A stretch of 64,000 nucleotides of DNA. It comes from Boletus sp. NGJ (Eukaryota; Basidiomycota; Agaricomycetes; Boletales; Boletaceae). Location: the NCBI GenBank assembly GCA_019096195.1, contig JAGTXK010000025.1:1-64000 (forward strand), written 5' to 3'. How positions within the stretch are numbered: position 1 is the first letter of the stretch; each line of letters starts with the position of its first letter. The position numbers and the translations under genes were made by a program. A model generated the notes under the pieces. That model was not told the DNA's origin and ran no database searches. It saw nothing but the letters and a program-made list of their open reading frames with translations. Below are positions 1 through 64,000 of this stretch, piece after piece.

Positions 1-3000
1 TAAGGTCCAGTCCAGTCCAGTCCTGTGTCCATTTTTAGAAGGACTGGACCAGGACTGGTCCTTTTGGTGACCACAATGTGTTGGGACCGGACCAGGACTG
101 ATAAGGACCAGTCCTGTGCGGTCCTAGCTAGAGAAAGGACTGGTCCCCAAATGAAAAACTGCCCTCAAGTAGATGATTTATTCCTGCGAAACAGCAACAA
201 TATTAATGCAGCATGCCCCAAACCACAGCTTACAATGTGTATCATGCATGGAATGGAGTATATAAGTCTATCCACCATAGCTCAATGCCTGTATTGTAAA
301 ACTACTGTCTACCATATCCACCAAAAGTAGCCCAACATCCATGCGCCATCATACCCATAAGTCTTGTGTCATTTTCTTCCTGCCACACATCTGCCATCGT
401 TTGGCAATGTCAGAAACACGGAAATCAACCTGACAGAGAGTTCTCACTGCAAAGGTCCAAGAAAACACTGGTCAGCCAAGAAAAAACAGTATGCGCTCTC
501 GACCGCCCAAGTCAAAAGCAGTGCTTCCCCACAATGCAAAATTCAAGAAAAGAAAATACATGTCAAGCACAAGCGAGATGGAATCAACAGACAATGGAAG
601 TGAGAGCTCCCTCGAGGCTGAGCAATCAGACAAGCACCCCAATGCTCATTTAGCTCACTCGAGGAAACAATGAAGAAAGGAGAAAAGACACAAACACAAG
701 AGTGTATCGTCAGTCGAGGAGCAGATAGACTTGACCACGGAGCCGGAGATGGTCATGGACAGGGCTAGTAGCCCACCTGGGCACGAGTTTGAGATGGTTG
801 ACAGTGAGGTATGTAATTGCCCACTGTAACATCAGTTAGCACATCTAATATAGAAAAGGGTGACCTCAAAGAAAGACATCGCGCCTCTGAGGTGGTCATA
901 CATGTAGTCAAGAAAGACAGCACGAAGGACTTACTTACTATCTTCTCTGACACTATCAAAGTCACATTTGTGTGCGCAAATGATGAGATGGAAACCGAGA
1001 CGGAAACCCTGACGGGTCGCTGGTGTACCATATGCAAGTGAGTACACACAAACTAATGTGTGCATGTTGTGAACTCACTGACGATCATTGAAAGGAATGA
1101 TGAGAAACTTGTACAAAAACACAGTAGACATAAAGTTTTCTTCACTGGCAGTAATTCCACATGTCGACAACACATCCAAATCCACTACGAATTGTATAAG
1201 AAACGTTGCACAGAAAAAGATATCCTTGAAAATCACCTTGCTATACTGCCGAAAGTTTTGGAAGCCCAGAAAGCGAAGGGAAAGAGTGGCCAGCAAAGTA
1301 TTTCTGGAATGTTGATGAAGAGGGTACAGCGAACCTTCTCATGGATAGAGGTGTTGAAGGCTGTTGCAGAGTTTGTCGTTTGTGATGACCAGGTGGGTGA
1401 AAGACGATGTGGCTCAGAACATGAGCTAACCATGAGGCGGATAGTCGCTTGCAGTTGTTGATAAGGCATTGTTCAGGAATAGCCTTGTGGCGATGCGACC
1501 AAAGTCTACCAACGCTGACTTGCCATCAGGACACAATGTCAAGATGTTCATTTACAATGTGTTCGCAGCCTTTCTCAAGCAGCTCAAAGACGAGCTAGCG
1601 GTAAGTCAACCCAATCATCTTTTTCTCTCTCATTGACTGGCTTTTGTGTAAGTTAAATGTTGCCGGTCGTATCTCAACCACGATGGACCTTTGGTCAGTC
1701 GATCAGACAAAGGCTGCTTTCCTCGGCATTACAGCACACTGGATCAATGGTATGATTGGGTCGAACTCAGAATCATCGAAATGGACTCTACGCTCCGAAG
1801 TCATTGCGTTCCGTGGGATTGTTGGAGTGCACACTGGTGACAACATTGGCTGCTACTTTGTAGGTCTTTATGAGCGAGTTGGAATCGTTTCGAAGGGGTC
1901 AAGCAAGGTGTGTGTACGAGCCCTTTTGATATTATATCGTTTCAACTGAACCATCTCACCCTAGCTACTTTGTATCACCGCCGACAATGCTAGTAACAAT
2001 GATGCCATGTGTGACAAAATCGAGCAAGTCCTCCACCAACACAACATATTTTCATTTGACCCCACATACCACCGTCTACCATGTCTCGCCCACGTCGTTA
2101 ATCTATCTATCGTCGCTGTCATGTCTACTATAACAAGAATTTCAAGCGTGGAGACTACAGCTAGTATCTGGGAGTTCAATTCTGATCTCACTGGTAACCG
2201 CATTCTCGAAGACTCTCTGGATGCCATTGCTGCAGTCTGCACATTGGCTGTTAAGGTACGTTCTTATCCTTATTTTTCCTGCTTTTGCTAACTTCGAACG
2301 TCCTTATTGTACAGATACAATGTTCGACTCAACGGCTCAAGTACTTCAAGTCACTTCAAGCCAAATATGGCATCATCCCGCCACTCAAGATCCCCCTCCA
2401 TAGCAATGTGCATTGGGGCACAGCCGACATCATGTTGGTGCGGTCATACAGCCTTCGCCAACCCATCAACCTGTTCATCAAGTCCGCAGACAAACTATTT
2501 GGCCCAATCACGACAATTCGGCGGAACGGCCATGTGGAGAAGCGCATCCCGTGGACCGCCTTCTTACTCAGAGCTTGCAACTGGGAGATTATCAATGACA
2601 CACATGCAATCATTTCTGAAGCAAACAAGATTCAGCAATACTTTTTGTCCAAGCAACACACGACTCTTTGGCGTGCGATCCCTGCGCTTGAGGAGCTACA
2701 GAGTGTATGGGAGTCGAAGAGAGCTGACGCAAAGTACGAACGGTATCGTGCCGCCATCAATAGTGGTCTCGTGAAGATTGGAAAATACTATGTGAAGCTT
2801 GATGAGAAGCCAGTGTATATCTTAGCCCTTGGTACGTTTATTCTACGTGTATTCTAATGTTCACTAACGATCATTAGTCCTACACCCTTACTACAAATTA
2901 CATTACATTGAAATGGCATGGGGAGGAGTAAATGAGCAAGAAGAAGAATGTGCAAAGGGAAACGTGCATGCCAAAAACTGGTATGACGAAGCGCTGCAAA

Positions 3001-3794
3001 TCGTCGAGAATACCCTTTGAGAGTATTGGGAAGAAACACAGGCTAAGACACTGTCCAAGCCCACTTCAGTGTCATCGCAGCCCAAACCCAACGCTACACT
3101 AAAGTCCGAATTTGATCGTCACCGATGTGAGTTGGTTGAAAAGGCCCAGCAAGAGAATAATCAATTGATTGGATGGGCTGCCAAGCTATGCCAATATCTC
3201 ACAATTGTTGACAATGTCACAAAGGAGACAGACGTGGTCGAGTGGTGGGTGGTGAGTTTCTTGGTCCCTTTGCTATCACATACTAATGTCAACAATAAGA
3301 ACCACACAGTGACATACCCAACTCTTGCACATGTTGCCAAGGATATCTCTGCCATTCCTGCATCTTCAGTACCATGCAAACAATTGTTTTTGGCAGGTGC
3401 AGAGATCGCGACTGACCGTCGTTCCTGCCTGGGATTAGAGAGATTCGAAGAACTACAAATACTCAAGCATTCCTGGCACCATTCTATCTTCAATCGTGCA
3501 CATGCCAACACATGCGATGTCGAAGAGGTTATATTGCAAGATTTCAAGGAGCTACATGATCTGGACAAGGAGGCAGGGGGTCATGATAAGGACATTGAGT
3601 TGGTTGATACTTAGACTATGCTATGTTGTGTATGTCATATGAGGACTGGTCCAGACCAGTCTGTATTGGTCCTCAAGTCTGATGAGAAATCATAGGACTG
3701 GGACTGCAATTTTTTGAAATGAGCAAGGACTGGGACTGTGGTCCAGTCCAGTCCCTGGTCCTTGACTGGTCCTGGGACTGGACCTTCAAACCTA
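1..3794 (+). mobile_element. hAT DNA transposon, copy 1 (left end cut by window edge)
   Basis: This is the left of two near-identical hAT elements. It reads base for base as the reverse complement of the element at 22118-25920 (paired positions sum to 25913 with no gap from 25 to 3614), and all translated frames match. By comparison with copy 2, the first eight bases (TAGTGTTC) lie just outside the window. The right end reads CTTCAAACCTA, one base shorter than the TAGTGTTTGAAGG end of copy 2, so the terminal inverted repeat is slightly eroded. Both ends are rich in GGTCCAGTCC-type subterminal motifs. It sits in the reverse-transcriptase region of a Ty3/Gypsy element whose right part resumes at 3795. 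Its target duplication cannot be tested because the left flank is missing. Confidence 0.93.
491..3614 (+). pseudogene. hAT transposase (BED finger, RNase H-like core, hAT dimerisation domain), with two in-frame TGA codons
   Basis: The product would be a hAT-family cut-and-paste transposase. The order of parts is: a basic N-terminal region from the ATG at 491; a BED-type zinc finger with WCTIC near 1023 and TGSNSTCRQHIQIH near 1147-1190, split by an intron; the core with TMDLWS near 1681 and ITADNASNND near 1976-2003, again split by a short intron; a long insertion domain (about 2007-2830); and a C-terminal dimerisation domain near 3320-3480 (YPTLAHVAKDI, IPASSVPCKQLF). Introns of about 45-60 nt are visible at 2256-2314, 2833-2877 and about 3251-3298. 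TGA codons at 671-673 and 3018-3020 interrupt otherwise continuous coding frames. Both are also in copy 2, so neither copy seems able to make full-length transposase unless an unrecognised intron removes them. Confidence 0.85.
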
Positions 3795-6571
3795 CACATG
3801 ATCAAGAACGCCTACCCCCTCCCCTTAATTTCTGACCTTTTGGACAAATTAAAGGGATCGTCAATTTTTACTAAATTCGACATATGATGGGGCTACAACA
3901 ATGTCTTGATCAAACCAGAGGATCGATGGAAGGCAGCTTTTCTCACCCCATTCAGGCTATTCGAGCCAAACGTCATGTTCTTCGGAATGTGCAATTCCCC
4001 AGCAATGTTCCAAGCATTTATGGACGATCTCTTTGGAGATTATATCGCAGAGGGATGGTTGGTGATATACATGGACGATCTGTTGATTCATTCCTCAGAT
4101 CAGATAACTCATGACGAGAGGACACGGAAGGTCCTAGAATGCTTCCGACAGCATGAAATGTACCTCAAATTGGAGAAGTGTACCTTCTCAGCTGAAGAAG
4201 TTGAATATCTCAGGATGATCGTAGGGAAGGACAGAGTCCAGATGGACCCAGTCAAACTCAACGCCATCAAACAATGGAAGCCTCCGGTGAATGTGAAGGA
4301 CGTACGGTCCTTCATTGGGTTCTGTAATTTTTACAGGAAGTTCATCCCCTCCTTTTCTGACATCGCACGTCCTTTGCTAGACCTCACAAAGCAAATGACA
4401 ACTTGGTCTTGGGGACCACTTCAAGAAAAATCATTCAGAACCTTACAAGCAGCATTCACCAAGAAACCCGTCCTCGCCTTCCCAGATACTTCAAAACCCT
4501 TCACTCTCATGACGGACACCTCGTTCACGGTGTCAGGAGCGGTACTCATGCAAAACAACGACAACGGAGAGATGCAACCGTGTGGCTATCTCTCAGAAAT
4601 GTTCTCTCCAGCGGAGAGAAACTACGACATCTATGACAGGGAACTACTGGCTGTCATACGAGGTTTGAAAGAATGGCGGCAATACCTCCTTGGATCCCCC
4701 CACCCCGTAACAGTGTTGACCGACCACAAGAACTTGACATTCTTTAAGAAACCCCGCCAACTACTCCGATGACAGGCACAATGGCTTTTGTTCCTCCAAG
4801 ACTATGATATGGTCTACCAAGCCCTACCAGGAACAAAAATGGCCCCCGTAGACACTTTATCTTGTCGGGACAAGATTGATACTTCCAAGGACAATGAAGA
4901 TGTACAACTCCTCCCATCTAATGCATTCGACTACCAAGTACGAATGATCGACCTAGTGTTGGCTGAGAAAATCAAGGGATCCGCCCAGAAAGATCCATTG
5001 GTGCTCTCTGCCTTAGAATGTGTAGGACAAGGAGAACCTCTCTTCATCCGGTCCAACGTGGAAGACTGGACCTTTGACAATGGCAACCTCTACTTCAAAA
5101 ACTGAATGTACATCCCCGGCCCAGCCCGACAGGAGTTGGTCTCCTCTATCCATTCCTCTTTCAAGGGAGGACACGGTGGACACCTTCGCACCACCCAACT
5201 CCTGGCCAAGGACTACTGGTGGCCTGGACTTACTACATTCGTCCACAAATATGTCGCTGGTTGCACCACCTGCCAGAGTAACAAGGTCCAGACACCCTAT
5301 GGTTCCCCTGGTCAACCCCCTAGCTTCGAAGGACACCGCCCTTTCCAAAATCTATCGGTGGATTTGATCACTGACCTACCCCCAGTGGGGGGTTTCGATT
5401 CAGTCATGGTCATGGTAGACCATGGGCTTAGTAAGGGGGTAATTCTCGCCCCTTGCACAAAAACGGTGGACGCAGCTGGTATAGCCTGTCTTTTCTTTAA
5501 AAAGGTCTTCCTATGGTACAGTTTACATGACAAACTGGTTTCAAATCATGGTCCACAGTTCGCATCTGTGTTCGCTCAGAAGCTCGCCAGACTCCTGAAC
5601 TACGACGTTGCCCTCTCCACGGCCTACCATCCACAAACAGATGGCAAAACGGAACAATATAACCAAGAACTAGAAACCTACCTATGGATATTCTGTGATG
5701 GCCAACCACAGAAGTGGCTGGAATTACTACCTATGGCGGAGTTCGCTCACAACTCTGCAACCCACTCGATCACTAGAAAATCGCCCTTCTCCTTGATCCT
5801 CGGATATGAACCAAGAGCATATCCTTCCATCGGGAAAACCTTCCTACCAGCCCTGGAAGAGAGACTCTCTTCCCTAGAAGAATCAAGAAAGGAAGCAGAA
5901 GCGGCACACAAATTGGCACAACTACGCATGAAGGAGAGAGTTCACTCTTGCTTCAGACCCTGGAAACTCGGAGATAAGGTATGGCTGGACGCCAAAAACC
6001 TAAAACTCCAGATCCCCTCCCGAAAACTATCACCAAAACGAACTGGACCATTTGAAATCACTCAAGTGGTATCCTCTGTGGCGTTCCGACTCAAGTTGCC
6101 GAAACAGTGGAAGATCCATGATGTGTTCCATGCATCCCTACTTTCCCCATATCGGGAAACCACAGAACATGGTCCCAATTTCACTCAACCACCACCAGAA
6201 CTCGTCGGAACTGAAGAGGAATACGAAATAGACAGCATCATCAACCATTGGGGAAAACCGGGAAGAAGGCAATACCTGACGCACTGGAAAGGATATTCCG
6301 CAGCAGAACAGACTTGGGAACCAGAGGCCAATCTTGGAAACACCAAGGAAATGCTCCTGGAATATAAAAGACGACTCAGACTCTGAGACGAGCCCATGTC
6401 CCCAAGACAACACCTCCCTCTTCATTCTACTTGCCCACGTATCTGCTGCCCTCACCCAAGCCCGTCTTCAGAAGCAGTACTCAGAACTCGACATCCCCAA
6501 ACATATTGAACAATACTGGTGCTTCTGCAAGATTGATTATTGCCCCTATCATCACGCCTGATAGATGACTC

Positions 6572-7680
6572 TTGCCCCTCTTTCCGTACGCCTCAACAGA
6601 CTCTCCCCCGCCCACCGCCAGAATCTTTATGCCGCAATTCTTGACAACCCCATTGCAGTCCGGACCCTCCAGACTATCCCCTTCTTCTCCTGCAATGACT
6701 CACTTGTCCAACTCGTTGCCCTCTATAGATCTTACTCCTCACTTTGATCCCTTCTCTCCCAGACCTATGGGAACTCAGCAGGTCCCTATGACTCCAATGC
6801 CCAACAGACTGCCAAAGAAGAAAGGGCAACAGAAGGGATCCTTGAGATTCATGAACTTGTTCTCGACCTCCTTTTCATCGAGGAATTCAACTATTCCCTC
6901 GCCCTTCTGCCCATCAACACCCATGATCGCCTCCTCCACCCCACCATCCTCTCCCTCTCGGAAGAAGAAAGTCATGTTTTCTTTGCCCCCTCATCAACCA
7001 CCACGCCCTCCTACCCCATTCCCCCTAGACGAACCCCTTCTGTGGCGGAGCGACCCATGGAGAACATCAACGGAATCAGAAGTGTTAACGGAGTTGATAG
7101 CATCCCTCCAGAAACACAGAGAGCCCAGTCCTCCGATGACACTGTTGTCGCCTCCCCTTCCTCCACCAATCCCAACCCCTCCTCCTGAGGAACCTCCCCA
7201 ATACCAGTCCTCCCAATTCCTTCCCCAGCCGTTTCCCAACCTACCAGAACCCTCCGCCAACGAGGAGCCATGGTGTTCTCAGTTGGCCTTCCCTCTCGCC
7301 CCAACAACCGAGGTCTTCTCCACACATTGGGGGACTCTACAATGAGGAGCCCTACTCCTTCCTCCGTTCCCATTCCTGGGGCTGCCACAAGCGCCTCTCC
7401 TACCAGCCATTCCGGCTCAATGGCTAGTCATCCCAATCCCCTGTCCGGCGCCAGATCGCCTCATAACCATCGAGCTCCCCTCACCGGCATCCGCTGCTAT
7501 AAATGCGGACATCAAGGTCACCTTCAGCCCACCTGCCTCCAATACCATTGCTCCTACTGTAGGGTGGTTGCCCCCAACCATCCACAGTATGCTTGCCCAC
7601 GAAGAACTTGCACATACTGTGGAGGACGAGGACACAGCTACCAGACGTGTCCCAGCCAGGGAGTCTTCGACGACTCTTGA
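6572..7680 (+). other. Extra ORF region of Gypsy-1 with CCHC zinc knuckles, downstream of integrase
   Basis: Between the chromodomain end and the putative LTR lies a proline- and serine-rich coding-like stretch. It ends in a cluster of zinc knuckles: one C-x2-C-x4-H-x4-C motif near 7492-7533 (CYKCGHQGHLQPTC) and another near 7609-7650 (CTYCGGRGHSYQTC), with a cysteine-rich segment between them. In most Ty3/Gypsy elements a single knuckle sits in Gag at the 5' end, so this 3' position is unusual. It may be a displaced Gag-like module or an element-specific accessory protein. It lies in a fossil element and is treated as such. Confidence 0.6.
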
Positions 7681-7755
7681 GACCTTACCAACTACAAGGA
7701 GAACAAGGGAGATCGGAGTTCTTGAGATGGAACTTCAAGACTACGAGGAGGGTAA

Positions 7756-8774
7756 TGTTACGGTTACTGAAGGGGGTACATCTTTTCCCCTTCCTTCACC
7801 TCCCGTAGGACTATGGGACGACCTATTCTTCAACTCGGACCAGGGATTCTCCAGGGATTCCCCCGCAACCCCAACACAGGCATTGCCCCATCCGGAGCCT
7901 CCCTTTCTAGGCAGTTATTCGTAACTCCCTCTTCGGGAACCTACCTCGTTTGGTATGGACACCGCCTCCCTTATTTCACCTGATGGATGCTTTCCTCCTT
8001 CTTGATCCGATCATAGACATTGCCTCCTCGGCTGTGCTCTCTCATGCATAGCCTAGTATTCCTACCTTCCCATTTTGACTCATGCCTTGATCCGTTTATA
8101 GTAATCTTTTGTCTGCGACTAACAATTACTATATTCGTTACGAAGCCTGCCCTAGACGGGTAAGGCCTATAAATAGGGACACAGGCCCTTCATGTAACTC
8201 TAACCTAGATCTACACTCCTTTCTGTGTAATCTACCTGCTTCTCCCACTAAAGGTTCCACTTCACCTCAGAAGCCTTCCCCATGCTCTGGAGGTGATTGC
8301 CCTCGTGCTTGTGATCATCGTTCTTATCACTTCGCACTTGTATGCCGTCATTGTCGTTACAGACTTCTAAAGCTTCGGCAACTCCAATGACCAACAGAGG
8401 TTGGTTGTTGTTGGTCAGGACTCTGCCACTGACCCAGCAAGCCTGGGACTCTGCCACCGGCAACTCGTAAAGCCTGGGACTCCGCCACCGGCAATAGGCC
8501 ATATAAGCCCAGAGAACTAGCTGACGGAAGGCAACTGTTTCTGGCCTTTGCATCCGGTCTGCCCATTCTTCATGAAGGATCACACCACCATGGTAAATCC
8601 AAGACTCTGCCATTGGTTGTAGAGGTAATGAGAGGACTCTACGTAAAGCTAGCAGTTGGTCCCCAGTCAGAGGAAACCTTGGGCCTCTGGAGGTATATTT
8701 CCCTCAAGTCCTGCTAGTTCTATAATCCAACAGGGATTATATGGGAACGTGTCACATTGTTACCCGGTGTAACA
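7756..8774 (+). repeat. Putative 3' LTR of Gypsy-1
   Basis: A purine-rich tract (about 7741-7755) is followed by TGTTACGG. The proposed end at 8774 reads GTAACA, giving TGTTAC/GTAACA inverted ends and TG...CA borders. A TATA-like CCTATAAATAGG at about 8166 fits an LTR promoter. Inside, near 8410-8500, a roughly 31-bp motif (GGACTCTGCCAC type) is repeated nearly three times. The matching 5' LTR lies outside the window, so the borders are inferred. Confidence 0.5.
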
Positions 8775-9220
8775 GGCTGTCAATGACATGATGTCTCGCA
8801 AGAAGTTCATCCATGTTCAACCTGCTGTAATACAGTCAGCATGATGTCAATGTCAAATAAGGGTCAGAAAGGGGAATGTACATGACACGTATATGTATGA
8901 ATCAAGTTCGCTGACTTGACTACTAATAAATACATGCACACTGGGCAACCTCATTATGATGGTGAGCAATTCCAAACTGCATGACTACAAAGCAGAAAGT
9001 CTATCAGACCAGGAGTAGAGCCAACCAAATGAAAATTTTATACATCGCCTTCTTCATTGCTCACCAATAGAATAATGCCCAGTACATGCACAAGTCAATG
9101 TGATTCATAATTCGCTCACAAATAGTACACTGATTGAACTATACAACAGTTGGGCCACTAGTAGTGATACAGCACATCTTCAGTGACTTCACCACAGACC
9201 TCTGAGCAGAATGGTCTCTC
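8775..9220. other. Intergenic, no gene seen
   Basis: CpG-poor, AT-leaning sequence between the Gypsy-1 LTR and the DUF6698-like gene. Only short ORFs are present on either strand and no recognised motif was found. Confidence 0.5.
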
Positions 9221-10351
9221 TCAATCTGAAAAGCAAACATCGGTCCAAACACTCTCCTGCACTTTCCAATTAGCGCCAATTATGATGCAAAACGGTTGCC
9301 AGACTTCCCTGTTCCACCACAACAAAAGATCATCAACTTGTCTTTTGTCCCCCTCAGTCTTGGTTTCCTTGAACCATTCCACTATCGCCTCATAGAATTC
9401 ATGGGTGTCAAAGACACCATCGACAATCACCCATGAACTGACAGAGGACAGGGCAAACTGAACCTACCAGGCAGTCCAATGATCAGTCCAATGATCAATT
9501 AACATCATAATCAATATCAACATCAGGTGGTCAACTAACCTGGCAAGCCACATAGGCTATGGTGTGCAGTTGAACTGTCTTCATACCTATCAATTTCACG
9601 ACATGAGTCTGTGTCTGCCTTTCACCTCGGTGATGTCTTGTCAAAGAGGATCCCTCAGGGCTCTTGTTCCCCAAGGCCTCTGTGGCACTTGGAGAAATAA
9701 AAATAGCTTTGAAGGCCTGGAATGAGATTCAGTGACAAAGCAAGTGTTCATGATACAGGACTCACCTTCTCTAAGATTTCACCCTTGAACAGGCCATTAT
9801 CAGGGTTGTTAGGATTAAACTGGCCACCAGCATATAGAAATGCTGGCCAAGACTGAGTGGTGACGAGATAGTCTGGATGGAACTCACATATCTTCTGCCG
9901 TTGACTGTATCATTAGGATAGTTAGTTGTGAACATGTTGCAGCACAGAAATCACTTACTTTGCATCATTCCAGTCATAGTCAACTGGACACAAAAGGCGT
10001 CCAGTCACATCATTGTAGAAGCCTCGCCCAGTCTTGTCTTCTATGCTGAGGGGAGGTTCAGATCTCGGGGTGCCCTGCATGAGCCAGTTGATGACCTGTA
10101 CTTTTAGCCTGTGGGTATCATCAGCGTGACTGCTGTCAGTACCTTGTCCAAGCTGAATCCTCTTGAGTTCCATTGTACAAAGCCAAAGGAAATAGATTTC
10201 TCACTTTCTGTAGAGCATCGTGCAGGTCGGTCAAAGGGATGTCATGAACAGAGGAAATCCAGTGCAGTAGTTCCTTATAGGACTTGTATAAATGGTTCTC
10301 TCTTGGATGCACTGTTAGCGACGCTGATAAGCAATGTATTATATCACGCAC
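9221..10351 (-). CDS. DUF6698-like protein, copy 1 (Agaricomycete-specific family)
   Basis: Five exons on the minus strand join in frame: about 10351-10205, 10161-9959, 9904-9766, 9716-9540 and 9463-9221, each bounded by GT-AG introns of 40-80 nt, giving about 300 residues. The order of motifs fits what I recall of the DUF6698 family: an ADDTHRLK segment, GRGFYNDVTGRLLCPVDYDW, SWPAFLYAGG, NGLFKGEILEKAFKAIFISP, then IAYVACQVQFALSSVSSW and DGVFDTHEFYEAIVEW. The family is widespread and repetitive in mushroom-forming fungi; its biochemical role is unknown to me. The 5' end is uncertain: the frame is open to 10351 but has no ATG there, and a GTGCGT...ACAG intron just inside may mean the first exon lies further upstream. 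No stop or frameshift is seen in these five exons. Confidence 0.75.
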
Positions 10352-11476
10352 TTGTCCATGTGGTTGACTGTGACACTCATGTTAGCAACATGGGCTCATC
10401 AGTCAGCCTCTGCTAACATGTCATTGACACTGTAGTGGAGAGACATGATGCATTTGATGATTTGACCTTTATAGCGAAAATTCCCAGAAGCTCTACCAAA
10501 GGAAATGTCAATCGATGGGAACAAAGAATGATTGAAATATACTCTACGATTTGCTCTGGTTCCTGAATTTGAGGCTGCGGTCATGCACCGAGATCATACA
10601 TTGCATATATTGCATCAGGAGAGTGGGGTTGATGCTCTGGGAGGAGACATTCGGACTGGTCATTGTTCAAGACAAAGATGACAGATAGATTGAGGGAAAT
10701 GCGTGCTGTGATGACCATGGTACTTATAATTTGTAGTAACGAAAGCAGTGGCATGTAACAATAGGCCTTGGTCATCAAAAGCAGCTGCTATTCAGGCTGG
10801 AGACAACGTATTAGTGATTATGCTGACCAGTGAAGCGATTGAATAGAATTAAACCTTTCCATCTGTCCACCCTGCAGTGACGATGAGACAAACTTAAATG
10901 GGATAATCTACCTATCTGTAGGACAATGCCACACTATAGCTTGGCCATGGCCACACCAAAGCCTTCTCTGGTAGTCCAAAAATGGAAATGGCTGTCTTCA
11001 GGACTTGCTTAGTTTAGAAATGCCATGCCATGGCTTGACCATGGCCACACCAAAGCCTGCTCTTATTGTCCTGAAATGGAAGTGGCTGTCTTAGCGTTGC
11101 ATAAGGTGTATTACGCTAAGATCTAAAGATACCTGGACGAGGGTTGAGACCATTTTCTGTGGTATATGGCCATACTATGTGCCAATTTGGGGGTAGTGGA
11201 TAGTTTGTTAGTTGCAAGTCTTTCGGTGTGGTTAGTAACATTGAGGGTGCAGCGAGTGTTGCATTATGAACAGGTAAACATTGTCAGGTCGGATCGGCTG
11301 AGGAAAGCTCATCCAAGTCCATAAACCTTCAGGTTCTGCTGTATTTCCTAGCAAGATACCTCAGTAGATTGAACACAGAATAAATACCCTCCTTTACATT
11401 CTGGAGGCCTACTTCACCCCCCACCGTCCACTACCTATCATCATTGCCTATGGTCATTGTTTCCAACATTCACAGG
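10352..11476. other. Intergenic or possible upstream exons, no supported gene
   Basis: Short minus-strand ORFs (10399-10584 and 10581-10778) might hold 5' exons of the DUF6698-like gene, but no convincing splice chain was found. A CCATGCCATGGCTTGACC-type block occurs twice (about 10930-10990 and 11020-11080) as a short imperfect direct repeat. Nothing else was recognised. Confidence 0.4.
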
Positions 11477-12387
11477 ATGAATCTGCCCAACAAGCTGGAG
11501 CAAATAGTTTTTTTATTAGTGAGTAGAAAGCCGCACGATCTGGCCAACTACATGCAGGTGGCCCATCGCATGAAAGTGTGGTAAGGGCTCCAATTGCCAT
11601 CTTTCCATGAAGCTGACATTCTTTCTGCGAAGGATTGAGCCCATCCTTTACAGGAAAATTAGCATCTTGTCTGAAGCTCGTGCGCAGAACCTCTTACACT
11701 CACTCACCACAAGGTTAAAGACTGTCCTCTATCTTCACATCAGCATGTCTGTCTCCCCTGGCACCATTGCAATGCTCCTCTGCCACTGCCCAAGCCTAGT
11801 CAATCTCGTCCTACATGTGGAAGATAACAGCCTCTGTCGATTCCACATGATCCTCAACGCCCTCAATAACCTCACATATCTGAGGTACCTCTTGGTCGAT
11901 CCTGCCCTTTTTTTTCAAATGCACTTTGTCCATCTTCCGAACACATCTGCATTCCATTATGTTACACATCTGGACCTGAGCAGTCACTGTGCTTTGGACA
12001 CAATTGTCAGCGGATTCCAGTATTTATGCTGCTTAACACACCTGTCAATGACCTGGAAAATGAGTCACACAGTCACTCACAGTTTGCTGGCACTGCTCCA
12101 GCAAAGAGATTTCAAGCTGATTTTATTGTGGTTGAATGAGATTGATGGTCAACCTAGGGTGATCAGGAATCTGCTCAAATGGAGGTTAGATGACCCACAA
12201 ATAGTTTTGCTCCGCCGAGCAAGCAACTGGTCAATGGAGCTGAGTGGCAGTTTTTGGCTGCATATAGAACATCAGTAAGTAATGTTGATTATGCTTCCAG
12301 GATAGGACTAACCTTCACTTTAGTCACTACTGTGGAGCGTCCTATGATATTGGAGGATATCACTACCATCTATACACAAGCCCTTGA
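11477..12387 (+). CDS. Short F-box/LRR-like protein (Agaricomycete family)
   Basis: Three exons (11477-11580, 11633-12274, 12324-12387) join in frame to 269 codons plus stop. The N-terminus starts MNLPNKLEQIVFLLVSRKPH and continues DLANYMQVAHRMKVW, which resembles the F-box-like opening of many Agaricomycete proteins. The remainder shows leucine-rich, LRR-like stretches such as LCHCPSLVNLVLHV and LNNLTYLRYLLVD. Such proteins usually act as adaptors in ubiquitin ligases, but binding to Skp1 cannot be judged here. The start was chosen because it opens the F-box-like segment, and both introns have standard borders and fitting phase. The sequence appears intact even though its surroundings are repeat-derived. 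The family call rests on pattern recognition and is moderate. Confidence 0.65.
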
Positions 12388-12651
12388 TCATCAGTCCTTA
12401 CCATGGGAGCGGGATTAGTAAAGCACTTATGCAGAGATGGGTACAATTATGGATGCGTGTTTGGTGGATGAGAGGAAAAACAGTGCTATATGAGAGGGTT
12501 ATTAGCATGAGAGTGAGTTAAGTGCTGTACTTACACTGGTGTAGCTACTGTAATGGTGTAGTGGTCAGTAAGGGTGATCAGCACTGGACGAGAGAAATAT
12601 TACACATGTAGGTGGTGCAAAGATAGATCAGTAGAAGTAGGAATGATGGAA

Positions 12652-13407
12652 GACACTTCAATGAGTCTTCAACCCCACTGTCGCTCAATACGAGGTGGTG
12701 ATAGGGCGACTCAATGGACACAAAGTCCAAAAGCATTCTCCATGCAACACAAAGTCAACTCAGGGGGACCAGGGACGACAAGTGGGGGCCATAATGATAC
12801 GCGATCTTGAGTTGTGAGGGAAGGCATGAAGTCTTGGGTCTTGAGGGCATCGGCGAGGAGATAAAGGAGCGTGGGAGAGAGAAATGGTAGTGGAGAACTG
12901 TAAATGGCATAATGATACACGATCTGAAGTCATGAGGAAGGGAGCGAAGTCTTGGGTCTTGAGAGCATCAGCGAGGAGCTGTGAAGCCATGCTAGTGAGC
13001 AAGGGGTATTGTGCAAAGTTTGTAGACAAAGAATTTGTGATAGTTATTTGCCATGTGCTTACAAATCAATGTGGTCACATTATGCGCCAGTCACCTGCTC
13101 CTGGCTTTACAAGACCCCTTCACACCCTTCCTCAAGCTAAGACGTCATTTACAATTTTCCACCACCATTCCTCTCTCCACGCTCCTTTATCTCCTCACCA
13201 ACACCCTCAAGGCCCAAGACTTTGCACCTTCCCTCACAACTCAAGATCACATATTGTTATGGTCCCCACTCATCATCTCTGGTCCCCCTGAGTTGACTTT
13301 GTGTCGCACAGAGAACGCTTTTGGACTTTGTGTCCATTGAGTCACCCTGTCACCACCTCATATCAAGCAACAGTGGGGTTGAAGACTCATTGAAGTGTCT
13401 TCTCAGA
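12652..13407. repeat. Inverted repeat pair (arms about 260 bp) of a dispersed repeat
   Basis: Sequence 12652-12910, reverse-complemented, matches 13143-13407 with moderate divergence, leaving a spacer of about 230 bp. Both arms contain TTTTGGACTTTGTGTCCATTG and CAGTGGGGTTGAAGACTCAT. A third copy lies in direct orientation at about 16425-16620. The left arm also has a partial internal echo (GTCTTGGGTCTTGAG at about 12831 and again at about 12950). The arms lack clear target duplications, so the class (MITE-like or segmental) is unknown. Confidence 0.75.
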
Positions 13408-13620
13408 ATTGCACCACGCACTTCAAGACCTCTTTGTTGGACTTCCCCGCCAACATCCTCAGGCCACTGAATTGGATGTGGACGAGCCTATTTATCACAC
13501 CCACCGCTGTGTCCAGGCATGCCCCTCAAACCTGCTCTGACAATGGTGAGTCTTGTTGGTTGTCTCTGCAGTACTAAGCTTACATGGCATATAAGCCACC
13601 ATCAAGCATCACTGCCTACT
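13209..13620 (+). repeat. Direct repeat, copy A (matches 16425-16850)
   Basis: About 410 bp that recurs at 16425-16850. The second half looks like an old exon: the frame after about 13410 reads ...HHALQDLFVGLP and ...DEPIYHTHRCVQ, then a splice-like border. In copy B the same exon leads into the unknown-family gene at 16640-19050. Copy A therefore looks like a detached 5' fragment of that gene family. Confidence 0.65.
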
Positions 13621-13964
13621 CCACATTGCCCCTCTCTCTTACCACCTACCACTTCGCTGAAATACACTGGTATAATACTTTCTCTGAAGCCCACACTTGA
13701 TGTGACAGATTCTCTTAGCCTTTCTTATTCAAGTTCGTCCATGCCCGCTCACCATGATGATACTTGTCTCGAGATTTATTCTTCAAACTCACAATTGTAA
13801 GCCCTACCTCAAAACGTCTGCACAAAACACCTCCTCACATTCAGTGTTTCTATCATTCAATCCAATATATATAGCTAAGATACAGGAGTTTGGGTAACAA
13901 TGGCCATACCCAAATCCATCATCCACCACTGGAGGTTGTCCAGCATGGCCTGCTGAACAACATC
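13621..13964. other. Intergenic, no gene seen
   Basis: CpG-poor sequence between the repeat block and the minus-strand gene that ends at 13965. Only short ORFs are present and no recognised motif was found. Confidence 0.4.
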
Positions 13965-15215
13965 TCATCGAATCCCTTCAATCAATTTCTGTGTATGACG
14001 ATAGTCTAACAGCCAGTTTTCTAGGCTTACTTCTCGGGCTTCTCTGGTCCCCAGCAGGTAGTCATGGATGTTAGCAGCAATGGCGGCTGCCCCAAAGGAA
14101 AACAAATTGTCGAATGCTTCATATATGGCATTCACATCAATGTGAATCCACAACTCTGGCTTACAATTGAAGACTTTATGTATGATCATTTGATGGAATG
14201 TACCAAGCGTGAAATAGTCCTCTTCTGGGGATGCTCAGAGGAATGAAAATGTGCTCAGTAAGTCTTTGACCCTGTCAGCAACAGCAGTATGTGGCAGCAT
14301 TGGCTGGCCATACTGTGGTTGAAGGTTGAGAGCCAAGAGGACATAGGGCAGCGAATAGTCCTTTCACATGTGTAGCAGCTCATTGAGGCAACGTACCACG
14401 TCTTTTCACATTGTTTCTGGCTGCTCTACTTCCGCCCCTCCCACTACACTTCGGAGCCCCTTGGAGATAGCCATCTTGATCTCCGAACCATGGTTGTCAT
14501 CAAAAATCACTCCCTGTGTGACTGTTATCTTGAGCAACTCATTGTGGGCATGCTTGATTGCCTGGCTGGTCTCCTGCTTCATTAAAGTGGCTTGGGTGGT
14601 GGAGTGATGGGCTAGGAGAATGGGGGAAGGATCTGGAGGAATTGATTCCACCTTATTGGATAGGGTCAGTGGAAGCTGTTCAAGTTGCCCCTATTCACAC
14701 TGGGTACAGTCTACGGACCAAAAGAATGTTGGGCTGGTATGATTGGGCTGGATCCCAATGGTGGAACCAATTGTTTTCTAGGGAGTATGCATTGAGAAAA
14801 TGTGGGTGTCTTGATAGTTTGTTGGGCCAGTATGATCAGGTTGGATTCCGATGGTGGAACCAATTGTTTGCTAGGGAGTATGCATTGGAAAAATGTGGGT
14901 GTCTTGATAGTTTTAAACAAACAGCATGGGGTCACCATCATTGACAGAACTGCTCGATGCCTGTGGCAAAGTGTTTTGATATGGGTAAAAAGGTATAGAA
15001 TATTGGGGGAGGGGGTGTTGTGGTGTGAAGATGTCAGAGTCTCTGGGATCGGTGCTTTGCTTGCTGAACAAACCCTGACCAACCTGCGGAGTGATCTTGG
15101 TGGGGTGATCTTCATAAAACACTGGTGGGTAGGTCTGTGGTAAGCTATCAGTGAATATCTTCTGATCTATAGAATATAGGTTATTTATAGGCTGATTTTC
15201 AGAGGAAGCTGGCAT
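13965..15215 (-). CDS. Unrecognised protein-coding-like gene with an internal 31-codon tandem duplication
   Basis: Several minus-strand ORFs appear to belong together. The ATG at 15215 opens MPASSENQPINNLYSIDQ and a polar, proline-rich N-terminal part. A 93-bp tandem duplication (14729-14914) follows, then AHHSTTQATLMKQETSQAIKH and IFDDNHGSEIKMAI (14651-14406), then WIHIDVNAIYEAFDNLF and a C-terminus WLLDYRHTQKLIEGIR ending at 13965. The reading frame changes between these blocks, so introns or old frameshifts must lie between them; I could not fix the exon chain. I do not recognise the family. It sits among repetitive, element-linked genes and may belong to one of them. Confidence 0.4.
14729..14914. 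repeat. 93-bp tandem duplication (two units)
   Basis: Units 14729-14821 and 14822-14914 are about 90 percent alike (TTGGGCTGGTATGATTGGG against TTGGGCCAGTATGATCAGG at their starts). The period of 93 keeps the reading frame (31 codons) of the overlapping minus-strand frame. Confidence 0.85.
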
Positions 15216-15350
15216 GGCAGAAGAGCTCAATGTTGAGAGGATGAGGTAGTGGAGAACACGAGGCAATGAACGGGTACAATCGACATACATTCACGTACAT
15301 GGGGGGCATATAGGGTTAGGGGTTACATATGTAACAATAACTATGCGATA

Positions 15351-15793
15351 TTACTTTGGAGAGTACTGAAACAACACATTCCTGTTATCTTTGTCATCAC
15401 AATTTTCATCCTCAGTGTCTTCCTTGGCATCTTCCTCAGGAAAGACCTTTGGAGCTCTGTCATCTTCACCCAACCAACGTGAACCCTGTGGACCAATCAA
15501 ATCATGCAGCTGAGCTGCATGGGCATTCCTATGATATTGTTGGCTGCTTTTGAGTTCTGCTAGGCCATGCATACCGAGTACTTGATCGAGGATATCAAGA
15601 CATGCTCCACCAACAATGAGGTCTCCGTCATTCTGGTCACATATGGTGGACAAAAAGGCCTGCTGACGTTCTGTAAATTTGATTTCCACTGTTGTGAGGG
15701 CGAGTCATAGTGCCAGTCGTAATCTGCCTGTTTGAGGTCAAGTGCCAACAGTAAAACTCTGTCAGGCATTGTGGAAAGGGCATGGATGAACAC
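15351..15793 (-). pseudogene. Unrecognised gene fragment with acidic C-terminus
   Basis: Two overlapping minus-strand ORFs suggest one coding block. The upstream one has MFIHALSTMPDRVLLLALDL (ATG near 15793). The second, from about 15689, reads VEIKFTERQQAFLSTICDQN and ends in an acidic tail EEDAKEDTEDENCDDKDN, with a stop at 15351. An intron or frameshift must join them. No family was recognised. It may be part of the same transposon-linked cluster as the gene at 13965-15215. Confidence 0.35.
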
Positions 15794-16424
15794 ATCCCTA
15801 TTCTATTCACATATTAGATAGATGACTGAAGTAATGATACAACATGCCTCTTCTATTCCATCAGCCATTAAATCATTGGGAGACATTATCCTGAATGATT
15901 GTGCTGCATAAAGTAGCCCAGAGAGGACGTTTCCAGGAGTGGAAATGTAAGGCTAATATTGTTGCCTCTGGGCATTGGAGAAATGGGCCTTGAGACCAGC
16001 ATTCAGTCTGTATGGAGGGGAAGAGGGAGGGAAAGAGGGAGGACTGAGTGAGAAGTGGTGTGGATGAGTGAGAGTGTCCAAAGTGGCCATTCTTCTGATA
16101 CTTGGCTGTCTGATACAACCATTGTCAAGGTGGAAATCAGACTTGTTTCACTGAGGCTCAATAACTAGATTACCCTCCTTTGGACTGGGTATGGAGGCTG
16201 AAGTCGCAGAGTCAATGAACGAGGTGAGAGAAGGGGTGGATGATAGATTGCTTGTGTGGCTGAGGGGCATGCTATGTGCTGTGCTGTTGCAACTCGTCGG
16301 ATCTCAGGCTGCCAGCTCACCCCATTCTGTCAGAGTATCTGAGTTGGGGGAAGCTAAACAACTTACGTCAGCTATTGTGTTGTCCCCCTTCGCTCAAACC
16401 ACACTCTGCAGGATAACTTGAAGA
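15794..16424. other. Intergenic, no supported gene
   Basis: A purine-rich GGGAAGAGGGAGGGAAAGAG tract lies at about 16018-16040. Short ORFs are on both strands, without recognisable motifs or splice chains. Confidence 0.4.
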
Positions 16425-16850
16425 CCCCCAAGACTTCGTGCCTTCCCTCACGACCCAAGATCACATATCGTTACAGTCCCCACTTGTCGTCCCTGGTCTC
16501 CTGAGTTGACTTTGTGTCACACGGAGAATGCTTTTGGACTTTGTGTCCATTGAGTCGCCCCGTCACCACCTCGTATTGAGCGACAGTGGGGTTGAAGACT
16601 CATTGAAGCATCTTCCATCTTTCCTAGCTCTACCACTTTTTCTCAGGATTGCACCACACACTTCAAGACCTCTTTGTCAGACTTCCCTACCAACACCCTC
16701 AGACCACTGAATTGGACACAGACGAGCCTATCTATCATGTCCACCGCTGTGTCCAGGTATGCCCCTCAAACCTGCTTTGACGATAGTGAGTCTTGTAGGC
16801 TATCTCTATGGTACTAAGCTTACATGGCACACAAGCCACCTTCAATTCCC
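16425..16850 (+). repeat. Direct repeat, copy B (matches 13209-13620)
   Basis: Contains the same TTTTGGACTTTGTGTCCATTG and CAGTGGGGTTGAAGACTCAT blocks as the inverted pair at 12652-13407, followed by the exon-like HHTLQDLFVRLPYQHP segment. Here the copy runs into the coding region of the next gene. Confidence 0.7.
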
Positions 16851-19050
16851 TCGACGCCAAATCCATCACTTGCCACACTGACGGCATGATCATTTGCACC
16901 TCCCCGAACATGTCCTTCATTCCTGAGCCTCCCAATGGGGACGAGGAATTGTGTGCTCAAGTGGATGGGCACTTTGGAACCATTGACTGTTTCCAGTGGC
17001 CTCAACTATTTTGCAAGGAATATGAATATGCCATCTGCATACATTGAAGCGAACATCACCCTTCTCCTGACCCCCTCTTCTGGGCATGGTATCGCCCTTC
17101 CCTTGAAGATTTTGAGCCACTCCCCCATGCTACCTCCCTTGTTGGCCAACTGAAGCAGGACAAAGCAGCAGGTGTCACCTCGTTGTGCCAAATTGCTGCC
17201 GCACGCTATAACAAATGGAAGAAAACACACAGAGACAAGAAGGACATCGCCAGTTGGCTTCTGAAGGCTCTGGGCCACAATCTTATGGTCCTTCTTAACC
17301 ACCCTCTGACCTTCCACGACGACGTCGTATTTGTTGCTCAAGCACAACAATATTTCTTGGGCATCATGGGATTCCTCGACTATGTTAAATATGTCCTTCC
17401 TCACGTTGCTTATCCTCCCTCTGCCCCTCACTCCATCCACACTGATTGGATGGGTTGTTTTACCCCCGACACCAAAGTATGCGATGAGCTGTTCCATGCG
17501 GGTGTGCCAGTATGGCTGGTCTGCTGCAACTTCACCATCACTCCCCAGACCATCATTAAAAAACCAGTGAGGTTTACATTCTCTGATGACATCATTTGCA
17601 GCATGTACTCTGAAGGTGGCAAACCTGCCTGTCCTTTTGATCCACTTTACCATGGGCCTGGTGGATTCCTTTGTCATCTCCATACCTGCCGGCACTACAA
17701 AGCTACAGTCGAACAACCACCAGTGTCCTTGTCCCTCAAGCCTGGATGCAAGCTTCCAGTCATGTGGGCAAAATGCCTACTCAAGCGCAAACAAGGCAAG
17801 CTGTGCAAAAGGAACGCACTCGTCCCAAGCCAAGCGAGTGGTCTTTAATACATTAACTGTCAGTTGGGGACTAATGTACCATGGAGGTGGTAGTGCTGGA
17901 GGTCGGGACAAATGGGAAGAGGTACGCATGCCTGAGATGCCAGCACCTCTCTCCATTTGGGAGAATGCCATGAAGTGTGTTGACAAAGACCTGTTGAGGC
18001 TGAAGAAGGACATAGTGAACTGGGGTTATCGCATTTCAGAACTGGCCATCCTCATCTTAGGCCAGACCCCCAAGTGCCGCCAGCTTTTCATGACAAACTG
18101 GCTGGCAATTCACCCACTCTGGATCAGTCGGCTTGACCATGACCCCCCCACACAATTTCCTGCCTCCCAACTGTGGAGGGAGATTCTCCACAAAGCGCCA
18201 TCCAAGGAAGAGCTTGAGGCTGCACCCAAAAGCAGCATGGGCATTGCGCTGATCATGGTACAAGGTTCTTCCTTTGCCCCCACCAAAACTGTGGAATGGT
18301 GTGGCAAGGAAATTTCACTCACCTTGCTGACCAATCCCCCACCCCGCCTCATTAGAGCGATCTTGTGGGAGATCTACGAGATTGGCTGGCACTACAAGCT
18401 GTGCACCCTTGACCAAGCCCTCAATCCTCGGTTGTGGGTGGAACATTGTATGGAGCGGGTCAGCTTCATGCATGCCATCTTTCCTGGAGTTCGGGTCTGG
18501 TGCTGTGGTCTGAGCCTTTGCCATCGAAGGCAGGCAATCTCAGGTTGACAGACTCGTTTGCTGACAATGTTCGTGTCCTCCGCAGTCTCTGTGTACTTCT
18601 CTCCACCTGGCCAGGGTGCCCATCCATCATTTTCGTACATTCCTTCTTTTGATGGACAATTCAAGCAAGCACAGGTCTATGAGACCATGTCTCAGGCTTG
18701 CGAATTCTATGTACAGACATTCTTTGATCATTTTGGCTGTCCCCCTCTCCTTCCCCATCATTTTCCCTTTGAGTACCATGAATAGCATCATGTAGTATGA
18801 CTTCCTCATACCGCTGTCTCCCCTTCCAAGTATGAATTAAATAATGTTTTTCACATGACTTATCCATGCTATATCATCACTGCCTCTCTTCTGGTTTCTC
18901 AGACTTCTATGACCCACACCAATTGCATCCACAGCACTTTCTAATGCTGTGGATGAAGTCGAAGATCCAACATCCATAGACTTGGCTACTAGCCGAGATG
19001 ACACACTAAAATGTCTGAAAAACCTCATGGAGGAACATATGCGTTACTGA
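16640..19050 (+). CDS. Repetitive Agaricomycete protein family of unknown function (DWMGCFT / GVPVWLV motifs)
   Basis: Multi-exon gene on the plus strand. Recognisable coding blocks are HHTLQDLFVRLPYQHP (about 16650), WAWYRPSLEDFEPL (about 17080), a long exon 17100-17850 with IMGFLDYVKYVLP, HTDWMGCFTPDTKV and GVPVWLVCCNFTI, a second long exon 17830-18548 with KWEEVRMPEMP, CRQLFMTNWLAIHPLWISRL and LIRAILWEIYEIGWHYKL, a short exon near 18560-18785, and a last exon ending EEHMRY at 19050. I recall the WMGCF/GVPVWLV pattern from many paralogous Agaricomycete hypothetical proteins often near transposons; no function is known to me. Frame changes between blocks could be introns or old indels, so integrity is not settled. 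Confidence 0.5.
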
Positions 19051-22000
19051 TTTGTGTTATGGCTTGCTATGTGAAGTATGCTGTATCTGTGTTTTTGATA
19101 CTGCTATACTAGCTTCCATTCCTCTAAGAATGCCAAAGAATGCCTTCAAACGAAAGATTAACCCCACAAGAGTCACTCATGCTAAATGGGTGACAAAAAA
19201 TACCACAAGGGGGCCCAAGATGACTCTGGTCAGATCAGATGCCACCAAGAATGCTGCTTCAACAACTCCATCACAATCAGCCCAGTCCACCTCAAGCAAG
19301 GCTGGGCCATCTGGCTCTCAGTTCACCTTCGGTACCACCTTGTATGTTCTATGGCACATTTAAATGCATTGTTCTGATGATATCTGGTCAAGGCAAGATG
19401 CAGCTGATTCAGAATTAGATGAGATATGCCCAATCTGACTTCCCCCAAAAAATGTGCCCATCCCTGATTTTGATAAACACACTGATCAATATGGTTTTAT
19501 AGACCTCAAATGATTATCTCTGGAAATTGGTCACTCACAAGAAAGAGTTTCTGCAAGCTTTGTTGGACATGGAAGCACCATCTCAATCCTGAGAATATGG
19601 TATATGCCATCGAGATGGCGTCTATCAGTGTTCTGACTGTTTTGGTCAGCCCCTGTTTTGCACCGGGTGCTGTTGAGATCGGCATCAGAGGCATCCTTTT
19701 CACCACATCCAGCAATGGACTGGTGCATTCTTTGAAGATTCATCTCTTATCTTGGTGCGCTGTGTGAATCATTTCCTAGTTTAACAAAGTTTGAACCATA
19801 TTGCTGCAGACCGGCTTTGAGCTCTATCTCAGACATGATGGGGGCCCTTGTCCCACCGGCGGCAATGAACATCAAAATGCTTCCAAAGTGCCGGTACATC
19901 TAGATGATGAGGGATGGGAAGACATTAATCAAGAAGACCTTCTGCCACACCTTTGTCCCCCAGGCAGATCAGATTATCTGACCATGGTTGACGTGACTGG
20001 TATCCATTTCATGACTGTCAACTATTGCACATGCTCTGGATCTGACGTAGAATATCTTCAACTGTTGCACTGCAAGCTTTACCCGGCAACATTACAAATG
20101 CCGAGGACCACGTTTACCTTTACCTTGCTAGATGACTTTATCTGAGATAATTTGGAGTGTGGAACATCCGGAATGAACTATTATAGCAAGCTCTGAAGGA
20201 TAACCTCCAATGTCTTTCCGCATGTTGTGCTAGTATGTGTCTGAACCAGTCTGTGCCAAATAATCCAATCAGACAGGTCCAGAACTGTTACCAAGAGTTA
20301 CTTCGGGTTGCAAGACAGTGGAGGCTTCTGAAGCTGCTGAAGTGAAATGGCTTTGGCCACCATTCCTGGGAGCCAACAAAAGGGGATCTTGCCCTTTTTT
20401 GCCCTGCCTGTCTGCAACCTGGGATCAATGTGCATGTGTTGGTAAATGAACTTTCTGAGTTAGTGATGATTTTAGTTAACCAGTGCACTGGTTGACAACA
20501 TGCCAACAGCTGGAAGTATTCCCATACTGTTATCATGGATGGTAATTTTAAGGCCGAGCATATGTGGAAGAGGCAGCCTGATGACCAAATCTGGCTCATG
20601 GATGGCCTTGGCTATATGGTGACTTGGCTGGAGTATCATGAGTATCTGAAGGAAACACACCACCCCCTGGAGGTAATAGTACCATTTGGAAATGCCACTT
20701 ATCTTATGACTGATCGAAGACCAGCAGTCAAGTTGCAACAATCACTGAGCTGTGAACCAAGCGAATGCCAGCTGAGGCAAGTTGGATGCAACCAGGATCA
20801 GAGGTTCTGCATGTGTACAGCATGGATGCTTTGTGCCACACTCAGTAGTTAACTTGGAGAGGTAACTGATATCCATGGAATGCTATGCCTGTCACTCAAA
20901 TCCCCACAGGCAGGTGAATATGGACTACTCATTCGTCCATGCCCTCACCCACAACATGGATAATGTGTCAAGAATCATAAGTTTCTATGACATCAACTGC
21001 TCCTACATGAAGAAGCTCCAAGCTCATCTAAGCAAGAACAAGTTCATCTGGCTGCCATCAAATGTGGACATAGTGCCAGGCATTGGGATGTGGCATGTGC
21101 ATGGACATCAATACTCATGTTTTGCTCGGTATGCCCCCTTGTTCATTCCTGGGGCAGGATGGGTTGATGGTGAGATCATTGAGACATTATGGTCTAATCT
21201 AAACATTGTGTCTGGGTCTACATGAGGAATGTCCTCTCTCCATTGGCAAGAGCTTCTCGACTTCCAAATGAATGATTTCAATTTTAACAAAATGATTCGA
21301 ATGTGTAAGTTCTCACATTGTGTATTTATTGATGGAACCTCCATACTAATTGATATCAGCTGGAAGTTTGGCAAGGAAGCTAAAGGGCGCTTAGAAATTC
21401 CCAGTGTCGGCCTGGGAGACATTTTATGACCTCAATGCTGGGGTTCCTGACATTCAAAGGGAACAGTGGCTGAGCCAGGAGAAAAAGGCCATGGAGAGAC
21501 GACTCCGTGATCCATCAGCAATGGATATATTTGAGGTACAGTTAGACAAAGGTATGTCAGAAAATGAGGGGCGCCCCCAGGGGTCTGTTACTTATGCCTC
21601 CACAAGTATAGCACCCACCATACAGGCCATAGAGATAGAAATGCTTGCGGCCGTCACTCAGACGCCTGGCAAGCACCATAGAGTGGCAACATGGCTGTCT
21701 AAGGGACTGAAACTCAAGAAGGCTCAAATATCACTCCAAAGAGATATGAAATGGAGGGGATTGAGGGCCACTGAGCTCCAACTGTTGGCCCTTGCTCGCC
21801 GAGCCGATCAGCTAGCTGCCAAAATTTCGCATTTTTGTGCCAAAGCAGCCACATTCCTTTGCTATAAGAATGGGGACAGTAACGTTGGAGAGGAAGATGC
21901 AGTTGATGACCTGGGAGCTAAACAACCCAATGAGGCAAAGCTGCCATTGCCATCTAACTTGGGTCATGAGAGGTGCATGGCCCTGGGTGCTCAACACCTT

Positions 22001-22109
22001 ATTCAACAGGAGCTCGAGCTTCATGCTGGCCAAGCAAATGATGCCTTACATAAGATCTGGCTCGTGTTGGCAGACAAGGCGGTATTGTTTCGCACTGATG
22101 TTCGGCATA

Positions 22110-22117
22110 CTGGCAAT
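22110..22117. repeat. 8-bp target-site duplication of hAT copy 2, left
   Basis: CTGGCAAT immediately left of the element, identical to 25921-25928. Confidence 0.95.
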
Positions 22118-25100
22118 TAGTGTTTGAAGGTCCAGTCCCAGGACCAGTCAAGGACCAGGGACTGGACTGGACCACAGTCCCAGTCCTTGCTCATTTCAAA
22201 AAATTGCAGTCCCAGTCCTATGATTTCTCATCAGACTTGAGGACCAATACAGACTGGTCTGGACCAGTCCTCATATGACATACACAACATAGCATAGTCT
22301 AAGTATCAACCAACTCAATGTCCTTATCATGACCCCCTGCCTCCTTGTCCAGATCATGTAGCTCCTTGAAATCTTGCAATATAACCTCTTCGACATCGCA
22401 TGTGTTGGCATGTGCACGATTGAAGATAGAATGGTGCCAGGAATGCTTGAGTATTTGTAGTTCTTCGAATCTCTCTAATCCCAGGCAGGAACGACGGTCA
22501 GTCGCGATCTCTGCACCTGCCAAAAACAATTGTTTGCATGGTACTGAAGATGCAGGAATGGCAGAGATATCCTTGGCAACATGTGCAAGAGTTGGGTATG
22601 TCACTGTGTGGTTCTTATTGTTGACATTAGTATGTGATAGCAAAGGGACCAAGAAACTCACCACCCACCACTCGACCACGTCTGTCTCCTTTGTGACATT
22701 GTCAACAATTGTGAGATATTGGCATAGCTTGGCAGCCCATCCAATCAATTGATTATTCTCTTGCTGGGCCTTTTCAACCAACTCACATCGGTGACGATCA
22801 AATTCGGACTTTAGTGTAGCGTTGGGTTTGGGCTGCGATGACACTGAAGTGGGCTTGGACAGTGTCTTAGCCTGTGTTTCTTCCCAATACTCTCAAAGGG
22901 TATTCTCGACGATTTGCAGCGCTTCGTCATACCAGTTTTTGGCATGCACGTTTCCCTTTGCACATTCTTCTTCTTGCTCATTTACTCCTCCCCATGCCAT
23001 TTCAATGTAATGTAATTTGTAGTAAGGGTGTAGGACTAATGATCGTTAGTGAACATTAGAATACACGTAGAATAAACGTACCAAGGGCTAAGATATACAC
23101 TGGCTTCTCATCAAGCTTCACATAGTATTTTCCAATCTTCACGAGACCACTATTGATGGCGGCACGATACCGTTCGTACTTTGCGTCAGCTCTCTTCGAC
23201 TCCCATACACTCTGTAGCTCCTCAAGCGCAGGGATCGCACGCCAAAGAGTCGTGTGTTGCTTGGACAAAAAGTATTGCTGAATCTTGTTTGCTTCAGAAA
23301 TGATTGCATGTGTGTCATTGATAATCTCCCAGTTGCAAGCTCTGAGTAAGAAGGCGGTCCACGGGATGCGCTTCTCCACATGGCCGTTCCGCCGAATTGT
23401 CGTGATTGGGCCAAATAGTTTGTCTGCGGACTTGATGAACAGGTTGATGGGTTGGCGAAGGCTGTATGACCGCACCAACATGATGTCGGCTGTGCCCCAA
23501 TGCACATTGCTATGGAGGGGGATCTTGAGTGGCGGGATGATGCCATATTTGGCTTGAAGTGACTTGAAGTACTTGAGCCGTTGAGTCGAACATTGTATCT
23601 GTACAATAAGGACGTTCGAAGTTAGCAAAAGCAGGAAAAATAAGGATAAGAACGTACCTTAACAGCCAATGTGCAGACTGCAGCAATGGCATCCAGAGAG
23701 TCTTCGAGAATGCGGTTACCAGTGAGATCAGAATTGAACTCCCAGATACTAGCTGTAGTCTCCACGCTTGAAATTCTTGTTATAGTAGACATGACAGCGA
23801 CGATAGATAGATTAACGACGTGGGCGAGACATGGTAGACGGTGGTATGTGGGGTCAAATGAAAATATGTTGTGTTGGTGGAGGACTTGCTCGATTTTGTC
23901 ACACATGGCATCATTGTTACTAGCATTGTCGGCGGTGATACAAAGTAGCTAGGGTGAGATGGTTCAGTTGAAACGATATAATATCAAAAGGGCTCGTACA
24001 CACACCTTGCTTGACCCCTTCGAAACGATTCCAACTCGCTCATAAAGACCTACAAAGTAGCAGCCAATGTTGTCACCAGTGTGCACTCCAACAATCCCAC
24101 GGAACGCAATGACTTCGGAGCGTAGAGTCCATTTCGATGATTCTGAGTTCGACCCAATCATACCATTGATCCAGTGTGCTGTAATGCCGAGGAAAGCAGC
24201 CTTTGTCTGATCGACTGACCAAAGGTCCATCGTGGTTGAGATACGACCGGCAACATTTAACTTACACAAAAGCCAGTCAATGAGAGAGAAAAAGATGATT
24301 GGGTTGACTTACCGCTAGCTCGTCTTTGAGCTGCTTGAGAAAGGCTGCGAACACATTGTAAATGAACATCTTGACATTGTGTCCTGATGGCAAGTCAGCG
24401 TTGGTAGACTTTGGTCGCATCGCCACAAGGCTATTCCTGAACAATGCCTTATCAACAACTGCAAGCGACTATCCGCCTCATGGTTAGCTCATGTTCTGAG
24501 CCACATCGTCTTTCACCCACCTGGTCATCACAAACGACAAACTCTGCAACAGCCTTCAACACCTCTATCCATGAGAAGGTTCGCTGTACCCTCTTCATCA
24601 ACATTCCAGAAATACTTTGCTGGCCACTCTTTCCCTTCGCTTTCTGGGCTTCCAAAACTTTCGGCAGTATAGCAAGGTGATTTTCAAGGATATCTTTTTC
24701 TGTGCAACGTTTCTTATACAATTCGTAGTGGATTTGGATGTGTTGTCGACATGTGGAATTACTGCCAGTGAAGAAAACTTTATGTCTACTGTGTTTTTGT
24801 ACAAGTTTCTCATCATTCCTTTCAATGATCGTCAGTGAGTTCACAACATGCACATATTAGTTTGTGTGTACTCACTTGCATATGGTACACCAGCGACCCG
24901 TCAGGGTTTCCGTCTCGGTTTCCATCTCATCATTTGCGCACACAAATGTGACTTTGATAGTGTCAGAGAAGATAGTAAGTAAGTCCTTCGTGCTGTCTTT
25001 CTTGACTACATGTATGACCACCTCAGAGGCGCGATGTCTTTCTTTGAGGTCACCCTTTTCTATATTAGATGTGCTAACTGATGTTACAGTGGGCAATTAC

Positions 25101-25920
25101 ATACCTCACTGTCAACCATCTCAAACTCGTGCCCAGGTGGGCTACTAGCCCTGTCCATGACCATCTCCGGCTCCGTGGTCAAGTCTATCTGCTCCTCGAC
25201 TGACGATACACTCTTGTGTTTGTGTCTTTTCTCCTTTCTTCATTGTTTCCTCGAGTGAGCTAAATGAGCATTGGGGTGCTTGTCTGATTGCTCAGCCTCG
25301 AGGGAGCTCTCACTTCCATTGTCTGTTGATTCCATCTCGCTTGTGCTTGACATGTATTTTCTTTTCTTGAATTTTGCATTGTGGGGAAGCACTGCTTTTG
25401 ACTTGGGCGGTCGAGAGCGCATACTGTTTTTTCTTGGCTGACCAGTGTTTTCTTGGACCTTTGCAGTGAGAACTCTCTGTCAGGTTGATTTCCGTGTTTC
25501 TGACATTGCCAAACGATGGCAGATGTGTGGCAGGAAGAAAATGACACAAGACTTATGGGTATGATGGCGCATGGATGTTGGGCTACTTTTGGTGGATATG
25601 GTAGACAGTAGTTTTACAATACAGGCATTGAGCTATGGTGGATAGACTTATATACTCCATTCCATGCATGATACACATTGTAAGCTGTGGTTTGGGGCAT
25701 GCTGCATTAATATTGTTGCTGTTTCGCAGGAATAAATCATCTACTTGAGGGCAGTTTTTCATTTGGGGACCAGTCCTTTCTCTAGCTAGGACCGCACAGG
25801 ACTGGTCCTTATCAGTCCTGGTCCGGTCCCAACACATTGTGGTCACCAAAAGGACCAGTCCTGGTCCAGTCCTTCTAAAAATGGACACAGGACTGGACTG
25901 GACTGGACCTTAGAACACTA
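22118..25920 (-). mobile_element. hAT DNA transposon, copy 2 (complete, inverted relative to copy 1)
   Basis: A 3803-bp element. The ends read TAGTGTTTGAAGGTCCAG on the left and, on the other strand, TAGTGTTCTAAGGTCCAG on the right, a typical hAT TAGTG-type terminal inverted repeat with subterminal GGTCCAGTCC repeats. It is flanked by a perfect 8-bp duplication CTGGCAAT. The insertion point is inside the KDZ transposase coding sequence, which continues in frame on both sides once one copy of the duplication is discounted. The near-identity to copy 1 (about 18 kb away, opposite orientation) implies recent activity of this family. Confidence 0.97.
22299..25422 (-). pseudogene. hAT transposase of copy 2
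   Basis: Same gene as at 491-3614, on the minus strand and identical in all long frames: ATG at 25422, BED finger near 24710-24900, TMDLWS near 24232, DNASNND near 23910-23930, and dimerisation domain near 22430-22595 ending at 22299. The two in-frame TGA codons of copy 1 recur here (22893-22895 and 25240-25242). This copy thus shares its defect with copy 1 instead of having acquired it independently. Confidence 0.85.
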
Positions 25921-25928
25921 CTGGCAAT
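25921..25928. repeat. 8-bp target-site duplication of hAT copy 2, right
   Basis: CTGGCAAT immediately right of the element. It is also where KDZ coding sequence resumes. Confidence 0.95.
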
Positions 25929-26520
25929 CATGCAAAGACCACCCAAGTGTGGGGGAAGGTCAATGCCGTGGACGCGGTTGTCAATCAGCATGTTGCCATA
26001 TATTGGAGATGCAGATCTGCCATGCTGCATCTTTTGGCAGATGATGGCATGATGGCTAGATATCAGTTATTGAAGGATGAAGATCTTAAAGTCAGCACTG
26101 CAGTTACCAAGCCTAACTCCCGCAACCATTGTCAAAACAAGTTAGCCTGGTTCTGGTCAATGGATATATCGGGAGACACCAAGATGAACAATTGAATGTC
26201 TGAATGTAAGTTCCACATTTGGGTGAAAAACTCCTACCAAAATTATGGCATCCACAGTTTACCAAGTCCATTGGTTGTGTGCAAAAGCCACAATGTATTG
26301 GTGGAAAGAGGAGGAAGAGCTACTGATAGCCAAGTTCAAATGGACCATCAATTACTTCGACCACAAATTTCATCAGTGGGAAGGGTGGGCAGCACACAAT
26401 CGGCAAAAGGATGACTGAGGACAAATCTGCTATGCTTCCCACCAGCAGGCCATCTATGCTCGGCTTCGGGAGCAGTGTTGGGCAGATTGGGAGAACTGCT
26501 GAGCCTCACAACACACGGAG

Positions 26521-27470
26521 ATGTTTGATAGTAGCTCCATTTCATAAGCTGATGTTATGTCATGACAAATGTACACAGCCTGTCCAAAAGTGTCAGCCAT
26601 TATTTGGCCTATTCCAGGCACTGTGTGGGCTGCAGAATACATATAACCACACACCCTCCACATGCTGAGATTCATCCTAAACCCCCTCCCTCTTCACTCC
26701 TGCCATGGAGACATTTCCTGACAACACATCCGTCTCTTCACTCCACATGATGCTATGGTATCAGAAGTGCCAGATCAAAGTGGCTGTGGCCCATCTTTCC
26801 TGACTTCCAGTGGAGAAATGGCCTGCAACATGGTATGATAACCTGTCCATGGAGTCGGTATGCCTTCCTCATTAAACATGACTGATGGGCATTCTGACCA
26901 TAATAAATTGCAGAACATCTTGAGCTTATTCTTAGCACTGTATGCGCCTGTGCAGACAGTACCCCTGCTGACCCCATCATGCGCCCGAATCATCAAAGTT
27001 GGCACCAGCCCCAAGGATCTGCAATTGGACATCATTCGTGGCATTGAGGGTATCAACCTCAATGGCATCATGTGAACCATAGAGCTCCTGCTGAACTGGC
27101 AGCCCGCCATGCATATGCCCACCTTCAGATTTGAACATCCATGGTGGGTGGACGACATGCTGACCTATCACGAGCAAGCATCGCAGTTTCTCATTTTGGA
27201 ATCATTTGAGAGGGCGGAGAACTTCTTTGAGGTATGTAAATAAATGGCATCAACATCCTCAGCTCATAGATCACAAGGATTATTGGCCAGCCAATGATTC
27301 TCCTTTGGACAAGGCCCACAATGCTTGGCTAGACTCTCTGGAGGCCAGCATTGTGGCCGAGCTTCAGCAAAATCTGACCAAGCTTGTGTGGACTGAGGCT
27401 GCCATGATGGAGTCTTGGGTCGATATGGTTCAGTTCCGGAAGTTGTGTCAGAAGGGTTGATGACTTGTGC
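26521..27470 (+). pseudogene. Coding-like remnants between KDZ and TET/JBP-like genes
   Basis: Plus-strand open stretches read ILSLFLALYAPVQTVPLL...TSPKDLQLDIIRGIEG (about 26916-27060), then LLLNWQPAMHMPTFRFEHPW and LILESFERAENFFE (about 27090-27230), then an intron-like GTATGTAAA border and HNAWLDSLEASIVAEL...ESWVDMVQFRKLCQKG ending at 27460. The composition is coding-like but I recognise no family. They may be a third gene of the KDZ element or the decayed end of another. Confidence 0.3.
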
Positions 27471-27548
27471 TTGCCCAGTGATAGCAAGATGCATAGTACT
27501 TTTTACATATTTACAGTTTATAGTACATGTTTTACCTACTATTACTTT

Positions 27549-28560
27549 TTATTGTCGTTCCCAAATTGAATGATGCATAAAATTACGTCGGGGAACATCC
27601 ATGTATTCATGGACATTGTCCTGCATATAGTAAGTGAGCACTGCCCACTCCCCCTCTACCTGACTGACTCCATGCTCTAGCATTTGCCCCAAGAGCACGA
27701 TCACTGTTCCTGGTTCATACTGAAGCCAATGCATGATGGTCAGGATCACGAAATCTAGCCCAGTGTAGCTGCCAATCAAAATGAGGAGGTCCAACCACTG
27801 AGGCCTACTGTTTGTGTCAGTGTGAAATGGACTCGCTCAGTTTGCCATGATGGACATGACGCTATAGATAGATGACCACAATTGAAAAACCTCCCCCAAA
27901 TCAGGGTTCTCCTGCATGGCAGCCCAGTCACTGAGCCTAACCATCGCCTTCCAACCCTTCTCATACATTTCAGGATGTAGGATAGCAACCGATGCTGCTA
28001 AGAGGGCTGAATGTTCTTGCATGGAGAGCAACCACTGCCAGGTATCCTGTTCACCCCGGGTACCCTTTAGCAGTGCTGAGACCTCAGGTGATCCACTCAC
28101 CCTCTATTGGCCAAGGTCTGATCAGTGAAGGAGGGCAAATCAAAAAATATCAATGTTTCTACCCTGCTGAAACCAAGCAGGAGATAGGTTGATTGCCCCC
28201 CACAGCTCGGCCCTGGGGTGAAAGTTTGCCAGGGAGGTTCGCCATGCCTGAGGAGAGCTCCCTGTCAAGCTGTAGGACAGTGGCCTAGATAAAAGTGGTA
28301 GCTGTTCCCAAATATATTGCTGGTTTGATCCATAAGTGAAAAGCAAGGGTCACTTTCTGACTCACAGACTCACTTGATTAGGCTCGCTCATTGCACCAGG
28401 TAAATACCAAAGTAAGACATAGCCCAAACAATCAGTTATGATGGCGGGCTCAGTGAGCTGTCCATAACCCCTGAACATCAGCATCCAACAGCTGCATTAC
28501 ATTCCCCCTCCATTTCATCCGTTCACCAAGCCTAATGATGTCAATATTGTCGATTGTCAC
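27549..28560 (-). pseudogene. TET/JBP-like 2-oxoglutarate/Fe(II) dioxygenase, decayed
   Basis: TET/JBP enzymes oxidise 5-methylpyrimidines in DNA, using Fe(II) held by HxD...H and 2-oxoglutarate bound by an Arg; in Agaricomycetes they are expanded and linked to KDZ transposons (Iyer and colleagues 2014). Here the minus strand reads, from the N-terminal side, GYVLLWYLPGAMSEPNQ (about 28430-28380), ELWGAINLSPAWFQQGR, then a long frame (28100-27837) AVRLSDW-like to SIYSVMSIMAN. It then continues SPFHTDTNSRPQWLDLL with the HxD pair HTD at about 27820, YEPGTVIVLLGQMLEHGV with the distal His, and VEGEWAVLTYYMQDNVHE, ending at 27549. A TGA lies just before ASPFHTD, where the family usually has NR. 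The residue after GE is Trp where I expect the 2-oxoglutarate Arg. It is probably inactive. Confidence 0.7.
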
Positions 28561-28984
28561 TGGAAGGGCATTAGTGGAAAATTATCAAATCAGGGTAGGC
28601 ATACCCTTGTTTTGGTATGGCCCTTGCAATTATGCTGTTCATCCTGTCTGCCTCACAAACTGTCTGCATTGGAATTTGCGGGTGGGGTACACTTTTCTGC
28701 GTAGTGTCATTGGTGGTCTGCAAGGCTTCCCAAAATCTGGACACCATATAAGTGGCCAATTGATCAGTGTAGGATATGGCCCACTCGTCGGGGGATTTCA
28801 GGGGAGTTCATGAGATAGACAAAAGAAGATGCGAGAAAGTCGGTGAATTCATAATTCCCTGTAGATATAGGTTTCCATGTTTCCATGGAAATGCATGTTT
28901 CACATCTCACCAGATTTCGGCCGACAGGAATAGCCTGACCCGACTTCATCCAGGCCAGAGACATATACATCACACTTAGGATCA

Positions 28985-30275
28985 CATACCCTGCTCAGCC
29001 CCTTTGTATGCAAGGTGCATCACAAAGGCTAGTGACATTCACCCTGTCTGGCCCCATCCCATGCATCCCCACATAGCCACAGCCGCCCAGCACGGTCCCC
29101 TTGTGTACATCAAGGCAAGTGTTGCCTACCCTCTCCAGTGCCCTCCCATGCTTGGGCATTTGGTATCCACCACCCAGTCTGGTCTCCATGTATGCATCAG
29201 CATTCAATCACACTCACCCTGTTCGGTCCCCATTGTATACTTCAGCAGTCAGTCCCACCCTCCCTGCTCAGTCCCTTGAATACATTGAAGGAAGCGATAC
29301 CAACCCTGCTCAGTGTACTCGTATGCATTGGCAGTTGGTTATACTCACCCTGCATGGTCCCTCTGTATACATTGAGCAAGGGTTTCCCACCCTGCTCGGT
29401 GTACCCGTATGCATTGGCAGTCAGTCATACTCACCCTGCTTGATCCCTCCATATATATCAAGGTAAGGGATATCCACCCTGCTCAGTCCCCCGTATACAT
29501 CAAGGCAAGGGTTACCCACCCTGCACAGTGTGCTTGTATGCATTGGCAGTCAGTCCCACTCACCCTGCATGGTCCCTCCATATGCATCAAGCAAGGGATA
29601 CCCACCCCGCACAGTGTGCTCATACGCATTGGCAGTCGGTCCCACTCACCCTGCATGGTCCCTCCATATACATCGAGGTAAGGGATACCCACCCTGCTTG
29701 GTGTACCCATATGCATCGGCAGTCGGTCATACTCACCCTGCACGGTCCCCCCATATGCATCGAGGTAAGGGATACCCACCCTGCTCGGTGTACCCATATG
29801 CCTCGGCAGTCGATCCCACTCACACTTCCCAGTCCCCCTGTATACATTGAGTGAGACCATACCTACCCTGTCCAGTGCCCTCGTATGCATCAGCAGTAGG
29901 TCATGCCCACCCTGTCCAGTCCCCATGTTTATATTGAGGTACATAATACCCACCCTTCTCAGTGTACTTGTATGCATTGGCAGTTACTCACATTCACACT
30001 GCTCACCCCCTTTGTATCCACTGAGGTGAGTGATTTCTACCCTGTGCAGGGCCCTCGTATGCCACAGCATTCCATCACATCCACCCTATCCAGTCCCCTC
30101 ATATGAATCGAGATATCTGATGCCTACCCTGCACAGTCCCTTTGTATGAATCGGCACTCAGTAATGCCCACCCCATTCAATACCACTTGTATCCCTCGAT
30201 GTTGGCTACACTCACCCCACTTGAGGCCCTGTCATTTATATCAACACTTCATTTACTTACCCTTTCCAGGCTCTT
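28985..30275. repeat. Minisatellite, unit about 87 bp built from two related halves of about 43 bp
   Basis: The anchor CAT[TC]GGCAGT recurs at 29412, 29541, 29627, 29714, 29800 (CCTCGGC), 29888 and 29975, and degenerate forms near 30062 and 30149, with steps of 86-88 bp (one of 129, that is three half-units). Each half ends in CACCCTGC...GGTCCC-like sequence, one carrying TATGCATTGGCAGTCAGTC and the other CAAGGTAAGGGATACCCAC. Units diverge toward both edges. Long ORFs on both strands here are by-products of the repeat. Confidence 0.9.
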
Positions 30276-31373
30276 CTGTATCCTACGTATGTCCATCCAC
30301 ACTGGGCCTGACCGTAGCTCACGGGCCTCATATATCTCAGGCCCACCACAGGATCAGCCGTACATGTCAGGCATTTTGCAAGCAGGCTTACCATATGCTA
30401 CAGGTGAATGTCACCACATGGGCTCCAATGCAACTGTGAGCTGATTCCAAAGCGAGCCTGTAATGTGAACATTAATCTAGCACGACATTGGCAGTGTCTA
30501 TGAAACTTACCAGAACTGCGGCATAAGCAATGTGTGCTGCCTCCACCTTATCCATACAATGAAGGACCACATTGCACGAACGTACCCCACATGAGTCCTC
30601 ACCATGGGCCATAGATGGACCTGTAAAAATATGCCTAGCAACCTGATAGGGTAGGAACTAGTATGTAGCTGTAACAACCATGAAAAACAATGAGACATAC
30701 CCATTCAAGATAAAATCCACAGAAAAGGCCCAAGTGAATGTCTTCATTGTTGTACTTAGCTCCATTGTCCTCCCACAGGAAAGTGGGCAGTTCAGTAGCT
30801 GACATGTTGATTTTGCCATTCTTGAGTTTCTTCTGAGTTCTATTTCATTCAATTTCAGTTAGCACTGCCTAATCATTATGACCAAATGAATATATACTCC
30901 TCTGCATTCTCATTGAACACCATCACATACTCAACTGGGCAGAGATATCCGGCCAGCTATGGGTGATTAAGTCCAAGCTCTGATTTGGAGGTGCTAGAGT
31001 TGATGGGAGGCTTCATATTGTCGACTTTCGGGTTTTGAAGGATATATGTTGTTAGTTTCTCGCGCAGTCAGGCAGAGTCACTGCTCCTTGTCTCATTGAT
31101 AGCTTCATTAATCTAAAAATGCTTCAGCCTGTCCTCAACACCACAATATATGCACATATACATACCTTTTTGAGGATTTTCTTGAGTGTTGATGCACGTG
31201 CAGCATTGTCGATGAGCGTCTTGATGCTTGGAATCTCGTAGATGAGAATATAGTAGACCTTCTTGTAACGAGCTAATATTTGTGGCATACTGGTACCTGG
31301 TTTGTGTGATGAGCATGGAAAATAAATTTAAACACTTAGATCTGCTCAAGAGCTTGCTTCCTAGCATGGTGCA

Positions 31374-31378
31374 CATCT
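31374..31378. repeat. 5-bp target-site duplication of Gypsy-2, left
   Basis: CATCT directly before the TGTTATG LTR border, matched by CATCT at 39406-39410. Confidence 0.9.
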
Positions 31379-31520
31379 TGTTATGAATCCCTTTCAGAAA
31401 ACAATTCACAAGGCTCGAACATGCTTTGCAGGCTACACGAGTCCTGGCTGAGCGAATCAGGTGGGGAGTCTTAGGCCTGACTATTCCTAACCCTACGACG
31501 ACCGATGGCCGAAGCTAATA

Positions 31521-33130
31521 CGGTGGCTCAAAAAACTGTCCGCATGTTTGGTCATTTTTCACTAAACGCGTTATTCCCCAATAACCCCTAACCCTTACCC
31601 TAACATATAGGTGTATGAAATGAAGCACTGACCCTTGGCTTTCTATCCACCAAGGTTTTAAGACATATGAATAAGAATTGATGAACTGGCAGCCATGTCA
31701 AAACAATGACTCATTCAGACAGTTTTTTGACTCTAAATTTATCTAGGTATCTAGTACTTGGTATGAGCTCCTTTGGCCTTGATAACTGCTTCAATCCTTC
31801 TAGGCATACTTTCTATCCATTTCTGACACTGTTCCTCATCAATCTTTCCCCACTGCTCCACTACTCTTTCCCGCAATTGATGAACACCTGTAGAAGCATT
31901 TTCATAACCTGAGAGGCATCTCTTGAGGTGATTCCAAGTATGTTCAATGGGATTAAGGTCTGGAGATTGTGCAGGCCAGTCCAGAAGCTTGATTCCTTGC
32001 TCTTCAAACCATCTTTGGGCTCTTTTAGAGGTATGCTTGGGATCATTATCTTGTTGAAAGATAATGTCATCTTCTGGAATTCCAGATTCCTCCATGCTTT
32101 GCAGCAACCCCTGCTCCAATATGGCCACATACTGTTCAGCATCCATTCTCCCCTCCACCTCACTCAAAATCCCCACTCCATTCCACCCTATGCAGCCCCA
32201 TACCATCAGTGAACCTCCTCCAAACTTGACTGTGCCTTGGACCTCTCTAGCAATTAGCCCCTCTCCTTTCTTTTTCCACACATACTCTTGCCCATCTGAC
32301 CCAATCCTATTGATCTTGGTCTCATCTGACCATATAACTCTCTTCCAGTCCTCCACAGTCCAATGCTGGTACTTGAGAGCAAAGGCTAATCTTCTTTTCT
32401 TGTGACCACTAGAAAGCAGTGGCTTTTTCTTCTTTACCACAGCCTTTAAGGAGGCTTCCTTGAGAGTATTTCTAACAGTCTGAGGACAGACAGGGGTATC
32501 AATAATGGCATTGATGTATTGGGCAGCATGAACAGCATTCCTGGCCTTGCCAGTAATAATTTGCTGAACAATAGCTCTTTTGTTGGTAGAGGTAAGCTTG
32601 GAAGGACAGCCACCAAGAAGCCTAGTCTTCTCTGGCTGGAGTTCCTGAAGCACTTGGCATACTGTAGACTTCCCTAGGCCAGTTTGGGCAGAGATTTTCC
32701 TAGAGGAAAGCCCATGAGAGGAGAGAGAGATGATATTGTTTCTTTGAGAGATGGAAATGGGTTTCATGGCAATGGTGGGAAAATAAACATGGAATGATGG
32801 GGTTTATATATGTTGTCTGACACTCAGTTACATAATGGTGACATAATAGAAGCCTTACCAAATGTATGTAATCATATTACAGCATGCTAGGGTCCAATAT
32901 ATGTAATCAAAACTTAGAGTCAAAAAACTGTCCGAATGAGTCATTGTTTTGAAATGGCTGCCAGTTCATCAATTCTTATTCATATGTCTTACAAGCCTTG
33001 ATGGATAGAAAGCCAAGGGTCAGTGCTTTATTTCATACGCCTATATGTTAGGGTAAGGGTTAGGAGTTATTGGGGAATAATGCGTTTAGTGAAAAATGAC
33101 CAAACATGCGGACAGTTTTTTGAGCCACTG
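31521..33130 (-). mobile_element. Tc1/mariner DNA transposon, apparently intact, nested in the Gypsy-2 LTR
   Basis: A 1610-bp element flanked by TA (31519-31520 and 33131-33132). The empty site is visible in the other LTR (GAAGCTAATAGGTTATT near 39056), which proves the insertion and its borders. The terminal inverted repeats are long, about 217 bp (31521-31738 and 32914-33130), starting CGGTGGCTC on the left and CAGTGGCTC on the right. Each terminal repeat is itself bordered by a short inverted pair, outer TCAAAAAACTGTCCGCATG and inner, facing the other way, TCAAAAAACTGTC[CT]GAATG. It carries one uninterrupted transposase ORF. Confidence 0.96.
31751..32767 (-). CDS. Tc1-family transposase (DD34E), intact 338-codon ORF
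   Basis: Cut-and-paste transposase acting at the TIRs of its own element. The N-terminus has paired helix-turn-helix DNA-binding regions (RNNIISLSSHGLSSRKISAQTG, split over about residues 9-30, and STNKRAIVQQIITGK near residue 60). The catalytic triad is visible: D in WSDETKINRIG (about residue 150), D in FQQDNDPKHTS (about residue 243) and E in LNPIEHTWNHLK. Exactly 34 residues lie between the second Asp and the Glu, so it is DD34E as in Tc1. GGGSLMVWGCI is also typical. There are no introns, stops or frameshifts, and 338 residues is a normal length. This suggests recent, possibly autonomous activity. Confidence 0.95.
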   Translation of the reverse strand: MKPISISQRNNIISLSSHGLSSRKISAQTGLGKSTVCQVLQELQPEKTRLLGGCPSKLTSTNKRAIVQQIITGKARNAVHAAQYINAIIDTPVCPQTVRNTLKEASLKAVVKKKKPLLSSGHKKRRLAFALKYQHWTVEDWKRVIWSDETKINRIGSDGQEYVWKKKGEGLIAREVQGTVKFGGGSLMVWGCIGWNGVGILSEVEGRMDAEQYVAILEQGLLQSMEESGIPEDDIIFQQDNDPKHTSKRAQRWFEEQGIKLLDWPAQSPDLNPIEHTWNHLKRCLSGYENASTGVHQLRERVVEQWGKIDEEQCQKWIESMPRRIEAVIKAKGAHTKY

Positions 33131-36100
33131 TAGGTTATTGAAGGAAGAGACAAATGGATTAGACTGGGGATACCAGTCATCAAAGTGCTAGTTTATATAC
33201 ATGAAGAGAATGTGCACGGACCATGCTGTGCGTGTGATAAATTACTACGTATGGTAAGACGGAGATTAATAGGGCTGTGTGAGAAGAGCGGAAATTAAAG
33301 AGGCGTGGATCACATGAGGTATGATGTCATATGACGTCATAGGTTCTAGACCTATCATGTGAGGTGTTCCCATGGTCACGTGCACAGTCACGTGACTTAT
33401 GAAGAAAAGAGTTGAAGAAAATGAAGAGTAAGTAAACGTTTGAAAAGTTTGAAAATTTCCTATATTATTACACTACCCCCTCTTTAAGACTCGAATTCCA
33501 GGCGAGTCGTTGTGTTTTCATTTTCCGTGAAGTTTTCATAAGGAGTGAATAAAGAAGTGAAGGCTGAGATGGATAAACCACGAAGCTTGCATGGAGCGGA
33601 AGGGTTAAGATGATGGAAATCTTTGACTGCATCCGGTGCAGTGATGTGAATTTCTTCAGATTCCCAGGTACGATCGGTTTCATCGTAACCCTTCCAATGA
33701 ACCAAATATTCTAGTTTGCCTTTCTTCATCCTGGAAGCGGCAATAAAATCAACTTCGAACTGCTCTTCTCCCTCTTCATCAATTTCTATAGCGTCTGGTC
33801 TAGATTTCGGTTGTCCAGGCAACGTTTCTCTATATGGTTTGACGCGAGAAATGTTCACAGTTGGATGAATGTGAACAGAGTTTGGGAGTTTGAGTGTTAC
33901 GGCGTTAGGAAGGACCCGAGTGATGACGTAGGGGCCAATCCATTTTTGTGTAAGTTTCTTTGCCGTATAAGGAAGTTTTAATTCATCAGTCGAAAGCCAG
34001 ACTTGCTGACCAATAGAATATTCTGGTGCTGTTGATCGTTTTTTGTCTGAAGAGACGATCATCCTTTCACGTGTAGCTTCCAGCGCTTCTTCAATATCCT
34101 TATGGTTATCGCCCAATTTCGTCTGCAAAACCCGTGAGATGCCCTTCGAAACCCATACGCGGTACGTAGTTTCTTGTTACTTTAAAGGGAATTTCTCCGG
34201 TAGCCGTAGTGACGGTGTTATTGTGAGAGAATTGGGCTAACTTCAGCCATTTGACCCAGTCGTTTTGTTTCTTTCCAGCATATGTGCGGAGATACTGTTC
34301 TAGATCTCGGTTAATGCGCTCGGTTTGTCCGTCCGTTTGTGGATGATATGCTGTAGAGATTTTCTGTTTTATTCCAAGGAGCTTACAAAGCTCTTGGGTA
34401 AATGCGGAAACGAACTGTGGTCCTCAGTCTGAGACGAGGGTAGAGGGAAGTCCATGTGTTGACCATACGTGGTCTCTGAATAAAATAGCAAGGTCCTTTG
34501 ATGAACACAGTATCGTACATAGGTATGAAAATAACTTCTTTAGAAAATCTGTCCACAACAACGCAAATAGCAGTGAAGGATTGTGATGGAGGTAGACCGG
34601 TGATAAAATCTACCGATAAATCTTCCCATGGTCTTTTTGCCGCGGGTAGAGGAATAACTTTTCCTGCCAGTGCATTTTGCTTACCCTTCGTGAGGGCGCA
34701 CACTTGGCAGTGATCTACGTAAGTTTTTACATCCTTTGTGACTCCTGGCCACGAGAAATATCGAGAAAGAGTGTGTATAGTTTTGGAATGACCGCCGTGT
34801 CCTGCGATGGGCAAGTCATGGCATAAAGTAATGATTTCGGTACGTAATGGTTCTGGAACATATATTTGGTCTTTTTCATTTTTGAATAGATTAAGTTCAG
34901 AATAGAAAAGAAAGTTGTTTATGGCGTCTACGTCATATTTTTTGGATTCTTTTTGTATTTTTGTCATAAGGTCCGAAGAGAGAGAAACGTGATTTATAAA
35001 GATAGAAGGGGGAAGCACGGTGACGTTTTGGTTGTGATCTACAACTGCGTCGCCGTGATCTGGTCGTCGGGATAAAGCATCAGCTCTTCCATTAGACGAT
35101 CCAGGTTTGTATACGAAGGAATAATTAAATTCTTGGAGAAGCATGTGCCAACGTGCTTGACGTCCGCTAAGTGTTTGAGGCTTCTTCCAATATTCTAAAT
35201 TTTTATGGTCGGTCCAGATTTCAAACCTTTCACGACCAATTAAATAGTGACGCCATTCTTCAAGGGCACGTATTACTGCAAGCAGTTCCTTGTCATAGAT
35301 TGGGTAGTTGCGCTCCGCGCTGTCAAAAGAATGAGAGATAAAGGCGACAGGTCACCAATTTCCGTCATTACACAAGGTAGAGAGCACTGCTCCCGTGGCG
35401 ATGTCTGAGGCATCGGTTTCCACGCGCATTTCTTGATCGCGGTTTGGGTACACGAGAAGTGGCGCTTCCGTAAATTTTCTTTTTAGATTTGCGAATGCTT
35501 CTTGTTGATCTGGACCCCATTTGAATGGAACGTCTTTCTTGGTAAGATCGTTCAGAGGTCGAGCGATTTGCGCGAAGCCTTCTATGAATCGTCTATAATA
35601 ATTACAGAGTCCGAGGAAGCCTTGAAGTTGCTTTAATCGTGTAGGAATCGGCCAATCCATGACCCCAGCTACTTTCTTCGATTGCATTTCTACCCCCTCT
35701 TTAGATACCACCATTCCTAAAAAGTCCACTTTTTCTGCCGAGAAGGTACACTTTTCTGGTTTTACGTAAAGGTCGTTCTCGCGTAAGCGGCGTAGAACTT
35801 CCTTCACAACTTCTTCGTGTTGTTCTTTTGTCTTTTTTGATGTAAATATCATCACGTCGTCGATGTAGATGATGACTACAGCATACATGTCGTTAAATAT
35901 ATCGTTCATCATAGTTTGGAATGTGGGGGGAGAGTTCGTGAGACCGAAATACATAACGGTAGGCTTCGTATGCTCCGATAGGGGTGACGAATGCTGCTTT
36001 CCACTCGTCGCCTTCTTTGATGCGGACATTGTTATATCCCCATCGGAGGTCCATGGCCGTAAATAGATCCGCATTCTTGAGTCGATCAATTAATTGCGGG

Positions 36101-38923
36101 ATAAGAGGGAGCGGATAGGAATTCTTGATGGTTCCTTCATTTAAATATCGGTAGTCCATGACCATTCGTTTTTTGCCGTCTTTTTTGGGAATGAAGAAGA
36201 TGGGGGATGTCTGTGGAGATTTGGAGGGTTTGACGTAACCCTTTTTGACTTCCTTTTCGATGAACGTTCTGACTTCTTCCATCTCGATGTCCGAAAGGGG
36301 AATAACACGTCCTTTCTTGGGGATGAAGTCTTCTTTGAGATCGATTGCGTGATCCCAGTGTTTTCGTAAAGGCATCCTTTGAGATTCTTTCTCCGAAAAG
36401 ACATCTAAAAATTCGTGATAAGTTAAAGGAACTTTCTCTTTAAGTCCTTCTTCTATAGTACATAGTTGAACTGGTTCGTAAGAAGAAGTGGGTCCTAAGC
36501 CCATAATTTTACAGTAAGAGGTACAGTGGGGAAACGTAATTGTTTGTTTTACCCAATCGATGTCAGGGTTATGACGATATAGCCAGTCATACCCGATGAT
36601 CATACGATGAGTTCCTAATTTAGATATGTAAGCGTCTATTACTTCGTAGTGTCCTTCGATTTCCACCATCAGTGTTACCGCGTGACAGATCGGTCCGATA
36701 GCTCCTTCTGAACCGTCAGTGTTATGTATCTTAATGGGGTTGTCGATAGTATAAAAAGGTATTCCGTGACGTTTTACATAGTCCTGATCTATGAAAGTAT
36801 GCGACGCTCCCGAATCCAGGAAGGACTGGAAACGGTAACGCGACCACTGGCCGTTAACGTTGCACGATACTATGGTTTCAAGGGAGAATTCTCCACCATA
36901 GGAATGCATGGATGCTTGATTTAACGTGACCTTTGTGGGTTTATAGATATTCGATATTTTTTATTGTTTTACGAGGGAATTAAGTACACTTAATTCTGGT
37001 GCCGCGCTCAATTGAGACGCCCTTGCAGATTTCATTGATAGATTACGTAGTACAGCAGAAAGATCAGAGATAGGAAAATCGGTACTTGTACATGTTGTAA
37101 AAGAAGATGAAAAAGAAGAATGTTCGTGCCGCTGAGTTCCCTCTTCACTCATTGGCGCTGTCCATTTAAAGCCTGTGCAGCTCTGGCTTTTGCTTCGACT
37201 TCGAATTTATCTCTATAATACGCTTTGGCCTCATCCAAAACGTATGCCCTTGCTGCTACACTTGGTGCCGTTGTAGCTACAGGAGGTTGCGGGAGTGGTC
37301 GTTGTGCGTATGCACGAGATTGTGGTTCATTAAAAAACGAGGGATACTCATGTTCTCCCTGTGTTTGCTCGACGTACGAGCCTTGGTTCCAATCCCATAA
37401 TTGTCTCTGCATTGGTGGACGACCAGTCCGTTTGAAAGGGTTCGTGGGACAGTTGGGTTTGATATGTCCAGGCTTGCCGCAATGGAAACAGGTCCTTGTT
37501 TCTTTAGAAGGTCCAGCCTGCTGGACTCCTATTTCCATGGGTGCGCCGCGACCCGGTTGCGTGCCTACTGCCGTGTACTGGGGGCGATATGAATTGTGTG
37601 GGGGTTGCCCACGGGGAGGAGGAAATGATGAACGAGGAGGTTGGGATCGGATAGGGGGTCCACGTTCGTTCGCCATTTGTTTGAACGCCCTTCCAATTAC
37701 TCTATAATTGATTACCAAATCCTCGTAATCGAAGTTTCGAGCTGGAGAGTTTAATCACGACCTTTCGTAGATTTCGAAGTCTACTGCCTTCTTCAGTAGA
37801 ACTTCCACGTGATGGTCGTCGATGTACGACTCTTTTCTCAGGATCTCGAATTTTTGGAGGAACAGGTCAATGGGGTGACCGTTTTGTTTTAGAGTTTCGA
37901 GTTTCCTCAAAGACTCGTGTGCTAACGTATCTATGCAGAAATGTGTCTTTATCTGCTCTTGTAACCTGTTCCAGGTGGGCCATGCATCGGCTCCTTTTGC
38001 CGGCAACATAACCCCGTTTGTGTCCGTTTCGATGGTTCCTTCCTCATCGAGATAATGTTCCATGATAAGTTGTGCGAAAGCTTCCGCTTTTCCTTCGAGA
38101 TGGGAGAGGACTGTGATGTCCATAATCTTGTTATTTTTCCATCTCTGGGCATCAACCCAGAGACGGAGCTTAATCCACCAAGGGCAGAATGTAGTCCTTG
38201 TGCCGTCCCATTTCCCAGGATCAGCGATTTTCTTAGTAATGTTTTCTTTATCGCGTTCCTGAGTAAGGTCGGCGAGCTTTTGGACGAGATCGTCAATGTC
38301 AATGTGCGCCATATTTGGGGTTTGGCTTTAAGAAGGATTTTGGGCGAAGATAAGATCGGAAGTAGGTGATCCGGTAGAGTGCGAATGCTGAGGAGGGGCG
38401 AAGAGGCCTAACTTTGTCGGAGTTTCTGATGTATGTTTTCCTTTTCCTGCGTCGGTCTTCTTTCAGAACCTTACTACCAGATATCTTACAATCCGGTTCT
38501 GAGGTTCCTACACCTTCGTAGGAGTCGAAGTATAAGTCGTTAAAAATGATGGGCAACGGTGATGGGGGACCGGAGGATGACTGCTTTACTACGAGCAGGT
38601 GTAACACGGGAGAAAGGCGAGATAAATCTCCGTATCGTTACTTCGTGACGTCACAGGTAATCACGAGAACCTGGGTTCACTATCGTAGAACCAGCATACG
38701 CTCAAGTTGGCAACCACCTGAGAAGTGGGGCTAGTGCACTATGCCCGGCAGCAACATTATCCTTATTTAGTATGCCGGACGAGCGTATATGCAAGAGTTT
38801 CGGCGAGTTCTTTTCTCGTCACCGTCAAGTGGTGAATACTGCAGATGTCCCTTAAAACACTGGGCCCGCGTATATCTCCTTAGCTCTGGAGTCCAAGCGT
38901 TGTGTATAGCAGTCTAATCCAAG

Positions 38924-39405
38924 TGTTATGAATCCCTTTCGGAAAACAATTCACAAGGCTCGAACGTGCTTTGCAGGCTACACGAGTCCTGGCTGAGCGA
39001 ATCAGGTGGGGAGTCTTAGGCCTGACTATTCCTAACCCTACGACGACCGATGGCCGAAGCTAATAGGTTATTGGAGGAAGAGACAAATGGATTAGACTGG
39101 GGATACCAGTCGTCAAAGTGCTAGTTTATATACATGAAGAGAATGCGCACGGACCATGCTGTGCGTGTGATAAATTACTAGGTATGGTAAGACGGAGATT
39201 AATAGGGCTGTGAGAGAAGAGCGGAAATTAAAGAGGCGTGGATCACATGAGGTATGATGTCATATGACGTCATAGGTTCTAGACCTATCATGTGATGTGT
39301 TCCCATGGTCATGTGCACAGTCACGTGACTTATGAAGAAAAGAGTTGAAGAAAATGAAAAGTAAGTAAACGTTTGAAAAGTTTGAAAATTTCCTATATCA
39401 TTACA
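38924..39405 (-). repeat. 5' LTR of Gypsy-2
   Basis: A 482-bp uninterrupted LTR with TG...CA borders, the partner of 31379-33472. It directly adjoins the right CATCT duplication. Confidence 0.94.
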
Positions 39406-39410
39406 CATCT
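39406..39410. repeat. 5-bp target-site duplication of Gypsy-2, right
   Basis: CATCT, identical to 31374-31378. Confidence 0.9.
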
Positions 39411-39859
39411 TCATCCTTGGAATTGCCCTCTCCTTGCTCTGCTTGCTTTGAGAGCATCACTAGATGGACTGCTTTCTCGACATCACAGAACATGTCGCAG
39501 CAGCGCATGATAGTACATCCTACGCCCTTCATGTCTTTAAGGGGGATCCCACACTCAACATCCGACTCAGGATCACACTCTGACCCCACTGAGGAATTGG
39601 AGTCAGACGTGTAATCATTGCCAGGTACGCAATTCCTAATGAGATCAGCCTCGGAAACAATTGTCAGTAATGAAACTTACTTCCTGTCACGTTTTTTACC
39701 GTTCTTTAGCATCTTTGACATGTATTTTGAGGTTGTCTTAACATGTTTTGAGAACATGTTATCATTGGATTCAGTTGGAGAAGCAGCATGTTTGTTAGAG
39801 GGCATGATGCAATAAGTAGTTGATAGATTGAATAATGATTAGAGTTTGGGTGGGCGTTC

Positions 39860-41520
39860 CCTTTTGATCTTATCAGTGTGGGAAAGTTTCCATTTATGCA
39901 TCTTGTAGTCCCCAGGCCAGACGGTGACTTCGAGTCAGAAGCCTCTGAGTCACATTCCCCTTCCATTGTATTCGTCCATCATCACCTATGCTCAACATCT
40001 CAGAATGAGTTAGCATTATTCATTCATAAAGATATGACTAGGTCTGAGTTGCACTTTCTTATTCCCCTTACTCAATCTTTTTTTTTTTTCATTTATACAC
40101 CATCTATCAGCAATGAACAACACGCTTTCAAGATTTTTGGAGAACAAGGTATCTATAGAACTTCCCCTCAAACATTCTGAGGTTTATCATGTCACATACA
40201 TACCCAAATCTCCCAGACCGCTTGTAAGTACCATTGCTTTGGTTTATTTTATCGTCTTATCTGTATGACTTTTCAGACAATTGAAATTCAACCTTCTGCT
40301 ACTATGTCTGAGTTACGGGATACAAGAGAAAACCTTGCACTTGAATCACATTCAGGTATATATGTTCCAACTTCCCTTATTTTTGCTTATTTCTTTTCAG
40401 ATGCATGACATCCTTGTCCTCTTGAAGGTGACAAAATCCTTGTAATTTCTCGACTGGACAACATCAAGGCTCCTGAACAATCCGGTGAGTATCACTATAT
40501 AATTTATGAATTAACTTTAAATATAATCTAGCAAAGTATGATAGTTCAAGTTCCACGGAACCCGAGAGTGACTCGGAGATATTGGCGGCGATCAACGCAA
40601 TCAGAGAGGTATGTACACATATTCCATATATTTTTCCTCCCTGAAAGTCTTCGAGCACAAGCCAATTACCAGTGCTGGCCATGCAACATCTTCGCATGTT
40701 GATCCAGCACAAGGATCCACTTGCAGGTGAGTTTCCTTCGTGATTATCAAATGCATGCAACTTATTTAAAACTTTCTAGGGTGTAAATGTAGTTATTTTC
40801 TGACTACAACACATGTATTTAGCCTTTGAGTCCCAATCAATAGCTTTGTCACCCTTGATCCCCTCCTAAGAACTTGGATGACCTTCATGGATGACCTGAT
40901 ATATATTGGATGTGCAAGGCCATTCAACACACAGCACTCTTTGAGAGGCCATGAGGCCTGATGCAAAGCAAGAAAAGTGCTAACCATTGATATCTGTCAC
41001 CAGCACTGCGACAGAAGTGATGTTAAGCCCCAAAAATGGAAGCAGAGATCACCTAGTAATTCTCTGAAGCCTCACCATGCTGGCAATTCAGGGTTCTCGG
41101 CTCCTGTTGAGATGGAAGACATTGGTGACTTTCAACCCAAGGTAATGTATTGAAACATGCCTCATGTGGTCACATTATTTACTACCATCAGAGAATATAG
41201 GAACCATCTCATGCCCCCCTAGCCCTAAACTCACCTAATCTGGTCATCTCTGGACGCTCAGGGCAGCATATTCAACTTCCTGCATGCTACATTGACTACC
41301 TACCCAATGAGCTCACGGGTCTCCGCCATGTCCCACCCATGCTTGTTCCATCATCTCCTTTGCCTGGACCCTCTCACCCTAGTATACATCTCCCTCCTGA
41401 CTGGTTTCAGACAGAACCAGATTCCTCTGGGCTTTTCAAGATCTTCCCGCATCGTCCAATCGCACTGATGCATCTGGTAGAACGAGTTTCAGGTCTGCAA
41501 GCCATTTCATGATGCAAGTT
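39860..41520 (+). pseudogene. Intron-rich plus-strand gene fragments, unrecognised
   Basis: Small coding-like exons with GT-AG borders follow one another: FESEASESHSPSIVF (about 39925), a block ending TSPQTF near 40180, IQPSATMSELRDTRENLALE (about 40288), ILVISRLDNIKAPEQSG (about 40435), SSSTEPESDSEILAAINAIRE (about 40545-40607), MQHLRMLIQHKDPLAG (about 40680), and a larger block about 41220-41520 with CYIDYLPNELTGLRHVPP, PSIHLPPDWFQTEPDSSGLF and KIFPHRP. The last motif resembles N-terminal parts of Agaricomycete proteins often met near transposons. I cannot name the family or confirm one gene; it may be several fragments. Confidence 0.3.
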
Positions 41521-41789
41521 TGTTAGCCTCTCATACATGACTCTGTCATGACTCAATAGCAAGCAATCTGGATGGCAGATACAAGGAGCATCACATGATC
41601 TAGGACTTGTCACAGATCATCTGTGACTTCCTTCACTGAATGGATTGACCCCTTGCCCCATAAGCTGACCAGTGCAAGAGGTAAAAAAACAGTTGACATT
41701 GTTTGCCATTCATTAGCCTTCAAAGTGCCAGCTCTCGCCTCCCCAAAATTGCAGGGAACAGACCTCAATCAAGAAGGTGTGTTGGCCTC

Positions 41790-43459
41790 CTTAATAACTT
41801 GCTGGATACATTGCATCACCATTGGCGTAGAAGTTAGAGCTTGTGGGGAAGACACCATTGGTTGGCTTTTTCTCTGTATGGCGTGAGCTGGATATGAAAA
41901 AAAAAAAAAAGAGGGAACAACCTATCCATTCACGAAGCACTCTTGCCCAATGCCCTTTATACACACGCCCCACACCAGCCAGGAGAGATATATTAAGCCC
42001 TTCAGCGATGAATTTCAGAGAGGAGTAACTCTTGGACTTGAGTTTGCACTCCAGGTCTTTGAGATGCTTAGTACATAGTTCTTTATTCAAAGAATCCTGC
42101 ACAGCACAGACGAGCAGCAACTGCATCTTCTTCACATCATTGATATCCTTCATTTTTAGGTGCTGCACGTTCATTGATGTGTTGGGTGAATGAAAATCAT
42201 AGAAGAAGGCAGGCTGATGGTCCTGGTTTGTTTAGGCTTTGGCAGCAGTTGCTGTCATAAGTCCAAGGTATTCATGGAAATAGCTCTGTGCTAGTCCTTC
42301 AAGTAGGCAGTGCATGGAATCTACCATGAGTTGTTGGGCTGGGTCCCAATAGGGAAGGTGCCAGAGGGGTGACCACTGGACCCCATGTTGGACGAAACAG
42401 TTTATGGCACTCTGCAGAGGAGATAGTGTTCTTGTATGCCTCGGCATGGCGACACAGAACAGATTTATCATGAAAGTTCCAATCTGGGGAATCCATATCT
42501 ATCCTGCCAAGAGTGGAGATATGATGACAATAACATGTGCTGCAGTAGAAATGACTAGTAACAGAGGCCAATTGCGATGCTTTCTGTGCTGCTGGGAGGT
42601 CGCAGACTACACATGCTATGGGTGAGTGGGTAATGTGGGGAAGACCTGGAGAAGTGCGAGTGAATCAAATATCCTTCACCCAGCTATCCACCATATCATT
42701 GATCAAGGGGTTAAGAAAAAAATTAACTTGATCTCCGGAAGGCTCGTGAGGACCAGGTATAATGCTAGCAAGATACATGTTCTCCGGCTTGTAACGAATG
42801 TCCAAGGGTAAATTCAGGCAAGCATAGGAGATAATGCCACATGAGGTAGTGGCATTCCGCTGACAATTTCCTTCAATGTTGAAGAAGTCCATGTTCACTG
42901 AAAACAAAAAATGACCTTCATCACCTCAATCAACAAACAATTTCTGTCCACAAGATCCCAAAAATGTCCATATAAATTTGGCATCCCACATGTCCTTTGT
43001 GGTGGTGGGCCTAGGAAGTTGGATATCCCACGCCAGGTCATCACATTGCTTGTCCATGACAGCCTCTAGCTCTGGTCTGGCCAGCAGGGCAGACAAGTAG
43101 TCATGAAAATAATGGTATACAAAAGTCTTGATGGGTTTTTCGCAACCATCATCCAGATTGTAAACCAAGTTGGTATGGCAAGGACCACCTTCTGAAAGGG
43201 GTATGTTGGTACAGCATGGTGGGTAAGTAGAGCAGGAGTCAGTCGTATCGATTGGCTTGAAGGTACAATTGCATTGGGGGCACACGGGGTAAGTGGTGGT
43301 GCGCCCCCCAATGTTGAATTTGGACAGAGCAGATCTCGTCGTCTTTGGGACCTGTTGCAATATATGAGTGCAAGTAGTGTCTGCTTTCAATCGTTTTTGC
43401 CAGTGGCCCGTCCGTTTGGTTCGACTTGCACCCTCGCGGCAAGTAGTACTTGGATCCAC
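41790..43459 (-). pseudogene. CACTA-like (Tnp2/CMC-type) transposase, partial
   Basis: Minus-strand exons with the pattern of a repetitive Agaricomycete transposase: TTYPVCPQCNCTFKPIDT, a Cys-rich stretch and FVYHYFHDYLSALLARPE (43459-42926); VNMDFFNIEGN and TSCGIISYACLNLPLDIRYK then SIIPGPHEPSGDQVNFFLNP (42907-42665); VTSHFYCSTCYCHHISTLGR (about 42571); LWHLPYWDPAQQLMVDSMHC followed by LLEGLAQSYFHEYLGL (about 42380-42240); and a C-terminal block ending near 41790. The W..PYWDP...VDSMH motif is the reason for the CACTA/Tnp2 call. The exons change frame and no terminal repeats were found. The 5' end seems to stop near 43460, where sequence shared with the WD40 repeat units begins. Confidence 0.6.
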
Positions 43460-43834
43460 GAAGGAATACTGATCCCAACTTCCGCATGTTTATAGAAACA
43501 TTGATTAGTGACCATCGAGGGAGCTCAATCATGGACGGGCCTATCGGAACTCAAACTGATCTTCAAAAGGAATGTTGAATGTCCATATTATCATGGACCA
43601 GCGTGGTATCTGCATGTAGTACATTGATTCACCGCATCAATCCATTCCACCGTGTGTACCCGAGCGTGAACACAACAACCACGTGGGAAACCTGATCGAA
43701 AACCTGATCGAAAGCCTGAGGGTAGAGTAACCCGATTCTTCCTATTGCAAACACGTTGTGAGTCTCACAAAGCAGGTGAACGGAAAGTAACACGCACCGT
43801 TAGTTGGACCCCCGCTCCGGAGGGTTGGGATGGA

Positions 43835-45869
43835 TCAGCTGCTTGTTGCGTCTAATGGGACGTGAGCTGACGTGACGAGGTCCACCATCACCAGAAAGAG
43901 ACGAACTGGGTCTGCTTCCTTTGTATCCACAGCACCTTGTCCTCCACCAGATGCATCTCTGTTCGGAGGTTTGGGAATAGTAGTCTTGGTACGTGATTTA
44001 TCCTGTGACGTGGGATGAGTGTCTACATACAAATCCGAGGAATAACGAACCCCTGGCCTTCTAACGGTTTTTTGCGACCGCTCGCTAAGATATGCTCGTC
44101 ACATAACATTCGATCGCTTGTCGAGGAAAAGCACTCACTCGCTTACGTTTACCTTTAGCCATCCACGAAGGCCCTTCATTTGTGACATTTGATCTCGCTG
44201 GGGAGTGGGAAGGGGATCGACGACCGGCAGGCTCGGGCGACTTTCCGGAATGCCGAGGTGGCTTATGCGAAGTCGGGCCCTTGTTGCCCAATCTTTGTCG
44301 CCACCTTTTGAATATCGAACGGCCCTGAAGTGACTCGACAGTGTCGAAATTTTCCTCTGGACGTGTCTCTGAAGTGGAGGGTACGGGTAGGGCATCTGAC
44401 TGTGATATAGATATAGCATGGGATGGGCCCAGCTGCGGTGCCTCATCCAAAGAATCGGAAGAGGAGGCCAATGACTCCAGTAGTGTCAATGGGGAAGCAA
44501 GACAAGAATGTAGTGGTCGCCCACCTCGTCATAATTAAACTCGGGAGCAGGCGTGCTCGGCGGCACGTCAACCTATGTGATCGTGAGAACTCACTTCGAG
44601 GGGGAAACGAAAGAACTGATACCTCGATGAGATCATTGCCGTCCTCATTGTGTCCTTCAGAATGGAGTTCACTGGATGTCGTAGGTTGTTCCTATTGTAC
44701 AGTGACGACGTCAGCACAACTCTTTTAGTGACGGGATGAGAAAATCCTACGGATTTAGAGTTTTGTGCCTTGTCGTCATGGGCCGATGTCAAAGGTTGCT
44801 CATCATTTGGAGTAGATACCTGCATAGATTGTCGATGTGGGAAACAGAATGGGGCCTATCCAACATGCTAGGACTATAAAGGCACAAATACTTACATTCA
44901 ATGGACCATACAAGTCCGGGAGAATCTTGCCGAGATCACGAATGACAATTCTTCCGTCCGGTTGTCCAGCCGCAAGATGGCTACTGTCCGGTGAAATGGC
45001 AATTGAGGTTGGCTGTTTGCTGTCCTTGATGACAGGACCAATTATTGTTAGTGTTGGTGCATCGAGGAACGAGATTGAATATGGTCCGACGGTAGCAATA
45101 AATTTGCCGTTGGCGGCTAGAGCAATAGAGCGGACATCATCATTGCCGTGATGGAGAATTTGTGATTCAGCAAGCAGGGACCCAGTGGACGTCTTGAATG
45201 ACCTGATTTTGTTGTCATGGGATGTCGCAAAAATCTGCTGATCATCGTTTGACCATGCAAGCGGAGTGCCCACCCAATCGGATATGTCAATTTCGATGGT
45301 GACGATGTTGTCACCGGTATGACTGTCGAAAATGCGGATGGACGTCCGGTAACAGGCAGTGGCGACGTGCTCGCCAGTCGAGGAGAAAAGGATTCCCATG
45401 ACATAGTCGTTGTGTTTCAGCGGGCCGACGAGTCGCTCACCACTCGCAACGCTCCAAATGCTCGCTCCGTCTTCGGCAGTCCCGGTGGCAAACCTTGTCG
45501 AATCTGGGGAGACGTCGACCGCATATACTTTTGTGTCCGCCACGTCGATGACCTTTTCATGCATCTCTCCGTCCCACACGCTTGCCCCGTTGTTAGTCCC
45601 GCAGACTATCCATCTGTGATCCTTCGACACAGAAATGGCGCGCAACCGCATATTCATTTGCTTTCCGACCTCTTGACCATCTGCAAGTCGCCATCGTCGA
45701 ATCCCATCATCACTTCCGCTCAAAAGATGCTTTCCGTCAGGGTGAAATACGATTGCCCACACCCATTCAGAGCCCCCGGTGTCCAGGACGAGTGTTTGGT
45801 CTTACTGAATAGTTAGCATTGCTCCATCGCTCCTCAGAGCCGCTACGCACCGGTATTAATTGACGACAT
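43835..45869 (-). CDS. WD40 beta-propeller protein, paralogue 1
   Basis: Start MSSINTDQTLVLDTGGSEWV (ATG 45869); a short first exon (45869-45851), an intron, then a long exon 45800-44896 with about seven WD-type repeats: AIVFHPDGKHLLSGSDDGIRRW, AVDVSPDSTRFATG...DGASIW, RIFDSHTGD, PLAWSNDDQQIFATS, IALAANGKFIATV, IAISPDSSHLAAG...DGRIVIRD. After an intron (44895-44820) a tail exon reads STPNDEQPLTSAHDD to YQFFRFPLE, followed by a Ser/Pro/Arg-rich part (RRSPSHSPARSNVTNEGPSW, MAKGKRKR, 44489-44136) and DTHPTSQDKSRTKTTIPKPP. The propeller is uninterrupted; the exon chain of the tail is less sure. WD40 proteins are scaffolds; the partner is unknown. Three further paralogues follow to the right. Confidence 0.8.
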
Positions 45870-46040
45870 CCTCACCAATGGTATACTGAAGAGTGAAGGA
45901 ACAAGGTATTTCGGTTTACTCGTGCTGTGCAAAGTTGCTGTATAACACGTCTCCTTGTTCTCGATATGGTCTATCTGCCTCGTGTCCTTGGCGCTTATTC
46001 TTACTCGGATCCCGATGCAGGCAAGCAGTGAAACCTTCCT
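45870..46040 (-). promoter_or_regulatory. Conserved upstream block of WD40 paralogue 1
   Basis: About 150 bp directly upstream of the ATG is shared with the regions before paralogues 2 (about 50070-50200) and 3 (about 55240-55370), including AAGGTATTTCGGTTTACTCG and TATGGTCT.TCTGCCTCGTGTC on the plus strand. It is probably the 5' UTR plus core promoter duplicated with the genes. Confidence 0.6.
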
Positions 46041-47815
46041 TTCCAAACGCAGTCTGCGAATGCCCGTCATGTCTAGCGTGTGGGACTCGGTTCACAACGA
46101 GTGTATAATCTGCACTAGACCAACTCGCGATATACCGCGCAGAAAATACGGCACATTCTCGCATGCTCGAATAGTCTCGCTCACATGCTACCTCGTTGGC
46201 GCTAGCAACGCTCTCGGACGCTCAACGACATGTTCCCTGGCGCACCACGGGCGGACGTCTCAGACATCCGTATGAAACCCATGTGATTGCCAGAACTTGT
46301 TCTCAAGTGATATCCTGAAGTGTTCGAAGCGATCCTGGTATGCGTGTCAATGTGATCAAGTGCATGAAATCGTCTAATGTATTCTACTTTCATCCAAGGC
46401 CAGATGAAAGCGCTGTATTCCGTGTCCCCCCGGTTCACTTGGGTGGTCGAGAAACTTACACACGACGGCCGATGGGAGTGCCCCTACCGTCAGGTATTCT
46501 GACGGAACGAATGTCCGTAGAGTGAATGTATACATGATCACATGAATTCGAACTTTTTTTTACCCAGGCATTACGCACCGAGTATCCCGAATCTACAGCG
46601 AATCCCGGATTCCCGAGCCATCGCCGCGTCGGTCGCCTTTGTCCATCTCCATTCCGCGTCAGGTGTAATAAGGGGTAAGTTTTTTTTTTCTACAGTACTT
46701 CTTCACCTTTGGTTGTCGCACCGGATTTGCAGGGATACTTATCCCGCCCTCCCTCTGCGGAAGCACTAAACCGACTTCATCAGCACATCGTACCACGACG
46801 AGTAACCCAACACCCCCTTCAAGTTGCAACCTTTTAGCCTAACATTGGCATCCGTCTCGTCGTCGTCCTGTCCATACCTCGAAGGCTTTTGTTTCCACGT
46901 CCAGGAACTACCACGTCAAACCACCACACTTATACCACCACAGTATCCACGACAGCTCTTCGCCACAACCCACGCACGCCGGCCCAAACGCTCGAGCTCA
47001 GACACCTGGGGCTCCCAGACGCGTTTCCCATTGAATGGACACTCCTCAATCGTTTCGGGAGTGGCAAAACCATTGACCGAATCCTCCCTCCCGGTCGTCT
47101 TGTCCACTCTCCTGATGATCATGAAGACTCGTCATAAATGCGAGACCAATCAACCGATGTTTCGATTCGACTCCACACAGCTAGTATGCTATAGTCAAGC
47201 TTCCCTATTCATTACAGTAAATGCTGATCATGCAAATCCACATCCCAACCTGAGGCCCCGAGACCTTTTTGTTTCGATGGATTACGCCGGAAGTCTTCTC
47301 GAGTTCCACTGACCTTTGCTGCTGTCGCAAGCTGTTTGAGTTATACCGATACCAATATTAGATGAGTGATTCCACTCACAAGAGAAAGACCCTCATTCTA
47401 AAGTTCCTCACCGAGGGTACTCAGAAGGAATAGTCACTCTGCTTGCATCTCCTGCTCTGCCGTCGGTGACGGTGACAGGCACGGCACCAGTGTCTTTGGT
47501 AATGGGGACGATAAGCTAGGACGAGGAGCAATCGATGGAATGCGGGATGCGAACAGCGAAGGTGACCTTGGTACCAAATAGGCTGGGCTGTCCACCAAGG
47601 AGTGGTCGCACGACGTTCGTCGTAGGCGGGTGACTTCTGCAGGCTTCGATCGAGGTATACCCAAAGAACTTGGCTAGCGGTACTCGGCGCGAATACAAGG
47701 GAGGCTAGTTGGCATGGACAGGCTTGTTGGAACTTATACTGATGCTGCGAGATACATGAACTCAAAGGAATACATGGTTAATGTCCTTATAATCATGGTC
47801 CAGCGTAGTATTGGA
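46041..47815. other. Spacer between WD40 paralogues 1 and 2, with gene relics
   Basis: No intact gene. A block at about 46087-46165 (GGGACTCGGTTCA..ACGAGTGTATAATC) recurs at about 51680-51770. A block at about 46675-46760 (CTTCACCTTTGGTTGTCGCACC) recurs near 55640. On the minus strand near 47620-47440 a remnant reads KVTFAVRIPHSIDC and, in a shifted frame, LPKDTGAVPVTVTDG; a similar remnant lies on the plus strand at about 56430-56560. The plus-strand ORF 46824-47312 has no recognised motif. Confidence 0.45.
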
Positions 47816-50036
47816 TCAATGTGCTCCATCGTGTGTACCAGTGCGAGAACACAATAACCATGTGGGAAACCTGATTGAAAACCTAAGGGTAGAGTAACCC
47901 GATTCTTCCTGATGCAAATCTATTGTAAGTTTCACAATGTAGGTGAGCGGAAAGTAACACGCACCGTTAGTCGGACTCCCGTGGTTGAGGGTTGGGATGG
48001 GTTGGCTGCTTGTTGCGTCTAACACGACGTGAGCTAACGCGACGAGGTCCACCATCACCAGAAAGAGACGAACCGAGTCCGCCTTCCATGTATCCGCAGT
48101 ACCTTGTCCTCCACTACCAGATGCATCGTTGTTCGGAGGTTTGGGAATAGTAGTCTTGGTACGTGATTTATCCTGTGACGTGGGATGAGTGTCTACATAC
48201 AAATCCGAGGAATAACGAACCCCTGGCCTTCTAACGGTTTTTGCGACCGCTCGCTAAGAGTATGCTCGTCACACAACATTCGATTGCTTGTCGAGAAAAA
48301 GCACTCACTCGCTTACGTTTACCTTCAGCCATCCACGAAGGCCCTTCATTTGTGACATTTGGTCTCGCTGGGGAGTGGGAAGGGGATCGACGACTGGCAG
48401 GCTCGCGCGACTTTCCGGAACGTCGATCTGGCCGATGCGAACCCGTGCCCTTCATACCCTTTCTCTGCCGCCACCATTTGAATATCGAACGACCCTGAGG
48501 TGACTCGACCCCGTCGAGGTTTCCCTCTGGAGGTGTCTCTGAAATGGAGGGCACGGCTATAGCATCTGACTGCTGTACGACATGGGATGTGTCAAGCGGC
48601 GGTGCCTCGTCTTTACTAGAATCGGAAGAGGAGGCCAATGACTCCAGCAATGTCAATATGGGGAAGCACGAGAAGAATGTAGTGATCACCCACCTCGTCG
48701 TAATCGAACTCAAGAGCAGGTGTGCTCGACGGCACGTCAACCTATGTGATCGTGAGAATTCGCTTCGAGGGAAACGAACGAACTGATACCTCGATGAGAC
48801 CATCGCCGTCTTTGTTGTGTCCCTCGGACTGGAGTGGACTTGATTTTGCAGGTTGTTCCTATTGTACGTGCATAGTGACGGCTTCAGCGCAACCGTTTTA
48901 GTGGCAAGATAACAGATCCTACAGGCTTAGAATTAGGGTTATTGTCGTGGCCGCCCGCTGTCGAAGGTTGGTCGTTAGGTTGTACTGTGGGAGTGGATAC
49001 CTACATAGATTGTCAATGTAAGAACCTATCCAACATACCGGGACTATCAAATACTTACATTGAATGGACCACACAAATCTGGAAGAATCTTGCTGAGATC
49101 ATAAATGACAATTTTTCCATCGTCTCGTCCAGCCGCAAGATGGCCGCTGCCCGGTGAGATGGCAATTGAGGTTGGCTCTTGCCTGTCCTCGATGACAGGG
49201 CCAATCCGTGTCAGTGTTGGTGTGTCGAGGAACGAAATTGAATGCCGTGTGATGGCAACGATGAATTTGCCGTTCGCAGCTAGAACGATAGAACGGACGT
49301 CCTTGCCATCATGGAGAATTTGTGATTCAGAAAGCAGAGACCCAGTGGATGGATCAAATGACCTGATTCTGCTGTCACTGGACGTGCTAAAAATTTGTTG
49401 ACCATCACTTGACCATGAAAGCGGAGTGGCCACCAAGCTAGGTATGCCAATTCTGATGGTGACGAGCTTGTCCCCAGTGTGGCTGGCGAAAACGCAGATG
49501 TAATTTCTTGGGCAGGCAGTGGCGATGAGCTCGCCATTCGGGGAGAAACGGATTCCAGTGACTTCTGCATCATGTTTGAGCGGGCCAACGAGTCGCTCCC
49601 CGCTCCTAATGCTCCAAACGCTCGCTCCGTCTTCGGCAGTCCCTGTGGCAAATCTGGTCGAATCTGCGCAGATGTCGATTGCCCAGACAATGTTTGTGCC
49701 CTCTACGTGGATGACCTTTTCACGCATGTCTCCGTCCCACACACTTGCCCCCTGCCGATAAGTCCCGCACACTACCCACTTTGACACAAAAATGGCGCGC
49801 AACTGCAGTTCCATTCGCTTCCCGACCTCTTGACCGTCTGCAAGTCGCCATTGTCGAATCCCATCATCACTTCCGCCCAAAAGATGCTTTCCGTCGGGGT
49901 GGAACGCGACTGCGTATATCCACCTCACAGAGCTACCGGTATCAAGTATTAATGTTTGGTCTTACAGAATAGACTGAATAGTTAGCATTGCTCTCACTCC
50001 TCGGAGCTGCTACGCACCGTTATTCGTCGATGACAT
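47816..50036 (-). CDS. WD40 beta-propeller protein, paralogue 2
   Basis: Start MSSTNNG (ATG 50036), an intron, then a long open exon 49960-49059 with the repeats AVAFHPDGKHLLGGSDDGIRQW, AIDICADSTRFATG...DGASVW, GIRFSPNGELIATA, PLSWSSDGQQIFSTSS, IVLAANGKFIVAI, IAISPGSGHLAAGRDDGKIV. The basic tail is close to that of paralogue 1 (GRRSPSHSPAR-like region 48803-48231, KGKRKR-like MAEGKRKRVSAF, then DTHPTSQDKSRTK). Within the first tail exon one base is missing relative to paralogue 1 near 48905-48920, which shifts the frame after PVGSVIL. The propeller is intact but the annotated tail may end early or use another splice. Confidence 0.72.
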
Positions 50037-50210
50037 CCTCGCCAATGGTACACAGTTATAGGGTTGGAAGAGTGAAGGACAAGGTATTTCGGTTTCCTCG
50101 TGCGCAAAGTTGCTACATAAATACGTTTGCTCAATATGGTCTCTCTGCCTCGTGTCGTTGGCGCTTATTCTTACACGGATCCCGTTGCGACCAGTCAATA
50201 TTGGTAAAAC
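50037..50210 (-). promoter_or_regulatory. Conserved upstream block of WD40 paralogue 2
   Basis: Homologous to the block before paralogue 1: AAGGTATTTCGGTTTCCTCG, CAATATGGTCTCTCTGCCTCG and GGCGCTTATTCTTACACGGATCC on the plus strand. Confidence 0.55.
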
Positions 50211-53171
50211 CTTCCATCCTTTCCAAACGCAGTCTGCCAGCTGTTTTCGGTACAGTACCTATGGTCTGAGATTCAGTTCCCTTCTACCTCAGGCTCCAGC
50301 CAAAGTGACAGCCTCTGCCCAGGCGCCTTGGTCTACTGCCATCTCACATCCATCTGATCAGGTCAACTGCGTAGCCATTTTTGACAGACTCAGTGGTGCC
50401 TTCTTGTCATCGTTCAGATTACTCCTGGCGTCCTCTTCTTCATCTTCATGCTCTTCTAGCCAGAATCGCCTCGTTGGCTGGTCGAAAAAAGAAACGTTAT
50501 GGAGATCTCTCGCTTATATTGTGCGCACTAACCCTGCCTCTCCCGCAGTGCAATCAACCGCCCTGGAGATCCGCGCTGACTTTGTTGGCCGTCATAAACT
50601 TCTCACAATTCCGCAAGATGGAAGAGAACAAGATAATCGCGCTTCGTTGCGTCATACCTCCTCACTTTTCTCCGACACTGGATGGGAACAACTACTACGC
50701 CACACAGATATTCGCCTCTATCGGTATCTCAAGCATGACGGGACCTCTCCTCGCGACCGGTGTCTAACAGATTCATCATCTCCTGTCTCGCCCTCGCATA
50801 CTTTATCGAATCATTGGACCGTAAATGCACGCACTTTCACGACGGGATCGCCCAAGGTCTGATGATGCTCTGAATCAGTGGCCACGTGGCCGTCCCATCC
50901 ACAGCCCAAAGGGGGACTCCTCCGTTCCACTGGAGAGGACAAGCTGGTAGGAGCTGAACCATCTGAAGGTACACCTACGAAACCAGGCCAGATGCTGCCG
51001 AAACTCCCTTTCTCGATCACTCCTTCCTCTACACCTGCTAAAGAGCCATCCAAGCCACCGTCTGCACCATTGGTGACCCCGAAACTCGGAAAGAAAGCGC
51101 CAGGGATCGTCGAGGTTACAGTAAGCGAGGTACTGGCTGAACCCAACCAGAGAAACAGAGAAGATTCTGATTCAAGAGCGATCCTTGGAATCGATATCGT
51201 CTTCCACGAGTTCGTCCACTGTAAACGTTAACGTTTCTCTGCTGAAGAAGAGGGTAAAATTGTTGAGGAAGGAGCAACTGGCGGGGCCGAGTTGCAAGAT
51301 GACGGAGAATCGTTCTGGTACGACGTGCCATCAGACTCTGAGGCATTCAGTGATGTTGATGAATCTATGGTGCCGTCGGGGGCATACAACGAAGAAGAGA
51401 TGGGAGAACTAGTGGAGGAAGAACCTGACCCCACGGAATTTCCTTTACCTATAACGCCGGCAATCACGAGGTCAACATCCACGACACCCAACGCGGAACA
51501 CCCCAAGATCACTGTCTCGGCCTCTCCGCCACCTCAGACGTCTTCGCCTTCTGGCATTGGTGCCACCTGTCAGAGGTCTTAGCACGACGCCTCCTGGCTC
51601 TCACGTGAAGGATACTCCTTCACCAGCACTTCAGATGCCGATGCCTTCACTTGAAGCCTACTGTCGCCCTGTCCAGGCTGTGGGACTCGGTTCATACATA
51701 ACGAGTGTATAATCCGCACTAGACCAACTTGTGATATACATACCGTGGAGAAAATACGGCTCGTTTTCGCGCTCCCTGAGGACCCGTCCAGTCGAACGTA
51801 AGCGAACGGTTCTTGGGTACCCAGAGAGTTGCACAGCTCATCAACTACGTTCACGAGTGTGTTTTCTGCTTCCTCGTTATTCGCCTTGCTCAAAGCGGCA
51901 CACGAGCGGAATACGGGTTCCTGCCATTCATACGACACGTTGTCGAGACAAGCCGATGAAAATGTGCAAGCAGCGGAACCATTGTTCTTGACAATCAGGG
52001 ACCAGACGGATGGTTCGGTGGCATCACGAATCACGAACGGCACGTCACATCTCAAAACTTGAAAGGTAAGATGTCCCCTATTGGATATGGATCGTCATCC
52101 TAACCTCTTCACTTTACGATAAGTGATCCGACACGGGAGTATCTTGCACAAATTAGCAAGATGGGTTTATCTTCTACTTAGGGGTAATCATCGCAAGCTA
52201 CCTTCTTCCCTGCGGGCATCGCACAACTCTTCCAAGTCAAGCACTTCTCGGGATCCTCATTCTCTTTTAACAAGCTCTCCACCAACCCTGGAGAAGGCGA
52301 ACTGACCATCGGTGGTGCGGACATTGAGAGCGACACGCTTGTATCTGTCCCTAGTGACGGATGAGGGCTACTGGCAAGTTGACTTGGGAAGTATCAGTCG
52401 TCGCGACTATGATAGATAGCTACTATGCAGGGATTTCCTGTGCAAACTGTGGGCTCGACGGCATGTGTACGGGTACGTCGCGTATATATATAATCGAAGT
52501 ATAACATCATTGGACGTCCTGCAGTTCCATGCGCTGACATCGCTTCGACGACACCGACACTCACATTTGGGGGGAGAGAGTATCTGGTGTCTGTTGATGC
52601 ATGGATCTTCGGTCTTATTGATCAGGTGTCGGATGCTGGCGCACGCAGAGTGCGTATGGTGACACCTCTGGGCTGTTCTCCTTGGTTCGAACTACACGGG
52701 GAATGATATCGCCCTTGGGTAGATGGTACGCCTCCGTTGACATCGACAGCAGTCGACCGGAACGTCTGTGAAAAGTTGAGCGCGGAGTCGAGCGGGACCA
52801 CGGTCGGGCTCCCAACTTCCGCATGTTTATAGAAACGTTGATTAGTGACCGTCGAGGGAGCTCAATCATGGACGTTCCTATCGGAACTCGTACTGATCTT
52901 CAAAAGGAATGTTGAATGTCCATATTATCATGGACCAGCGTGGTATCTGCATGTAGTACATTGATTCACCGCATCAATCCATTCCACCGTGTGTACCCGA
53001 GCGAGAACACAACAACCACGTGGGAAACCTGATCGAAAGCCTGATCGAAAGCCTGAGGGTAGAGTAACCCGATTCTTCCTATTGCAAACACGTTGTGAGT
53101 CTCACAAAGCAGGTGAACGGAAAGTAACACGCACCGTTAGTTGGACCCCCGCTCCGGAAGGTTGGGATGGA
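50211..53171. other. Spacer between WD40 paralogues 2 and 3, with protease and acidic-protein relics
   Basis: Contains coding-like relics only. On the plus strand, near 51320-51400, an acidic stretch DVPSDSEAFSDVDESMVPSG recurs at about 55960-56020. On the minus strand 52055-51579 an open frame reads VWSLIVKNNGSAACTFSSAC and is unrecognised. On the plus strand about 52190-52640 remnants of an aspartic protease are visible (next entry). From about 52810 the sequence matches the 3' flank of paralogue 1 (from about 43472). Confidence 0.5.
52190..52640 (+). pseudogene. Aspartic (pepsin-like, A1) protease relic
   Basis: Short pieces in several frames resemble the C-terminal lobe of a fungal aspartic protease: FSFNKLSTNPGEGELTIGGA (about 52262-52320), GYWQVDLGSIS (about 52368), CANCGLDGMCTGTS (about 52442) and TPTLTFGGREYLVSVDAW (about 52550-52605). 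The active-site DTG segments are not seen. A related but differently decayed copy lies at about 56600-57030. Confidence 0.55.
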
Positions 53172-55208
53172 TCAGCTGCTTGTTGCGTCTAATGGGACGT
53201 GAGCTGACGTGACGAGGTCCACCATCACCAGAAAGAGACGAACTGGGTCTGCTTCCTTTGTATCCACAGCACCTTGTCCTCCACTGTCAGATGCATCTCT
53301 GTTCGGAGGTTTGGGAATAGTAGTCTTGGTACGTGATTTATCCTGTGACGTGGGATGAGTGTCTACATACAAATCCGAGGAATAACGAACCCCTGGCCTT
53401 CTAACGGTTTTTGCGACCGCTCGCTAAGATATGCTCGTCACATAACATTCGATCGCTTGTCGAGGAAAAGCACTCACTCGCTTACGTTTACCTTTAGCCA
53501 TCCACGAAGGCCCTTCGTTTGTGGCATCTGGTCTCGCTGGGGAGTGGGAAGGGGATCGACGACCGGCAGGCTCGCGCGACTTTCCGGAACGTCGATCTGG
53601 CCTATGCGAACCCGGGCCCTTCATACCCTTTCTCTGCCGCCACCATTTGAATATCGAACGACCCTGAGGTGACTCGACCCCGTCGAGGTTTCCCTCTGGA
53701 CGTGTCTCTGAAATAGAGGGCACGGCTATGGCATCTGACTGCTGTACGAACATGGGATGTGCCAAGCGGTGGTGCCTCGTCTTTACTAGAATCGGAAGAG
53801 GAGGCCAATGACTCCGGCAATGTCAATATGGGGAAACACGAGAAGAATGTAGTGATCACCCACCTCGTCGTAATCGAACTCAAGAGCAGGTGTGCTCGAC
53901 GGCACGTCAACCTATGTGATCGTGAGAATTCGCTTCGAGGGAAACGAACGAACTGATACCTCAATGAGACCATCGCCGTCTTTGTTGTGTCCTTCAGAAT
54001 GGAGTTCACTGGATGTCGTAGGTTGTTCCTATTGTACAGTGACGACGTCAGCACAACTCTTTTAGTGACGGGATGAGAAAATCCTACGGATTTAGAGTTT
54101 TGTGCTTGTCGTCACGGGCCGATGTCGAAGGTTGCTCGTCATTTGGAGTAGATACCTGCATAGATTGTCAATGCGGGAAACGGAATGTGGCCTATCCAAG
54201 ATGCTGGGACTAAAAAGGTACAAACACTTACATTGGATGGACCATACAAGTCGGGGAGAATCTTGCTGAGATCATGAATGGCAATTTTTCCGTCCTCTTG
54301 TCCAGTCGCAAAATGGCTACAGTCCATCGAGATGGCAATTGAGAATGGCCGTTTGCTGTCCTTGATGACAGGACCAATCCTTGTTAGTGTCAGTATGTCG
54401 AGGAACGAGATTGATTGTGGTCCGACGGTAGCAATAAATTTGCCATTGGCAGCGAGAGCAATGGAGCGGATGCCATCGTCGTTGTCATCGAGGATCTGCG
54501 ATTCAGCAAGCGGAGACCCAGTGGACGGATCGAATGACCTGATTTGCTGTCACGGGATGTCGCAAAAATTTGCTGACCATCACTTGACCATGAAAGCGGA
54601 GTGCCCACCCAACTAGGTATGTCAATTTTGATGGTGACGAGCTTGTCCCCGGTGCGGCTGTCGAAAATGCGGATGTAATTTCTTGGGCAGGCAGTGGCGA
54701 CGAGCTCGTCATTCGGGGAGAAACGGATTCCATTGACTTCCCCGTCATGTTCGAGCGGACGAACGAGTCGCTCCCCGCTCCTAATGCTCCAAATGCTCGC
54801 TCCGTCTTGGGCAGTCCCTGTGGCAAATCTTGTCGAATCTGGGGAGACATCGACCGCATACACCGTCTTTTCACCCTCTGCTTCGATGGCCTTCTCCATG
54901 CATATCTCCGTCCCACACGCTTGCCCCTTTGTCAGTCCCACACACTACCCACCTGTGATCCTTTGACACAGAAATGGCGAACACCAGCATTCCCGTTTGC
55001 CTTCCGACCATTTGATCGTCTGCAAGTTGCCATCGTTGAATCCCATTCCCATTCCCGCCCAAGAGATGCTTTCCGTCGGGGTGGAACACAACTGCGTATA
55101 CCAATCCAGAGCTGCCAGTATCAAGTACTATTGATCGGTCGTGCTGGATAGTTAGCGTTGCTCTATCACTCCTCGGAACCGCTACCCACCGGTATTCGTC
55201 GACGACAT
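53172..55208 (-). pseudogene. WD40 protein paralogue 3, frameshifted
   Basis: Start MSSTNT (ATG 55208), then VYAVVFHPDGKHLLGGNGNG and ISVSKDHRWVVCGTDKGASV. Near 54890-54905 one extra base relative to paralogue 1 moves the frame; the propeller continues as VYAVDVSPDSTRFATGTAQD to FATSRDSK. Near 54545 a base is missing and the frame shifts again, continuing SIALAANGKFIATVGP-like and GQEDGKIAIHDLSKILPDLY (about 54300-54230). The tail (53765-53424) is almost identical to that of paralogue 2, ending DTHPTSQDKSRTK at about 53330. With at least two frameshifts in the propeller it is best read as a recent pseudogene. Confidence 0.75.
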
Positions 55209-55380
55209 CCTCAGCATTGGTACACTGTAGTTGGGTTGGAAGAGTGAAGGAACGAGGTATTTCGGTTTACTCGTGCTGCACAAAGTTGCTGTATAACCAG
55301 TTTCCTTATTCTCAATATGGTCTGCCTGCCTCGTGTCCTTGGCGCTTATCCTTACAAGGATCCAAGGTATGGAGACAGCT
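55209..55380 (-). promoter_or_regulatory. Conserved upstream block of WD40 paralogue 3
   Basis: Homologous to the blocks before paralogues 1 and 2: GAGGTATTTCGGTTTACTCG and GCCTCGTGTCCTTGGCGCTT on the plus strand. Confidence 0.55.
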
Positions 55381-57473
55381 CCAGCCGAAGTGACGGCCTC
55401 TGCCCAGGGCACAGGCGGCTTGCCAGTGGCCCGCTGGCTGCCGAGTAGCCCATACCATGACGCCGATTGGTCGACCCGACCGCGTCAATAGGGCCTAGCC
55501 CAGTGAGGCTCGTGCACTGCCCAATGTTCCAAATCGACCATGACATAAATAGGTACAAGGAGGGACAGTGGACAGGGACGGGGCAGGTTCCATTTTTTTC
55601 TACAACACTCTCCCCCGAGGCACGAGGGTATGGAGTGCTTCTTCGCCTTTGGTTGTCGCACCGATTTGCAAGAATTCTTATCCCGCCCGCCCTCTTGGAG
55701 GCACTTAGGGACAGTGGGCCGCCATACCTTCGTTCCCAGCAGTATTTTAGGCTTGATAGGGAGTCGGCGATTGCACGTGTCGCGTTTGAGGCGGGAACAT
55801 CGTATCCATACTCCAAACCAGCGGACTGTGGGTTTCCTCTATGCTTGTAGAGCGAGTGCCAACTTATTAGCTTCGGAGCGTTGGTATCCACCTGGTTTCC
55901 AAACCGCTATGGAAGGAAACCGTCCTTGCTTATATCAAATGTCATCTTCCTCATTCGTGCCATCAGACTCTGAGGCATTCAATGATGTTGATGTTGATGA
56001 ATCTAAGGTGCCGTCGGGGGCATACAACGAAGAAGAGACGGGGAGGAAGAACCTGATTCCACAGACGTTCCTTCACCTATAACGCCAGCAATCACGAGGT
56101 CAACACCCACGACAACCAAAGCGGAACACCCCAAGATCACTGTCTCAGCCTCTCCGCTACCTCAGACGTCTTCATCTCTGACGTTCTTCGGTGGCCGCCT
56201 GTCAGAGGTCTTAGTACGACGCCTCCTGGCTCTCACGTGAAGGATACTCCTTCAGCAGCATTTTAGATGCCGATGCCTTCACTTACACCCTCTCTACCAT
56301 CGCCCCCGCCTTTTGGTCTAGTACCACGTTCAGATAACCGCCCCATACGCAGCTCCTCACTTGCGAATACACTCCTTGTCCTCAAGAGCAACGTGGAGAA
56401 ACTCCCGACCTGTCTCCAGGACCGCTGCCAAGTTCACCTTTGTCGTTTGCGTACCCCATCCCATTGATCGCTCCTGGTCCCAGCACAACGCCGCCCTTAC
56501 CAAAGATACGGGGGCCATCCCCATCACCACCACCGACGGCGAGCACTCCTATATCAGTGATATTGAGGAGTGCGGGAGAGTATCAAAGTTATTCGGCTCC
56601 AAGCTCTCCAATCGGTGACGCGGACGAGGCTTCATTTGAGAGCGACACGCTCGTACCTGTCTCCAGTGACGGATGAGGGCTACTGACAAGTTGACTTGGG
56701 AAGTATCAGTCGTCCCGACTACGGCAGATAGCTACTATGCAGGGATTTCCGGTACACACAATAGGCTCAACGGCATGGGTGCGTCACATATATGTATAAT
56801 CGTAGGATGACTTCGTTCGACATCCTGCAGTTCCATGCGCTGACATCGCTTCGACGACACCAACACTCACATTTGGAGGGAGTATCCCGTGTGTGTTGAC
56901 GCACGGAACTTGGGTCCTGTTGGTTCTGATTCGACAGACTGCATAACTGGCATGGCTATAAAATTTACAATTACTCGGAAGCGTTCTTGAGGGGGAACGC
57001 GCAGACGCATGACTCGAACGTTACCCCGTCGATTGTATAGTGCAGGTTCACGTGCCTGCGATGAGGGTGGGAGGTGGTAGCGCATTGAAGATATGGATGG
57101 TCTCGGAATGAGTTTGGCTCGATCATCTTCCAGCGAACTCGAGTTCACAAGGTGGCAATCAGCTCAGGGTTTGAGCATTCTCGCACCGAGTAACACTTGT
57201 ATCCACGAAGGAAAGCCGATTCCAACCTCCGCATGCTTATTGAGTTGATCGGTAACCGTCGAGTGAATATCCTAGGGAGCCCAATTCGGGACTCGTAGTA
57301 CTATTACATTGAATCATATAGATCAATGTGTCACATTGTGTGTACCTGAGCGAAAACATAACAACCGCGTCGGAAACGAGAATAAACACCTGACAGTGGA
57401 GTAGCCCGACTCTTCCTGATGCTGATCCATTCTAAGTCTTACAATGTAGGTGACCGGAAAGCAACACGCACCG
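55381..57473. other. Spacer between WD40 paralogues 3 and 4, with gene relics
   Basis: No intact gene seen. Relics on the plus strand: FVPSDSEAFNDVDVDES and VPSGAYNEEE (about 55955-56040, compare 51320-51400); FTFVVCVPHPIDRSWSQHNA followed by LTKDTGAIPITTTDGEHSY (about 56430-56550); and the aspartic protease remnant with STTPTLTFGG, VDARNLGPVGSDSTDCITG and YSEAFLRGNAQTHDSNVT (about 56850-57025). Sequence from about 57185 matches the 3' flank of the other WD40 units. Confidence 0.45.
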
Positions 57474-59250
57474 TCAGTAGAACCCCCGTGTTGAGGGTTG
57501 GGATACATCGGCTGCTGGTTGCGTCTGATGGGATGTGAGTTGATGCCAAGGTCCACCATCGGCAGGATGTCCTCCACAATCAGGTGCATCTTTGTTCGGA
57601 GGTTTGGGAATGGTAGTCTTAGTACGTGATTTATCATGTGACGTGAGATGAGTGCCTGCATACAAAATACGAGGAACAACAAACCTTCTGTCTTCTCACA
57701 TTTCTTGCAGCAGATCGCTGAAATAATGCGTTAACACACTACATCCGATCATCTATCAAGGAACAGCATTCACTGTCTTACCCCGACCTGCAGCCATCGT
57801 CGAAGGTCCCTTTTTTGCCTGGCCTCCACTCTCACCGGGGAGTGGAAAGGAGATCGACGATTGGCAGGCTCGCGCGACTTTCCGGGACGTCGATCTAGCT
57901 TATGCGAATCCGGGCCCTTGTTACTCTTTCTCTGTCGCCACCTTTCGAGTATCGAACGGCCCTGAAGTGACTCGACAGTATCAAGATTTCCCTCTTGGCG
58001 TGTCTCTGAAGTGGATGACACGGCTAGGGCATCTGACTGCGATATGGCATGAGATGCATCCAGTGGCGGTGCCTCGTCATCACTAGAATTGGAAGAGGCC
58101 AATGACTCAGGCAGTGTCAATACACAGACAAGAGAAGAATGTACCGATCACCCACCTCGTCGTAATTGAACTCAAGAGCAGGAGTGCTCGACGGCACGTC
58201 AACCTATGTGATCGTGAGAACTCGCTTCGAGGGAAACGAACCAACTGATACCTCGATGAGACTATCGCCGTCTTTGTTGTGCCCCTCGGACTGGTGTAGA
58301 TTGGATTTCGCGCGTTGTTCCTGTTGTACATACACAGTGATGGTGTCAGCGCAACACTTTAGTGACGAGATGACAAACTCCTACGGGTCTAACTTATGTG
58401 GTTCGTTTGTCGTGGCCACCTGATGTCGAGGATCGCTCGTCATGTCGTACATTCGCAGTATACACCTATTAGATTGTTAACGTAGGAAACAGAATGGAGC
58501 CTATCCAAGATGCTGGGACTAAAAGGCACAAATACTTACATTGAATGGACTATACGATTCTGGGAAAATCTTGCTGAGATCACGAATGTTGATTTTTCCG
58601 TTCTCCCATCCAGTCGCAAGACGGCTACTGTCCGTCGAGATGGCGATTGAGAATGGCCGTTTGCTGTCCTTGATGACAGGGCCAATCCGAGTCAGTGTCA
58701 ATGTGTCGAGGAACGAGATTGAAGATAGTGTGGCCGCAGCGATGAATTTGCCATTGGCGGCGAGAGCGATTGAGTGGATGCCATTCTTGTTGTCAGACTC
58801 AGTAAGTAGGGACCCAGTGGATGTATTGAATGACTTGATTTTGTTGTCACGGGATGTCGCAAAAACATGCCGACCATCGCTTGACCATGCAAGCGGAGTG
58901 CCCAACCAGCTGGCTATGTCAGTATTGATGGTGAGAAGGTTGTCACCGGTCTGACTATCGAAAATGCGGATGGATTTGTGGGTGCAGGCAGTCGCGATGT
59001 GCTCGGCCTTGAGGGATTCCAGCTACAGTGACTTGTGTGTCGTGTTTGAGCGGGCCAACGAGTCTCTGCGGGCCACTGGTTGTAATGCTCGCAGCTGTGT
59101 GAGTCCCGGCCGGTGGCAAACCTTGTCGAATCTGGGGAGACGTCGATTGTCAGTACCTCATTTTTGCCCTCCACGTCGATGACCTTTTCATGCATCTCTC
59201 CATCCAACACGCTGGCCCCGTTGTCAGTCCCACACAATATCCGTTTAAAT
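57474..59250 (-). pseudogene. WD40 protein paralogue 4, truncated and decayed
   Basis: The first exon and first propeller blade are missing; homology begins near 59250 with MCGTDNGASVLDGEMHEKV and DVSPDSTRFATG, then breaks with several indels (59140-58990). It continues SWLGTPLAWSSDGRHVFATS, TGSLLTESDN, SIALAANGKFIAAATLSSIS and ISTDSSRLATGWENGKINIRD (58905-58530). The tail region (58331-57770) has YNRNNARNPIYTS and NRRSPFHSPVRVEARQKRD. The right border at about 59250 lies just upstream of the amidase gene, so the duplication array ends here. Confidence 0.75.
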
Positions 59251-59409
59251 CTGTGTTCATTTCACTTATCTCTTGATTGTGTTTCTCGCTTCGTCAAAAT
59301 CTTTGGCTAGAAACCCATTGGATATCACGTGCTGGCGAGTCTTTGGCTGACCAATTTTACCCCATAGTTGATAGTTTCGAGACGGTCTCAGTCTGGTCAC
59401 TTTGAGACT

Positions 59410-61875
59410 ATGGGGAACTCTGTAAGTGCACAACGCCAAGCCAACATTTCGTCGAAGCGTTCGGCACGAGACGAGGCGCTTGCCTTGGCTGCTCCATATG
59501 ATGCCAGCATTCACGACCCCTTTCTGCACGCGACAGGTAGAACTCAACGCATTAGTCGTTGTCTGAACAATCTGGTGATCTGATATTTTTCTTTCTGCCC
59601 AGCTACAGAGATTGTCGAACATATCGCTGCTGGTAAATGGACGGCGTCGCAAGTTCTTGACGCATACATGACCCGCGCAGTGGTCTCTCAATCCAACACG
59701 AATTGCATCACCGAAGGTCAGTCGGAAGCGAATAAGAAATAAGTTCAGTTTAACTAACTTTTGTCCGTCCATCTTAGTCCTCTTTGAAGACGCGAAGAAG
59801 CAGGCGAAAGAACTTGACGAAGAGTTTACCCGAACGGGCAAGTTACGAGGGCCTCTCCATGGCGTTCCAATGAGTTTTAAAGACCAATGTAAGCCTATTT
59901 ACGGGGTTCAGTCCGTCCACATGCTCAATGTATGCGCAGATGAGATCGCTGGCTATGATGCAACCCTTGGTTTCACGCATTGGGCTCACAAACCATCCAC
60001 CAAGGATGCCTTCGTAAGTTAACTATTCGTGCTGATGTCCTTTTGTTACACTCATCTTTCCCGAAGCTCGTCACCCAGTGCAGAAAAGCAGGAGCCATCA
60101 TCATTGTCAAAACCAACGTGCCTCAAACAATGTTCGCGTTCGAATGCTCCAATGTACTCTGGGGTCGAACCACGAACCCGTGGGATGACAAATATACCTG
60201 TGGAGGGAGTTCTGGTGGAGGTTCGTTGATCGTCCTCTGGATATAGCGTGGTGATGCGACTGATTCGGCGCGCATATATGCAGAAGCCGCCCTGTTAGCG
60301 ATGGATGGGTCCGCGCTCGGCATTGGCTCGGACATCGGAGGTAGTCTGCGTATACCGACTTCGTACTGTGGCATCTACTCTCTCAAGCCGTCGTCTGATC
60401 GAGTGAGCAATGATGGCACGATGGGTATGACCGGAAGTTCTACTCGGTGTGCATGAACCATGACTCACACTTGGCTCCACCAAGGTTGCAACCCTGGATA
60501 CGAAGCAATCCGAATATCATACGGACCAATGGGGAGGTACGGATCCTCCTATTGAATCCGATTAGTATTTCCCTCCAAGATGATAGGTCAGTCAGGGACT
60601 GCGAGCTATTCTGTCGCACTGTATTCGGCGATCAAGATGGTGCCCACCAAATTGTTCCGGTCCCGTTCCGTCCTGTTGAATTGCCCAGCAAACTCAAATT
60701 CGGGTACTATTTCTCAGGCAAGTTGCTTCCTACTTGTCACGATGCCTAGAACTTATAGTGATTCTGCATGCAAAAGATACAATGTTGCAATCTTCCCCTG
60801 CGAACGTCCGAGCTGTCCAGGAGACGATCAACGCCTTGAGGTCACGGGGACATGAATGTGTCGAATTCTTACCTTCATTGAGTATGTTTAACTCGTTTGG
60901 TGCTCTGAAGCTCGCTCAAGATCTCGGCTGAGTAGGTAGTGAGGCGATGACCACTTTCGTCGGACTTACTACTGCTGACGGCTACCGGAGAATGCTCTCA
61001 ACAGTGGAGTCTGACCCCAAGGTACGAGTTTTTAAATCAGGATATGATGCCAATTTAAAAATATTTCACAGGAGCCAAGCTTGTTCCTCTCGACTTTAGG
61101 TCCAAAGCTTCCAGGTCAGTAATGATTATTGGTTAGTCTCAGGAGGCTGCATAGCTCACCGTCCATCACCGTCAAAGGCTTTGTGCGCCACTTTGTTGCT
61201 TGGGCAGCCGGTACATTCTTTGGAGACAAACTTTTCCATGATCTCTTTTTGCACTCACGTTCAAAATCTGTGTCTGAATTCATAGAGTTCACCGATCGGC
61301 GCAACAAAGTTATCAAGGCATGGTACAAGGAGGCGAGCATGGATGGTGTCTCATCAGTTTATCTTGTTGATCCCCTCCAAACAGGTTTGGGATAAGTATG
61401 GCTTCGACGGCATCATCGCCCCAGTCCAGTCACTGCCCACAATCCCCCACGGGTAAGGATCGTTACACATTCATCATCTCTCGTCTGTGGGTCAAACGCC
61501 AGGGACTCACCCGCACGTTTCCCATTGTCCAGTGGTTGTGCGACGCTCTCCCCCCTCGCAGCGTGTACTATTCTGTACAACGTCATCGACTCACCTGTGG
61601 GTGTCGTCCCCGTTACGCGCGTCGATCCCAAGCAGGACACGCTCCCAGCGGACTTTGTCCCAGGTGCGACGGGGACCTCCACGATCCTTGAGAAACAGAT
61701 GTACTTGGGTCCGACGCCAGTGTACGACCCAGTAGCGATGGCGGGTATCCCGGTGGGCGTACAGATCGTGGGTAAAAAGTGGGAGGACGAAAAGGTGTTG
61801 GAGATGATGAAGGTCGTGGACGAAGCGCTTGAGACGACGCGGGGTTTTGGTCCTGGGTGCTGGAAGGCGCAATGA
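59410..61875 (+). CDS. Amidase-signature family hydrolase (acetamidase / fatty-acid-amide-hydrolase-like), 14 exons
   Basis: Fourteen exons join in frame to 573 codons plus stop: 59410-59536, 59603-59716, 59778-59888, 59940-60013, 60067-60220, 60284-60424, 60485-60536, 60587-60717, 60759-60881, 60936-61021, 61072-61114, 61178-61332, 61385-61452, 61533-61875. The Ser-Ser-Lys catalytic set is visible: Lys in [10 protein letters not shown], the Gly-Ser-rich signature CGGSSGGEAAL (exon 5/6 border) and the Ser-rich [16 protein letters not shown]. The enzyme should hydrolyse carboxylic amides; the substrate cannot be told. Length is normal for the family. Two introns, after exon 8 (60718) and exon 12 (61333), start with GC instead of GT. 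An in-frame upstream Met exists at 59368; I chose MGNSVSAQ as the more family-like start. It appears intact. Confidence 0.9.
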
Positions 61876-62603
61876 GCGAGGGAACGATCGGAGGTGGGTG
61901 GACGATGGACTCTGTTTCCTTTCATTTGGTTTTTTCTCCTGTGGAGTCAAGTCAGACTAGAGTTAATCACATGTCGCGTAATGGCACTTTTCATCGATCG
62001 CGCGGCCGTGGGCGCTGGACGTGCAAGCACATATAAAGGTTGATTTGATCCAGAATCATTGAGTTGCCGTTTAGTATACAATGCGGGTATCGCCCCATGA
62101 TCTAAGCACAACAGCCCAGGGGAACTCGAGGGCAGAAATAAAAGGCAAGGGAAAAAGAGCATTTAAAATGACGATGCAACGTTGTAGCGTGAACGACACC
62201 TGAAAACGATGACAGGATGCGAGGCAAACCAAAAAAGAAAAAGAGCAATGTGCAAGGTTTGAGAGCGGGACACAGAGATGGAGATGAGATTGAAACTTGA
62301 GATTACAAATGACAAAGGAAAAAAAAACCAAGGCCGACGAGGACAGCAGTGCACATGACGACGACAACCAAAAAAAAAAAAAAAAAAAGGCAAAGCAGAC
62401 ATTTCGTATAGCACGTCAAGTGGTCCAATCCCTCTCACCATAAACAGTGAATCAGCGGCGCCCGTTCTTGCGGATCATCCATGATCAACAACGTTCTGAT
62501 GGGTTCCGGTCAGATATGGCAAGTGAGATGCGGCTCACCCTCTTGTTTAGGAAAAAGGAGGGTATGACCTCGATCATTTGGATCGTGCTTTGGCCGGCAT
62601 CTA
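61876..62603. other. Region between convergent amidase and forkhead genes
   Basis: Probably the 3' untranslated regions of both genes. It holds an A-tract of about 18 bases near 62370-62389 and shorter A-rich runs near 62230 and 62325. No coding frame is convincing; the ORFs on the minus strand here are low-complexity. Confidence 0.6.

Positions 62604-64000
<1,397 letters not shown>

Follow-up and report, generated by a model that had tools for sequence, protein, structure and literature searches.

The window, by which we mean the whole stretch of 64,000 nucleotides analysed here (C42:1-64000 in a genome of 32.8 Mb and 141 contigs), contains the remnant of a KDZ/TET element at 18942..30425 on the plus strand. 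Within this remnant, a KDZ transposase gene that is interrupted by a nested hAT transposon, a third gene and a convergent TET/JBP dioxygenase gene are followed by a subterminal minisatellite and the 3' terminus, ...CACATGGGCTC. With the hAT left out, homology to the window starts at 18942-18972 in 12/20 copies from the same genome and ends at 30388-30425 in 12/20, the two sets of 12 being not wholly the same. These copies come from 10 kb of sequence fetched around 20 of the 23 TET loci found at the Pfam level, the other three being the window itself, C27 (1.5 kb read) and C44 (28 bp read, at a contig end). By identity, the copies fall into group B (the window, L022, L026, L029, L033 and L035), group A (13 loci) and group C (L028 and L031). 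Past the 5' limit of the window copy, the sequence continues for 4.3 kb in E21/E24, a stretch that the A copies from C133 and C3 have in common, while the C56 copy has 8.5 kb more 5' sequence, up to the element end. Because its relatives run 4.3-8.5 kb further, the window copy is truncated, with its 5' part missing.

On the 3' side, the window copy retains a minisatellite at 29171..30098 (TRF; units of ~42-45 and 87 bp), which has an inverted counterpart near the opposite end in other copies, and the 3' arm of a terminal inverted repeat at 30200..30425. When the 226 bases of this 3' end are used as a query, at least 40 matches are found in the genome (itself included), in both orientations. 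An earlier note on this DNA had placed both genes in one element spanning 19130-28560; both are indeed present, but the real extent reaches 30425, beyond the minisatellite, to the terminal repeat. The window copy is a dead remnant: truncated, interrupted and broken.

The KDZ transposase gene lies on the plus strand in two parts. The 5' part (18942..22117) is identified by PF18803, PF18758 and a protein match to its own family, and it contains internal stops, a CxC2 frame at 19795-20145 and the KDZ core at 20722-21315. In a Pfam profile search, PF18758 matches 20722-21282 (+) with a score of 103 bits (cut-off 26.6), the frame at 20866-21225 by itself gives an E of 5.7e-21, and the Cys cluster in frame 19795-20145 proves to be CxC2 (PF18803, E 5.4e-18). 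The window thus holds both a KDZ transposase domain and its associated Cys cluster, as had been proposed from the letters alone. The 3' part (25921..26547) is recognised from the frame that resumes after the hAT, from its coding signal and from its translation, which ends in a stop. Between the two parts, the nested hAT transposon (22118..25920, minus strand, 3803 bp) displays all the hallmarks of its superfamily, namely a dimerisation domain (Dimer_Tnp_hAT, E 8e-10), terminal inverted repeats (TAGTGTT.../...AACACTA) and an exact 8-bp target duplication, CTGGCAAT. The assignment of 19130-26520 to KDZ in the earlier note therefore stands for the frames on both sides and falls for 22118-25920, which is a separate hAT. 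The CpG observed/expected ratio is 0.61 in the hAT versus 0.28 in its host element, and the hAT, being less CpG-depleted, is probably the younger of the two.

Between groups A and B, the KDZ frame has a pN/pS of 0.48 (0.45 without CpG-type sites), while one shifted frame has 0.64 (0.58), so that the contrast in favour of purifying selection is weak. Upstream of KDZ, other copies contain a further minus-strand gene (E21 ~7440-8880), which is conserved, with lowest pN/pS values of 0.3-0.6 in successive frames, and is absent from the window; three pieces of it gave no Pfam match.

The TET/JBP gene lies on the minus strand. Its core exon (27558..28103) contains HTD and EHGV motifs and matches PF12851 at 27654-28052 with 43.5 bits against a cut-off of 34.9 (E 3.4e-10) when read through one in-frame TGA. 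By itself, the frame at 27549-27836 stays under the Pfam cut-off (22 bits, E 1e-4). It nevertheless matches, at E 2.7e-9, CcTet of Coprinopsis cinerea (PDB 8jkk and 7vpn), the protein of solved structure most closely related to the TET core, and the HTD and EHGV motifs of the two line up. The minus-strand HTD...HGV gene that had been suspected of being TET/JBP, and whose frames at 27549-28560 were to be compared with TET_JBP profiles, does match them. The Tet_JBP domain, the HxD...H pattern and the relation to CcTet are those of an AG-type TET/JBP protein, and the HTD and the H are retained in the window. Further exons occupy 28104..28800 (limits approximate), with constrained frames at ~28180-28300, 28404-28520 and 28630-28800, and the coding signal thus extends to ~28800, past the 28560 given originally.

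Unlike CcTet, the TET of the window is interrupted by a stop and has substitutions among its C-terminal residues: its catalytic site is not intact, with GER changed to GEW in addition to the TGA. The Arg of GER, which we take from the alignment to CcTet to be the 2OG-binding residue, is present in 5 of 21 TET core exons (the 20 fetched loci and the window), compared with the first H in 20, the D in 18 and the second H in 19; seven are stop-free, and 0/21 combine H, D, H and R with an uninterrupted frame. Between A and B, the core has a pN/pS of 0.31 (28 pairs), or 0.24 without CpG-type sites, whereas the shifted frames have 0.75 and 1.33, showing that TET was under purifying selection during the divergence of the element families. 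Within A, it rises to 0.49 (0.66 once CpG-type sites are removed), as decaying copies would be expected to show. From its sequence, the product is predicted to have been a dioxygenase with 5-methylcytosine as its probable target.

Expansions of TET/JBP genes linked to KDZ transposons were reportedly described by Iyer et al. in PNAS in 2014 (cited in PMC12730594 and PMC8889193), and the present gene pair recurs throughout this genome. Searches of the genome with its own proteins retained 34/57 TET rows and 28/49 KDZ rows, the dropped rows being additional fragments of loci already counted or, in the case of KDZ, hits to other KDZ groups with no more than 41% identity (one 40% row was kept). A convergent TET lies within 12 kb of 19/28 KDZ-family rows. 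The nearest KDZ-TET spacing is 2.37-2.77 kb in 16/19 of these pairs and 3.1, 4.2 and 6.2 kb in the others, the last being that of the window, where the hAT insertion is added to the usual distance. At the Pfam level, 16/23 TET loci are paired with KDZ (read by eye). Conversely, 13/34 TET rows have no convergent KDZ core match, and two TET rows (C17:17997 and the weak C11:27835) are near KDZ in a non-convergent arrangement. Six of the seven unpaired Pfam-level loci were inspected, and all six retain DNA from the 3' end of KDZ and the region of the third gene (inverted at C27); the seventh, C44, is at a contig end. KDZ and TET have also diverged in step, with their distances correlating across the 16 loci that have both blocks (Mantel r 0.986, p 1e-4) and within family A (r 0.86, p 2e-4, n=9).

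The relatives also supply the element's termini. In the C56 copy, both ends are present, at 237 and 15998 (15762 bases in all), and the arms align over 230 columns with 208 identical. We observe two end types, CACAT.../...ATGTG and GAGCCC.../...GGGCTC, and in the nine end pairs examined the two ends are roughly 13-28 kb from each other. On visual inspection, these nine pairs include four with exact 7-bp target duplications (C101, C133 at 176.7-204.7 kb, C97 and C37), two with imperfect ones (6 of 7 bases at C68 and 5 of 7 at C56) and three in which no target duplication was seen (C3, C5 and C114). KDZ, the third gene and TET all lie between the ends at C133, C97, C68 and C56, such that 2 of the 4 exact duplications (C133 and C97) enclose TET. 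In the other two, C101 has both ends with KDZ only and neither TET nor the third gene, while C37 (57.1-71.3 kb) has KDZ and the third gene and no TET match. The element may thus be able to move without TET, or TET may have been lost after insertion.

The earlier note had imagined the two genes as cargo and engine of one element, an idea that would have failed if they never co-occurred. Their co-occurrence at 19/28 rows, their matched divergence and the ~230-bp terminal inverted repeats that enclose KDZ and TET in relatives all favour it, and we regard the KDZ and TET genes of the window as parts of one element, a conclusion that is supported by these observations. That TET is instead a host gene family beside which KDZ elements repeatedly inserted, as the 13/34 rows without a convergent KDZ core might suggest, is scarcely credible given the recurring convergent order and spacing, the parallel divergence, the paired terminal repeats around TET and the KDZ-element DNA beside TET at 6/6 inspected loci that lack a KDZ core hit.

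Between the KDZ stop and TET, we resolve a third gene on the plus strand, encoding ~218 aa in exons of 51, 106 and ~61 codons: exon 1 (26705..26857) begins with an ATG and has one internal TGA, exon 2 (26914..27231) also has one internal TGA, and exon 3 (27278..27463) ends in the stop. This structure is common to the 18 of 21 copies that were aligned (L027, L033 and L035 are outside the alignment). The introns of 56 and 46 bp (54 and 54 in two C copies) have the same positions in all 18, and GT-AG is kept in 15/18 for intron 1 and 17/18 for intron 2. The unassigned coding remnants at 26521-27470, which had been offered as a possible third component, therefore do contain a three-exon gene, but they begin with the last portion of KDZ, whose stop is at 26547. 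Between A and B (7 A and 3 B copies, with L026, L024, L036 and L034 excluded for frame shifts and L019 and L023 also left out), the third gene has a pN/pS of 0.42, falling to 0.32 when CpG-type sites are left out; the shifted frames have 0.80 and 1.06 (0.90 and 0.83 without those sites). Divergence is 0.41 and 0.51 in the introns and 0.20-0.32 in the exons. Together, these observations show the third gene to be a real, distinct gene under purifying selection.

We consider it unlikely that this is merely the 3' portion of the KDZ transposase gene. The third gene does follow the KDZ frame immediately and on the same strand, and the 150 bp between them have a divergence of 0.297, which is not above that of the exons. 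However, the KDZ frame closes with a stop in both L021 and the window, the intervening stretch contains no clearly constrained frame, and the next coding signal has its own ATG, common to the aligned copies, and two introns of its own.

The third gene has no Pfam match at E up to 10 and no match to the PDB by sequence, and a structure prediction for exon 2 alone has a mean pLDDT of 46. Its association with TET is nevertheless close. TET adjoins it within 3 kb at 27/28 third-gene loci (30 rows kept of 80, the rest being additional exons or fragments of loci already included), and 26 of these 27 are convergent. Among 25 KDZ loci (the 28 KDZ rows minus three short or weak ones), TET and the third gene occur together at 19, both are missing at 5, the third gene occurs alone at 1 and TET alone at 0. 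The third gene is absent at 6/33 TET rows (34 minus one second piece), of which one is at a contig end and one matches the TET query at just 30% identity. Tentatively, and with considerable doubt, one might picture a three-gene module of transposase, small third protein and TET whose third protein works specifically with TET and could, for instance, guide the eraser to the termini of the element that carries it, where the subterminal repeats lie.

When compared to known systems, the element is of a kind already published, and what we describe is a variant rather than a new system. TET+ Kyakuja transposons of Agaricomycetes have been described (Kojima 2025, PMC12730594), and CcTet is stated there to oxidise 5mC. 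For C. cinerea, the same source cites 46 AG-type TET genes associated with Kyakuja, of which 32 are probably active. As in that description, a KDZ transposase and an AG-type TET occur together, in multiple copies and with 7-bp target duplications, which here are found in the relatives, the window copy being without its 5' end. The most striking difference is in the termini. Kyakuja-1_LB and -2_LB of L. bicolor are described as having 5'-CA..TG-3' ends without TIRs (PMC12730594), a pattern that the ends of the relatives do not follow; instead, we find ~230-bp TIRs, one end type of GAGCCC.../...GGGCTC, inverted subterminal minisatellites and the third gene, a contrast drawn from the text description of two families, such that other families may share these features. 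The account in that paper that we drew on makes no mention of a third protein for Kyakuja, and our searches of the open literature showed no publication describing such a third gene. KDZ1 of Cryptococcus (PMC12810828), another KDZ element, is likewise large, at ~11 kb, and has long TIRs of 241 bp, but it differs in its 8-bp duplications and CxC1 cluster, and the account of it that we drew on mentions no TET. On the basis of the transposase, the relation of its TET to CcTet and the 7-bp duplications, rather than of a tree, the element is most likely a TET-carrying Kyakuja.

The element is strongly depleted in CpG, with an observed/expected ratio of 0.28-0.30 versus 0.98 at 44-64 kb of the window. 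Changes from CpG to TpG/CpA account for a share of 0.525 (A), 0.497 (B) and 0.554 (C) of between-copy substitutions, and C-to-T rates are 0.33-0.38 at CpG, 0.08-0.12 at CpA and 0.015-0.055 at CpC and CpT. A RIP-like TCG bias is not seen, the C-to-T rate being 0.29-0.36 at TCG and 0.39-0.43 at ACG. We take the depletion as a sign of past methylation. Across 15 TET-carrying element cores, the ratio has a median of 0.29 (range 0.16-0.48), while in eight other KDZ loci without a nearby TET match it is 0.12-0.55 (0.16-0.71 in the matched part alone), and no protective effect of TET on CpG content is seen in this comparison. As the carriers kept no more CpG than the TET-less loci, any protection by TET was not lasting.

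We interpret the locus as a dead, large Kyakuja-type KDZ transposon, in a fungus that the type of TET suggests is probably an Agaricomycete, that carried a methylation-eraser candidate and a third gene, with the TET serving escape from silencing, and we place the probability of this reading at roughly 0.85. In such an element, the transposase would act through the terminal inverted repeats and leave 7-bp target duplications, while host CpG methylation would silence the element. The convergent TET gene would supply a 5-methylcytosine dioxygenase that oxidises the silencing methylation and thereby permits transposase expression, and the third gene, lying between the two, may encode a small partner protein. 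In this scheme, we infer the activity of the TET, its target and its role in escape from silencing. A somewhat improbable but serious alternative is that the TET, although carried by the element, marks chromatin via stable 5hmC/5fC/5caC, or acts on 6mA, rather than erasing methylation. The CpG decay agrees with this in that it indicates copies that were long methylated or otherwise CpG-mutable, as do two observations reviewed by Kojima (PMC12730594), oxidised 5mC near the Kyakuja elements of C. cinerea and the activity of CcTet on 6mA; sequence alone does not separate marking from erasure. Escape from silencing by oxidation of CpG methylation is the account that we prefer.

Through transposons that carry eraser candidates, the arms race of silencing against mobile DNA can be followed in sequence. 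To this picture, the present genome adds purifying selection on TET, a third gene that accompanies it and an outcome in which the 21 examined TET copies are all defective and the elements heavily depleted in CpG. Carrying an eraser thus did not save these elements, and with not one TET core exon intact, the host defence seems to have been victorious in this genome.

Upstream of the KDZ transposase gene, we observe an additional minus-strand gene (positions 5440-6000 of L037, running on into 1-880 of L021, both stretches of element DNA from elsewhere in the genome), which is conserved in copy groups A and B and had no Pfam match for the pieces tried. The window copy lacks this gene. Immediately upstream of the point at which that copy is cut, long open frames occupy both strands (17006-18548), and these also returned no match in a Pfam search. 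Near the other end, the window copy carries a subterminal minisatellite (29171-30098), and other copies have its inverted counterpart close to the opposite end; these repeats are perhaps transposase binding sites.

Two copies, L021 (about 2401-7600) and L023, lie inverted relative to each other on another contig, C133, at about 42-48 kb and 58-63 kb. They share 99.8-100% identity per 400-bp block across 5.2 kb, while identity in the flanks is 94-96% on one side and falls to 88% and then 70% on the other, and the 3' flanks differ. This block reflects either gene conversion or assembly collapse.

Downstream of the element, a retroelement (33484-39500; SH3_Tf2-1 and chromodomain at 33484-34176) has a CpG observed/expected ratio of 1.05, and thus it is perhaps recent or unmethylated. 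An intact, minus-strand Tc1/mariner transposase frame of 350 aa (31751-32803; DDE_3, E = 3.9e-18) contains 1 CpG against 53 expected. In a genome search yielding 378 first-look candidates, of which 40 were scored, 40 of the 41 matches listed (window copy included) show 98-100% identity. This transposon is young, abundant and nearly devoid of CpG, and it adjoins dead elements carrying a putative methylation eraser. May its strategy be to avoid methylation instead of erasing it?
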